A stretch of DNA of 64,000 bases from Theocolax elegans (taxonomy: Eukaryota > Arthropoda > Insecta > Hymenoptera > Cerocephalidae), in assembly GCA_026168455.1 (NCBI GenBank), contig CM047431.1:3811603-3875602 (forward strand), written 5' to 3'. Position 1 is the first letter of the stretch. The number at the start of each line of letters is the position of its first letter. The translations under genes were made by a program, and so were the position numbers. Shown one piece after another: positions 1 through 64,000 of the stretch. Under the pieces are notes generated by a model. The model did no database searches, was not told the origin of the DNA, and saw only the letters and a program-made list of their open reading frames with translations.

Positions 1-1
1 A

Positions 2-154
2 ATAGGAGTACAGACTGCTGCCAAAGAAACTGAAAATAATTTCACAATTTCAACACCAACTAGTCATGAATTAAATATTGATGAAACCGGTAAATGCCAA
101 AATTTCTCGGAAAAATGTTTGATAAGAACAAGAAGTGGTAACAACGTAGCGTGA
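2..154 (+). CDS. Open 3' tail of a possible gene, cut by window edge
   Basis: The frame is open from the first bases of the window to TGA at 152-154, about 50 codons. The end is polar and Lys/Arg-rich (RTRSGNNVA), with two cysteines ahead of it. AT-rich DNA with an AATAAA at about 220 follows, which would suit a 3' UTR. I recognise no domain. It may be the last coding piece of a host gene, a transposon remnant or chance. Confidence 0.25.
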   Translation: MGVQTAAKETENNFTISTPTSHELNIDETGKCQNFSEKCLIRTRSGNNVA

Positions 155-978
155 TACTACCAATATTTTGTTACTCATTTCCATTCTAATATAATCTGTT
201 TTAGTTTATTCACAAAAATAAATCTATTTTATTTCATACTTATATAAAGTAAGTAAAGAATTACATTTTTGTGTTTTTACTTTCAGATGTCTCCTATATT
301 ACCTAATCCATTAGAAAATGAAATATTTTTCTTTCATTTATATATATCATTATTCTTCAAGTTTTAGTAAAATGGAGTGCTGTAAACATAATATATAAAC
401 TAAATACTCAGTATTCCCTCTATTCTTTGAAGTTACTATAATGATTAATGTGTAATTATTACATCATGTAACTCAACTAGAAATGTAAAAACGTACCCAT
501 AAAGATACGCATTATATACATAATTCTAATTACACCAATTGTGACAAGGTACTTCATTTTTATCAATATTTTAAGGAGGCTAACCCTTACCTATACAACA
601 TACCTACCCTAAATATTCTTAACACATGTTTCACATTGCTAAGTACTTACCTAACCGCACGCACACATTCATAGCAGCCACATAGTACTCCCAGGACTGC
701 ATAAAAAATCAACAACAGTAGGAAACTTTCTGAGGAACCTAACAGGTTAAACAGTAGCCTTGAAGAACACCAGCTGAACGAGTGTCCGAATGATTGTTTT
801 GTCTTGCACCTATTAAATGATGTATCCATTAGCCGATACGCAGCAAAGACAGCGTTTTTCTTGAAGTAGTTAAGGATCAGTCATAACGATTCGTCTTCGT
901 CGTATTCGATTAGCCGTAGTCATTTACGGCATATATATAACATTATCAATATTAAAGAATAATACGCTCGTGAAATTT
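155..978. other. AT-rich DNA without recognisable gene
   Basis: Non-coding, AT-rich sequence. A 60-codon minus-strand frame at 647-829 is hydrophobic and has no family resemblance. I see no terminal repeats or coding remnants here. Confidence 0.5.
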
Positions 979-1956
979 ATGTTATATTAAATTTAACGGT
1001 CGGTACGAGCCAGAATATATATAAATATTCTTAATCATCAGTCAATGGTGTGCTACAATTCGCAGCCTCTACGCTAAACTGAGTGAATATAAATATTTTA
1101 ATTCTGGAGACTAAGTAAGTTAAATTGAAAATATTATTGTGGAAATAAAAAAAATATTAAGATAACTTTAAATACAAAGATAAAGAAAATGTATGACAAA
1201 ATTATAAATGTAATAACTGTTTCGACCACAATTGCCAGTTGGTCTAGTTAGTAAGGACTGGCAATCTACCTTAGACATTAAAAATTGAATTTATATTGAA
1301 ATAGACCAAGAACAATACTATTGAGTGGGGTATATATATATGTACCTTTAGAAGACTTTATCACTTAAATGTATTAGAAACCAAACAAAACCCCCTAGTG
1401 GATAAAGTTGAAAACAATTAATATTGTTTAATTTGTAATTTTCACCCTCCATTGTTGAATTAGTAGATAGTCGATTGTTGAGGGTCAATAATAAATAAAT
1501 CCAATTTATTTATGTAAGTTCACAACATAAATAAATTGGATTTATTTATTATTGACCCTCAACAATCGACTATTTACTAATCAATTAACTTTGTCTTGGG
1601 TAGGCGCAAACTCGACTACAAACGCCTAAATATGTTTTTATAAATTCAATTTTCAATGTCTAAGGTAGATTGCCAGTGCTTACTGACGTGACCAACTGGC
1701 AATTGTGGTCGAAACATTCATTACATTTATAATTTTCTCCTACATTTTCTTTATCTTTGTACTCAAAGTTATCTTAATAATATTTTCTTCATTTCCACAT
1801 TAATATTTTCAATTTAACTTACTTAGTCTCCAGAATTAAATTATTTATACTCACTCAGTTTGGCGTGGAGGCTACGAATTGTAACACACCATTGACTGAT
1901 GATTAAGAATATTTATATATTCTGGCTCGTACAGGCCGTTAAATTTAATATAACAT
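979..1956. mobile_element. Long foldback (inverted-repeat) element
   Basis: The outer arms at about 979-1305 and 1637-1956 are imperfect reverse complements over some 320 bases. They share blocks such as gttatattaaatttaacgg, the 'ccagaatatat' stretch and the 'gaccacaattgccagttgg' stretch. A second, nearly perfect palindrome sits in the centre (about 1455-1515 against 1522-1580, around 'ttgagggtcaataataaat'). About 140 asymmetric bases lie between outer and inner arms on the left. There is no coding potential, so it is a non-autonomous foldback or MITE-like element. No clear target duplication was found. Confidence 0.8.
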
Positions 1957-2039
1957 TATAATTAGTTTAAAATTTAAATCGGTGTTCCAATTATTTATCT
2001 TATACGTAAGTTCGTAATAATAATAATATATATTTCTAT

Positions 2040-2095
2040 ATTATAAAATATTTGTCCGTCACTGCCGCCGTATCTAAGATTTCAGCATTCTATAT

Positions 2096-2139
<44 letters not shown>

Positions 2140-2455
2140 TTCAAATTTATGTTATTTTAAGTATAGATAATATATGTAATTATTTCGCGCGTAAAAATTT
2201 GTTGTGTATACAACTTGAAAGAATGTAGCTTACTTATTACTGATAAAACTTATAAAATTTCTAAATTTGTACTAAATAATAATAACAGAACTAAAATTCA
2301 ATGTAATGCTCGAAATACAGATGCCAATTTGTTTGAAGATAAAATAAATATTAATCAAGTATAACATATGCTTTATCAAATATCCATATGATATACAATT
2401 AGTTAAAACTTAAATACATTAATTCATAATTCAATACAAAATTTGCATTTTTCAA
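2040..2455 (-). repeat. Family R repeat, copy 1, first part
   Basis: Minus-strand copy of the dispersed repeat seen again at 11755, 32712, 40152, 42826 and 45779. This part holds the R terminus ('gccgccgtatctaagatttcag'-like), an (AC)n/(AT)n tract at about 2097-2145, and the 'aatattaatcaagtataac' segment. It breaks off at 2455, where the piggyBac-type element begins, and resumes at 5325. Confidence 0.75.
2097..2145. repeat. (AC)n then (AT)n microsatellite
   Basis: Uninterrupted CA repeats pass directly into TA repeats. The same compound microsatellite sits at the same place in the other family R copies. Confidence 0.95.
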
Positions 2456-5324
2456 CTCTTTGTTGCACGAATTTTTCTGTTCAGTGAATTTACTTAAAAA
2501 TTGTTACTCTGTGGTTTTTGGGGTCGATGATTACGAATCTGAAGTCATAATTTCGAAATATTCAAAATTAAAATTGCGGATTCAAGATGGCGATTCCAAA
2601 ATTTTTAAAAAATAGATAGACAAGCCTGAAAATATCTACTTGGGGGAATTTTTGATGAAATATTGATGAAATTTTAAAATCTACTCTTTCTTAGCGTAAC
2701 CCAGAGCTAACGACGAGGACGTGAAGAGTTCTAGCTCCATTTTTTTCGTTTTTTTTGTTTTTGTTTTTTTTCACGTTTTCAAAATTTTTGTTTTTTTTTG
2801 TTTTTTGAATTTTTTACATTTTTTTCATATTGTTCCTTGATTATGCCCAAAGTTTTATGAAGTAAATATCAGTCTTGAATGAGGCGTGGTAACTGGGAAA
2901 ACAATTTCTATCTGGTAGAAGACACAGTGGTACATCGCAGGTCATACATTTCCATTTTGATCTTCTTTCATCTTTTTTCGTACTGCAATGAGTACATCGT
3001 TTATAAGTATCACTAAAAATAGGCATGTGAGACACTTGACTACGTCTTTTCTCCAATGATATCTGTGATTTCCGATATTGAAAATCATTTGAGGTATGAG
3101 ATTGGCGCTTTCTACTTTTGGGATTTGGAATTATATGTCCAACCATTTGTTCTATTAAAGTTAATCGAAATTTTTTCAAAGTCAACGATGGTGTTATACC
3201 CTTTCCCTTGTACAAAATGAATGCATTACTAATTGCAAGGTCAAGAAAATGCCAAAATAATCTAAACCACCACTTTTTAGATTTACGATCAATTTTATAA
3301 GTTGAAATAAGTCGATCAGCATAATCCACATAGCGCATATGTTTATTATAATCTGAAGAGATGACAGGACAATTGATAGATTTTAAAGATCCATCTTTTT
3401 GTCTACGATCTACGGTACTTACTTCAGAAGGATCATGATAATTCGATAAAAAATAAACCGGTTTCTTATCCATCCTCTTGATCCAGGTAAGACCTGTATT
3501 TGTAGTCTTGAATACATACTCTCCCATGTCCATTTTTTCATCCGATTTTTTACCTTTTGCATTTATGGTAGTCCAACACGAGTTTGTCGTATTGTACCGT
3601 AAGCAAAGATTTTAACTTGTTTCAAATATAAAAGGAGTTGAACCCCTGTAAAAAAATTGTCAAAATATACATGATGATTACCTCCAACAAGTTCACTTGT
3701 CAAGTCTTTTACTACTTGTACTCCCAATTGTTTTTCAGTACTATCTGCTTTTCCAGTATAAACTTGGAATTGACATACAAAACCAGATTCATCTGCCCGA
3801 GTCCAACACTTATATCCGCGCTTTATAGGTTTAGCAGGCATATATTGCTTCATGCTACTTCTTCCTTTGAACTTTATCATAGACTTGTCAACAGATTGGT
3901 ACTTACTCGGCTTGAAATTTTCTTTGAAGGTTTGAGAGAGCTCATCCAAAAATGGTCTTATCTTATATAATTTATCGTAATTTGGATCATCTTTTTTTGG
4001 TTCCTTAGAGTTATCATTGATATGCATGTGAGATAAAAAAAAAGTAAATCGATTGACATTCATGAGAGAAGAAATATAAGGGTCATGAAGTTGATGATTA
4101 TCACTCCAATAATCACGACAAGATGGTAATTTTTTTATTCCCATCATAATATTTATCCCTAGAAATATCTTCAATTTTTCTCTCGTAATAGGTTCAAATT
4201 ACTCTTTTTTTACATGGCATATAGATTTGTTTAGAAAGGGTTTCGAAATATAACATTGACTTGAATCACCTACGTCTTTTTCTGTTGAATCCTCATCTTC
4301 AGCATTATTCTCAACACTAGAATCATTCTCATCTGTAAATGACTTTGAGTTCACATTCTCTTCTTCATTATCAAAATGATGAAGACCATTAAGTGACTCT
4401 AAGATAAGGAATTCTATATCAGTAGGAATTTCTGATATATTAATATTTTTTTTCCGCATGTTTGTGACTGACCATCGAAATGAAAACTCTCGAATTTGTA
4501 AAGACGACTTTTATAGAAAAATGTACTTACATATAATTTCAAACGGGAACGTACAACTTTATCAAAAAAATGTCAAATCAATTATATTATGGGTCATAAA
4601 CAAAAATATTTTACTTATGTTCTATTACACTTATTACAAAGAAAAGTATACGGAAAAAAAACAATATCCAAACACTATTTCAACAAATTATTTGCATTAT
4701 GCCATAATTTTAATATCAGATTCGTAATAAAAAAATCGCCAAATTCCGTAAATGCCTACATTACCAAAATAAATGTAAGTTCAATTTTTTTTGGTTGTAA
4801 AAAAATCGTTATACATACGTTCACCTATTACAAACAAAAAAAAATTAAAAAAAAAATACAAGAAAACCAAAACACTATTCCGACTCATTATTTACAAATG
4901 TATAATTTTAATATTAGATCCGTATTAAAAAAATCGCCAAAATCCATAAATGCCTATAATATCAAAATCTCGTACATCTCTTTAAAATTTTGGAACCACC
5001 ATTTTGCTTTAAATATTTTGAAATTCTAACTTCAAATTCGTAATCAGCGACTCCAAAAACTCCCAAGTACAGGTTTTTAATGTATTTTGTCGAATAGGTT
5101 CTTCAAAAATGAATTCTTTTGAAAAAAGGCATTTTTTATGTTTGTTTATTTATATAACAATTATTATAAACAATTATGTCAAAAAAACTATATTCCTATG
5201 TTCTATTAATATTAGATTAGCTAATGAATAAAAAACCCGATCGAAATACGTACCAATTTAATTAAATAGCAAAAATCTGAAGTTTTCTTGGTGGGAATGC
5301 TTATTCCTACTGTAAAACTAAGAG
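2456..5324 (-). mobile_element. piggyBac-type DNA transposon, decayed
   Basis: The element interrupts family R. The right side is followed by ttaa (5325-5328). The left side is preceded by tcaa, which may be a mutated TTAA. The ends read ctctttgttgcac and, on the other strand, ctcttagtttta, so they are weak inverted repeats. A stronger subterminal inverted repeat lies inside: about 2515-2555 against 5010-5060, around 'gattacgaat'. Two further related blocks at about 4700-4760 and 4905-4970 share 'aaaaaaatcgccaaa'. The transposase remnant is on the minus strand in the middle. TTAA targeting and the transposase agree on piggyBac. The exact ends are inferred. Confidence 0.75.
2841..4459 (-). pseudogene. 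piggyBac transposase pseudogene
   Basis: The three minus-strand pieces form one piggyBac (DDE_Tnp_1_7) transposase in family order. The N-terminus is acidic and rich in Asp/Glu (4459 to 4199). The catalytic core (4195 to 3563) carries motifs such as FLGINIMMG, DKSMIKFKGRSS and YFDNFFTG. The C-terminus (3533 to 2841) ends in a cysteine-rich zinc-binding region with CTHCS and CMTCDVPLC. An in-frame TAA at 4199-4201 separates the first two pieces in the same frame. After the core there is another TAA at about 3563 and then a frameshift before the last piece. Transposase would cut and paste the element at TTAA; this copy cannot make a full protein. Confidence 0.92.
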
Positions 5325-5539
5325 TTAAGATAATTCTGCTAGAAACAGTAATGACAAAAGAAATTTCATATTTTAACAGTAGTAATATGAATTATGAATT
5401 ACATTTGAAAAGTTTTCAAAAATTATTAATTTAAGAGAATTTGCTATCCGATAAAATATTACAATTTATAATGTTAATGATTGAAATAAAATTTCAGAAT
5501 TGCATGGATATTTAAGTGGGTAGAAAATAATGTATATTT
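5325..5539 (-). repeat. Family R repeat, copy 1, middle part
   Basis: The R sequence resumes after the piggyBac-type element ('taagataattctg...aacagtaatgacaaaag'). It runs to 5539, where a solo LTR interrupts it. Alignment by eye with the R copy at 45779-46500 shows the same order of blocks. Confidence 0.75.
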
Positions 5540-6220
5540 TGTGACGGAAATCACCAAACAATTTATTTACGATGAATAGAATATTTAAATTCACTAATTG
5601 TCAGCCGTCGGAGCCTTTGGTATGTAAAGGCCAACCGACGACACTTTTTATCTTGATTCGAGTGTACAATTACGAGCGCAATAATACGTAGGGATCAGAG
5701 CGCGAGAGTGTATGTGTGAGTTTTCCATCTCTCATGCTTTTATCGGAAAAGCAGGCGATTGCTTTATTAGTGTATAACTGTCCGCTGATCAAAGCGGATC
5801 AGTAACTTAAACTGGAAGTACCTCTTGGTGAGTCGAGGGTACCCACGCCGCTAGGACTAGTCATAAGACTCTGTGCATGGTTTTGGCGAAGCAGGGTCGA
5901 GTACGTGGCTCCGGTCGGGCAACTGTGTCTCGTGTGTGCGCGAGTGCTGATGTGTGTTAGTGCTTAAGGACGGGGTCATGCGCGAGTGCAAGCGCGGTTT
6001 GCGGAGTGCTCGCTGCGGCATTGGGCCGCCTTACTCAGCCGACGTCTAACCTCCGTTCTACGTCCCAGCGAACTTGTTCCTGGCGACACTTGTCGGCAAC
6101 GTTCGCGAAATAAATTAATTATGAACGCGGTATGGGGCAACGTGGCCCAACAGTTGATTAATAATTACTGAAATTAATTATTATTTTTAAAATCACCTGG
6201 TACGCGAATACCACGTTACA
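5540..6220 (+). mobile_element. Solo LTR (family D), 681 bp
   Basis: It starts TGTGACGG and ends CGTTACA, with the same 4-bp flank ATTT on both sides (5536-5539 and 6221-6224). It lies inside family R, which continues cleanly on either side. It resembles the larger copy at 24021-25701: shared 'gtcggagcctttggtatgt' region near the start and the 'gcgaaataaat' / 'gcaacgtggccca' region near the end. It is shorter because the middle is missing. No internal coding region is attached, so a solo LTR left by recombination is the simplest reading. Confidence 0.85.
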
Positions 6221-6690
6221 ATTTATATAAAATAGTATTTTAAATAAACAAATATATATTTGTTAGAAACAGAAGGTTATTTGAGAGATGAATTTGTTTA
6301 CAATAATCAAAATAAATATGTTGTTTCCATAAGTAACGGGAAAAATAAATTAATTTTATAACTATGAATCAAGCGTAAATTTTAAAAGAGGACGCAAATT
6401 ACGAATTACAGGAGTAATAGAAGACACGAAATACGAAAATGTATTATCTTAAGAAGAAAATTTGATTACTCTAAAGTACAAAATATTGACGACATAGAAC
6501 TTTTGGACGATGATCCTTCGCCATTAAATAAATTAATTTTAAAAAGTAGTTACTAAATACTGCAATTTAGTAAGTATATGCTCTTCAATATTTTTGGTAA
6601 CTTAATTTTTCATTACAATTTATAATTATTAAAATATACAGTTAAAGTTTAAAAGAATTCATATAGTTTAAAATTTACAGTTAGTATTTA
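6221..6690 (-). repeat. Family R repeat, copy 1, last part
   Basis: Continuation of R after the solo LTR, with the block 'cagaaggttatttgagagatg' and the 'gatgatccttcgccattaa' block common to all R copies. On this strand short open stretches read like a decayed protein (EGYLRDEFVYNNQNKY; VQNIDDIELLDDDPS). I do not recognise the family. Confidence 0.7.
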
Positions 6691-6692
6691 AT

Positions 6693-7686
6693 ATGCATCC
6701 ATGAATGCTTGAAGCAAGGGCATTTCTTTGGGTCAGCGATCCCCTTGCAGTGGCAGATCGGACACCTCGGCTCCTTTGTGACACTTGTTTCGCTCGTGGA
6801 GAGCTGAGGCTAAAGCCTGGTTTCCAATACGGCGGCTCTTATTTTGACGTCGTCCAGCTGCTGGAGACGTCTATGTTCTTCAAGAGCCTTCCTGTAAGCT
6901 GCTTCAGTCCTCAGCCGCTGCCGGCTCTCCTCCTCGCGCTTCAGTTCTTCGGCGGCTGCCTTTTCCTAGGCCTGGCGCTGCTTGACACGGAACGTGGCCA
7001 GGACCTGACGTTCATTCTTCAAGTCCTGGACTCGATCACCCCAGACGCCTTGGATTATAGGAGTCGTAGGGTGGGTCTCAGCGGAGATCTCAAAATTGGC
7101 CAATGTTTTCTGTTCGGCTACCCGTAGCTGAACCCTCAGAGCCTTTATCCTCCTAAGGGCAGCCTTAGTCTCCTGCCACTCTTCCTCTTCTGTCTGGGCT
7201 CCCGGAATCTCTTAACGCCTCAGACGTTCCAGGTAGAGACCCTTTGGAGTGGGGTCGACGGAGTTGGGGTTTAGGAGTATAGGGTTACGGCGCTGGAACC
7301 TCCCGCGGATCCGACGGAATTGGGATATATAACCACTCCCACAGACGCTCTCCTCTTGTTTCCATTTTTCATTGCCAGAAGGGTGTGTCGGCGGAGGTGG
7401 AAGCGGAATGGTCCCCTTTACCTGGGCCTGACAGTCCGCAGAAGTGGGCATGTAAGCCGTGTCCTGGCCCCGACCATCGTCCAGGACCTCTACGAGGACG
7501 ACAGCAGCTCAATTCCACCTAGTCACGGCGGTGCTCTTTTTGAAGCTGCTGCTGCTGCTTCCGGTCCAGAGAGATGAGGACGACTGACAACATGTCATCC
7601 GCCTGTAGCTCACCATGGCTAGACAGGGTGCCAATCATCCTGGCAAGGAGGGACTCCAGAGCCTCCTAGTCAACTTCGATGATCAT
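6693..7686 (-). pseudogene. Third ORF of gypsy element (ORF3-like), broken
   Basis: Minus-strand remnant lying just downstream of the integrase remnant. It begins near 7686 with MIIEVD, then LLARMIGTLSSHGELQ. This parallels the start of the third ORF at 38529 (MLIQFDSEQLKLLVARLIQSG). Further on it is rich in Glu, Lys and Gln with coiled-coil character, as in the other copy. Several stops and frameshifts break it. Function is unknown; the position after pol is where errantiviruses carry env, but no signal peptide or membrane segment is visible here. Confidence 0.55.
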
Positions 7687-7739
7687 CTGCAACCTAATTA
7701 AAATCTCAGGTTATGTTCCATCATGTTCAACGATATCAT

Positions 7740-9139
7740 TTATAATCGTTTGGCTTTGAGCCAGGAGGACGCCCTCGTCCTCGTCTTAAGAATACCATTT
7801 TGGGCTTTGCATCGGTATGCTGGCTTACTGGGGATCGGCGTTTCACGGTCGCCGTTGCTTTCCGGGGACGACCACGTGGTAGTTTGGGATGCGCGATACC
7901 AGTCTAAGGAGGTACGTGACATCTCGCGCGGATTACACCAAGTTCCCTTACCAGAGGATTCGCTCGCATTATTCTCCCTCGCAGAACAGTATTGGCTTGC
8001 TACAGGCGTCTTACACATCGCCTGTTGATCCCTCGGCGGTTCAGATTGCGTAGGTTGCCCTTCATCGGTTGATTCGGCATCTATTTCGGGGACGCATCAC
8101 GTCAGATGCTCATTGTGAGATAATTATTTGTCCCCTTGATCATCCTGCATAACATAGGTGTTCATACTTTTCCTGCGAACGATCAAATATGGTCCGGTAT
8201 ACTTCGGAGCAAGCTTAGCCGAGATACCTTGTAGGCTGGACAAGAGGATTCTGTTGCGTTTCCACACCAGATCTCCTACCTCGAATTCCGCTGGCTTTCG
8301 TCACGAGTTGAAGATTTCGGCTTGCCGAGCCTTGCTGGCAGCCAACTGACGATTTGCGTTCTCGTGCAGTCTTGGCAACTGTTTGATTTTGTCGTTCCAA
8401 TCCTACAGTCTCTGGAAATCAAACCGTTGTTAACAAGCTGTTCTCGCTCTCAACGAGTTGTACTCGATGCTTCAGGTTGGCGACCGTAGTTCAGCATAGC
8501 TGGGCTACGTCTAGTAGACTTTTGCACCGCTGTGTTTAGTTTAAAGACTAAATCTGGTAGCTTATCGTCCCAGTCGCTGTACTTATCCTGGATATATGAC
8601 GCCACTATCGTCTTAAGGGTCCGATTGTCCCTCTCGATGGGATAGACCTGAGCGTGATAAGGCGGTGTCGCCAAATGATAGACTTTCCTGGCTTAGAGGT
8701 ATTCGTCTACGAGTTTATTCTTAAACTCGGTTCCGTTATCCGAATGGAAAACTTCTGGTGTGCCCAACCGGTTAAGCACTCGTTGGTGCAGCTCGCGTAC
8801 TATTGTCTTCGCGTTAGCTTTTCTTATTGGGATTGCTTCAATCCAGCGCGTGAATAAATCCTGGAATACTAGAATGTATTCGTATCCTTTGGCTAGAACG
8901 TGGAGGCGGGCCGGTGATATTTCCTGCTATCATCTGCCATGGTCTGTCCAGTTGACGGTGACCCATTAACCTTAAAGAAGCTCGGTGTTCGACCTTACAT
9001 TGCTGGCACACTTGACATTGCTAAATGTAACCCGCAACTTCGGTCTAGAACCGTGGCCAATAATAATTCTGGGCCACAAGTGCGAATATCTTCTCCCTTT
9101 CGAGAAGACCAGCTGAAGGGTCATCATGGCACTCTCTAA
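7740..9139 (-). pseudogene. Gypsy integrase pseudogene
   Basis: Reading the minus strand from 9139, the order matches the integrase at 36943-38416. First comes the zinc-binding start (ECHDDPSAG...), then YYWPR and CQVCQQCKVE. The core follows, with the DNGTEFKNKL motif (about 8700-8740) and NRTLKTIVASYI with PAMLNYGRQPE (8450-8674). The C-terminal tail ends in AT-hook-like RGRPRK and RGRGRPPGSK near 7750-7860. Stops and frameshifts occur throughout, and one stop follows the D-N-G motif closely. Upstream pol parts are absent: at 9139 the homology ends abruptly against a plus-strand fragment of another element. Confidence 0.85.
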
Positions 9140-9217
9140 AAATAGAGCAAAAGAACCAGCCAAAGACCTTCCCACTGTACAACAAGCCCACGAAGAAATT
9201 GAAACGATAGTCAATTC

Positions 9218-9795
9218 ACAAGGGAAGTACTTGACCTCCGGGAAACGGATCTTATCCTAACTTTGATATGTATTTTGTAATATAAAAATATGAAGAAACC
9301 CAATGTATTACTTGCCAATAGCTACTTTTACGAAAGTTATTTGCCATCTAACAATAATTTCAATGAAAAGTCAAACTCAAACCAAAAGCCAAAAGAAAGT
9401 TGAGTTCAAGTAGATATAATTCAAAAAAAGTTCAAATTGCTTAATTTGGAACAAAACTATAAAAAAAATAAAAAATTAAAGAAATTTTAACTAAAATTTA
9501 TTTTTCTTAAAAAAATTATTTTTTCTTTTGGCCTAAAATTCTTCAATTTCTTATTTTCTTCATAATTTTGCTCCAACTTGAGCAATTTAAGCTTTCTTTT
9601 AAACCATATCTACTTGAGCTCAACTTTCTTTTAATTTTTAGTTTAAATTCGTTTCAATATTCATTTTCGAATTATAAGCGATCAAAGTGGAAGTAATGGT
9701 AAGTAATAACTTGGCCTACTGCATATTTCTATATGTAAAAGATATACCAAAGTTAGGATAAGATTCGTTCCCCGGAGGTCAAGTACTTCCCTTGT
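9218..9795. mobile_element. Foldback element, about 578 bp
   Basis: The termini are near-perfect inverted repeats of about 50 bases, starting acaagggaagtacttgac and continuing through 'ggatcttatcctaactttg'. A second, weaker inverted pair lies inside (about 9380-9450 against 9565-9640, around 'agttgagttcaagtagata'). It splits the reading frame of the gypsy fragment. There is no coding capacity. No clear target duplication was seen. Confidence 0.8.
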
Positions 9796-10340
9796 TAGAC
9801 AAAAGGTTACAACCCATGGAAGAAGATAATTTGAACAACGAATTTGACGAATCCTGGGAAGAAAAGGATGTTCACGAAGTACCAAACGAGTAAAAGAAAT
9901 TTATTCAAGTTAAAGATCGACTCTTTATAAGAAAAGATAATTACATGTATTTTATAACTACAAAGGGAGTACCTTTAGACGAAGGATCCAGAAATTGGGC
10001 TTCATAATTATTATTACCTCATTTTTTCAACTTAAGTCCGGGTGTAATAAGAATAAATAACAAAAACGGAAAAATTCATTTTGCTATGGTTTTACGTGAC
10101 GAAGAGTGACTGAGTACTTAAGAAATTATTAACCATCTAAAAACATATCTATTCAATTCGAAAAATATTATATTAAAAGAAAAACTATGTTCAATAAGTA
10201 TCGCAAAGAGCAAATTTATTGAAAACGTTTCATGGAATAAAATTTTGTAACAAACTTGTTTAGAGTTCATAAAATGTGTGGAAGAAATTAATAGGGATCT
10301 ATAAACGTATAAAACAGCGTTTCTATTAGTCTAATATTAA

Positions 10341-10489
10341 CCCTTAGAGTACCGCCGTGATGCACATATACATCATGCTCCGACTGGCAAACATTTAGTT
10401 TTAGTTTGGGTCAAAATTGGAGACCTATCATCACTTTTTCATACAAACAGTACTCATTAAAAATTCCTAAAATTCCGGTACTCTAAGGG
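10341..10489. mobile_element. piggyBac-like MITE, 149 bp, with TTAA duplication
   Basis: Perfect 14-bp terminal inverted repeats CCCTTAGAGTACCG, flanked on both sides by TTAA (10337-10340, 10490-10493). CCC ends and TTAA duplications are the mark of piggyBac-superfamily elements. The inside has no coding sequence. Its ends differ from those of the piggyBac at 2456-5324, so another element must have mobilised it. It interrupts the integrase start of the gypsy fragment. Confidence 0.88.
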
Positions 10490-10612
10490 TTAAGAAAGAC
10501 GTGCAAAATAACTTCAAACATTGTTCAACTTGCCAACCAAAAGAAATTAGTTCGCATTAAAACTAAACAACGTATGATAATAATAGATACTCCATACTGG
10601 GCTATGGAATCT

Positions 10613-11137
10613 TGCGACGAGGTATTCGCGAACCCGATAACAATGATTAATTTTAATAATTAATAATAATCTTTGGGCCGCGTTGCCCAATACTGCGAAC
10701 ACAATTTATTTATTTCGCGAAGGTTGCCGGCAAGTGTCGCCAAGAACAGTTTGCTGGGACGCATGGTAAAGAAGATTCAGGCGATCCTCCTTCCCTCGAC
10801 ACGATTAAATTATAAGATAAATATGTCGACGGGAGCGGGAAGAACACAATAACTACTCGAAATATTAATTAAAAATAAAAGCATTTATTATTGTTTAACA
10901 ACAAAATGGGTCATCCAGGCCTCGTGCCGCGACAATTTTGAAGCGCGCGGGCGTAAGTCCCGGGAAGCCTGCCGGATCGAGATCCTCGCCTGCGGCAAAC
11001 TTTAGCTTCCAGCACCCGCTGTTCGGAAACTGGCGTACCCAAACACTCTTTCACTCAACAATCATACGCTCGGGGGGGGGGGGGGTCACGGTATTATACA
11101 TTGACTTACCGGTCGACGCCCCGAAGATGGCCCACCT
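10613..11137 (-). mobile_element. LTR family D fragment, minus strand
   Basis: Reverse-complement match to the LTR at 24021-25701, including its 3' end (ends CGTCGCA on the minus strand), the 'gcgaaataaataaattgtg' region, and a run of G at about 11072-11085. That run corresponds to a run of C in the other copy. The match fades near 11137, so the LTR's 5' part is missing. Confidence 0.75.
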
Positions 11138-11315
11138 AGGAACTCCTTGTTATTGACAAATGTACATACACAGGCAATGTTGCAGAGTGTTTTCTAGCTC
11201 CCTGTAAGTCCTTCTAGCTCCTTGAAAAGATTTTCTTGCTCCTTGGAAAGTCTTGCTAGCTCCGAAGATGATATCTAACTATATATAACGCTAATCAGTG
11301 GTACCACGTTCGTAT
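11138..11315. other. Short anonymous stretch with 'tagctcc' repeats
   Basis: Contains several spaced copies of 'ctagctcc' (11195-11265) and the palindrome gtggtaccac at 11298-11307. No gene is recognised. Confidence 0.4.
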
Positions 11316-11527
11316 TTTTTTTTTATTATTTTCACGTCGCTCCTTTTATGCTCCCAAATCGGTGCTAATCAGCGACGGAAGTGATACGATGTCTTGGTGA
11401 AAAAAGCACTTGTTGAAAATACATTAGCCAATGGTGCTTGTATCAATCGGCCGGAGCTGGGAATCGAACCTGGGACCTCCAGATTACGAGCCCGACGCCC
11501 TACCGACCGAGCCATCGCAGGCCTCAA
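11316..11527 (-). mobile_element. tRNA-headed SINE (copy 1)
   Basis: The minus strand starts with a tRNA-like head with A-box-like TGGCTCGGTCGGTAGGGC and B-box-like GGTTCGATTCC (about 11450-11525). An unrelated body follows, then a tail with CCGTCGCTG...AGCGACG and a poly-A run (T-run at 11316-11324). An 8-bp direct repeat gttcgtat flanks it (11308-11315 and 11528-11535). Its tail matches that of the SINE at 29213-29552. The tRNA fold is imperfect in the acceptor and T stems, so it is not a working tRNA gene. Confidence 0.85.
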
Positions 11528-11754
11528 GTTCGTATATTCTTGTATTGTGCTTCTTGTAGTACGCCGCACTTATAATAGATATTAAAAAACAAGACAAATC
11601 TCCCCATCAATATCTCTTTCTCTCTCACTTCTTTGGGCGAACTGGCCCCGATCTTCCGCCTTTTCCGTGGACGGAATCTCGAGTGGTGGAGGCGTACGGC
11701 TTTGCTCGGCATGTTGGGTCGTGTGGGGGAAGCCTGTCCGCACCGTATCACACA

Positions 11755-12967
11755 TATGAATTCTTATAAAACTTAAATTTATATTTTATTAATTATAAAT
11801 GTTAATGAAAAATTAACTTACCAAAAATAGTAAAGTGCATATACTTACTAAATTGAAGTATTTAGTAACTACTTAGTAAAATTTTGGATTATTTTAAACG
11901 GAGCTAAATAGAACTTCACCACCTAAAATTAATTTATTTAATGACGAAGGATCATCGCCAAAAGTTCTATGTCATTAATATTTTGTACTTTTAGAGTAAT
12001 AAAACTTTCTGCTTAAATAAATAAATTTTTATATTAATTTTAAAGAACTGTTTATAACATTTTAGCGGCATATAAATAAAAACCTGTTTCTTCCATTTCT
12101 CCCGTAATTCGTAATTTGCACTCTCTTTAAAAATTTGCGTTTTAATCCATAATTATATCCAATTTATTTTTCCCTTTAGTTACAGAGGCCATATATTTAT
12201 TTTGATTATTATAAACAAATTCATTCTTTAAATAACCTTCTGTTTCTAATAAATACATACTTGTTTATTTAAAATATGGTTTTATATAAATATAGATTAT
12301 CTACTTACTTATATATCCATACAATTTTGAAATTTTAATTTAAAAAATATTTAAATTAAATGCTCCTAAATTAATAATTTTTGAAAAACTTTTTAAATGT
12401 AATTCGTATTTTATATTGTCACTGTTAAAATTTGAATTTTCTTTTGCCATTACTGTTTACAATAGAATTATCTTAGAAATGTAATAATCAATGTATTTAA
12501 TTTTAAAGCCATTGTATATATCATACGGATATTTGGAAAAGTGTATGTTATACTTGATTAATATTTATTTTATCTTCAAACAATTTTGCATCTGTATTTA
12601 AAGCATTACATTGAATTTTAGATCTGTTATTATTATTTAGTACACATTTAAAAATTTTATGGGTTTTATCAGGAATGTGTAAACTAATACACATTCTTTC
12701 AAGCTATACCTTGAATATATTCATAACTTTTTTTTGCGCACGGAAAAAATACATATATTATCTATTCATGAAAAAACATAATTTTGAAATATATATATAT
12801 ATATATATATGACATAAATATTCCGCCACGCACACACACACGCGCGCGCGCGCACGCACGCACGCATGCACGCACACACATACACACACATATATATATG
12901 TTGGATCCTGAAATCTTAGACACGCCAGCTACGACGGCGGCGAAATATTTATATAATATAAATATAT
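11755..12967 (+). repeat. Family R repeat, copy 2 (longest)
   Basis: Plus-strand R copy running from 'cttataaaacttaaattt' to the terminal block 'acgccagctacgacggcgg' near 12920-12945. It contains an (AT)n tract at about 12789-12811 and a CA/CG/CA compound microsatellite at 12829-12898. The solo LTR at 12968-14035 follows at once. No open frame of note lies on the plus strand. The reverse strand preserves the short peptide-like blocks described for copy 1. Confidence 0.75.
12829..12898. repeat. Compound (CA)n(CG)n(CA)n(TA)n microsatellite
   Basis: Alternating purine-pyrimidine run over about 70 bases, including a CGCGCG core. It is part of family R. Confidence 0.95.
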
Positions 12968-14035
12968 TGTAACGGTGTGCTTGCCTAGGGGAAAAATCAT
13001 CGAGTTGTCCGTCTTATAACCACATAGTCCGTGGCGTACAAATCTGACTAGTATCGCCGACTAGGTATCTCGTACTCGATGATTAAACAGAATACATATC
13101 TATATATATGATTAAACAGAATACATATATCTATATATATGATGTTTACAAATAATTCCCGCGTAGCGGCTGCGGTCACCTGTCCGCACACTTGCTGTTA
13201 AAGTTGTTTGGAAATCGTACTTCGATTTCCAACAACGACAGGTAAAATAAAGATCTTTCCTGAAATGGACCGCGGAAAGAGAATTATATATGAGTTCGCG
13301 AGAGTCCGTATATTTATATATGACTCTTAGGATAACGGAGGAAAAACTATATGCGACGGTTTTAAATATACAAATTAATACAACTTGAGATATAATTCAA
13401 TATGAACAGATTTATTCTATCAAAAGTAATATCTACTAGATACGAAACAATTATCATTTAAGGTCAACGCACGCACGAGTGCTGAGTCGTATACGTCGGC
13501 TCAACACGAGAGGGGAAAAGAGGGATCCACGAACTAACTTTTCTAAGCTATGAATAACCGCGATAACATTAATTTATTCGCTGAAAAATATCGTTCGCAC
13601 GAGAAGTGGTACCACTTATTTTTTATCCTGTTTGAATCGCGAAGAAACCAACAAGAAGACACAGCTAGTTTTCTCTCTCTCGCTCTCTCTATCGCTTGTC
13701 TACTCTAAAAGCAGGATCAACAGTCAACCGCCGATTAATCCGGGTCGTGCGTATATAAAAATATCACAGTTAAAAACCACACAAAAAAAGCTCTAGGAGA
13801 AAATAACTATCGAGTAATAACTACGTAAACCGGGAGATTAACAATCACACGTGTCGTCGCGATCTTTTCCTCGTACCGGTCGTCCTGCCCGCGCAAACGC
13901 TCTCTATCTCATTGCCGATTTTCGTGGCGCGAGCATCGGCCGTTCGAGTCGTTGGCTATATCTATATCTATATATAGCGTTCGTGTTTACCTACAGAATT
14001 CGTATAATGGAAAGTGAATATCACTTACCATTACA
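12968..14035 (-). mobile_element. Solo LTR (family B), minus strand
   Basis: On the minus strand it begins TGTAATGGTAAGTG at 14035 and ends CCGTTACA at 12968. The flanking ATAT occurs on both sides, though in an AT-rich context. It matches the plus-strand LTR at 40852-41859 over its length, including 'tacctgt.gttgttgg', 'acggcaagtgtgc.gacagg' and the start palindrome gtgatattcac. No internal region is attached. It carries the palindrome gtggtaccac at 13606-13615. Confidence 0.85.
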
Positions 14036-14700
14036 ATATATATATATTATAACGGGTACGGATTTATAACGGTAAGCGAGTTACCGATCAGGTGAGTAAC
14101 AAAAAGGTAAGAGGACCACCTACAACGACAACGTGCAGAGCCGCACGCTCTCGCTGTCCGTTAAAGAAGGAGAGGAAGAAATCGGCAGCCGTTCCGGCTA
14201 TTGAAGCGGGAGAGAGAGGTAGATTCAAGATGAATCCCTCTCGGTCTTCCCCGTTTTCCAGCTGTAGGAAATACGGAGTCAATCGCGGTAAGTGGTGCAC
14301 CACGTATGTACCCGCGTATCTCGTATTTTCGTACCCCAATATACCTGGTACGGTCCAGGTGAGGAAACGTTCCTTTTTACTTCCTCGTCTCGTGACAAAT
14401 ACCGCCCGTGTAGATAGGTCGGTGGTTCGCGGGAGCCACTTCACGAGAGAAGACGCACGTGTCGTAGGCAGCTACGACGTCAGAGCTCCCTACGTCAGAG
14501 GTATATACGTCACACGGCGTGATGTCGCAGCCATCAGGTTAAGCAACCGATCATTCCCGGATCGGTTACTTATAATTCGACGTTATGACTTATAATAAGC
14601 GTTTGTGATCGTCGGTTTCGCGAGCAGTTGATTGCAATTTGTATAACGCAACTTCAATCGATTCATTGATTTCAGACATTCCGTTTATAATTATGCGACT
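14036..14700 (+). other. LTR-like, CG-richer stretch without gene
   Basis: Composition and motifs resemble the LTRs nearby: 'ggtaagtggtgcaccacg' at 14287-14304 parallels 'ggtacgtggtgcaccact' in the LTR at 46519. Start and end signatures could not be fixed. Open frames on both strands (14088-14595) overlap each other and show no family signs. An old LTR is my best guess. Confidence 0.35.
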
Positions 14701-15700
14701 CACGTTCTATTCACACGTCATTTAAGTTAGGCTACTGCGTATATAGAGCAGCTGTACATGCAGCTTACTTTCCGCAACTTCCCATATATGTGATGTGCGA
14801 GATTTCCTGTAGCAGTTTCCGCCATACCAGCCAGGTTACCTACCAGCGTGATGGGGGAGCTGGAAAGTCCTCGTGACTTTCCTGAGTCGAATGAGGCAGG
14901 CAGCACTCTAATACCTGCGTTTCTGAAAGAACTGGACATATGTAGGTGTATGTTTCTGAAAAGAAGACAGGTGGTCACGAGGTAGCAAATAACATGCCCG
15001 CCCTGATTTGTCCCATTAACTAAGTTCCCTTACAGTCCGATGGCATCGACCGTTTCTCCCCCATGACCCGCAGCAAGGTCCTATCGGATCACTAGTTGAC
15101 ATTACTGCGAGAAGCAATATTTGCGCTATTTTCAACGTTTATCACTGCAAAGGGCAGCCTCTCTGCCTAGCTAAGCCGGATTCGGGAACAACAACTAATG
15201 GCGGTCCAGAAGTGCAATACTGGCGTTGATGGCAGCACGTTCCAAAATGGACGAGCCTACAGTCACGAAAAAGCCTCCTGTTGACCGCTCTATCACCCAA
15301 CTGGTAACCCTTGCATTGTGTCCGCTCCTCTTAATAAAGAACCCAGTATGGTGATACCACACCCGAACAACGCCCGTTTATAGGGACCTTCCCAATCATG
15401 CCGGTCGGGCTCGTTTATAGAGTCCCCTCTAAATCATGTACAGCTTGGAAAAACCATGTATGTTTAACCGGGGGAACATGTAAATTATTTTTATAGAAGG
15501 CTGCTATTAAGGGTATTCGTGAGAATAGACGCTCAAATAATTCAATGAATGTGGCCTATTCTTTTAATGTTAGAATTTCTATGTCTCGCTTAATGAGTAA
15601 TTTCTCTTTTTCAACTAGACTTAGAAAGATGGACTTTAAGTGATCTATCATTCACACTATTTTTTATATAACACCGATGATGCTAGACCCATGTTGCACA
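14701..15700. other. Anonymous DNA without recognisable gene
   Basis: Mixed-composition sequence; the longest frame (14727-14978, minus) has no family resemblance. I see no terminal repeats, tRNA-like boxes or coding remnants. Confidence 0.4.
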
Positions 15701-15719
15701 TTGTTCAACAGAAAGTGCA

Positions 15720-16465
15720 TCAGCATCTAGATAACTCCTCTCTATTAATGCTTGTATAATTAATTTTTGGATCTGCAAACCTATATTTAGTATGCTCTGA
15801 GGTATTTGAGTTATTACTTTGGTTGCGTGAGCTTACTTGTTGATTAGAGTGAATGCTATTGTAGGTGTCATCATTTCCTTCTAGGGAAGATGTAAAATAG
15901 TTTCCGTTTAAGTCTAAATGTAGCCATGGCAGATCGCTGTCTGCATTTATGTGACAGTATGTATATTTATTTGTATTCAGCTTAAGGTGAATGCATATAT
16001 TGCGATTATATGCAATAGTAAATATATATATACACAATCTACTGTATCGCATTATGTTTGTTTTTAGTGGATAATTGCACCAATTTGCAGAAGTTGGTTT
16101 TCGTAACTTTCTTATTAATTCACTTTTATTAAAGAGTAACATAGAGTTGTTCTAGAGGCATGCTTTACTTATTGAAGTATTTCCGGAAAAGTGACTTGTT
16201 ACCTATTATTTAAATGGTTAAATTTTATCTGGCTATATTGTTTACAAATATTTGGTAACTTTTGGATGTGATAATTGTCTACATCCATGTATGTTGTATC
16301 AGCATTAAGAGTATTAGTTTTAAATGGCTTTAAGCTTTCCTGTTCTAACTGATACAAGAATGCTTTAGAGTATGTACTTCCCCCATCTGTTGATTCTGGA
16401 TCTAATAATGCTGATTCGATTGATTGAATTAGTTTGTATATTGGTTTGAGATCGGAATGTCTCAT
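15720..16465 (-). pseudogene. Unidentified decayed ORF pair downstream of gypsy RT debris
   Basis: Two minus-strand frames in series (16465 to 16199, then 16142 to 15720, in different frames) encode polar peptides. The first contains LIQSIESALLDPEST. The second is Ser/Asn-rich in the middle (SRNQSNNSNTSEH). They follow the gypsy RT-RNase H debris on the same strand, so they could be later parts of that element (pol end or env position). I recognise no domain. Confidence 0.3.
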
Positions 16466-16984
16466 GAGTAACGCTTAGATCCATAGAATCGTTTTCTACT
16501 ATTTTATTTTTTGTTTATGAATCACTAAGTTGAATGGATTATTGTAAAATATACTGAATTCGACCCTTTTCACTGTTTTCCAAGTAGAACATTTTTTGTT
16601 TATACATTTTCATTTTATACTTGATAATATAGCATCAAAATCTATTGTATTAATGTAATCTATGACATATACGTCGGGTTTTGCCGAAATTTCTGCGGAT
16701 AACCAGCGAAAGTGTATTTTCTCATTGTTTTAATAAATTGGTTCGATACATTGACATCTTTTTAGAGCAATCAAATCCAATTCTCCGCATGGCCCGTGTA
16801 GCGAAAATTTTGGCTGGGATATCATTTGAAATTCGGTTGTTATGCATTTCTTGTAAACTTGCGAGTTCGTGTAGCTCAGCGTGCGGTCGTTCGCAAAGAA
16901 AGCGAATCTGCATTTGTAATATGTGCACCGGGTCTATAAATTATATCGAATATGTAACCACTAAATGCGGCTTTGAATATACTG

Positions 16985-17990
16985 AATCGTAGATTTGGCT
17001 TTTTCAACGTATGAAAGTGTTTTAACGGCTAATGGTCCATTACAATTGTGAATCGCCTTCCGTGTAGATAATGCATGAATTAATCTTTAGTAAAGACAAT
17101 TAGTAATAACTGCTTAAAATACGTCGGATAACAAAGTTTACTACCAGGTAAAGACCTGAAATTATAAGCACATTGTTTATCTTTCACTAGTTCTCCAAAA
17201 GCGTAGTCAGATGCATTAGTGGGCTACAATAAAGGGTTGTGTGATATCAGGAGCTTTCAATAGAGGCTCACTGCAAAGAATTTTTTCGAAAGATTTTTGC
17301 TGTTCAGAACTCAATAAGAATTTTTGCCTTCCTGCAATAACTTGAAGAATGAAACTGTTATTTGGACAAAATTAGGTATAAGTCAAGGATAATATCCCAC
17401 TAACCCTAGCTATTGTTCTATTTTGTGGGCATTAGTAGGCTTGTGATATTTTTTTGAACTGATCCTAGTTTTCTGGATCGATTTTAATCGCTTTGCTTCC
17501 TACTATAAATCCAAAAACAGAAGCTTCGTGTTCTAAAAACTGGCATTTTCTTGGTTCGATAGTTAAATTTGACTCCAACAAACGTTTAAGAACATTGTCT
17601 TCATCAAAAGTTTTAGCAAATATCAGATTGTGAAGATATATTTCTACTTCCTCACCTTGTAGTGAGCCCATACCAAATGAGATTGCTTGGATAAAAGTTG
17701 CTGTTGCTTCTTTTACACCTATGGCCACGCGGGTGTACTGCAGATGTTGGTAACCATTTATCCCTACACGTGCAGAAAAAACTGTGTATTGGACTGATCC
17801 TCGAGTTATTTCAATTTGAAAATAACATTGTTTCAACAAGCTGCTCTAATATGTCACTTGCAAATCAAAGGATGACAGATGCCAACTGTAACTTCGCTGA
17901 GCTGCCTGAAGTCCGTAACAAGCCGCCATTTCTAGATACGACCGCTACATGGGTGAGCGTTATATTTTCATCATTGCAAAATGTGTGATG
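16985..17990 (-). pseudogene. Gypsy reverse transcriptase/RNase H fragment
   Basis: Minus-strand reading from about 17900 gives HPLICK.DILEQLVET, then FQIEI and GVKEATATFIQAISF. Next come LQGEEVEIYLHNLIFAKTF (the YLDD box is changed to YLHN), LESNLTIEPRKCQFLEHEASVFGFIVGS, and after frame breaks SSEQQKSFEKILCSEPLLKAPDI with ASDYAFGELVKDKQC (start of RNase H, near 17165-17215). The order is that of Ty3/gypsy Pol. Several stops and frameshifts, and the D-to-H change at the active site, show it is dead. Confidence 0.8.
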
Positions 17991-18256
17991 CATCAAAATA
18001 TACTAGATAATGGGTTGTAAGAGAAATTTACGTGTATTAGAACTTATTCAAGGCCTTCCCTAAAGTGTAAGTATAGATATATGAATGTATGTAATCATGT
18101 ATCTAAGATAACTCGGTGAATTTTTGCACGATTTAGCTAAGATTTATAGGATTAGGACTTCTTCGTCATGTAATTAGATAATGGTCCTATTTCCAGATAT
18201 ATAGCGCAAAAGCAGTTTAAGTTTTTGCATTATTTTAAATTGCTTCGAAACGGTTA

Positions 18257-18563
18257 TGTAACATTATCTTCAAGTGTATTAATCCTACATAAAAACTTTA
18301 TAGGGATCAAATGTTTGTCTTATATCATGCGCGGTTGCCCCACTCCGAACGAGGTCTATGAACTGGCAAGTAGGCGCAGTAGTGGGGGACCGGTCAATGA
18401 CCCGTGGCTATTTATATCGCGGTCGTTGAACTCGCGATTTACGACGCGTGTTTGTCGCAAAACTATCTTACTATACTACGAGTCTTAAACCTACTGATTA
18501 ATTATACTTATTAATTGGATAATTATTAGAAACAATTAGCGCGTGTAATTATTGCGCGTCGCA
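18257..18563 (-). mobile_element. 3' LTR of minus-strand gypsy element 3 (shortened)
   Basis: The block 18448-18563 matches 22841-22938 ('actatcttactatactacg' and the terminal gcgcgtcgca). On the minus strand the LTR starts TGCGACGCG at 18563, directly after a purine-rich tract (18564-18583). The far end is uncertain; a TGTAAC at 18257 is the likely end. The two LTRs differ outside the shared block. Confidence 0.6.
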
Positions 18564-18583
18564 TTCCTCTCTTTCTTCGGAGA
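18564..18583 (-). other. Polypurine tract of gypsy element 3
   Basis: On the minus strand it reads as a Ct/GA-rich tract ending gaaagagaggaa, directly before the LTR start TGCGACG. Polypurine tracts prime plus-strand synthesis in LTR elements. Confidence 0.6.
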
Positions 18584-18899
18584 GTGAAATTTTGATATTT
18601 CACTCTTACAATTATTATCGGAAGTAAAGAAAAAAGATTCGCAAAGAACAAAATTATTATCTATACTTAAATAACGCAAAAATGTGAGATTTAAGTTTAC
18701 CAATTTCAATGCTCCGGCTTGTCATATGTCGTCCGTGCATGGATTCAACCGTAGGAGCCTCTTACACCCTTCGTAGCGAACCACGTATTTCTTTATCCCA
18801 AGCGGTACCGGCGTCTCATTGGAACCTCGGTTGTCCTCGGACTACCGCGGTTGTTCTATGCGAGATTGGTGATGGATTATAGGTGGGAACTGTTGGTAA

Positions 18900-20110
18900 G
18901 CTATAGCTTACTGGCTACGGCACATGTTCCTCCATGTTTTCCTCACGCAGACTGTCGAACCATGCGAAAACTGTCGCGTCCAAATCTTCTGTCTTCTGTT
19001 CTAATATTTGTTCGTACTCCATAATGAGCTTGTTATTGCGTTGGTATACAAGGGTATACTTGTATCCTGTAGTGTCGGTTACGTTTGTGGGCAGCGCGAT
19101 TTCTTTGCCGACACCTAGCGTCTTTTCTTGGAGGTTTTATTTTTGTAATGTGTTCGGTAGCCACTTCGTGGTTTCTACTGGAATCATGGTGTAGATTGCA
19201 TCTACGGCGTCACTATAATGCGGTTTAAGATCCTTTACATGAATATGTTTGATTATTCGATATTTTTTTGTAAATCGAATATTACTGTCGAAATCTTCCT
19301 TTTTACAGTATACGGTCCTTCGAATTTGACTACTAATATTGCATTGAATTTCTTGGCCTTAGGAGACAATTGGGAGTTGCCTTCTTCGTTGATATCTAGG
19401 GTATGCAATATGTGTCGGTACAACCTTCCGTTTCTTATACAATTCTCTGGATTTTCTTTCGGCCGTGTTCTTACTTCTTTAAGCTTGGTGGTATACCATA
19501 AAAAATTTTTACTGGTATGAACGGTGCATACTTCGACAGGTTGTCGAGAAAGTGCGTCTGCAACATTATTATCTGCTCTTCTTCGGTACCGAATTTCCAT
19601 ATCCCATTGGTCTAATTCCATTCTCCATCGTGCCAACCTTCCTGATGGATTGTCGATTTTCTCGAGCCATTTTAGCGACTGATGATCGGTTAGAACAATT
19701 AAGTGATAACCTTCCAAATAGTCTTTCATCTTTCATATGCCCTATTTTACCGCTAGACATTCCTTTTCGGTGGTTGAATAATTTTTCTCTGCTTTATTGA
19801 GGGTTCTGCTGGCGTATGCAATAACTCTCTCCTGTCCGTCTATTTCCTGGGTTAGTACGGCTTCTAAACCATGATTGCTGGCATCGGTTTGTAAACACAT
19901 GACTTTTTCAAAATCTTAGCAGGTTAATATAGGGGCTTTGATAACTGCTCTTTTATTTGATCGAATGCTTTTTGTTGTTCAGGTCCCCAAGTCCAAGCAG
20001 TATTTTTCCTTAGTAATTTACTAAGCGGTGCGATTCTTTTGACACATTGGGTATGAATCGTTGGTAGCATGATAGCATTCCGTTAAAGCGTCGCAATTCC
20101 TTTAAATTCG
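18900..20110 (-). pseudogene. Gypsy 3 RNase H and integrase C-end, with core deleted
   Basis: Minus-strand reading shows the post-RT 'FNGMLSCYQRFIPN' region near 20090, RNase H with LTDHQSLKWLEKIDNPSGR and NNVADALSRQP (19729 to about 19540), then the start of integrase (NGRLYRHILHTLDI). It jumps straight to LSPKAKKFNAILVVKFEGPYTV and HIHVKDLKPHYSD, the SH3-like integrase C-terminus. No zinc HHCC motif or D,D,E core lies between, so roughly 200 residues are gone. Frame breaks occur at about 19740-19930. Confidence 0.75.
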
Positions 20111-20119
20111 TTAGCGGAT

Positions 20120-20701
20120 TCAACGGTCTTGACCCAAATATCGCAACCGTCGTCTTCCGTAATGGCTCTTTTCCCAGTTTGGTCGGAGTTTTACAGCTTT
20201 TAAGCGGCGCAGGACTTCCTCCACCAGTTCAACGTGATTTTCAAATGTTTCTGAAATAATGATGATGTCGGCTAAGTAGCAAAACACGTGCGGTTCTAGA
20301 TCTGGTGTTATCACGCCTTCGGTAATCATGCGTTGAAATGCGGCAGGGGCAGAGTCGAATCCGAACGGAAGGACTTTGACTTGGAAGTGTCGGTCTGGTA
20401 CGGTAAAAGCGGTTAATGGTTTGCTGTCCTCCTCTAGTGGTACTTTTCAATACCCATTTTTTAAATCTATGGTACTGAGGTATCGAGCTCCTCGTTATTT
20501 ATCTAATGTGGCGTTTATCTTTGGAAGTGGGTAAGCGTCCTTGATTGTTACCTCGTTAAGTTTCCGGATATCTACACTTAATCTGTATTTACCATCTTTC
20601 TTTTTGGCTAGTACGATTGGCGAGCTCCACGGACTGGTAGATGGTGCTGTAACTCCTTCTTCTAACATTTTATCAATTTCCTCGTTAATTACTTTTTGCA
20701 T
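20120..20701 (-). pseudogene. Gypsy 3 reverse transcriptase, broken
   Basis: From 20701 the N-terminal RT motifs are clear: EGVTAPSTSPWSSPIVLAKK, DGKYRLSVDIRKLNEVTIKD, YPLPKI. After a stop near 20495 the frame continues in pieces with TAFTVPDRHFQ and FGFDSAPAAFQRM. The catalytic box reads CYLADI instead of Y-x-D-D, with GCC at 20270-20272 (minus strand) where an Asp codon is expected. At least one stop and two frameshifts are present. It would have copied the element's RNA into DNA. Confidence 0.85.
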
Positions 20702-20747
20702 AGTGGGATTTCTAGTGCGGTATCATTGATTAATCTGTGTGGGGTTG

Positions 20748-21386
20748 CTAAGCTGTAGTCCATATTAGTAGTGGAGTGGGTCCCTGAACCTTGTTAATGT
20801 CATTCCGAGCTCTATCAATGATTACATCCATTATTTGCCTATCTTTTGTGTTAATATCCACTAATCCTGGTGTCGTTTCAACTTGACATAAATAGGAACT
20901 TAACGTGCCATTTCCTGGGTATAATTCTTTACCTTGCATTGTTATTTTAAAATATAATTTTGGCAGTATGTCCATTCCTAACAACAAATGATGTCGAAGG
21001 GTGGGCATGACGTGAAAATTCCCAAATATCTTGTTGCCCTTTATCAAACATGGACCGACTATGTTATCTTCAAGTAGTATTTCACTACCATCGGCAAATA
21101 CAGCTAAGTTTTCTTTTGTCACTTTTTTCCATCCCTTGGCTAAGCACCAGTTGGTCGCAACTTTGTTGACGGAGGAGCTAACGGCACCGGAATCAATAAG
21201 TGTTTTAAAACGTCGGCCTCTTACATTTACGATGAAGAAGAATCGGTTGTCTCGTTCGTGGACCGAGTCATTGGCCTGGTTGATTTGGTCCTTTGCCAGT
21301 TTCCTTGACTTGTTCCATGACAGTCTTTCGTGTAGACTCCATCCTTTCCACAAACCGAGCAAAATAGTTTCCACGGGTTTTGGCAT
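20748..21386 (-). pseudogene. Gypsy 3 aspartic protease region
   Basis: About 212 codons open on the minus strand. The protease core reads FFIVNVRGRRFKTLIDSGAV, with the catalytic D-S-G-A triad near residue 70. LLLGMDILPKL follows about 90 residues later, the usual second landmark of retroviral-type aspartic proteases. A broken zinc-knuckle-like CSVCGKDG stretch lies just upstream in another frame. It continues toward RT at 20701 after a stop/frameshift. It is perhaps the best-kept part of the element. Confidence 0.75.
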
Positions 21387-21389
21387 TGA

Positions 21390-22260
21390 TTACAGTTGTG
21401 TCCACGTTGTTAGGGCGGTCATTGTCTCTTTTTGCGGTTTGTTTACTCGGTTGACTTCCAATACGTTGGCTTCATGTTCTTCTACCCTTTGAATCAATTC
21501 GTTTATACTTCTTATTTCGGAGCGGCGGATGTGTATGCGGAGTTCTGCTTTCATATTATAATATAGACTATCCAAATGTTCTTCTGGATCGTAACCACCT
21601 CTTCGTTGCATTGGAGTTAATAATGCTGTGGTGAAATCTTGAATGTTTTCATTCGTCGTCTGAATTCTAGTCGCGACTTGTCGACCCAGATTCCTTCTTT
21701 CTTGCGGAGATAAGTAGAATCATCGTGGTTACTCTTCAACTTCTTTCCATGAATTTGAATTCCTTGCTTGATTACGATACTACTGCAATGCGTTTCCTTT
21801 CAGAAGTTCAGGTAATCCCTGCAAAATTTGTTCTTCAGTGAAAGTGAAAGTCCTATGCTTGTCTTAATTCATCAACTCTTTCCAGAAAAGAATAAAAGTC
21901 TTTTCCTTCGAAGTGACAGTTCCATTTCCTCATCTGATCCATGACTTCTCTTCTTGACGGTACAGGTGGTAATATTCGAGTTGATGTCATTTGCGGAATC
22001 ATATTTTGCTGTTCTTGATTATTGCTGCTAAACTGTCGAAGTAATAAGAGGTTAGCATGATCGGCTGCTAGGTCTTTAGTTATGTCTAAATTTTCTTTGT
22101 AACCTTCGGGATCTGGAGTTTTCTCGGTGAATAACGCTTCATTTAGTCTTACAAACTTCACTAGGCGTTGTCTTAGTTCCGTAACAATACCATCAGTATC
22201 AATATTATGCTTTTTTAGTTCTTCAACTAAATGTTCTCGACGTAATTGGTAAATTTATGA
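21390..22260 (-). pseudogene. Gypsy 3 gag with SAP-like N-terminus, broken
   Basis: The minus-strand reading from about 22260 gives REHLVEELKKHNIDTDGIV and LRQRLVKFV, which resembles a SAP DNA-binding helix-loop-helix. A linker follows, then the capsid start RKWNCHFEGKDFYSFLERVDELRQA, ending in a stop at 21853. After more breaks, GGYDPEEHLDSLYYNMKAEL (21611 to 21390) is the capsid C-terminal region. The same order (SAP-like, linker, 'kWgikFsGd' capsid start) is seen in the gag at 48497. No intact start codon could be assigned. Confidence 0.7.
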
Positions 22261-22417
22261 CACCAGAGTCATTTAACAATTTGTTTTGCTGTCGGAATTT
22301 ATAAGTGTAACAGTGTCAGTGTTATCGCGGCGTCCTAGTGCGATATACAAACTTAACTATTTCGTAAGTTCGCTAAAAAATTTTAAACTAAAATATTTTT
22401 AAATTCCTTTTACAATT

Positions 22418-22433
22418 AACTGTCCAAGCGCCA
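22418..22433 (-). other. Primer-binding site of gypsy element 3
   Basis: Directly after the LTR end CCGTTACA the minus strand reads tggcgcttggacagtt, in the place and with the TGG start expected for a tRNA primer-binding site. Which tRNA is not clear. Confidence 0.6.
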
Positions 22434-22938
22434 TGTAACGGAGTGAATCTTCGCCGGGGCCTTACTCAGATTCCAGGATTCGAGAAGGAAGGAAATTGAA
22501 GTAATTATACCGTAATTTAATTATAAAGAACTAACTATTTATTTAATGTAAATTTAACTTATGTGCAAAAAATTAAAAAATATAGAAAAATGCCGTTTCT
22601 AGTTCTGGCTGGGATGCGAAATTTAGTTAGTCTGGAACAAACAAATAAGCAATACTTAGAATAACGCGAACTTTGCAACTCTATCTTATAATTAGTTCCC
22701 TAAGCGGACGCAACTAACGGTTACCGTGTGTGTTCGTACGCAAATACGGTTGGGATAATCCACATGTGCTCACGAGGATACGGTCGGGTAGCGGTTACGG
22801 GGTTGTACCTACGAACGTGTGCTTACGATCGCATGCACAGGTGTCTGTCGTAAAGCTATCTTACTATACTACGAGTCTTAAACCTACTGATTAAGTATAC
22901 TTATTAATTGGATAATTAATTAATTATTGCGCGTCGCA
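22434..22938 (-). mobile_element. 5' LTR of gypsy element 3, 505 bp
   Basis: On the minus strand it starts TGCGACGCG (22938) and ends CCGTTACA (22434), followed by the primer-binding site. It shares its first ~100 bases with the left LTR (18448-18563). The rest is not alignable by eye, so the left copy is probably deleted or has recombined. Confidence 0.7.
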
Positions 22939-23039
22939 AATTGTTGAGTCAGATTTTTTACCCAATACTCACAAATGGTGCGAGCGCGAAGCACGAGCTT
23001 TACACGATCGTGCCTTATACGCAAAAAGCGAAGCATTTT

Positions 23040-23590
23040 GCATACCTTGCATTGCTACGCGGAGGAGCTCTAGATATAATTGTAAAGTTGAAGTTCAACT
23101 ATATGCTTAATTAAATGTGTTGCAGGTAGAGGCTTACCTCTAAGCCCAAATACTTCGAGGAAATCCTGAATTATTTGTCGCAAACAATCAATTTCTTCTT
23201 TGTTACAACCGTCAAAATCGGCGAACGCCGTAATGTTTTCTATGCGTTCTAGACGTAACGTTTTATTGTTGAATAATTTTGTAGTTAGAAATTGTTAGGA
23301 TCTTGTTTTCTATGTAACAGTCGCCACAAGCATGTAAATATACTAACGGTATATCAATTTCTGCCGTCTCATAGTTTATATTAAGACATTCTGCATATAT
23401 TTTACCTCGGTGGTTAAGTTCAATGAACCTGTTAAATAAGACGCCAGTTTGAATATCTATGAATGAGACTCATTCAACACTATTTTCCTAATTCGTAACG
23501 CGTGCGGTTATAACTCTTCTCACTCGAGAGGCAGAATGATTTTCTCATTAATTTCGAGAGGAATGGCCATGCGTTCAGTTGTAGCCATTT
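23040..23590 (-). pseudogene. Gypsy pol fragment upstream of RT
   Basis: The minus-strand reading from 23590 starts MATTERMAIPLEINEKIILP. It continues through GVLFNRFIELNHRGKIYAEC and LVYLHACGDCYIENKILTI, then RLERIENITAFADFDGCNKE and IIQDFLEVFGLRGKPLPATH. This is the linker between protease and RT in insect gypsy Pol, where 'LPxTHxVxHxI' precedes the RT fingers. Stops and at least one frameshift are present. Its partner may be the RT fragment at 16985-17990, on the same strand beyond gypsy element 3. Confidence 0.7.
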
Positions 23591-23689
23591 TTTAAAACGA
23601 TTTTTTGAAAAGAATATCACCTACATTTAAAAAACACGTAATAAAAACGATCCCAACGTTAAAAAAAATTAGATAATATCATAGTTAAA

Positions 23690-24010
23690 GGGAAATATAA
23701 ATCAGACAACAATGCACAAAATAATGTCGTATATAAATTAAATTGCAACGATAGTGATGCTTCTTACGTAGGACAAAAAAAAGACAAATAATTACACGAA
23801 TAAACGAACATAAAAATAGAAAGAGTTCCATAGTTTTTCAACACGTTCAAAATAAAAAACACGATTATGATTGGCAAAATTTTAAAATTTTAGATAAAGA
23901 AAGGAATTATGGAAAAAAAATCGCATCAGAAATAGTGCATATTAATTTACAAGAACGTTAATTTAACAAACAAGAAGACTCAATTAAATTAAATAAGGTG
24001 TATTCCCAAA
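23690..24010 (+). pseudogene. Penelope-like GIY-YIG endonuclease remnant
   Basis: Plus-strand reading gives NNVVYKLNCNDSDASYVGQK, the start of the GIY-YIG endonuclease that ends Penelope-like Pol proteins. After a frameshift in the A-run near 23775 it continues RQIITRINEHKNRKSS, then KHDYDWQNFKILDKERNYG and IASEIVHINLQER. The YVGQ-x(n)-RI-x-EH pattern fits the nuclease. Only this 3' end remains; no Penelope RT is visible upstream. It is cut by the LTR at 24021. Confidence 0.8.
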
Positions 24011-24020
24011 TTATATATAG

Positions 24021-25701
24021 TGGGATAAAAATCGTCACACAATCTATTCGCGGCGAATGAAATATTTAAATTCAGAATAATTGTAGATCGTCGGAGCCTT
24101 TGGTATGTCCAGGCCAATCGACGACACTTGTTTACGTTAACTTAAGTGTACAATTACGCGCAACAATACGTAGAGATGAGAGCGCAAGAGTGTATGTGTG
24201 AGTTTCCCCTCTCTCATTCCTTTTTCGGGAAATTAGGCAATTGCCTATTCAGTATGCCCCGATCCGCCGTTCGAGGCGGATGAACTTTTCTCGGTGTCGA
24301 GATATCGTTTTGTGTGTAAGGCCGAGCAGAGGCGCGTGAGGTGCGTAGGCCGACGGCATCCGGGAGTATCCTTGTGCAGTCACGTGTGTGTGCTTGAGTG
24401 CAAGTATACGAGTGAAGGACGGGTTCGTGCCTGAGTGCGAACGCGGGTCGCGGAGTGTTCACTGCGGCATTGGGCCGCCTGCTCATCACTTTATCCGACA
24501 AGGGTCTCCGCTGCCCAGGAGACCACCGGGACCGAGATCGGCTGAGCCATCTTCGGGGTGTCCATCGGTAAGTCAATCTTTATATTACCGTGCCCCCCCC
24601 CCCCCGAGTGTATGGTTGTGTGAGTGAAACTCGGGTGTCTGTTTCGGTGCAACGGTACCCGAACAGCGGGTCCTGGGAGCTGACGTCCGCCGCAGGCGAG
24701 GATCTCGATAATCTCGTAGGCTTCCTGGGACTAGCGCCCGTGTGCTTTAAAATTGTCGTGGCACGATACTCGGATGGCCCATTTTGTTATTATGTAATAA
24801 TAAATACTTTTGAAACAAAATGAATTTAACGTTCGTAAATATGCCTATGTATATAATATGGGTCTCAACGAACTAAATATTTTACTTAAGAATAAAACGG
24901 GCCTATTGTACTCTTTGCCCACTGTGGTTGGTGGAATTTCGCAGAGCACGGCCTTCTTAAAAAAATTATTAAAGGCTTTCGTCTTGGATTTCCAGCTTGG
25001 ACTCTATAGTAAGGAACTGGAGATCTTACCTTAGACGCCTGTCGCAAGATGAACGGCGACGCCAGCAAGATGTTCTCGAGCTATATATATAAAAAAGAGA
25101 TGACGATCTCTCCAACGGGTGTAGAAAGATAGTCGTCTCCATCTGTTGATGAGAAAACCACCAGCCAGTGTGCGACATATGCAACCGAGTCGCAAATTAT
25201 TTGAAACAAAATTGCGACAGACGTCTAAGGTAAGATCTCCAGTTCCTTACTGAGGAGTCCAAGCTGGAGATGGATGACGAAACGCCTTCAATAATTTTTT
25301 TAAGAAGAACGTGCTCTGCGAAATTCCACCAACCACAGTGGGCAAAGAGTACAATAGGCCTATTTTATTCTTAAGTAAAATATTTAGTTCGTTGAGACCG
25401 ATATTATATATTATATATAATAAATACTTTTATTTCGATTTTTAATAATTTTTAATAATAGTTATTGTGTTCTCCCGGCTCTCGCCGACATATTTATCAT
25501 TTGATTTAATCGTGTCGAGGTAAGGGGATCGCCCGAATCCTCTAAACCATACGTCCCAGCAAACTTGTTCCTAGCGACACTTGCCGGCAATCTTCGCGAA
25601 ATAAATAAATTGTGTACAAGGTATTGGGCAATGCGGCCCAACGGTTAATTGATAATTTTACAATTAATTACTATCACCGTGTAGGTGAATAACACGTCAC
25701 A
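24021..25701 (+). mobile_element. Solo LTR (family D), with foldback insert
   Basis: It begins TGGGATAAAAATCG and ends ACGTCACA. The 4-bp ATAG occurs on both sides (24017-24020 and 25702-25705). The sequence matches the solo LTR at 5540-6220 at both ends and the minus-strand fragment at 10613-11137 in its middle, including a C-run at 24593-24605. Without the 606-bp insert the LTR is about 1.06 kb. No internal region is attached. Confidence 0.88.
24812..25417. mobile_element. Foldback element with 14-bp target duplication
   Basis: Arms at about 24853-25048 and 25215-25408 are reverse complements (blocks 'gaactaaatattttactta', 'accacagtgggcaaagagta', 'agatctccagttccttact'), with a loop of about 165 bases. 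The 14 bases taataaatactttt occur on both sides (24798-24811, 25418-25431), and the LTR is continuous without the insert, so the outer limits are well fixed. There is no coding sequence. A shorter relative lies at 30745-30906. Confidence 0.88.
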
Positions 25702-25705
25702 ATAG

Positions 25706-27515
25706 AATGAAAAACTTTCAAATTTAACTATAGTGTATTGTATACAAACTCGATGGTGCATCATCAGTAGAAAAAATGTAAATATAGGCTCTCTATTTAT
25801 CCATGTATAAGTAAGCGCGAAACGTATATGACCCATATATAGCAGAAAATTTCGTCGCGTATACATTTGTTTCGACGCTTCCTTACTTACACTGCGGAAA
25901 AAGAAGCGAAAATTTTATACCGACTTTTGACGAAAATATTACTGTATACGGAGTATTTCTAAACATTAAAAGGTATATATTCGCTTACTGTTTTTATATT
26001 TTTTTATACTCATTTCTTCAGCTATATACTGAGATGTACATATGAACAATTATTAATCAAATTTTTATAGTTTGAAGAGGGTGGAATATTGACCACCGAA
26101 ACGTTACAAAGAAAAAATGCGTTAAAATTTTTTCTTTCTCACCTACACCTTTGACTCGGGAAGATCGATAAAATCAACTATTAATATTGAAAAACAACCG
26201 ACTGATAAATTCAACATCAACATGAATTAATATTTACGATTTGTATTGTTGACGAGAGTAGGCATGGGGGTAGCAGGTGAAGTGTTTACAATATCTTAAA
26301 ATTATATTCATGTATAAAATATAGTAGAAACTGTTAAGAATAATGGTCATATTTACGAGTGAATGTCATGCGTATGTGCGTGTCTGGACTGTACATCCCC
26401 GTTCTTATTTGTGTTACCATGTGAGATGGTGTTTGTGTGTCTAACGCGTGCGGCGCGATTTTCGATAACTAGCATTTAGTCTCATTTCTTACGTGACGCC
26501 GACGAATTGATACGAGACCCGTTGGTCTCGATTAACCTTGTACCATGGAGACGATCTCAGTAAGACCATGCGAGCAAAATGTTTCATACAAGTGACTAAT
26601 AAAGAGATGGTAATATAATCAAGTGTTATTTTTGTTCTCTAGCAGGAGCACGCTTTCAATAATTTTAATAAAAACATAAAGCCGATAATATCATAATAGT
26701 ACTTTTCGATACAAGAGCGAAAGTGTTGATTTTCGAACGAGCGCGAGTTTATCGCCCGAGCGAAGCAAGGGTGATATTTGCACGAGTTGAAAATCGTATT
26801 TAACTCATGTATCGAACAATATTTTTTGATATCATGGGCGTAATGCGATTTTTAAAAATCAAGCAGTGCGTAAAATCGCGTTTTACGCACACTGTATCAA
26901 AAATGTAAAGTATTTAAATTGTGAAAAATTATAAAATGATAGAAAATATTATGTGGTAGTAAAGTAAAATGCAAATACTAGTTCCAGTAAGTTAAAAAAC
27001 TGAATTAAATTAAATGCATAATTTTATTTTTATTTGGAACTTGCGATAATAAAAATGCAACTTAAATGCAAGCTATAACGTAATAATGCAAAACTTACGT
27101 GAAGACGGTCCGCCATTTTGGTTTTAGAATAAATCCAAAAATGTTAGAAATCCAAGATGAAATCCACAGATAAATTAAGTCTAAGTTTTTGTTTTTTGTA
27201 ATAAAAATTTTTAGAGCAGAAAAAAATATATTGTTGTTTTGTTATTCATCTTACGCTATCAATTTTATACTGATTTTTTTAAATTATATTGAATTATATT
27301 CTTGCAATTGGCTGGTCCTTAAATAATGCTAATTATTATTCGTTTTTTTCCACAATCAAATTATATATCTTGTATGTAACCAAGTACAAAAATTGTTGAA
27401 TCGGGTCCTTTTGGCATGAATTTTCCTTTTGTTCAGTGAAGAGTAACGAAAATATAGTGTGTATAGTGCGGCGGGGTCTACGATGAAGTAAGTTCAGCAT
27501 GATTTGAACTGCGTA
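25706..27515. other. AT-rich DNA without recognisable gene
   Basis: No convincing reading frame, RNA or terminal repeat. A patch at 26700-26900 ('gagcgcgagtttatcgcccgagcgaag...') is richer in CG and looks repeat-derived, with self-complementary 'aaaatcgcgttttacgc' parts, but I cannot assign it. Confidence 0.45.
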
Positions 27516-27961
27516 TACAGAGTGTCCAAAAAGTCCCTGAACACCTTAATAATTTCCCAGGTAAACTGATTTTGGATAAGGTCAAGGTCAATTGAGAGGT
27601 AAATTTTGTGAAGGAATTTAATACCATGTATTTGACCTTGGGTTTGACTTGCAAGGTTATTTCAAGATCAACGATGATTTTATAATTTTGAACGTGATTT
27701 CAAACTGGAATTTATACAAGTATTGAATTGAGAGTTTATTTTACATACAAAATATTTTCATTAATTTAAAGTACTATTAATAAGTAAATAAGCAGTAGAG
27801 CTTCAAAATAAATTACTATTTTAATTTTTTTTAAACATTTTTCTCTGTTCTAAGTTTTCCCTCTAGTAGTTTTTACACTTTATCGTATTAAAATTGATTC
27901 TTGAAATCTTGATCATTGTGATCGGCGTTTGGGTAAGGTTTAAGTCGTTAGATTAGTCAAA

Positions 27962-29040
27962 ATGAATCGACTTACTGAAAGAGAACGAATATCACTTCTT
28001 ATGATGAGAGGTTGGGGCGAAATGGTACGATCTGTTAGGGGAGTAATAAATCTTTTCAATGCAACTTTTAGAGTTGCTAATACTCCGATATTATGTCCAA
28101 CAGTGTCAAGAACCATTACAAGCTTTAATGATCAAGGTACTATCAATGATCTACCTAAACCAGGCAGACCTAAGTCAGCATCAAATGAAGAGACTTCATT
28201 AAACATTATGCTATCAATCGTTGAGGACCCACATAATTCTATATTCGTAGGGTTAGTCAAGAACATGACATTAGCAAATCGTCAGTACATAACATATTAA
28301 AAAGAGCCAAGTTCCATCCATTTAAAGTTAATCTGGTTTATAAGTTGAATGAAGACGATTTCGATCGTCGTGTTGAATTTTGTGAAGACATGATGGAACG
28401 CATTACTGAAAATCCTGAATTTTCATATAATATAGCTTTCTCAGATGAAGCGACATTTTAACTTTATGGAACCTTAAATAGGCATAACTGCAGATATTGG
28501 TCAGATAATAATCCTCATTGGACTAAAGAAGACAAATCACAATATCCAGCAAAATTAAATGTTTGGACTGGAATTCTCAACAACAGAATCATAGTACCTT
28601 TTTTATTGATGGTAACTTAAATGCACAAAACTATGAAGTTATGCTATGAAACAAAATAGTTCCTGAAATTAGAGAAATATCTGTGGCCAACTTTGAGAAT
28701 ACATGGTTTCAACAGGATGTTGCGGGATCCCACTGTGCACGACACGTTCGTAATATCCTAGATGAAGTTTTTTTCAATCGATGGATACAGTGGAGAGGTA
28801 CCATAGAATGGCCAGCTAGATCACCTGACTTAACACCTCTTGATTATTTTTTTTGTGGGTTACATAAAAGATAGGGTATACAAAAAAAAACCTCAAAATT
28901 TAGATGAATTATGGCAAAGAATTATTGATGAATCGGTACTTATTTCTACGGAAATGATCCAAAACGCAGTTGATTCTTTTTATCACCGGTTAGCTTACTG
29001 TCAAGAATTGAATGGAGGTCAAATTGAACAGTTAAAGTAA
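27962..29040 (+). pseudogene. Tc1/mariner-type transposase pseudogene
   Basis: It starts ATG at 27962. The N-terminal helix-turn-helix region (MNRLTERERISLLMMRGWG ... FNDQGTINDLPKPGRP) is of the DUF4817 kind found in insect mariner relatives. The catalytic part has FSDEATF (first Asp), WFQQDVAGSH (second Asp) and WPARSPDLTPLDYF (third Asp). About 36 residues lie between second and third, subject to indels. Breaks: a frameshift near 28246, TAA at 28459-28461, a frameshift near 28600, TGA near 28648, and a frameshift near 28850-28870. The end reads DSFYHRLAYCQELNGGQIEQ. This copy cannot encode active transposase. Confidence 0.92.
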
Positions 29041-29074
29041 AAAATTGCAGTCCATAATGCTTATGATCAAATGT

Positions 29075-29150
29075 GAGCGGCAAAGGGACTCACGTTTATC
29101 AAGCACCCCAATCGTAAGAGGCAAGGGACTCACGCTAATCAAGCACCCCA
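29075..29150 (+). repeat. Short direct repeat in mariner 3' region
   Basis: Two adjacent copies of about 38 bases share 'gggactcacg.t.atcaag' and 'caccccaa'. They lie between the transposase stop and the SINE. Confidence 0.7.
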
Positions 29151-29212
29151 AAAGGAACAGATTTTACTACATCCATATCGTTGTTCCTGAGTAATGCTAT
29201 AAGTAAATAAGA

Positions 29213-29552
29213 GAGAGCCGCGGTGGCTCATGGGTAGAGCTCCCGACTCTCACATCGAGGGTCGTGGGTTCGATCCCAGACGTGTACCTCTGAAAATTTT
29301 TTCATGTGCATTTTTCGATCACCGCGACTCAGTGGCTCGGCGTGTCACTATAATGTGACGCCAGTACAGGTGCGCGTGCGTTTCGTGCACTTGTCAGTGC
29401 ATGAGAGACACGGGCATCTGAACTATAGGGAACGTTAGGGACGCGAAGATGTAAAGAGGATCGCGCTTTGTTTACAGACACACCGTTCACCTCCGTCGCT
29501 GCTTAGCCCAGGCAGCATAAATAGAGCGACGTTAAATAACATAAAAAAAAAA
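29213..29552 (+). mobile_element. tRNA-headed SINE (copy 2) with 12-bp target duplication
   Basis: The head has A-box-like GGTGGCTCATGGGTAGAGC and B-box-like GGGTTCGATCCC (29217-29290), a body of about 200 bases, and a tail with CCGTCGCTGCTTAGCCC...AGCGACGTTAAATAA ending in poly-A (29543-29552). The direct repeat aagtaaataaga lies at 29201-29212 and 29553-29564. The tail matches SINE copy 1 at 11316-11527 while the head differs. It sits inside the mariner element, so it came later. Confidence 0.92.
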
Positions 29553-29965
29553 AAGTAAATAAGAAAATTCAAAGTAAAATGTCCTTGAAGGGCATCGTCA
29601 AAGTCGTGCAGAGCGTCACCGCTGCATGTACCTTGATAAAGGTAATAGCTTCTGTGGTACAAAAATGTTATTCGAGGTTAAATGACCTTATGTGACCATC
29701 AGGGTCATCCTTGACTCATGACGTGAGTACATATTTAGACCTACAATTTTCTGCTCTTTCGATTTCTGTTGTTCAAAATAGGGGTTCCCATTTGAAAAAA
29801 CAAAATTAACCTTGAAATAACCTTGAAAGTCAAACCCAAGGTCAAATTTAAGGTCACTATTAAATTCTTTAACAAAATTTACCTCTAGATTGACCTTGAC
29901 CTTGTCCAAAATCAGTTTACTTGGGAAATTATTAAGGTGTTCCGGGACTTTTTGGACACCCTGTA

Positions 29966-30740
29966 TATCTACACAGTGTAGCTACTTTACACTTTAACAG
30001 TGTGTAGTATAAAAACGAAAGGTTACTTCGTTTACTTATTTTACAAACTATCCGCACTAATTAAAAACTGCTAAAATTGAGGCACACGTACACAAAATTC
30101 CAGAATATATGTTACGGTGTGGGAGTTCTCTTGTAGACTTATTGGCACCTGGCGTAGAGGCATTGAACTCGTAGCGCATCGTCGATGATACTTCCACGAT
30201 CGAGTACAAGTGCAAACTTGCGCTAGCAATCACGATAATGATAGGCAACTTGGGCGAAAGTATCAGCAACGCGATATACTAGTAGTCACTAAACTTATCT
30301 TCTCGCTCAAGGATTCATATCACAATCATCTAGCCACATCTATGACACTATTCAACGTTGTAAAAATTTTAAATACGATGTTTAATAAATATTCAATTTA
30401 TTAAATAATAAATTCTACGTCAATTTACTTCAATTTTTACTACAAATGTACTAAACTTTGTTATGCACATAGTAAATTTTGTTATACTGTATAAAGAAAT
30501 TTGCTACACAGTATATCAAAATTTGTAACATTTAAGATTTTGCTACTCCATATTCAAAAATTTTACTGTTTAGTACAAAAAAATTTATGGAAACTTCCCA
30601 AGTGCTGTAGATTCTCAATTAGGTTAGCTAGCTTGATATTGTACTTTTCACAATTAATTAACGCATTTGAAAAATCTAAAGTGACAGACTTATAAATATT
30701 TTATACAAAATTTTATCGTTCGGTAATATGTATATATATA
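29966..30740. other. AT-rich DNA without recognisable gene
   Basis: Low-complexity AT-rich sequence with scattered 'tagtaaattttgttat' style repeats at 30440-30530. No coding or RNA feature is seen. Confidence 0.5.
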
Positions 30741-30744
30741 TAAT

Positions 30745-30906
30745 AATATCGATCGGTCTCTCCGAACTAAATGCTTTACTTTAGTATAAACTTTAATTAT
30801 TTTAAAAGGGCGTGCTCTGGGAAATTCCACCAACCATAGTGGACAAAGAGTACGATAGGCCTGCTTTATACTAAAGTAAAGCATTTAGTTCGGAGAGACC
30901 GATATT
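30745..30906. mobile_element. Short foldback MITE, about 160 bp
   Basis: The ends are inverted repeats of about 45 bases (ggtctctccgaac, then taaatgctttactttagtat). The middle shares 'gaaattccaccaacca' and 'acaaagagta' with the arms of the foldback element at 24812-25417. It is therefore a deleted or parental relative of that family. It abuts the LTR that starts at 30915. Confidence 0.8.
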
Positions 30907-30914
30907 AAATATAT

Positions 30915-32351
30915 TGTAACGCTGCACTGGGGATCAGGGTGCAGGTTATATAGGTTCAACAATTAACTATGAATAAATTAGTACTTATTACGAGAAACAA
31001 ATAATTACGGTGGTGGGCACCAGCCGCGTTAACTCGCGACGAATCTTCATAACACGCGGGTTATCGGTAAGTACTTGGAGCTGTGCTCCGCTATTATAAT
31101 TCCGGTTCGCTGTAGGGGAGAGGAAGGGGAAGGATGGGACGGACGGGATGCTCGCACGCACCTTACGCGGTACACGGCGGTACCGGCAGCAGAGATATAT
31201 AACTCTCACCAACCTTTGTGGATTATCCTGGACACTTGGTCGGAAACGTCTAATCTCCATCTCTTTCTCTCTCGCTCTTTTTCGCACTCAATCGCACGTC
31301 GCACTCACGAAAAGGCAGTTATCGTTCGCTGCGGATTGTCTCGTAGAGCTCTGACTCTCGGCGTGCTCGAGAGCCCCGTGTTCGTACCGCGCGCCTGCGC
31401 AGTACGTACTCGTGCGCGGCACCTCGATCTCGCGTCGTGCGAGCGTGTCGAGTGCCGCGGTGTTTAGGCTGTATCGGTACAAATCGGCTGTATGGTGCTG
31501 TATGCCGTGATGACAACCTGGTGCTGCTGCCGTCTCGGAGACGAGGTACAACCTCTTCCCGGGTAACTAATAACTCATTAGCTATTAACTGCGTTCTTCA
31601 ACGGATACGGCATGAGTTTCAGGTACGAAGCTCACCAGCCGCCGCTTGCTGCTCGAGGCCGAGTCACCCCTCTCTCTCCTCGACGACGTTGACCTCGCTG
31701 ATGACTAGCCTCTCCGTCTACGGCTCTAGGTGGGTATTTGGTCGTGAGGTTTACACACATGTGTGTGTTTGTATGCGTTATTGTCCGACATATCGGCTGT
31801 ACACGTTGTTTGTGTAAATTAACCTAACCTCAATTTACCCTATGATGTTCCTTGTACAGCTGTAGTAATTATATACAGCTGTACATATCTTTCCTTGTCT
31901 TTTGTCTTCTAGGCTATGGCTATTTATCCTCTTCCTTGCTCCTTACCCTATTGTTGTGTTTTTGTTCTTATTAACATCTCTCTTACAGCTGTATCTTGCT
32001 TGGCGTTGGAGGTTCTTCGGCTTCCTGCCTGGGTACCACCTCATCGCCTTGACTGCTATGCTGTGAGGCTTCGGAGGGTCCTGGAGGCTTCCTGGTGATC
32101 GCCTCCCTTGAATATCCTGTTTGCTGTGTTAGACTCGGAGGAGCCCACCTGAGATTCTGAGCTCGCCCTGGCCTTCAACGTCAAGACCAAGTGTTTGATG
32201 TGTGCTCTGCTTGGGATGGGGTTATTAGACTGTGAGGGTAGGCAGGATGTAGTTAATGTGCGGGTAGGTATCTAGGGAATAGTATATGGGTAGGTAATAT
32301 AGCTAGGGACTCTGTCGCTCGCTCTTGACATGTGCAAAGCACATTGTCACA
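30915..32351 (+). mobile_element. LTR (family A), about 1.44 kb, probably solo
   Basis: It starts TGTAACGCTGCACTGG and ends CATTGTCACA. The flanks are ATAT and ATAG, so the duplication is imperfect or the end slightly misplaced. No primer-binding site or gag follows. The last 400 bases (31950-32351) recur at 39391-39793 as part of the long direct repeat. Overlapping open frames inside (31075-31817) lack family signs. Calling it an LTR rests on the TG...CA ends and its length. Confidence 0.6.
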
Positions 32352-32390
32352 ATAGTATAAAAACTAAAAAAAATAGTATATATATATACT

Positions 32391-32430
32391 AGGGGGGCTT
32401 TGCCCCCCTGCGCGCTTCGCGCGCCAACCC
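32391..32430 (+). other. Two adjacent GC-rich hairpins
   Basis: GGGGGGC-ttt-GCCCCCC (32392-32408) is followed by GCGCGC-ttc-GCGCGC (32410-32424). An outer pair TAGGGGG / CCCCCTA could enclose both. The right copy at 39831-39875 has ttc in the first loop, so the stem is kept. Such tandem hairpins can mark a transposon end; which element is unknown. Confidence 0.7.
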
Positions 32431-32711
32431 CCTATTATTAATTTCGAAAAAGGTTTTTCGTAATAAATATATTTTAAATAATGTTTTAAATTATATTACT
32501 TTTTCACTACCATGGACACCTTAGAAATTAAACCGATTCACACAACACCTTGGAGGTACTGTTATAATGCATTGGGTTTTATACCAAAAATTTAATTTTT
32601 TTTTAAATACAATTATAATTTATAAATAAAAGTTTTTACCAAAATTTAGTATAATGAAATCAGAATAATAGTAATAAAAAAAATAAAGACATTAAATGTT
32701 AACTGTAAATT

Positions 32712-33461
32712 TTAAACTATATGAATTTCTATAAAGCTTAAATTTATATTTTAATAATTGTAAATGTTCATGAAAAATTAACTTACCAAAAATTGTAAAG
32801 TGCATATACTTACTAAATTGTAGTATTTAGTAACTACTTATGAAAATTTTGGAATATTTTAAAAGGATCTAAATAGAACTTCACCTCCTAAAATTAATTT
32901 ATTTAATGACGAAGGATCATCGCCAAAAGTTCTATGGCATTAATATTTTGTACTTTTAGAGTAATAAAACTTTCTTCTTAAATAAATAAATTTTTTTAAT
33001 AATTTTTATTAATTTTATAGAACTATTTATATAATTTTAGTGGCATATAAATAAAAACCTGTTTCTTCCATTTCTCCCGTAATTCGTAATTTGCACCCTC
33101 TTGCAGAATTTGCGTTTTAATCCATAATTATATCCAATTTATTTTTTCCTTTAGTTACAGAGCCCATATATTTATCTTGATTATTATAATCAAATTCATT
33201 CCTTAGAAAACCTTCTGTTTCTAATAAATACATACTTGATTATTTAAAATATTGTTTTCTATAAATATACATTATCTACTCACTTATATATCCATACAAT
33301 TTTGAAACATTAATTTAAAAAATATTTAAATTAAATGCTCCTAAATTAATAGTTTTTGAAAATCTATTCAAATAAAATTCGTATTTTATATTGCCACTGT
33401 TAAAATTTGAATTTTCTTTTGCCTATACTGTTTATAATATAATTATCTTAAAAATGTAATA
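32712..33461 (+). repeat. Family R repeat, copy 3a
   Basis: Plus-strand R copy lying inside the long direct repeat, ending at 'aaaaatgtaata'. LTR B sequence starts directly after, at the same R position where LTR B is inserted in the right copy (40852). Confidence 0.8.
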
Positions 33462-33483
33462 TGTAATGGTGAGTGATATTCAC

Positions 33484-34525
33484 AATAGTGTCTACAGGCA
33501 GAGCACAGTTTGAGATACCAGAGACATTCGCTGCGATATTGACGTTGCAGTTGAAACAACAGGCCGTCATGTCAGCACGGATAAAAGATTTGGAGGATCA
33601 AGTGAGTGCTCTGAAAATGGACTTCTACGCCCGCGATAGTACGCAGAGAACGAACACCAACAGAAATAGAGAGCCGAACTAACATGTCCGGTTCCAGGAT
33701 ACGTATACGTGTCACACACTGGACGAGACGGACGAAAGACCACGACAAGTGCAGGCAGAGTGCGATGGTTATCAAGCGCCTCAAGCACCTGCTAGAGGAG
33801 CTTTGGGGAGGGGTGAGATATGGAGACAAGGTCAGCCTCCATATTCTAGCTCTCCCTACCCTAGTCGGATGGACTCGAACGTAACCGGCCAATCTACAAC
33901 TAGGTCGGCCGGGACAATGCGCGATGTCGGCGCAATTGTTCGTAAGTGGGGAGTTCGATTCTCTGGAGACAAAAGCCAGAGTATTGAAGCATTTCTTGCG
34001 CGAGTAGAAGATTGTAGGATACTCGCCAACCTCAGCGAGGACGAGGTGTTACCGTCCTTATCAGCATTTTTCACCGATAACGCAGCTACGTGGTATCGGA
34101 ACGTGAAGGATAGATGGCACTCATGGCAAGATTTTGTGAGATACACCAAGAGGTGGTACGGGATGGGCCAGAGTTATCAACAACGGCTCGTCGAGGAGTC
34201 TAACGCTCGCACGCAAGGCGAAGATGAGCCGGTAAGGGATTATATTACCTGCTCGATTGCGATAATGCGTAAACTCAAGCCGATTCCTGATGAGCGGAGC
34301 CAGTTAGATCACCTGTACCGCAATATGCTACCTCAACTCCAACGTTTATTTAAGAGAGTTGAAGCTTGGTCGATCGAGAGTTTTTTGCAATTGGCGTTGG
34401 ACGCCGAGCAAACACTCGAACGAGAAAAGTTATATCGGCCGCCTCCCGCAGAAGAAGACTTGATGCTACCTGACAAGCATATAAGCCGCGGAATAAGAAG
34501 CGGCCGAACGCTAAACCAAAGGTAG
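33484..34525 (+). pseudogene. Gypsy element 1 gag, N-terminus missing
   Basis: The frame opens right at the junction with the LTR B remnant, with IVSTGRAQFEIPETFAAIL and a short coiled coil (LKQQAVMSARIKDLEDQV). An in-frame TAA at 33680-33682 interrupts it. It goes on HVRFQDTYTC, then the capsid IVRKWGVRFSGDKSQSIEAF, ATWYRNVKDRWHSW, SYQQRLVEESNARTQGEDEP and LDHLYRNMLP. The related gag at 48497 has about 150 further residues at its N-terminus, including the start codon, so the front is deleted here. The frame ends at 34525 after a shift near 34480. Confidence 0.85.
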
Positions 34526-34920
34526 CAAGCGTAGCCAAGGAAACGAGTGAACCGGCTCAAACAGATCTTTTGGAACGGTTCACGAAAATTCTCGAGGAGA
34601 CGCTAGTATCCGTTAAGACGAGTTGCCATACAGCTGGGGTGAGAGGCAAGGTTGATGTCTCTCAAAGCAAGAAGACCCACCGATCACCTCCTCGGTTCAA
34701 ATGGGGACAGAGGAAGGGTAATCGTAAGAGTCCTGTTCGACAGACATCGAATGGCCATACGTCAAGAAACGACGAGAAGTTGAATGCCGTTGATAAGGAG
34801 AAGCGTAAATAGGTTGTCCCCAAGCCTATAGCCTGCAATATATGTGGCAAATTGGGCTATACAATTAGGACGTGTCCTGATTGTGCAAAAACCGCACGGG
34901 GAAGCGGCTAGAGGGGACAG
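34480..34920 (+). pseudogene. Gypsy element 1 gag end with altered zinc knuckle
   Basis: After the frameshift the basic linker RNKKRPNAKPKVASVAKE and RFKWGQRKGNRKSP lead to an in-frame TAG at 34810-34812. In the same frame CNICGKLGYTIRTC follows (about 34838-34880). A nucleocapsid zinc knuckle is C-x2-C-x4-H-x4-C; here the His is Tyr. A further frame change near 34890 leads into the protease frame. Confidence 0.75.
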
Positions 34921-36994
34921 CCGCTGGTCCCGAGGTTGAGGGAGTCCCTGGAGAAGCGGTCGTAATCCTGAAATCTCGAGGCCTTCAAGCTGCAGAGAGG
35001 CGTCAAGAAGATCTGACGATAAATGACCCCAGAGAGGTTAGGACGGATCCGGTCACGAGTAAAATTTTAAAAATTTCTCCGAAACCGAACCAGCGAGTTT
35101 ATAGTCCAGAAGATGAGACGCGCTGGTGGTGTCAAATCGATATCGGTGAATACCGAATCCGAGCGTTGTTTGATACAGGTGCATCAACAACGATCATGGG
35201 TTTGAACGGTTTGCAGTTGGCAACCGCTCTTGGCAGATCCATTCTCGATAAGCAAGCGGGTAGTGCTAAGCTTGCGGATGGTAGCACACACCAGTTGTAT
35301 GGACATGTTATGCTACCTTTTACCATCGGTAAAGACACGCGAGATATACGGGTCGCAATTATGCCAAATTTAGATGCGGAATGCTATTTAGGAGTGAATT
35401 TCATTCCAGCATTCCGAGCAGTTCTAGACCCAGTCTCCGACTGTTTATACTTCAAAGGGTCATCACAATTATTACAGCTGGAAGTGGCAAGTATTGAAAG
35501 TGGACACGCTTCGCTGTCGTCAGCGGGTGTGGCCGACGCGACAGAAGATGAGCGCCGACAACTGCGTGAACTTCTGGATCAAGTGCTGTCCAGTACTTTG
35601 CCAAAGATCGGCCGATCATACGATGTTGAACATGTTATCGACGTCGGTTCGGCGCGGCCGATCAAACAAAGGTATTATCCCGTTTCGGACAAGATTCGAG
35701 AGGAGATGCATCGACAAGTTCGAGAGATGCTTGAGACAGGCGTTATAGAACCGTCTAGTAGCGGTTGGTCCAGTCCAGTGGTGATGGCTAAGAAGGGCGA
35801 AAATGCAAGACGTTTTTGCATTGATTTCAGGAAGGTCAACGCTTTGACCAAACATGATGCGTATCCTTTACCGTTTATGCAGGATATTTTACGCAAACTC
35901 AAAAGAGCCCGATATATATCTACGATAGATATGAACTGCGCCTATCACCAAATACCTCTGCAAATGGAATCGCCCCAATTACAGCATTTACGGTACCTGG
36001 AATGGGTTTGTTCCAGTTTACTCGTATGCCCTTTGGGTTGGCAAATGCTGGCGCAACGTTTCAACGTATGATAGACCAGGTGATTGGACCTGCTCTCGAA
36101 CCGAATGCTTACTCTTATCTCGACAATATCATTGTCGTGACGGAGACCTTCGAAGAGCACAAACTGTTGCTAAAGGAGGTGTTGACTCATTTAACTGAAG
36201 CCGGTTTATCGGTAAACCGAGAAAAATGTGTTTTCTGTCAACCCGAAGTGAGATACTTGGGTGTACTGGTCAATCGCGATGGGATAAGACCTGATCCAGC
36301 TAAGACGGAGCCGATTCAAGAATATCCGGCTCCCCGAAATCTCAAGCAGCTGAGACGATTCCTCGGGATGGCATCTTGGTACAGACGATTTATACCCGAC
36401 TATGCTACGATAGCGGAGCCTTTAACACGTCTTACGAAGAAAGATCAAAAGTATGAATGGCTCCAAGAACAAGAAGGTGCATTTCAGCGACTCAAAGCGC
36501 TGCTGATGACTGCACCCGTTCTACAGACTACTGATGAGAATGGCGATTATACCATTCAAACAGACGCTAGTGACACCGGTATCGGTGCAGTATTAACACA
36601 GGTCGTTGATGGAGTAGAGAGAGTCCTGGAGTTTGCCAGTAGATTACTCTCGCCAGCAGAACGCAACTATAGCGTCTCAGAATGGGAATGCTTGACCGTA
36701 ATATGGGCAATTAGAAAATTTCGACAGTATATTGAGGGTTACCAGTTTAAGGTTATAACTGATCATAGTAGTCTTCGTTGGTTGTGCAATATACACAATC
36801 CAACGAGTCGGCTCGGCAGATGGGCATTGGAACTCCAGTCTCATAATTTTACAATTGAGTACAGGAAGGGAGCTCTAAATTATGTTCCTGATGCACTTTC
36901 TCGCGTGTCCGAGGAAGACGAGCCGGCCATCGCTTCAGTTTCTTGGAGCCAAACTACAAAAGATCCTTGGTACCTCTCATGGCTGAAAGAATAA
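34881..36994 (+). pseudogene. Gypsy element 1 pol: protease, RT, RNase H
   Basis: The frame from 34881 holds the protease with ALFDTGASTTIMG (about 35160-35200), then the RT fingers with YPVSDKIREEMHRQVREM, SSSGWSSPVVMAKK and FCIDFRKVNALTKHDAYPLP. A one-base frameshift near 35975 leads to the frame at 36002. That frame has MPFGLANAGATFQRMIDQV, the catalytic box YSYLDNIIVV (Asn at 36125-36127 instead of Asp), FLGMASWYRRFIPDY, RNase H with TDASDTGIGAVLTQ and ITDHSSLRWLCN, and DALSRV. It stops at 36992-36994 by another shift. Protease would cut Gag-Pol; RT and RNase H would make DNA from the element RNA. Confidence 0.93.
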
Positions 36995-38416
36995 CAGAGC
37001 GATCTAGAGATTTTCCGAAATGGAAGATAATAGGTAACAATTTGTATTCGTATCGCGTCGATAACGAGTTAGACGACGTGATAGAGGATCAAGACGCTTG
37101 GAAACTGGTTGTACCAGAGGAGCATCGGCAAGCCATACTCCGTGAGTGTCATGACGATCCGACTGCTGGACACTTAGGTAGGGAGAAGACATTTGCTAGA
37201 GTGGCTAATATGTATTATTGGCCGCGGTACTACGCCGAAGTCGGAGAATATGAACGCAAATGTCAGGTCTGCCAACAGTGTAAGGTGGAGCAACGTCCAC
37301 CCATGGGTTTGATGGGTAGACGCGTGATAGAGAAACCATGGCAAGTTGTAGCAGGTGACGTCACTGGCCCACTTCCGCGGTCGACACATGGTTACGAATA
37401 CATTTTGGTCTTTCAGGATTTGTTTACGCGCTGGATCGAGGCGGTCCCGATTCGGAAAGCTAATGCTAAGACCATCGTAAAAGAGTTGCATGAGCGAGTC
37501 ATCACACGTTATAGTACCCCAGAGGTGTTTCTGTCCGACAACGGAACTGAGTTTAAAAATAAACTCGTGGATGACTACCTAGTGGAACGAGGGATTTTCC
37601 ATACGACGATTCCTCCTTACCATGCTCAGGCTAATCCTGTTGAACGTGCTAATAGGACGTTGAAGACAATGATCGCGTCCTATATCACAGAAAAGCACAA
37701 CACATGCGATGAGAAACTCCCCGACTTGGTATTCGCTTTAAATACAGCGATACAAAGCTCGACAGGATGGAGGCCGGCAACCCGAGCCACCCGGTACAGC
37801 TCGTAGAGCGCAAGACGAGCTGGTTCAACAACGTGTGGAATACCAACGTTTGCTTGAGTGGAGTGATCGGCTGTCAAGATTACCTGAGCTTTACAAGAAA
37901 GCATCGGCCAATGCGAGTAAAGCTCATGAAAGGCAAGCCGGTTACTACAATGCCGGGCGAAGGGCTGCATCTTTTGAAGTTGGAAACCTAGTGTGGAAGA
38001 AGAATCGAGTCATTTCATCCAGTGCTCAAGGTATTTCGGCCAAGTTATCCCCGAAATACGTTGGCCCATACCTGGTAGTTTATAGCTACGGCCCAAACAC
38101 CGTCAAGATACAAGATGCCCGAGGTAATGAAGAGAAATGTCACGTACAGTATCTCAAACCGTACTTATCCGAAGATCACGGGGATGAGTACGGCGAAGTA
38201 GACGACATCGGTCAAGCTACGCTGGAAGAGGAACCTGATAATCCAGTTCCTGCGAGCGAAGACGTCTCGAACGGCGAGACGCAAGCGAGCGAAGTTCCAT
38301 GCGAGGAACATGACGGTAATCCGACCGAGAACGCGTCCCCTATTAAACGAAGTAGAGGTAGGCCGCGCAAACATGCTAGAGTCGTTGCGATACCGCGAAC
38401 ACCGTGGACAAGTTAA
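36943..38416 (+). pseudogene. Gypsy element 1 integrase
   Basis: The first frame (36943-37806) has the zinc-binding HHCC region (ILRECHDDPTAGHLGREK, YYWPRYY, CQVCQQCK). The core has D in VAGDVTGPLPRS, D in LSDNGTEFKNKL and E in NPVERANRTLKTM, so all three acidic residues are kept. A small deletion with frameshift near 37790 breaks it. The second frame (37835-38416) has the C-terminal domain (VWKKNRVIS, KLSPKYVGPYLVV, NTVKIQDA) and a tail with AT-hook-like RSRGRPRKHA. Integrase inserts the DNA copy in the genome. Confidence 0.93.
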
Positions 38417-38528
38417 ACGTGGTAGAGGTCGACCACGAGGTATGACAAAGCGTTAGTTAGTTAAGTTAGGCTAATGGAATTTACTCTGAGATTGGAATGA
38501 CCCTGACAATTGGTATCTGTTTGTTTAG

Positions 38529-39392
38529 ATGCTGATCCAGTTCGACAGCGAACAGCTGAAGCTGTTGGTGGCCCGCCTCATCCAGAGTGGCATCAACGAG
38601 CCACAGACGCTTGAGCTCCTCCATGGAATCACCACAGCCGTGGACCAGGCCGTGAGAGACGAGGAGGAGGAGCGACGGCGGAGGTAGGAGGACCGAGACG
38701 CGGTGACGATAGTGGAGGATGGGCCGGATGGAATACCCGTCCATCCATCAAGCGGCCTGGTAGTCGAGCCGGAACTACCCCAGGCTACAGGCCCGATCCC
38801 CGCAGGTCCACCGCCGCCAAGGGTCAGGGCTGAACAACAGCCCAGGGAGTCGGAGATCCGGCTCCCCAACCAACTCCCGGAGGATTCAGAGGAGTATGTT
38901 CCACTTCGACGTCCGGGAATGAGTACTCCGGATCCCAGCGAAGCTTCGACGTCTCAATCCGGTCCGACCCCACAGGAATTATCGGAGGACGGGGAAGAGG
39001 CGTGGCGTACTGTGTTGGAGGCGTTGACCAAGGCCCGTGAGTCCTTCAAGGCCACGTCGATCGCCGAAAAACACGCCTTCGCCTTGTTCGATAAATTCAA
39101 GGCGAAATTCCCCGAAGCCTCCGATAAAACTGATTCTTGGGAGGCCATGATAGAACACCGTAAGGTGGAACGCCAAGCGGTATCGGCCATGAGGGCGGAT
39201 CGGAGAGAGAGAGCGGCAGAACCCTCTCGTGCCGAGGAACGGCAGAAGCGTAAGGAAGCCGCTCGGAGGGCCCACGAGGATCGGCTTAGACTCGAGGAAA
39301 AGGCCAAGGAGGCACAACGCCGATTAGCCAAAGCTCGTGAGGAGGAAGAGCGGGCTCAGGCTAATCTGGAGGGGACAACTCCAGGGCCGAAT
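38529..39392 (+). pseudogene. Third ORF downstream of gypsy pol (coiled coil)
   Basis: It starts ATG at 38529 (MLIQFDSEQLKLLVARLIQSG). One in-frame TAG at 38685-38687 interrupts it, then the same frame stays open to the junction at 39391. The N-terminal part is Leu-rich. The middle is Pro-rich (PATGPIPAGPPPPRVRAEQ-like). The C-terminal half is a long charged helix with coiled-coil pattern (RKEAARRAHEDRLRLEEKA, EAQRRLAKAREEEERAQ). No signal peptide or membrane segment, so it is not a usual env. A decayed relative follows the integrase remnant at 6693-7686. Beyond 39391 the reading runs into repeat DNA. Confidence 0.7.
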
Positions 39393-40873
39393 TGTTGTGT
39401 TTTTGTTCTTATTAACATCTCTCTTACAGCTGTATCTTGCTTGGCGTTGGAGGTTCTTCGGCTTCCTGCCTGGGTACCACCTCATCGCCTTGACTGCTAT
39501 GCTGTGAGGCTTCGGAGGGTCCTGGAGGCTTCCTGGTGATCGCCTCCCTTGAATATCCTGTTTGCTGTGTTAGACTCGGAGGAGCCCACCTGAGATTCTG
39601 AGCTCGCCCTGGCCTTCAACGTCAAGACCAAGTGTTTGATGTGTGCTCTGCTTGGGATGGGGTTATTAGACTGTGAGGGTAGGCAGGATGTAGTTAATGT
39701 GCGGGTAGGTAGCTAGGGAATAGTTTATGGGTAGGTAATATAGCTAGGGACTCTGTCGCTCGCTCTTGACATGTGCAAAGCACATTGTCACAATAGTATA
39801 AAAACTAAAAAAATAGTATATATATATACTAGGGGGGCTTCGCCCCCCTGCGCGCTTCGCGCGCCAACCCCCTATTTTTAATTTCGAAAAAGGTTTTTCG
39901 TAATAAATATATTTTAAATAATGTTTTAAATTATATTACTTTTTCACTACCATGGACACCTTAGAAATTAAACCGATTCACACAACACCTTGGAGGTACT
40001 GTTATAATGCATTGGGTTTTATACCAAAAATTTAATTTTTTTTTAAATACAATTATAATTTATAAATAAAAGTTTTTACCAAAATTTAGTATAATGAAAT
40101 CAGAATAATAGTAATAAAAAAAATAAAGACATTAAATGTTAACTGTAAATTTTAAACTATATGAATTCCTATAAAACTTAAATTTATATTTTAATAATTA
40201 TAAATGTTCATGAAAAATTAACTTACCAAAAATAGTAAAGTGCATATACTTACTAAATTGTAGTATTTAGTAACTACTTATGAAAATTTTGGAATATTTT
40301 AAACGGATCTAAATAGAACTTCACCTCCTAAAATTAATTTATTTAATGACGAAGGATCATAGCCAAAAGTTCTATGGCATTAATATTAATAATTTTTATT
40401 AATTTTATAGAACTATTTATATAATTTTAGTGGCATATAAATAAAAACCTGTTTCTTCCATTTCTCCCGTAATTCGTAATTTGCACCCTCTTGCAAAATT
40501 TGCGTTTTAATCCATAATTATATCCAATTTATTTTTTCCTTTAGTTACAGAGCCCATATATTTATCTTGATTATTATAATCAAATTCATTCCTTAGAAAG
40601 CCTTCTGTTTCTAATAAATACATACTTGATTATTTAAAATATTGTTTTCTATAAATATACATTATCTACTCACTTATATATCCATACAATTTTGAAATAT
40701 TAATTTAAAAAATATTTAAATTAAATGCTCCTAAATTAATAGTTTTTGAAAATCTATTCAAATATAATTCGTATTTTATATTGCCACTGTTAAAATTTGA
40801 ATTTTCTTTTGCCTATACTGTTTATAATATAATTATCTTAAAAATGTAATATGTAATGGTGAGTGATATTCAC
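39391..40873 (+). repeat. Long direct repeat, right copy
   Basis: Second copy of 31950-33483, starting within an LTR A (attgttgtgt) directly after the third ORF. The double hairpin recurs at 39831-39875 and family R at 40152-40851. About 50 bases present in the left copy are missing near 40386. Confidence 0.95.
40152..40851 (+). repeat. Family R repeat, copy 3b, first part
   Basis: R copy interrupted by LTR B at 40852 and resumed at 41860 with the 4-bp AATA repeated on both sides. Confidence 0.8.
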
Positions 40874-41859
40874 TCACCATTATACGAATTAGGTAGGTAA
40901 ACACGAGCGCTATATATAGATATAGGCATAGCCAACGACGCGAACGGCTGATACCCGCGCAATGATAGTTAGAATTCGGGAGAGAGTCGCGCGCGCACGA
41001 CACGAGAGATCACGACGACACGTGAGACGAGATGTCCCGGTTAAATTATACTTTTTTTATCCACAAGTTTTCCGTGGAGTCTTACCGGTTGTTTTGTTCG
41101 TTCGTTATACCATGGGTGATTTTTTACGGTGTATTCTGGTGTAGTGGTTTCGTACACGCACACGAAATAAAGTGATCGGTGGTCGAGGTATTCTCCCACC
41201 GACATTTTCCATTTGAACGGCAAAGAGACAACGAGAGAGAGGAATTGTTCTTTTTCTGGTATTCGAGGTCCGAAGAAAAGAAATAGAAGTAAGTGGTACC
41301 ACTTTCGCGCGGATAATTATTATCAGATATTAAATATTTTAATTAATGCAGTCGTGCGATTAATATTAAGATAGATAGTTCGGGTACCCCTTTCCCCTCT
41401 CGTGTTGAGTCGACGCTTACGACTCAACCTTCGTGCGTATAAAGACCTCGACCATCATAATAAGTGTTATTAAATTTAACTATTTGTTTTATCTCAATAA
41501 ATCTATTCATAATTAATCTCTTTCAAATCGTGTTGATGACAATATACGAATTCTCGCGGACTCACGTTCGTTTTTCTTTCCGCGGTCCATTTTAGGAAAG
41601 ATTAGCATTGTTTTACCTGTTGTTGTTGGAAATCGGAATTCGATTAACATACAACTTTAACGGCAAGTGTGCAGACAGGTAACCGCAGCCGCTGCGCGGG
41701 AAAGATTTTGTAAACAACATATATATATTTACGAATTATATTGAGTCATCGAGTACGTGATATCTAGTCGGCGAGATTATACAAGTTCGTTCGCCACGAA
41801 CTACAGGTACGTAAGACAGGTGACTCAATAAGTTTTCCCCGGGCAAGCACACCGTTACA
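40852..41859 (+). mobile_element. Solo LTR (family B), 1008 bp
   Basis: It starts TGTAATGGTGAGTG and ends CCGTTACA. AATA flanks both sides (40848-40851, 41860-41863) and family R continues cleanly. It begins with a palindrome (gtgagtgatattcactcac). It holds gtggtaccac at 41293-41302 and an AATAAA at about 41494. It matches the minus-strand copy at 12968-14035. Confidence 0.9.
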
Positions 41860-42180
41860 AATAATTAATATATTTAATATTTAACTCATTGTATATATCA
41901 TATGTATATTTGGAAAAGTGTATGTTATACTTGATTAATATTTATTTAATCTTCAAACAATTTTGCATCTGTATTTAAAGCATTACATTGCATTTTAGAT
42001 CCGTTATTATATTATTGAGTATACATTTTAACATTTTATGAGTTTTATCAAGAATGAGTAAACTAATACACATTCTTTCAAGTTATGTTCACAACTTTTT
42101 TTTTGCGCAAGGAAAAAATACATATATTATGTATTCTTGAAAAAACAATTTTAAAATATATATATATATATTATATAAAT
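41860..42180 (+). repeat. Family R repeat, copy 3b, last part
   Basis: Resumes after the solo LTR with 'aataattaatatatttaat' and 'cttgattaatatttattta', then passes into (AT)n and (AC)n tracts at 42155-42270. Confidence 0.75.
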
Positions 42181-42270
42181 ATTCCGCCGCACACACACAC
42201 ACATACGCGCACGCACGCACACACACACACACACCCACATACATATATACATATATATACGTATATATGG
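42155..42270. repeat. (TA)n and (CA)n/(CG) microsatellite
   Basis: TA run at 42157-42172 followed by CA repeats with CGCGCACGCACG interruptions at about 42190-42235, then TA again. Part of the family R end. Confidence 0.9.
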
Positions 42271-42600
42271 GCTATTTCACGTCAAGTGGTACGATGAAAA
42301 TTTTAAATCGCTCCAAAATTTGAGAACAGGCTGGAAATATCTTCCAGAACATACAAAAAAAATTTAAGTTTTAAAAATAATTTGCATAAGAGTTATTCAA
42401 CCATGAAAAGTGAAAATTTTTCAATTTTATGGCAAAATTACTATATTTAAAGTCATTTATTTTAAAAACTATTGATTTTTTTGAAAAAACATTACAAACA
42501 ACTTTTGTTTAAATTAATCTTTAGAACTTATCTACCCTGGTTATAATTCTTAATTTTAAAATCTCGAAGAGATAGAACACCCGGACATATTGAAGATAAA
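42268..42600 (+). repeat. S repeat, copy 1
   Basis: It begins 'gggctatttcacgtcaagtgg' and ends in the 'aatctcgaagagatagaaca' block. It recurs at 43700-43955 (partial, same strand) and 52624-52960 (opposite strand). One frame keeps LILKSRRDRTPGHI in the copies, but the copies are so alike that this need not mean coding. It lies next to family R microsatellites each time. Confidence 0.8.
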
Positions 42601-42708
42601 AAAAAGGCGACCACGCCACAATCGATTTTAATCTAACACCTCTCAAAAGTTCACATTTTTCGCGAGTTTTCGAATGGTTTGGGTTAGATTATTGGCCAAG
42701 ACCGCTGG

Positions 42709-42784
42709 TGTAAGTTATGCCTCATAAACCTCATAAAATCACTAATTTTCACGTATTTTAGGACATAACTTACACCAGCGGTGT
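42709..42784. repeat. Hairpin with 18-20-bp arms
   Basis: The arms accgctggtgtaagttatg and its reverse complement enclose about 38 bases. It lies just before an (AT)n tract and the next R copy. It may be a small MITE or an inverted end of a neighbouring repeat. Confidence 0.8.
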
Positions 42785-42825
42785 AATATATAATATATAT
42801 ATATATATATATGTGTGTGTTAATA

Positions 42826-43690
42826 AACAATTAACTTACCAAAAATAGTAAAGTGCATATATTTAATTGAAGTATTTAGTAAAAACCTATAAACATTTTA
42901 GATTATTTTAAACAGATCTAAATAGAATTTTACCTCCTAAAATTAATTTATTTAATGACGAAGGGACATCGCCAAGAGTTCTATATGTCATTCGCATTTT
43001 GTACTTTTAGAGTATTAAACTTTCTTCTTAATTAAATTAATTTTTGTATTAGTTTAAAGAATAATTTATAACATTTTAGCGGCATATAAATAAAAACCTG
43101 TTTCGTCCATTTCTCCCGTAATTCATAATTTGCACCCTCTTTCAAAATTTACGTTTTAATACATAATTATATCCAATTTATTTTTCCCTTTAGTTACAGA
43201 GCCCATATATTTATCTTGATTATTATAATCAAATTCATTCCTTAGAAAACCTTCTGTTTCTAATAAATACATACTTGATTATTTAAAATATTGTTTTCTA
43301 TAAATATACATTATCTACTCACTTATATATCCATACAATTTTTAAATTTTGATTTAAATAATATTTAAATTAAATGCTCCTAAATTAATAGTTTTTGAAA
43401 ATCTATTCAAATATAATTCGTATTTTATATTGCCACTGTTAAAATTTGAATTTTCTTTTGCCATTACTGTTTATAATAGAATTATCTTAAAAATGCAATA
43501 ATTAATGTATTTAATTTTTAACTTATTGTATATTTCACATATAGATATTTGGAAAAGTGTATGTTATACTTGATTAATATTTATTTTATCTTCGAAAAAG
43601 TGTGCATTTTTTTTTAAAAACATTACATTAAATTTTAGGTCCGTTTTTATTTTATGAGTTTTATCAAGAATAAGTAAACTAATAGACATT
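42826..43690 (+). repeat. Family R repeat, copy 4
   Basis: Plus-strand R with the usual block order, from 'aacaattaacttaccaaaaa' to 'tgagttttatcaagaataag'. Its terminal 'gccgccgcc...atgtctaag' block lies further on at 44140-44215, after an S fragment and long microsatellites. Confidence 0.75.
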
Positions 43691-43699
43691 TTATCAAGT

Positions 43700-43950
43700 T
43701 ATAATCACAAAAAAAAAATTTTAAGTGTTAAAAATAATTTGCCTAAGAGTTATTCCACCATGATAAATGGAAAGTTTTCAATTTTTTAGAAAAATTACTA
43801 TATTTAAAAGCCATTTATCTCAAAATCTATTGATTTTTTTGAAAAACCATAATAAACAACTTTTGTTCAAAATAATCTTTAGAACTTATCGACCTGGGTT
43901 ACAATTGTTAATTTTAAAATCTCGAAGAGATAGAACGCCCAGAAATATTT

Positions 43951-43955
<5 letters not shown>
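43700..43955 (+). repeat. S repeat, copy 2 (partial)
   Basis: Matches 42350-42595 ('taagagttattc.accatga', 'gaacttatcgacctggg', 'tctcgaagagatagaac'). Confidence 0.75.
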
Positions 43956-44012
<57 letters not shown>

Positions 44013-44230
44013 TACACACACAGGCGCGCGCACGCACACACACACACACACACTTTTATATATATATTACATATATGACATGTATATAACATATATATAA
44101 CATATATATAACATATATATATAACATATATATGACATATCTCTCTATGATATATAAATATTTTGCCGCCGCCGCCGCCGCCGCCTCCGCCATGTCTAAG
44201 AATTCAGAATTCAACATATATAATATATAT

Positions 44231-44280
<50 letters not shown>

Positions 44281-44305
44281 ATATATATGTTATATATATA
44301 TATTT
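43955..44305. repeat. Long (AC)n, (AT)n and (GCC)n microsatellites
   Basis: CA repeats at 43953-44052. TA-rich runs with 'acatatatat' at 44058-44140. A GCC run at 44165-44190 within the family R end block. An (AT)n run at about 44232-44276. Confidence 0.95.
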
Positions 44306-45778
44306 TTTTTTTCCGAAGAGGTGGAGAAATGCTTAATGCATCATGACTGGAGCCAAGCGAGACTCCCCGTGTGTGGGACTCTCCTACCGAAGGATGTCGA
44401 TAGGCATACCCACTAAAACTCCACCTCTTTTCTTACCTTTATTCCCACGCGGGAGCCTTCGCAAGGCATTACTTCGCGGGGGGAGGCAACGGCTAGACTA
44501 GCCCACTACTGCTGCCATCGCAAGTCTTCTCTCCTCTTCTCTTCTTATAAGACCCAGCCTGTCCACTACGGACGTACAGAGGGTCACTACCGCGTTCCAT
44601 CCCTCCTTGGAGCCAAGCAGGCACGCGCCGATGCCCTCGGGGTGAGGGGACCGCTCCAAGTGATTTGAAATTGGTCCCGTTCCTCCCTGAAACGAGGACA
44701 CCTAGGAGGACGTGTTCCACATCTTCGTCCACCCCTGGACAAGCCGTGCACTCTGCGATGCCGTAGACCCCTATACGAAATAGGTAGCTACGGAAGCATC
44801 CGTGCCCGGTCAACACCTGGGTAAGCTGGAAACTGACGAAGCCGTGTTTCCTGCTCGCCCACTCCCGGATCCGCGGGATGATGCGGTAGGTCCAGCGGCC
44901 GTCCCTGTCTGAGTCCCATCTCCGCTGCCACTCCTCTACGGTCCGCAATGACCATCGGTTGTGGCAGCGGTTCTCTTCTAGACGTCGCCCACCCTCACGG
45001 TGTCTTTCAGCTCTCTCAGCTGCCAGGAGGTCGAAGGGGGCGGTCCCCGCGACCACCGAGAGCGCAATGTCAGATACGGTTTGGTACGCCCGGGCCACCC
45101 TTAGCGCAGTTATCGTGCAGGCTCTCTGGCACGGAGCACCAAAGCTCTTGTGCCTGTTCAGGGCATCAGCCCAGATAGGAGCTCCGTATAAAATTACGGA
45201 GCTCACCACCGAGGCAAGGAGGGACCTTCGCGGTTGCTGGGGTCCCCCGATGTTGGGCACGATGCCCGCCAGCGCACGGGCCACCTTTGCCGCCTTTGAG
45301 CCTGCGTTCGCGAGATGGTGTTTGAACGATAGCCGCGCGTCTAGTGTGACCCCTAAATACTTCAACGTTTTCACCGACCGAATCCGTTCTTTACCTACCG
45401 TGAGGGTGGCGGTCCTCTCCTTTTTTGTGCGAGAGATGAGCACCGCTTCCGTTTTACGCCGCCAGACTAAGTCCGTGGTCTCTCAACCAAGTGGCGACCA
45501 ATTCTATAGTGACGTCTCCGAAATATTCGATCTGTTCGACACTCTTTGCGACCACCACTAGCACCACGTCGTCCGCGAAAGCCACCGTCGAGATACCCTC
45601 CGGAAGTTGCTGCCTAAGCAGGCCGTCATAGACAGCGTTCCAGAGTAGGGGCCCAATGACCGAACCCTGCGGCACGCCTCCCGTGATGTTGTGGGAGTGC
45701 ACACCGTCGTCGGTGTCGTAGAGCAGAGTACGGTCAGTCAGGTAACTCGAGGTGACCTCCGTGAGATAGAGTTGCACT
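44303..45778 (-). mobile_element. R1-like non-LTR retrotransposon, 5'-truncated
   Basis: The minus strand ends in a poly-A (T-run at 44303-44312) after a 3' UTR of about 180 bases. The 5' end is cut at about 45778, where family R resumes on the minus strand. Two frames encode the RT C-terminal half and the C-terminal domain. Truncation at the 5' end and a poly-A tail are usual for LINE insertions. Confidence 0.9.
44493..45778 (-). pseudogene. R1-clade-like reverse transcriptase, C-terminal part
   Basis: From about 45778 the minus strand reads VTSSYLTDRTLL, GGVPQGSVIGPLLWN and STVAFADDVVLVV, with the catalytic F-A-D-D near 45566-45578, up to LRDHGLSLA. A frameshift near 45450 leads to the frame 45443-44493: LISRTKKERT, KTLKYLGVTLDARLSF, VILYGAPIWADAL and AYQTVSDIALSVVAG. 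It closes with a cysteine/histidine region (ECTACPGVDEDVEHVL) typical of R1-like elements. The catalytic box is intact; the N-terminal endonuclease and RT fingers are absent. Confidence 0.9.
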
Positions 45779-46500
45779 TGGATATACAATAAGTTAAAAA
45801 TTAAATACATTAATTATTGCATTTTTAAGATAATTCTATTATAAACAGTAATGGCAAAAGAAAATTCAAATTTTAACAGTGGCAATATAAAATACGAATT
45901 ATATTTGAATAGATTTTCAAAAACTATTAATTTAGGAGCATTTAATTTAAATATTATTTAAATCAAAATTTAAAAATTGTATGGATATATAAGTGAGTAG
46001 ATAATGTATATTTATAGAAAACAATATTTTAAATAATCAAGTATGTATTTATTAGAAACAGAAGGTTTTCTAAGGAATGAATTTGATTATAATAATCAAG
46101 ATAAATATATGGGCTCTGTAACTAAAGGGAAAAATAAATTGGATATAATTATGTATTAAAACGTAAATTTTGAAAGAGGGTGCAAATTATGAATTACGGG
46201 AGAAATGGACGAAACAGGTTTTTATTTATATGCCGCTAAAATGTTATAAATTATTCTTTAAACTAATACAAAAATTAATTTAATTAAGAAGAAAGTTTAA
46301 TACTCTAAAAGTACAAAATACTAATGACATATAGAACTCTTGGCGATGTCCCTTCATCATTAAATAAATTAATTTTAGGAGGTAAAGTTCTATTTAGATC
46401 TGTTTAAAATAATCTAAAATTTTTATAGGTTTTTACGAAATACTACAATTAAATATATGCACTTTACTATTTTTGGTAAGCTAATTGTTCATTCACACAT
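45779..46500 (-). repeat. Family R repeat, copy 5
   Basis: Minus-strand R from 'atatacaataagttaaaa' to 'ggtaagctaattgttcatt', ending in an (AT)n run. Read on this strand it is the best example of the peptide-like block: YLLETEGFLRNEFDYNNQ, then VTKGKNKLDI and GEMDETGFYLYAAKM. Stops separate the blocks. I do not recognise the protein. Confidence 0.75.
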
Positions 46501-46518
46501 ATATATATATATATATTA

Positions 46519-47588
46519 TGTAAAGGTAACCTACATACTCTTATGCGTATGAGGCTATACCTTATAACGAGCGCGAGTGACGATCGGAAAAGCTGTTCGG
46601 AAAAGGTGATCGGGAAAGTCCGCGCGTAAGCCGCGTAAGGACTAATAGTGGTCCGACGCGCAAGCTGACTAAGGAGTGTATATAGAAAGTTTATGCGAGT
46701 CATCGTAGATAGACACGTCGCCGGTAACGCCTTCCTTGCTATTTCGTGGCAAGAGAACAAGAATCGTTATCGTGGATTCTTGCTCGGGTTCTGGGTTTCG
46801 TGCCGTAAAGAACAAGTGATTTTGTGGAGTGACTGTGCTGGTGTCGAGCGCACAGCTCCAGCGACTCCCAGGAACCTGCGAGGACGGCGAAATTGCCACG
46901 CGAGAGCCCGACGGAGAGAAGGGAAACAGGCGAAGCGAAGCGCATCGACGGGGAGATAATAAGGTACGTGGTGCACCACTCGCGAGCCGCCGAAGCCGTA
47001 AAGACTCTCTCTTTACGGCTATAACTTTAAGTTAGGAATTGGCGGATCTCGTCCGCGCGCGACGGCGAGGAAGCTAACGGGCGACCGCGTACGCGTGCTA
47101 GAAAGAGAGAAAGTACGAGTAACCCCGGTGGTTACACCTCGTCGCGAGACCTCACGCGGCCTATATACGGCTTTTGTCATTTGCTTATTCTTTGTTAAAC
47201 TTTATTTCTATTTCTTTGACTTGAATAAAATTCATATGTAATCAATATCCGAGTACGAGTTTGATTATTGATTGGCGGCGTATGTTATTCCCGTTATCCC
47301 GAATACCGCCCTCTCCGTTTCAGGAGCGGCCGAGGTAAACTTACCGCGAATTTATCCCTTCTATTCGCGGTCCTTTTCAGCTCACGACGTTTTAGCTGTA
47401 CAAAGACGCGAGATCGGCAAGTGATCTCGCGGTTGTTATCGGACATCGCAACGGTAGGTCGTGCGCGGGGTTCACTGATTTGAATCCGCCGCGCACTCTC
47501 GGAGCACCGCCTAGGGAGTATAACTAGGCAGTGCCGTATCAACTGATCCCTTTACTCCTACCGACGCGAAAGATTGTACCCCGTTACA
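46519..47588 (+). mobile_element. 5' LTR of gypsy element 2 (family C), 1070 bp
   Basis: It starts TGTAAAGGTA and ends CCCCGTTACA, followed after two bases by the primer-binding site. Its first ~240 bases recur at 52377-52623. It holds the palindrome gtggtgcaccac at 46968-46979. Confidence 0.9.
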
Positions 47589-47590
47589 AC

Positions 47591-47607
47591 TGGCGCCCAA
47601 AGACGTG
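47591..47607 (+). other. Primer-binding site of gypsy element 2
   Basis: tggcgcccaaagacgtg directly follows the LTR end and 'ac'. The TGG start and place are those of a tRNA primer-binding site. Confidence 0.8.
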
Positions 47608-48496
47608 TGGATTAGGGATTACGCCGGATTAATTGTCACAGAGAAGTGATAATTAATCTTACGAATTAATTATTTATTTAATAATAGGAAATTTTTAACA
47701 AGAATAAAGCTTTTACTACCAAGTGGGTAGTAAAAGCCGAAAAGCCGCCGTGGTATTTGCGGACAAATACCACAACGTGAGGTCGACCCTGCGACTCAAT
47801 TAGATTAATTTCCATCTCTCTCTCTCTCTCGAATCGTCTCGTTTTCGGCGGATTGAGACAATTATTCGTAAATAATTGACTCAAAATTCAACAAAGCTAA
47901 TTGTGAAGCCTGCGCAAGGTTACAAACTTGAACCTGGTAGAATTAAAGCTTTTCGGACGGACATAACCTGGCCCGACGTCCTAACATTTATAGGTTAGGA
48001 TAACAAATCCATGTTTATGCGATTGTAAGTGAGGTCAAGCGTGCGGTTTAAATAATTTAGATAACGATAAGATATTAATTTGTTTGTGATTAAGTTACTT
48101 AATTTATTTAAATTCACTAATTTAAGAAGATTTAGTTGCGATAGACCTCGAGCCAGGTTAACAATTTAATTTAACTAGTAGATAAGAAAAATCTTGTATA
48201 TTATTAATTTTTAAATTCAAATTGTCCTCGGTTTTCTTTGATAGTTCTCTAGTGAGTGATAATAGAGTTCAAGAGAACCTGTCCGAAAAGCTAGAAGTGC
48301 ATTTGCGGATAGCAGATTCAAGTGAGTGGCTATATATCTTAAGGAAAAGGTAATTCCTTCAACTTTTGGCCCAATAATTTTAATTTTTCTTTGCTGCGAC
48401 GCAAATTAAAATAGAATAACCTTGCGCACGTCAGGCCACAGTGCACCAAAAATAGAGATTTTTGGTTATTTGAAGTTATCCGCGAGCGATAATTAA
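47608..48496 (+). other. Leader of gypsy element 2
   Basis: About 890 bases between the primer-binding site and the gag ATG, without open frames of note. It would hold packaging and splice signals. Confidence 0.6.
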
Positions 48497-49597
48497 ATGA
48501 GCGCAATGGCCGACCGAAACGCCGACAGTTTGGCCCAACGAGACGAGGACATTATAGTGCAGGTAGACGAGTGGATCCACACCCAGAACGCAGCACAGAT
48601 CGAGGCTCACCTAGAACAGATGGAGCTTCGACTTGATGGTTCCCGCTATCAAAAGGCGGAACGCCTACAGCAATGGTTGCTAGGAAATTATTCGGCCGAC
48701 GAGTTCAGTCAAGAAACTGACACCGTCAATGATCGGATAAGGCGGGTCGAGAAGCGGACAGAAGTGATCCGCCGAGTCGGGGAGAAAACGCCAGGAGCGT
48801 TACCTGATGAGCGAGGTACGCACCTGATTGAGGAAAATCTCAATCGTACGACCCGACTACCTAGCGAGGACCTGCCAACAGCCCCAGAGGAGGGCCAGTC
48901 TAGCAGCCAATCCAGTCGGAGGGGTAGTCAATCTGACTGGATAACGCTATTAGCGACCGATGGGACGCCATTTGATGTGCCGCGGCTATTCTCCACATGT
49001 CTGGCAGAACAAATTGCCAAGACAAAACTACAAGAGCAAATGGAAAGTATGGCGGCACAGATAACGAGGCTAACCGATGCCGTAAGCCACATGACGTCCC
49101 AAAGAGCAGCAAGTACGCGAATGGATCCACTAGGCCCAAGTCCACGTGTCCAATTTCAGGACACGTATACCTGCTACCGGCCAGAAGAGTCACCGGTTCA
49201 GCAAGAGGACGCACGACTACAGCCCCAAACGCCAGGACCAGCTCCTAGCGCCACCCTGGGCGGAGCTTGGGAGGGGGGAGACACCTGGGTACCAGGAAGG
49301 CCCCCATGTGAAGAAAGTTCACCCTTAAGGCCCCAAGCGTCGTGCGTCCAAGAACAACCGTCCTGGGCTTCGCGCTCATTTAACCCCACACGCGACGGAG
49401 GCGAGATCGTGAGAAAGTGGGGAATAAAGATCTCAGGGGACGGAAGCGAGAGCATTAACAGTTTCTTAGAGCGCGTGGATGACTGCAGAGTCCTAGCAAA
49501 CATGACGCAGGATGAAGTCCTTCCTTCACTCTCGCAGTTGCTGGTGGAAGAAGCCATAAGGTGGTACCGCAACAACAAAGGAAAGTGGAGGAATTGA
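48497..49597 (+). CDS. Gypsy element 2 gag, truncated at C-terminus
   Basis: The frame of 366 codons starts MSAMADRNADSLAQRDEDI. Residues about 30-65 (IEAHLEQMELRLDGSRYQKAE) resemble a SAP motif. A charged linker, a short coiled coil (QEQMESMAAQITRLTD) and a Pro-rich stretch follow. The capsid start is EIVRKWGIKISGDGSESINS with IRWYRNNKGKWRN at the end. It stops at TGA 49595-49597. Further capsid sequence (YQEKLILECTSRTQGEDEPV) lies past the stop in another frame and then fuses to RT, so capsid C-terminus and zinc knuckle are lost. Confidence 0.88.
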   Translation: MSAMADRNADSLAQRDEDIIVQVDEWIHTQNAAQIEAHLEQMELRLDGSRYQKAERLQQWLLGNYSADEFSQETDTVNDRIRRVEKRTEVIRRVGEKTPGALPDERGTHLIEENLNRTTRLPSEDLPTAPEEGQSSSQSSRRGSQSDWITLLATDGTPFDVPRLFSTCLAEQIAKTKLQEQMESMAAQITRLTDAVSHMTSQRAASTRMDPLGPSPRVQFQDTYTCYRPEESPVQQEDARLQPQTPGPAPSATLGGAWEGGDTWVPGRPPCEESSPLRPQASCVQEQPSWASRSFNPTRDGGEIVRKWGIKISGDGSESINSFLERVDDCRVLANMTQDEVLPSLSQLLVEEAIRWYRNNKGKWRN

Positions 49598-49665
49598 AAC
49601 TTACCAAGAGAAGCTGATCCTGGAGTGCACCTCACGTACTCAGGGCGAAGACGAACCGGTACGTG

Positions 49666-52132
49666 AGTACATGAATTGGCATACGCGGGGGCGACCTTTC
49701 AACGGATGATAGACCAAGTCGTAGGACCAGACCTGGCGCCGCACGCTTATGCTTACATTGATGATATTATCGCCGTGTCGGAGACATTCGAGGATCATAA
49801 GCGTTACCTAGAGGAAGTCCTTAAAAGACTGGCAGAAGCTGGACTTTCAATAAACCGGGATAAGTGCGTTTTTTGTAAGTCAGAGGTCAAGTATCTTGGC
49901 GTATTGGTAAACCGGGACGGAGTACGTCCCGATCCCGCCAAGATAGAGCCGATAAAAGAGTATCCGGCTCCGAAGAATATTAAACAGCTTCACCGTTTCC
50001 TTGGTATGGCTTCTTGGCACAGCCGATTTATGCCGGATTACGCGACAATCTCAGAACTCTTGACGCGTTTAACCAAGAAGAACCAGCGGTATGAGTGGTT
50101 TGATGAGCAAGAGCAAGCTTTCCACCAGCTCAAGGCCGTCTTAATGACAGCACCAATTTTGCAGCGTCCTGTCCCAAATGGGCAGTACACACTGCAAACA
50201 GACGCCAGTGACACCGGTATAGGGGCTGTGCTACTCCAACTCGTGGATGGAGACGAAAGTGTTTTGGAGTACGCAAGCCGGATCTTGTCCCCAGCCGAGA
50301 GAAATCACAGTGTCACCGAACGAGAATGTTTAGCCGTTGTCTGGGCAATAAAGAAGTTCAGGCAGTATATAGAAGGTTACGAGTTTCGAGTCGTAACCGA
50401 CCACAACAGTTTGCGTTGGCTCTGCAATATGCGCAACTCAACGAGTTGTCTCGCAAGATGGGCTCTCGAACTCCAAGCGCACACCTTCACGATTGAGCAC
50501 AAGAAAGGTGCGCTTAATCATGTTCCAGACGCGCTCTCCAGAATGTATGAAGAAGGAGAGCCGACGATAGCCTCGGTCTCTTGGAGCGACACTGCTGCTG
50601 ACCCGTGGTATCTCTCATGGGTAAAGGATGTATCAGAGAGACCACGGGAATTCCCCGAATGAAAAGTAGTAGGGGGAAATCTATATACTTACTGGCCTGA
50701 CCCCACCATTGAGGACGTCATGGAAGACCCCGAGGCATGGAAGATGGTAGTGCCTCGAGAGAATCGCCCGTCGATTCTAAGAGAATGTCACGACGATCCA
50801 ACTGCTGACCACTTAGGTCGAGAAAAGACTTTCGCACGGGTTGCCAGATTATACTATTGGCCCCGATACTATGCGGAGGTAGGTGACTACGTGCGGAAAT
50901 GTTAAATCTGCCAGCAGTGTAAGGTAGAGCAGCAACCGCCTAGAGGCCTAAGGGGCCGTAGAGTAGTCGAAAGACCTTGGCAGGTAGTCGCAGGTGATGT
51001 GACTGGACCATAACCTCGCTCTACCCACGGATTCGAGTACATTCTAGTCTTCCAGGACTTATTTACGCGCTGGATTGAAGCGGTCCCAATTAGAAAAGCA
51101 AACGCAAAGACCATAGTAAAGGAGTTACACGAGCGTGTCCTCATGCGTTTCGGCACGCCGGAAGTATTTCACTCCGATAATGGGACCGAGTTAAAAAACA
51201 AGATGGTCGACGCCTGTCTCAAAGAGAAGGGAGTGTACCATACGACGAAACCTCCTTACCACCCTCGAGCAAACCCCGTAGAAAGGTCGAACCGCACACT
51301 TAAGACAATGGTAGCTTCGTACATCAAGGAAAAGCATACCAGCTGGGACGAAAAGCTACCGGAATTAGTGTTCGCGATAAACATAGCGGTTCAAAGCTCG
51401 ACAGGGTGGAGCCCGGCAATATTGAACTACGGTCGACAGCCAGAGCCACCTAGCACGGACCGGCGAGAGCAAGAAGAGCTCGCACAAGAACGGTTTGATC
51501 AGCAGCGGCTCCAGGACTGGTCTGAGAGACTGTCCAGGCTAACCGAGTTGCACAAAGTGGCCTCCGAGAATGCCGCCGCGGCTCAAGCGAGACAAGCCGT
51601 ATATTTCAACGCCGGGCGTCGAGACGAAAACTTTGAAATAGGCGATCTTGTGTGGAAAAAGAACAGAGTCCAGTCTTCCAGCGCTGACAAGACAACCTCT
51701 AAGTTGGCACCAAAGTATTTAGGCCCATACGTGGTTGTCCAGACAAAAGGCTCAAACACGTACCTTATTCAGGACGGGCAAGGCGACGAGGAGATGATAC
51801 ACGCCGAACATCTCAAGCCCTACGTGCCCGACAATGGAATGCCTCTGGCAGAAGTAGACGACGTCGCCCAACCGACGATGGACGAAGAGGCGACGAGCGA
51901 CCCGCCTCATGCGAGCAAAGACACCCCGAGCGAAAAAGTGTACTCTCCGGCCGCTCCCAGCGGGGAGCCGAGGCCCACAGTGAGCGTTCCGCCGACAAAG
52001 GGAAGAAGTCGTCCGCGGAAAACCGCTAGGGTGGTCGTTCGTCCGACAAACAGGGCCATAGAACCGTGCACTAGCGTTAGTGAATCAGAACGGAAGCGTG
52101 GTAGGGGTCGTCCAAGGAAGAACCCGAAATAA
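49666..52132 (+). pseudogene. Gypsy element 2 pol: RT C-half, RNase H, integrase
   Basis: One frame runs from AYAGATFQRMIDQV to the TAA at 52130-52132, interrupted only by TGA 50660-50662, TAA 50903-50905 and TAA 51011-51013. RT keeps the catalytic YAYIDDIIAV. RNase H has TDASDTGIGAVLLQ and VTDHNSLRWLC. Integrase has CHDDPTADHLGREK (zinc region), VAGDVTGP, SDNGTELKNKM and NPVERSNRTLKTM, then the C-terminal domain KLAPKYLGPYVVV. The tail carries AT-hook-like KGRSRPRK and RGRGRPRKNPK. RT fingers, protease and nucleocapsid are missing. No third ORF follows. Confidence 0.92.
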
Positions 52133-52360
52133 GGGAATACCCGGACAGTACCAAGGCTAGCAGCCGACACCCATCTCTGAAGGCTCCTTTTGAATTAAAC
52201 TCTCCTCTGCCACGGAACGAGCAAAGTGAGAGCTTCTTGCTCGTTGGGGACGACTAGATCTCAGAAGTTCCGTGGCCAAAGATTGGGCATCCGAGCCCTC
52301 TCCCGATCCTGCACCCGCGAATCTCAGATACACACGTCCAGTGTACGTGGAATCGGGGAG
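52133..52360 (+). other. Gypsy element 2 3' untranslated region
   Basis: Non-coding sequence between pol stop and polypurine tract. Unlike element 1, no coiled-coil ORF is present. Confidence 0.7.
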
Positions 52361-52376
52361 GGGGGTGTAAAGGTAA
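52361..52376 (+). other. Polypurine tract of gypsy element 2
   Basis: aatcggggagggggg directly before the LTR start TGTAAAGG. Confidence 0.85.
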
Positions 52377-52623
52377 GCTACATACTCTTATGCGTATGAA
52401 GCTATACCTTATAACGAGCGCGAGTGACGATCGGAAAAGCTCGTAGGTGATCGGGAAAGTCCGCGCGTAAGCCGCGTAAGGACTAATAATGGTCCGACGC
52501 GCAAGCTGACTAAGGAGTGTATATAGAAAGTTTATGCGAGTCATCGTAGATAGACACGTCGCCGGTAACGCCTTCCTTGCTATTTCGTGGCAAGAGAACA
52601 AGAATCTCTTTCGTGCCGTAAAG
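52377..52623 (+). mobile_element. 3' LTR of gypsy element 2, truncated
   Basis: Matches the start of the 5' LTR (46519 onward) for about 230 bases. An internal deletion follows near 52608 ('aagaatc' joined to 'tctttcgtgccgtaaag'), and it ends at 52623 against a minus-strand S repeat. About 800 bases of LTR are gone. Confidence 0.88.
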
Positions 52624-52960
52624 CAATATGTCAATATGTCCGGGTGTTCTATCTCTTCGAGATTTTAAAATTAAGAATTGTAACCAGGGTAGATAAGTTC
52701 TAAAGATTAATTTAAACAAAAGTTGTTTGTAATGTTTTTTCAAAAAAATCAATAGATTTTAAAATAAGTGACTTTAAATATAGTAATTTTTCCAAAAAAT
52801 TGACAAATTTCCATTTATCATGGTGGAATAACTCTTAGGCAAATTATTTAAAAACTTAAATTTTTTTTTGTATGTTCTGGAAGATGTTTCCAGCCTGTTC
52901 TCAAATTTTGGAGCGATTTAAAATTTTCATCGTACCACTTGACGTGAAATAGCCCATATA
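52624..52960 (-). repeat. S repeat, copy 3
   Basis: Reverse complement of 42268-42600, nearly identical, ending in 'catcgtaccacttgacgtga'. It is followed by a (TA)n/(TG)n tract and a family R-type end (gcggcagaatgtttatata). Confidence 0.85.
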
Positions 52961-53050
52961 TAGGTATATATATATATATATGTGGGTGTGTGTGTGTGTG
53001 CGTGCGTGCGTGTATGTGTGTGTGTGTGCGGCAGAATGTTTATATAATAT
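52960..53050. repeat. (TA)n, (TG)n microsatellite
   Basis: TA run at about 52963-52982, then TG/CG repeats to about 53028. Confidence 0.9.
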
Positions 53051-53054
53051 ATAT

Positions 53055-53304
53055 TGTTACGGACCTAAGCGGAGGTCCGCAACGTATGCACTTGTCAGCG
53101 TATCATAAGCATAAGCGCTAGACGCTGCATCAGCAACTAGTAGGCGAGCTACGAGCTCTCCACGAGGACACCTCTGGGCCACTTCGGTCCCACCCGTCTA
53201 AGAGTTCGGTTGCTTGTAATTAACAACGAATAAACGATTGTAAACCATAAAGGCTTTTATATTTATTGCGCCGATCCAAGGGAAAGGCCGGAACCCATGT
53301 AACA
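53055..53304 (+). mobile_element. 5' LTR of the OTU/macro LTR element, 250 bp
   Basis: It starts TGTTACGGACC and ends CCCATGTAACA. A primer-binding site follows after two bases. The inner part carries an AATAAA at about 53229. No second LTR of this kind is seen in the window. Confidence 0.75.
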
Positions 53305-53306
53305 GC

Positions 53307-53324
53307 TGGTGTCAGAAGTGGGAT
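53307..53324 (+). other. Primer-binding site (tRNA-Leu type)
   Basis: tggtgtcagaagtgggat is complementary to the 3' end of tRNA-Leu with its added CCA. It lies two bases after the LTR end. Confidence 0.85.
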
Positions 53325-53642
53325 TTCCTTCGGTGCAAAAAAATTTTTTTTTCTCTATCCCTTTCACGCGAATCTTGCATTTTTGATTATCTACATTTTA
53401 ACCACACATCTAAAAGTGCACTCCTCCAACTTCTCACGACAGGAAGGAAGGACAGGAAGGAAGGAAGCACACATTTTCAATCACTCCATCCATTTACCAC
53501 CCAACACACGGTAAGTGCATATCGTATATAATTTTTATTTTACCCAAAGGGGACCAATGATAGGGAAAAGGTTTTTCATTGATGCAAAACATAAAATCGC
53601 GCATTACTAATTAACTAATTATTTTTAATCAAAATTATAAAA

Positions 53643-54983
53643 ATGTAGCTTCCCGATTTATCTGCAAGTAGAGAAAGCTTAACAAGTCTACATAACGCTA
53701 GAGATACGATTCGCAGGCTTAATTACGAATCACAACCCGCTGAAACTCAAAATGAACCGTCCTTTACAAGTTTTGCGTCGTCAGAGTGCAATCCGCTAGA
53801 CCGTATTTTATTACAAAGTTTCGCAAATATTAAACGTAATTTAATCGGAAAAAATATACAATACCAAGCAGACAAAATTAGTGAAATTGAACAGTTTATT
53901 GCAAACATTTTTAACGTCGAACCTTCACAATTTAACGCAGAAACCGCGATAAATACTCACAAAGATCATACGAACATGTCTAACACGCATGAAAATCATA
54001 CACACATGACAGATACATACACACAATACTCAAATACAAACGGTATACTACTTAATAACGACCCATCCGCTGAAAGTATTGGTCTTAACGTCAATAAGTC
54101 ACATTTCACTCCACTCCAAATTATAGAAAATCCTACCCGTCAAATCTGTCATACCCCATTTATTAATGCCCTTGAAGCAGCAAAATCTGTTGGTTGTAAA
54201 TTAGTCCCGGCGACAGATAACGATACGCTAGACGACACCGTCACGGCGCGACTGCGCAACTTCTACTCGTCGGCAAACGATTTTCGCTCGAATATGACCT
54301 TTTATCAAGCACTTAATTTTATCCCAAATTTCGACGGCTCTCCCGACATTTTACCCACATTCTCCGCTGCCATAAATAACATTTTAGAAACATACGGTCC
54401 TAGAAGTGAAAAAGATCTATTATTGTGCCTTAATTTGAAGCTAACGGGTAAAGCGGCACAAGCGTATGCGCCTCGTTTACCTCAATACGCGTCAGTGCAT
54501 CAACTTTTAGAGGACTTAAACGCACATTATAATAGTTTTGGTACAGCCGATGACGTCTTAGCGAAGTTAAAACTAGTAATGCAGAAATCGAATGAATCTA
54601 CCAGCGATTATGGCGTCAAAGTACAAACCCTTCTCAACAGACTTATAATAATTTATAACGCGGACTCAGTATCAAATGATTTGCGAAAATCAGCATTAAT
54701 GGAGCATGCCGAACAGGAAGCGCTACAATACTGTATGCTAGGCTTAAGACCGCCATTGGACCATCAAGTCCGGTGCGAAAAACCAACTAATTTAAGAAGG
54801 GCTATACAACTAGCGAACCTTTTTGAAAACAGAATAGCGGTACGCAAATATTTACAATTTAACACGCCAGATACTGAGCCACAAGCCCAAAGCAATCATG
54901 AAGAGAATCTAGTAAACGTACGCAGACTTACCGAATTTCATAGACCGAACTCAAGCAACGCGAACTTCCTGCATTTATTGTGA
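53643..54983 (+). pseudogene. gag of the OTU/macro LTR element
   Basis: The frame starts ATG at 53643 but the second codon is TAG (53646-53648). The same frame is then open to 54983: LPDLSASRESLTSLHNARD, RILLQSFANIKRNLIGKN, and from the next ATG at 53976 the rest. The capsid core has ALNFIPNFDGSPDILPTF, LKLTGKAAQAYAPRLPQ, NAHYNSFGTADDVLAKLKLV, QEALQYCMLGLRPPLD and AIQLANLFENR. These are the usual order in gypsy-type Gag. If the 53976 ATG is used, a protein lacking about 110 residues could be made. A frameshift near 54950 precedes the zinc knuckle. Confidence 0.8.
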
Positions 54984-55425
54984 CAGAACTGATCATTCAA
55001 CAGATAAATGTTTTATACTATTGGATGATTTGAAAACAGGCAAAATTCACGCATACAACAACAATCACAAGAGAGGTAACAATAGCAATCGAATAAATTT
55101 TAATAGAAATAATTACAGTCATTACAGAAAGTCGCAAATCAATAACCAAAATACTTATAGAGATTATAACCGACAGCAGTATAAGGATAACAGTTATAGA
55201 AATTTTGCACGTAGCGACGTCAGAAATAATGACAATCGCAACCCAAATAATAGATATAACAACGACAGGAACGCAAATCAGCATCGTAGATACCAATCTT
55301 ATAGCAGAAGAAGTGACGATCGAACAGAATTAGCAAATTCAGCGAATAACTCATCAGGTAATAATGAGAATAAACATTTAAACTCGGAAGATGCTCGTCG
55401 CAGTCCTCAGGTGTCGAGCAACTAA
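54955..55425 (+). CDS. Nucleocapsid-like region with zinc knuckle, Asn/Arg-rich
   Basis: In this frame CIYCDRTDHSTDKC (54970-55011) is a full C-x2-C-x4-H-x4-C zinc knuckle. About 130 residues very rich in Asn, Arg, Tyr and Ser follow (NRNNYSHYRKSQINNQNT), ending at TAA 55423-55425. A basic, disordered tail fits RNA binding. It lies one frame away from gag, so either decay or a programmed shift separates them. Confidence 0.75.
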   Translation, partial: ATRTSCIYCDRTDHSTDKCFILLDDLKTGKIHAYNNNHKRGNNSNRINFNRNNYSHYRKSQINNQNTYRDYNRQQYKDNSYRNFARSDVRNNDNRNPNNRYNNDRNANQHRRYQSYSRRSDDRTELANSANNSSGNNENKHLNSEDARRSPQVSSN

Positions 55426-55436
55426 AATCTTCTTCA

Positions 55437-55832
55437 ATGGAAGAAATAATAAACGAAGCCATCTCGCAGAAAGCTGCAAGTCTTAAATTTTTAACTACAG
55501 GAAGAAAGCCGCCAATCATCAAACTATTTAGCCCCAACTTAACTAACGAACAAGCAAATTTTTACACCGATACGGGAGCTGACGTATCCATAATTAAAAT
55601 CAATGTGTTAAAAAAGAACACTTGCATTAATAGGGAAACTACCTTGAAAATTAGAGGAGTGACGGACGGAAAAAGTCGTACACTCGGAATAGCAGTGATA
55701 ATGCTACAAGGATTAAAATGCGAATTACACGTAGTCCCAGAAAATTTCCCAATAGACACTGACGGTCTTATTGGTTGGGACGTAATTGCAAAATATAATG
55801 GGCAAATAAATGCCACTGAAAAATATTTATAA
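55437..55832 (+). CDS. Retroviral-type aspartic protease
   Basis: 132 codons, with the catalytic motif ANFYTDTGADVSIIK (about residues 39-53) and the later landmark DGLIGWDVIAKYNGQI near the C-terminus. Length and spacing fit a single-domain retropepsin that works as a dimer and cuts Gag-Pol. It starts 11 bases after the nucleocapsid stop. It appears intact. Confidence 0.88.
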   Translation: MEEIINEAISQKAASLKFLTTGRKPPIIKLFSPNLTNEQANFYTDTGADVSIIKINVLKKNTCINRETTLKIRGVTDGKSRTLGIAVIMLQGLKCELHVVPENFPIDTDGLIGWDVIAKYNGQINATEKYL

Positions 55833-56806
55833 TTGAACAATATAGTAATTCCCTTCAATAAAAATGAGTGTTTTGAGATTCCAGCCAGAGCACGACGCGT
55901 TATTTACGCAAAAATAAAAAATCCTAACGTTATGACAGGCTGAGTCCCGCTCCAAAATTTAGGTCGATACCCGATCGAAACAAAATAATTTTAAATGGTC
56001 AAATTGTCTATTATAAAAATGAATTCTTAGCTGTGAAGAATGAAGAAAACAGTTTTTACTTATGCCGAGCACTAGAAAATCTTTATATTAATCATAAAAA
56101 TATAAAAATAGAATGGCTGTCGCTAAACAAAAATAATCTATACTATCTGGATTACAGCAATAATATTCCATTTGAAAGCATATTAACTAACGTGCAATTA
56201 ATTAAAATAAATAAATTCTATCAGTTAGTATCCGAAGAAAAATGGCGCATAGAAAATATTGTAAGCTTGTCGAATCAGCATTGTATTAATGAACATGGTA
56301 ACGTAACATTACCACCCACTAATGGGGATATATCGATAAAATCTAGCGAAAATGAAAAAATTATAACACAAGCTACAACAGATACCAAGTTGGCATATAT
56401 TTGTAAGGAAGGTAATTTTTCAAAGAAAATAGGAGCAACAAGTACTCCTCTAAACAATAACGATTATGCGCCAAAAGAGCAAAAAAAGAACTATCTCCGC
56501 ACGCAATCTGTGAATCGACCAAAAATTATTTTTGATAGAACTGAGAGAGGTACTCAAACAGATTTCGAAATCGTCGAAGTAAATGCATCTCTATCTACAG
56601 AAAATTCGAGAAAGGAAGTGTCGAGCGCAAAAAATGATATCCTTCAGAAATCGGCGGAAAATAAATCAACGTCGTCAATTTTAGATAGCTTTGCAAAGAG
56701 CGATCATACCAGCTTAGCAGTTAACACAAAAAAGAATAATACTGCAAATAAAAAAGGTCTGCAAATAGATGTGTGGAAAATGTCCACAGGAAATAACGCG
56801 TCATAG
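55833..56806 (+). pseudogene. Linker region of pol: pre-RT part and unknown domain
   Basis: After the protease, FNKNECFEIPARARRVIYAK and IKNPNVMTG resemble the linker that precedes RT in gypsy Pol, with a stop near 55940. From 56033 a frame of 257 codons follows. Its first half (ENSFYLCRALENLYINHKN, IEWLSLNKNNLYYLDYSN, FESILTNVQLIKINKFYQL) looks like a small compact domain. The second half is polar and Ser/Thr/Asn-rich. No RT fingers, no Y-x-D-D and no RNase H are present. It ends at TAG 56804-56806. Confidence 0.6.
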
Positions 56807-56817
56807 AGATCAGCAAA

Positions 56818-58308
56818 ATGAATTCACTCTACGATTCGCACGACGAACACCTCAATCAACGAGTAAACGAGACCCTTGCAACACCAATCCTTGCATCAAA
56901 TTACGAAAATTCATGTCAGCCAATGGTCTCAGACGTCAGCGAGAAATCAGATCTTTCTGGAAAAAAACGAGCGAGTGACGTTTTTTACAAACCAAATGAC
57001 AACATATCTATTACAGACTTATCAGATTTTGCACAATCAAAGCATGGTGACACAGGAAACAAGTCTCAAGAGTCGTCATCAATTTATAATAGTAAGCGAG
57101 CGTATGACTCACCAGTTAACAATAATCTTATTTATGAAAATTGCGAGAATATAGATTCGCAAAACATTAATCAGCGAGACACTCAGGTTAACATAGAAGA
57201 AAACATAAATGAAATAAATGAAGTAGACTATCAAGGAAGATACAGAGTCTACGAACCAGGTACAAGCTGTGCTGAACCTACAGTGAAATTGATACATTCA
57301 CATAACATACCCAGCGAACCACCAAGGAATTGTTTATTTCATTGTTTCACCAAATTGTGCGAATTAGATATTTCAGTTACAGAATTAAGGCATGTTTTGC
57401 TGCACTCACCAATGTTAGAGAAATGTGGAGAACCGTCCGAGGCAAAGAGAATATTAGAGTTGCAAACCGATTATGGCGACGTAGATTGTGTATACATATT
57501 TGCTCACACGTTTCATAAAAACATTTGCATACATTACGAATTGGAAAATAAAACATTTCAATTTTGCCTCTTCATCGCGAATAATTCAGGAGACTTTATT
57601 CATCTACATTTAAGGAATAGGCATTTTACCCCTTATATCAAAGAAAGAAATTCCAAACCCGATAAAGCGAAGGAGAACACCGACGGAGATGAGTCAACAA
57701 CTTCAAGCTGCGAGACTCCCTTCCATCGAGCAGCTGACTGTGACAGCCTTGACTCCGAATCCAATCTCCGCGACAGCGATAACGAAAGTATGCTAAACTC
57801 GAGCGGCGAACCGAACACACGGCTATCACCTTTGAATAGATCCTTGGCTCCGCATGTAATAGCAAATGCGAGACCACCAAGAGAAAAGCCACCATGGTCA
57901 ATGTTAGAAAACACGGAAGTTCAACCATTTACTAACGTACAAATAACGAAAACCCATCCTTTTCGTTATCAAGAAAATCTCGCATTCCTGGTGACAACGG
58001 ATTTTTTCAACACGGAGATAATCGATGCATTAGTTGAAAGGCAATTTATTAGCCTCGACAATTTATCCAACTCAACATTTAACATAGGAGAAATTAACAT
58101 TTTTAACAACAAAGATACACTAATTTTGAGTCTTTTTATAAAAAAACATCTTAATGATAAGCCCTTTAAGGCGGACATAAAAAGATGTATCAAAGTTTTC
58201 AAAGAAATAATAATTTCACACAAAATTGAAAGCATAGGAATTATCAGAGATCTGGCTATGCTCTCACTTTCCCCAAATGGTCATATTTCATCGAACAGTG
58301 CAACATAG
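56818..58308 (+). CDS. ORF with OTU-like and macro-like domains
   Basis: 496 codons, open throughout. Residues 1-160 are polar and likely disordered. Residues about 165-275 resemble an OTU cysteine protease: PPRNCLFHCFTKLCELD with candidate nucleophile C172, ISVTELRHVLLHS, and FIHLHLRNRHFTPY with candidate His269. The usual Asp three residues before the Cys is Pro here. A Ser/Asp-rich linker follows. Residues about 375-496 resemble a macro-like domain (LVTTDFFNTEIIDALVERQF, LILSLFIKKHLNDKPFKADI, IESIGIIRDLAMLSL). The true C-terminus probably continues in another frame (WSYFIEQCNIVF) into integrase. Confidence 0.6.
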   Translation: MNSLYDSHDEHLNQRVNETLATPILASNYENSCQPMVSDVSEKSDLSGKKRASDVFYKPNDNISITDLSDFAQSKHGDTGNKSQESSSIYNSKRAYDSPVNNNLIYENCENIDSQNINQRDTQVNIEENINEINEVDYQGRYRVYEPGTSCAEPTVKLIHSHNIPSEPPRNCLFHCFTKLCELDISVTELRHVLLHSPMLEKCGEPSEAKRILELQTDYGDVDCVYIFAHTFHKNICIHYELENKTFQFCLFIANNSGDFIHLHLRNRHFTPYIKERNSKPDKAKENTDGDESTTSSCETPFHRAADCDSLDSESNLRDSDNESMLNSSGEPNTRLSPLNRSLAPHVIANARPPREKPPWSMLENTEVQPFTNVQITKTHPFRYQENLAFLVTTDFFNTEIIDALVERQFISLDNLSNSTFNIGEINIFNNKDTLILSLFIKKHLNDKPFKADIKRCIKVFKEIIISHKIESIGIIRDLAMLSLSPNGHISSNSAT

Positions 58309-59396
58309 TATTTCAAGGAATTTCAGTAACAATAGTATTTTTTCTCAATAATTTACCGGTACCGCCAGTGGAGGAGCGATGCAAATTAATTCAAGAGTAT
58401 CATCAATCAGCTATAGGCGGACATAGAGGCATAAATAAGACACATAAGAAAATCGCAAATGATTTCTATTGGCGTAACATGCGACCAGATGTAAGACAAT
58501 TCGTCCTCGGCTGTAAAGGATGTCAAGAAAAAAAACTAGTCCGAAGTAAAACAAAATTACCACTGTTGATAAGTGATACACCCAGCCATGCTTTTGACAA
58601 AATTTCACTAGATTTTTACGGGCCCTTAAAAACAACTCCTGCCAATAATCGCTATATACTTACTGCTCAATGTTGGCTAACAAAATATGTAATACTTACA
58701 CCTGTTAAATTCGCCAATGCCCTTGAAGTTGCAAAAACATTAGTTGACAGGCTAATAGCATATTTCGGACCGCCACGCGTGATAGTCACAGATCAGGGAA
58801 CGCACTTTCAAAATAAACTATTTAAAGAGTTTTCAAACATATTCAAGATCGAAAAATACGCTTCAACATCGTACCACCCACAATCTTAGGGAGGAATTGA
58901 AAGAATGCACCATACCTTAACCGAATACCTGAAGCAGTATGTAAATAATACAAATGAATGGGACAATTGGATTTCCTTATGTCAGCACGCGTATAACTGC
59001 ACAGTTCATGAAGCCACGAATTTCATGCCGCACGAACTTGTATTCGGAGAAAAAGCTCGTACCCCATCGAGTTTTCCTCCTAGAGACCTACTAACTTATG
59101 ATGATTATCTAGCCGATCTCACATCGACATTATCACAAAATCAAACACTCGCTTCAATGAACTTAACTCAAGCGAAATATAGGTCAAAATTTTATTACGA
59201 CAGGAAGTTAAACGTTAAACATTTTCGCGAAGGTGAATTTGTTTACCTGCTCAAAGAACCGCAAATCGGTAAATTTTCTAGCACTTTTCACAAACATAAA
59301 GAATATTCCTATAATTTTGTTCAATATTCAAATATGATTTACATAAAAACAAATTATTCATATTTGCATATGTATAAGTTATTGACTAAATAGAGA
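58280..59396 (+). pseudogene. Integrase of the OTU/macro LTR element
   Basis: In frame from about 58285 (WSYFIEQCNIVFQGISVT...LPVPPVEERCKLIQE). The zinc-binding region reads YHQSAIGGHRGINKTHKKIA, FYWRNM and CKGCQEKK. The core has D in ISLDFYGPLKTT, D in IVTDQGTHFQNKLF and E in GGIERMHHTLTEYL. An in-frame TAG at about 58888 replaces the residue before GGIERM. The C-terminal part has YNCTVHEATNFMPHELVFG and FREGEFVYLLKEPQIGKFS, then loses likeness. It stops at TAG 59391-59393. Confidence 0.88.
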
Positions 59397-60030
59397 CTGA
59401 CATAGAACGCTTTAGATGGATCAATTAAAAATATAAAAAATAATCTTTTTTTGCTTTTCTTTCGATTTTCTATAAATATTTTCTTCCAAAAATATGGTTA
59501 GTTCCAGATTAAACTACTTTAAAAGTAAACATATTTTAATAAAAATTACATTTTAGATTATAATGTTTTCTGAAAAACTAATCCATGAAAGATTTTGTAA
59601 TGTTTACAGCATAATGCTATTAATATTTACTATTTTCACGATAACGTGTCGACATAAAAACCCAAATTTTTCACATTTTAATTTTTCAAATCAAAACTAA
59701 TGGATATAATTAATTGAAATTTTTATATTTTATGACTTTTATAAGGTTCCTTCATCATAAATATTGTTAGCTCATTTAACTGATTAATTTCCAAAAATTT
59801 AAATAATTAAAAAAAATCTTTTTTTTTTAAATAACAAAAACACTAATAAATATAAATAGTCAACCCATAAATTAATTATACAATAACGAAAATTGTCTTT
59901 AAAAAAAAACTATTTGGGGGATAAATATTTAAAAAAATAATAATAATAATATTTATAACATGTTTTTAGCGAGTCGCAAAATTAAAGTATACTTACAAGT
60001 GCACTAAGATAGTGCATACTTCATAAATGA
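59397..60030. other. AT-rich DNA without recognisable gene
   Basis: Very AT-rich. No polypurine tract, LTR start or gene is seen where the 3' end of the LTR element would be. Confidence 0.5.
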
Positions 60031-60216
60031 TAAACATTTAAAATTTCACCGGGATCGGCTGCGTTGTTGACCGCGTCGAAGTCCTTTGTACGTAGTGGAC
60101 TGCGTCACCTGAGGGGCTGTCTACTTGCGTATGCGAACACATTCGCGCACCACTCCACGTCAGTGCCCGGCCAATGTCCCAGACGGTAAGGATCCCGTGC
60201 ACATGGTGAAACTTAC

Positions 60217-60262
60217 TCGAAGCACATTGTTTACGTGCTGACCCGCGCTCAGCTGCCGCCAT
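60217..60262 (-). CDS. Possible first coding exon on the minus strand
   Basis: The minus strand reads aagATGgcggcagctgag (a match to the YY1-type AAGATGGCGGC element, 60255-60265), giving MAAAERGSARKQCASS. A strong splice donor gtaagt at 60211-60216 (minus) follows. The surroundings are richer in CG than the flanks. Such ATG-containing YY1 sites mark promoters of housekeeping genes in animals. No downstream exon could be found, so this is a suggestion only; it could be part of a repeat. Confidence 0.2.
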
Positions 60263-60589
60263 CTTAAATCTAACTAGATACAAGCGCGCGCACACTGAAT
60301 ACACGCGGTCCGCGCTCGTATCGGCACGAAGATTGCGTATATCGAGTAAAGGGAATTCGGAACGCGAGTAGTGGGGGAACACGTGAGTACTGTAATATAA
60401 TACACGCGTTATTGTATATAGGGAGCTTAATTCATATTCGAATTTTCTATGGTATAAAAGAAATACATATAAAAATAAAATGGCCAATAAACATATGTGT
60501 ACGATGCCACTACTCAAATGTTACTTCCAAAAACGAGAATTTTAATTGTTTATAATTCCGATACAGCGGAAAACAGCGACCAAAATACT

Positions 60590-63500
60590 ACGAGGCACGC
60601 TCCCACGTTTGCTTATTCGCGGGAGCATGCCGCGCGGTGTCGAATATATTTTCTACGGTAAAATAAAAATGCATTTAGTATATAAAATGGGCAAATAAAC
60701 ATACGTATATGATGGCATTAATCACATGTTACATCCAAGCCAAGAAAAAAATTTTTTATTGTTTATAATTCCGATTCAGGTAAAATCAACGATCAGGACA
60801 CTACGAGGCACGCTCCCGCGTTTGCTCATTCGCGGGAGCGTGCCGCGCAGTGTCGATTATATTTTCTACGGTAAAAAATGAATATTTTCAGCCACTAAAA
60901 TGAGCGAGAGGAGATATATTCTTGTCTTAACTATTCAAAATTTACTTTCTAGCATTTTTAACAATTTTCAGACCGTTTACAATTGCCGATTTAGTCGAAA
61001 TTCCCAACCAGAACACTACGAGGCACGCTCCCGCGTTTGCTCATTCGCGGGAGCGTGCCGCGCAGTGTCGATTATATTTTCTACGGTAAAAAATTAATAT
61101 ATTAAGCCACTAAAATGAGCGAGAGAAGATATATTCTTGTCTTAACTATTCAAAATTTACTTTCTAGCATTTTTAACAATTTTTAGACCGTTTGCAATTG
61201 CCGATTTAGTCGAAATTCCCAACCAGAACACTACGAGGCACGCTCCCGCGTTTGCTAATTCGCGGGAGCGTACCGCGCGGTGTCGAATATATTTTCTACG
61301 GTAAAAAATAAATTTTTTGAGTCACTAAAATGGGCGAGAGGAGGTATATTCTTGTCTTACCTATTCAAAATTTACTTCCTAGCGGTTTAAACAATTTTTA
61401 GACCTTTGCAATTGTCGATTCAGTCCAAATTCCCTACCAGGACACTACGAGGCACGCTCCCGCGTTTGCTCATTGGCGGGAGCGTGCCGCGCAGTGTCGA
61501 TTATATTTTCTACGGTAAAAAATAAATATTTTAAGCCACTAAAATGAGCGAGAGAAGATATATTCTTGTCTTAACTATTCAAAATTTACTTTCTAGCATT
61601 TTTAACAATTTTAGACCGTTTGCAATTGCCGATTTAGTCGAAATTCCCAACCAGAACACTACGAGGCACGCTTCCCGCGTTTGCTAATTCGCGGGAGCGT
61701 AGCTCGCGGTGTCGAATATATTTTCTACGGTAAAAAATAAATTTTTGAGTCACTAAAATGGGCGAGAGAGGTATATTCTTGTCTTACCTATTCAAAATTT
61801 ACTTCCTAGCAGGTTTAACAATTTTTAGACCGTTTGCAATTGTCGATTCAGTCCAAATTCCCTACCAGGACACTACGAGGCACGCTCCCGCGTTTGCTCA
61901 TTGGCGGGAGCGTGCCGCGCGTGTCGATATATTTTCTACGGTAAAAAATAAATATTTTGAGCCACTAAAATGAGCGAGACGAGATATATTCTTGTCTTAA
62001 CTATTCAAAATTTACTTTCTAGCATTTTAAACAATTTTAGACCGTTTGCAATTGCCGATTTAGTCGAAATTCCCAACCAGAACACTACGAGGCACGCTCC
62101 CGCGTTTGCTAATTCGCGGGAGCGTACCGCGCGGTGTCGATATATTTTCTACGGTCAAAAATAAATTTTTGAGTCACTAAAATGGGCGAGAGGAGGTATA
62201 TTCTTGTCTTACCTATTCAAAATTTACTTCCTAGCGGTTTAAACAATTTTAGACCTTTGCAATTGTCGATTCAGTCCAAATTCCGTACCAGGACACTACG
62301 AGGCACGCTCCCGCGTTTGCTCATTGGCGGGAGCGTGCCGCGCAGTGCCGCTTATATTTTCTACGGTAAAAAATAAATATTTTAAGCCACTAAAATGAGC
62401 GAGACGAGATATATTCTTGTCTTAACTATTCAAAATTTACTTCCTAGCGGTTTAAACAATTTTTAGACCTTTGCAATTGTCGATTCAGTCCAAATTCCCT
62501 ACCAGGACACTACGAGGCACGCTCCCGCGTTGCTCATTGGCGGGAGCGTGCCGCGCAGTGTCGATTATATTTTCTACGGTAAAAAATAAATATTTTAAGC
62601 CACTAAAATGAGCGAGAGAAGATATATTCTTGTCTTAACTATTCAAAATTTACTTTCTAGCATTTTTAACAATTTTTAGACCGTTTGCAATTGCCGATTT
62701 AGGTCGAATTCCCAACCAGAACACTACGAGGCACGCTCCCGCGTTTGCTATTCGCGGGAGCGTACCGCGCGGTGTCGAATATATTTCTACGGTAAAAAAA
62801 TAAATTTTTGAGTCACTAAAATGGGCGAGAGGAGGTATATTCTGTCTTACCTATTCAAAATTTACTTCCTAGCGGTTTATATACAATTTTTAGACCTTTG
62901 CAATTGTCGATTCAGTCCAAATTCCCTACCAGGACACTACGAGGGCACGCTCCCGCGTTTGCTCATTGGCGGGAGCGTGCCGCGCAGTGTCGATTATATT
63001 TTCTACGGTAAAAAATAAATATTTTGAGCCACTAAAATGAGCGAGAGGAGATATTCTTGTCTTAACTATTCAAAATTTACTTTCTAGCATTTTTAACAAT
63101 TTTTAGACCGTTTGCAATTGTCGATTCAGTCCAAATTCCCTACCAGGACACTACGAGGCACGCTCCCGCGTTTGCTCATTCGCGGGAGCGTGCCGCGCAG
63201 TGTCGATTATATTTTCTACGGTAAAAAATAAATATTTAAGCCACTAAAATGAGCGAGAGGAGATATTCTTGTCTTAACTATTCAAAATTTACTTTCTAGC
63301 ATTTTTAACAATTTTTAGACCGTTTGCAATTGTCGATTCAGTCCAAATTCCCTACCAGGACACTACGAGGCACGCTCCCACGTTTGCTTATTCGCGGGAG
63401 CATGCCGCGCGGTGTCGAATATTTTCTACGGTAAAAAATATATTTTGAGCCACTAAAATGGCGAGAGGAGTATATTCTTGTCTTAACTATTCAAAATTTA

Positions 63501-64000
63501 CTTCTAGCATTTTTAACAATTTTTAGACCTTTGCAATTGTCGATTCAGTCCAAATTCCCTACCAGGACACTACGAGGCACGCTCCCGCGTTTGCTCATTG
63601 GCGGGAGCGTGCCGCGCAGTGTCGATTATATTTTCTACGGTAAAAAATAATATTTTAAGCCACTAAAATGAGCGAGACGAGATATATTCTTGTCTTAACT
63701 ATTCAAAATTTACTTTCTAGCATTTTTAACAATTTTAGACCTTTTGCATTTGCCGATTTAGTCGAAATTCCCAACTAGAACACTACGAGGCACGCTCCCG
63801 CGTTTGCTCATTCGCGGGAGCGTGCCGCGCAGTGACGATTATATTTTCTACGGTAAAAAAATATTTTAAGCCACTAAAATGAGCGAGAGGAGATATTCTT
63901 GTCTTAACTATTCAAAATTTACTTTCTATCATTTTTAACAATTTTTAGACCGTTTGCAATTGTCGATTCAGTCCAAATTCCCTACCAGGACACTACGAGG
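60590..64000 (+). repeat. Satellite array, about 214-bp units, about 17 copies
   Basis: The motif ctacgaggcacgctcc recurs at 60598, 60801, 61016, 61231, 61445, 61659, 61873, 62085, 62296, 62510, 62724, 62937, 63151, 63363, 63570, 63783 and 63993: steps of 203 to 215. Each unit holds 'gagcgagaggagatatattc', 'ctattcaaaatttactt', a GC-rich hairpin and 'attttctacggtaaaaaat'. The first two units are more divergent, as at array edges. Two subtypes exist ('gatttagtcgaaattccc' and 'gattcagtccaaattccc'). The array continues past the window. Confidence 0.97.
63161..63198. other. Hairpin within each satellite unit (one example)
   Basis: GGCACGCTCCCGCG and CGCGGGAGCGTGCC form a perfect 14-bp stem around a loop of about 10 bases (tttgctcatt). 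It is present in nearly every unit; several carry paired or single changes (for example loop 'tttgctaatt', stem edge 'gcgtacc'). Confidence 0.9.

What the first reader, a model, noticed from the sequence alone, without database searches (positions are those of the whole stretch)
53055..59396. LTR retroelement with OTU-like and macro-like domains but no reverse transcriptase
The sequence shows LTR, PBS, gag, zinc knuckle, protease and integrase in normal order. Between protease and integrase there is a 496-codon open frame with an OTU-like region (NC at residues 171-172, H269) and a macro-like region, and no RT or RNase H. A macro-like domain between RNase H and integrase occurs in some insect gypsy Pols, to my knowledge; an OTU domain there is unusual. 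Ginger DNA transposons pair a gypsy-type integrase with OTU proteases. The element might be a chimera, a non-autonomous form, or a family whose RT was lost only in this copy. The ORF being intact while gag and integrase carry stops is also notable.
Basis: partly seen in the sequence, partly recalled or inferred. Interest (0 to 1): 0.8.

Follow-up and report, generated by a model that had tools for sequence, protein, structure and literature searches.

The report
Gypsy element with OTU and macrodomain
A decayed jumping gene, probably from an insect, belongs to a Gypsy-type family whose polymerase protein carries a ubiquitin-protease-like and an ADP-ribose-binding-like domain before its integrase; this copy lost its reverse transcriptase by a deletion.

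The parts
53055..53304 (+). 5' LTR, 250 bp, TGTTAC...GTAACA
   Evidence: no second copy found in the window
53307..53324 (+). candidate primer-binding site, TGG-starting, tRNA-Leu-like by recall
   Evidence: sequence; tRNA assignment recalled, not tested
53649..54980 (+). gag reading frame, 444 codons
   Evidence: no Pfam match
54970..55011 (+). CCHC zinc knuckle (CX2CX4HX4C), in a shifted frame
55539..55808 (+). aspartic protease (RVP)
   Evidence: E 3e-5
55830..55964 (+). remnant of the leader between protease and RT, two stops
   Evidence: aligns to P0004 up to residue 147
55965..56005 (+). deletion junction: stands for P0004 residues 148-838 (RT, RNase H, linker)
56006..56317 (+). tentative BAH-like domain
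   Evidence: Pfam BAH E 0.0038, under cut-off; profile control inconclusive
56756..56779 (+). short motif GLQI[DN][VI]W shared with P0004, role unknown
56797..58308 (+). open frame holding the OTU-like domain and most of the macrodomain; a slice of Pol, not a separate gene
57313..57636 (+). OTU-like domain; Cys codon 57331-57333, His codon 57622-57624
57930..58350 (+). TARG1-type macrodomain (ends placed by eye), crossed by a frame change near 58263-58269
   Evidence: fold of relative P0001
58365..59303 (+). integrase (H2C2 and rve), one stop at 58887-58889, C-terminal end lost
23293..23526 (-). second copy: protease-RT leader remnant
16897..17931 (-). second copy: decayed RT and RNase H
   Evidence: RVT_1 E 6e-5, under cut-off, on 17468-17845
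16559..16756 (-). second copy: remnant of the BAH-like region
15792..16034 (-). second copy: OTU-like remnant
15454..15594 (-). second copy: end of macrodomain and start of integrase
   Evidence: E 6.7e-4 in the 5-kb search

Best explanation
What it is: a deleted, decayed copy of a Ty3/Gypsy-type LTR retrotransposon family, probably of insects (the one named relative is a wasp), whose Pol reads PR-RT-RNase H-(BAH-like)-OTU-like-TARG1-type macro-IN. This copy lost about 690 codons (RT and RNase H) and its 3' end. How the family probably works (inferred): reverse transcription and integration run as in any Gypsy element. The inserted modules travel in Pol next to integrase. The OTU-like domain most likely binds or trims ubiquitin on Pol, integrase or a host restriction factor, so that the particle or integration complex escapes degradation. 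The macrodomain, which has lost the glycine loops of TARG1, and the possible BAH-like domain most likely serve as binding surfaces for chromatin or host partners rather than as enzymes. Shown: anatomy, homology, deletion relative to P0004, conservation. Inferred: every functional step. I give the anatomy 0.9 and the mechanism about 0.35.
Against: The OTU aspartate of DGNC is Pro or Lys and the residue two after His is Thr in 4 of 4, so catalysis is doubtful. No Pfam OTU or macro match for any single sequence tried. Against the YOD1/OTU1 pair alone the OTU score is weak, 21.2. Structure models are weak overall, mean pLDDT 43.1 and 42.3; the listed rows of the fold searches do not cover the OTU part. 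Only four relatives were found, one of them (P0003) without RT in its gene model. The whole-genome search did not complete, so copy number and the share of copies with RT in this genome are unknown.
Confidence: 0.8

Rival explanations
1. The element is an RT-less, non-autonomous family mobilised by a helper element.
For: No RT in this copy; the E. hayati model P0003 also has protease-RT leader and OTU but no RT.
Against: P0004 and the second copy in the window have RT and RNase H. P0003 matches P0004 at 59-284, 1199-1364 and 1796-1890, so its gap begins at another place than this copy's (after 147) and it also lacks most of macro and IN, as a decayed or mis-joined gene model would. This copy has stops, frame changes and no 3' LTR.
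Confidence: 0.05
2. A Ginger DNA transposon, or another OTU-bearing transposon, inserted in a Gypsy element.
For: Ginger pairs a Gypsy-type integrase with OTU (PMC2836005).
Against: One integrase only; OTU precedes integrase, whereas in Ginger it follows; P0001 and P0004 carry the same order in one uninterrupted frame; P0002 starts inside the end of the OTU and continues the same way.
Confidence: 0.02
3. The OTU-like and macro-like domains are both catalytically dead and act only as structural or partner-binding parts of Pol.
For: OTU acid positions not kept; TARG1 glycine loops replaced and the position of its catalytic Asp is Ser in 4 of 4 (residue roles recalled).
Against: OTU Cys and His are kept in 4 of 4 across 38.7-44.9% identity; the position of the TARG1 catalytic Lys stays Lys in 4 of 4 (role recalled).
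Confidence: 0.4
4. The OTU-like domain is a second polyprotein protease that frees integrase from Pol.
For: OTU-type proteases process polyproteins in some plant RNA viruses (recalled; PMC6357015 seen in a search listing only).
Against: The element already has an aspartic protease; no cleavage site was sought.
Confidence: 0.08

Closest known systems
Ty3/Gypsy LTR retrotransposons
   Same: LTR, gag knuckle, PR, RT, RNase H, H2C2-rve integrase in order (window copy with P0004)
   Different: about 860 residues, with OTU-like and macro domains, between RNase H (to residue 682) and IN (from 1543) in P0004
Ginger1 DNA transposons (PMC2836005, abstract and passages)
   Same: Gypsy-type integrase together with an OTU domain
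   Different: cut-and-paste element with terminal inverted repeats; OTU C-terminal to integrase
Helitrons/Helentrons with OTU or VTD domains (PMC6431247, PMC9741609, passages)
   Same: a deubiquitinase-type domain carried by a transposon
   Different: rolling-circle elements built on a RepHel protein
Burro giant Gypsy elements of planarians (PMC6431247, section 7 read)
   Same: Gypsy-type polyprotein with added domains tied to ubiquitination and apoptosis
   Different: other domains (such as MATH_TRAF_C, SUMO-like, BIR, BCL2-like) and other positions; internal region up to 25 kb
TARG1/OARD1 (C6orf130) macrodomain
   Same: sequence profile and fold
   Different: glycine loops and catalytic Asp position replaced; part of Pol
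OTUD3/OTUD5/YOD1 OTU deubiquitinases
   Same: collinear profile match with Cys and His aligned
   Different: DGNC Asp and the acid two after His not kept

Membership tests
Ty3/Gypsy LTR retrotransposon | LTRs at both ends | tested here: inconclusive
   5' LTR 53055-53304 found, no 3' LTR in window; 3' end of element lost
Ty3/Gypsy LTR retrotransposon | aspartic protease and H2C2-rve integrase | tested here: met
Ty3/Gypsy LTR retrotransposon | RT and RNase H between PR and IN, in this copy | tested here: not met
   deleted relative to P0004
Ty3/Gypsy LTR retrotransposon | RT and RNase H between PR and IN, in the family | tested here: met
   P0004; second window copy, decayed; P0003 without RT; P0001, P0002 not scorable
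OTU deubiquitinase | OTU profile | tested here: met
   hhalign score 47.98, 0 of 300 shuffles; decoys 8.56, 11.29; subsets 41.43 (OTUD) and 21.21 (YOD1/OTU1); Pfam silent
OTU deubiquitinase | OTU fold in a solved or confident model | tested here: inconclusive
   helices then strands at 106-205 of P0001, low confidence; listed fold-search rows do not cover it
OTU deubiquitinase | catalytic Cys and His | tested here: met
   4 of 4 aligned regions; His is Tyr in the decayed second copy, whose Cys region was not scored
OTU deubiquitinase | third catalytic (acidic or Asn) residue | tested here: not met
   D of DGNC is P/K, His+2 is T in 4 of 4; residue roles recalled
OTU deubiquitinase | ubiquitin cleavage | not testable with these tools
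   needs purified protein
TARG1-type macrodomain | macro fold and profile | tested here: met
TARG1-type macrodomain | glycine loops and catalytic Asp of TARG1 | tested here: not met
   loops align to other residues, Asp position is Ser in 4 of 4; Asp role recalled
BAH domain | profile match | tested here: inconclusive
   Pfam E 0.0038 under cut-off for the window copy, no BAH hit for P0004; 9 of 200 shuffles reach the score; the positive control is itself weak, 24.44
Ginger1 transposon | OTU C-terminal to integrase | tested here: not met
   OTU N-terminal to IN in the window copy, P0001 and P0004

The most novel reading that the evidence does not exclude
An insect Gypsy lineage carries a working deubiquitinase and a chromatin- or ADP-ribosylation-reading macrodomain as a built-in extension of its integrase, using them to shield the integration complex from host ubiquitin-based restriction and to steer it on chromatin.
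Probability: 0.2. Interest if true: 0.75.

Novelty: new variant of a known kind. Interest (0 to 1): 0.5.

Why it matters
Deubiquitinase-type domains recur in unrelated mobile elements (Ginger, Helitrons) and ubiquitin-linked ones in Burro, hinting that ubiquitin control is a common battleground of transposons and hosts. A Gypsy Pol with an OTU-like domain and a TARG1-type macrodomain beside the integrase adds a further case, in a retroelement, and gives compact, testable protein domains (OTU-macro-IN, as in P0001).

Tried and rejected
Single-sequence Pfam and PDB searches for OTU and macro gave nothing useful. A small OTU profile of two sequences gave only score 21.15, 1 of 200 shuffles reaching it; the five-sequence profile gave the clear result. 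The PDB profile search with the OTU alignment listed six weak unrelated hits (negative elongation factor E, an odorant-binding protein). BAH: the PDB profile search gave two weak unrelated hits; against a four-sequence BAH profile 9 of 200 shuffles, and against the ORC1 pair 54 of 200, reach the score; left as tentative. Fold searches: no OTU chain is among the listed rows, which the macrodomain and integrase fill; this neither supports nor excludes the OTU fold. The first structure job, on the window copy, was poor overall. Scans for relatives gave none: P0001 in viral contigs and genome contigs, the OTU and macro alignments in viral contigs; plasmid records gave 4 with generic Gypsy-Pol-like or integrase matches. 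A separate ORF for OTU-macro-IN (ATG at 56818, Met start of P0001) was considered and rejected, because P0004 reads through in one frame. Literature: ten searches; by title, abstract start and the passages I read, none of the listed papers is about OTU or macro domains inside a Gypsy Pol. One search listed 15 of 28. The library lacks most subscription journals, and Repbase was not searchable.
Full report
Observation. The window copy begins with a 250-bp LTR at 53055-53304 (TGTTAC...GTAACA), followed by a TGG-starting primer-site candidate (the tRNA is recalled, not tested). A gag frame (53649-54980), a CCHC knuckle (54970-55011, shifted frame), a protease (RVP, E 3e-5) and an integrase (H2C2 E 1.2e-18, rve E 6.2e-11) follow. 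No RT or RNase H was found in the seven frames scanned or by tblastn of a relative. No second LTR was found in the window, and the integrase match stops at 59303, so the 3' part is lost.

Relatives. The three protein searches returned P0001 (849 aa, OTU-macro-IN), P0002 (633 aa, end of OTU-macro-IN) and P0003 (1369 aa, Eretmocerus hayati, a chalcid wasp), and P0004 (1901 aa). That the window is insect DNA is an inference from P0003 and the mobile elements around. P0004 is one uninterrupted frame: RVT_1 at 327-489, RNase H at 554-682, H2C2 at 1543-1597, rve at 1614-1712, all above cut-off; its protease matches are under cut-off, but it aligns with the window's protease over residues 3-100. tblastn of P0004 on the window copy is collinear: 3-147 to 55530-55964, 839-1028 to 56006-56779, 1069-1509 to 56806-58269, 1507-1855 to 58263-59303. 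Between them 148-838 is missing, with 41 nt in its place. That is the RT, the RNase H and a linker.

Second copy. On the minus strand of the same window, P0004 matches 23526-23293 (122-199), 17931-17225 and 17448-16897 (RT and RNase H, within 336-701), 16756-16559 (858-924), 16034-15792 (1287-1364) and 15594-15454 (1500-1546). Another Gypsy element lies between 23293 and 17931. The RT piece reaches RVT_1 at E 6e-5, under the curated cut-off. This copy is heavily decayed (many stops; OTU His position Tyr), but the order is leader, RT, RNase H, BAH-like, OTU-like, macro end, IN.

So RT loss is most likely a deletion in this copy. Against too simple a view: of the four relatives, one has RT (P0004), one gene model lacks it (P0003), and two start downstream (P0001, P0002). 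P0003 matches P0004 at 59-284, 1199-1364 and 1796-1890, with a weak DUF4371 match between; its gap starts elsewhere than in the window copy and it also lacks most of macro and IN. The genome of the window could not be searched (14 unanswered calls), so the share of RT-bearing copies is unknown. A neighbouring Gypsy copy of another kind (48497-52132) has only 70 nt between its gag frame and a frame that starts within RT, so internal deletions occur elsewhere in this window too.

The open frame. In P0004 the BAH-like, OTU-like, macro and IN parts share one frame; the window copy changes frame near 56780-56806 and near 58263-58269. The 496-codon ORF is thus a slice of Pol. With 3 stops and 3 frame changes counted in 1682 codons (the change across the deletion and the gag-to-protease change not counted; the gag change not checked against a relative), none in 488 codons has P 0.18-0.29: no sign of separate selection.

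OTU-like domain. Four sequences (window, P0001, P0003, P0004; P0002, which holds only the end, and the decayed second copy were left out) align over 142 columns, with N30, C31, Y78, G79, D82, H128, T130 and P131 among the invariant residues. No OTU match in Pfam or PDB by sequence. Against a profile of OTUD3, OTUD5, OTUD1, YOD1 and OTU1, hhalign gives probability 94.12 and score 47.98 over 104 columns; 0 of 300 column shuffles reach it (mean 11.9, sd 2.4, max 25.39); the reversed alignment scores 7.68; decoy profiles 8.56 and 11.29; two OTU subsets against each other 54.20. Against the OTUD subset alone the score is 41.43, against the YOD1/OTU1 pair alone 21.21. The catalytic Cys and His align. 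The Asp of DGNC is Pro or Lys, and the residue two after His is Thr in 4 of 4. The model of P0001 shows helices then strands at 106-205 with low confidence; the listed fold-search rows do not cover this part.

BAH-like. Pfam BAH E 0.0038 for the window piece, under cut-off; no BAH hit for P0004; 9 of 200 shuffles reach the profile score, and the positive control is itself weak (24.44). Tentative.

Conservation. P0001 against P0004: OTU 43.0%, macro 42.6%, IN 59.3%, flanking linkers 20.0% and 7.4%. The two added domains are maintained as domains.

Mechanism. Inferred only: OTU-like domain as ubiquitin binder or protease protecting Pol, integrase or the particle; macro (and BAH-like) as binding platform. 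A catalytically dead OTU is about as likely as an active one.

Known relatives. Ginger1 carries OTU C-terminal to a Gypsy-type integrase (PMC2836005, passages); Helitrons carry OTU and VTD domains (PMC6431247, PMC9741609, passages); Burro Gypsy elements carry other ubiquitin-linked domains (PMC6431247 section 7). No paper on OTU or macro domains in a Gypsy Pol was seen in the listings (one search listed 15 of 28). I therefore call it a new variant of a known kind, with the caution that subscription papers and Repbase entries were not searchable.

Noticed in passing
window 48497-52132 (+): A different Gypsy copy whose gag frame is followed after 70 nt by a frame starting within RT; protease and first part of RT appear to be missing.
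   Followed up: partly
window 17931-23293 (-): Another Gypsy element (RT match 20707-20132, RNase H match 19954-19535) lies inside the second OTU-macro copy.
   Followed up: partly
window 2841-4198 (-): piggyBac-type transposase (DDE_Tnp_1_7, E 3.6e-58 and 5.9e-14) in two overlapping frames.
   Followed up: no
window 56756-56779; P0004 about 1021-1028: Short conserved motif GLQI[DN][VI]W in the otherwise drifting linker between the BAH-like and OTU-like regions; role unknown.
   Followed up: no
P0003 (Eretmocerus hayati), residues 405-523: Weak DUF4371 match (E 0.00013, under cut-off) between the RT leader and the OTU in one gene model; perhaps a nested transposon joined by gene prediction.
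   Followed up: no
plasmid records NZ_CP087956.1, NZ_CP065944.1, NZ_CP065945.1: Gypsy-Pol-like stretches in records named as Wolbachia and Bacillus licheniformis plasmids; might be eukaryotic DNA in plasmid collections.
   Followed up: no
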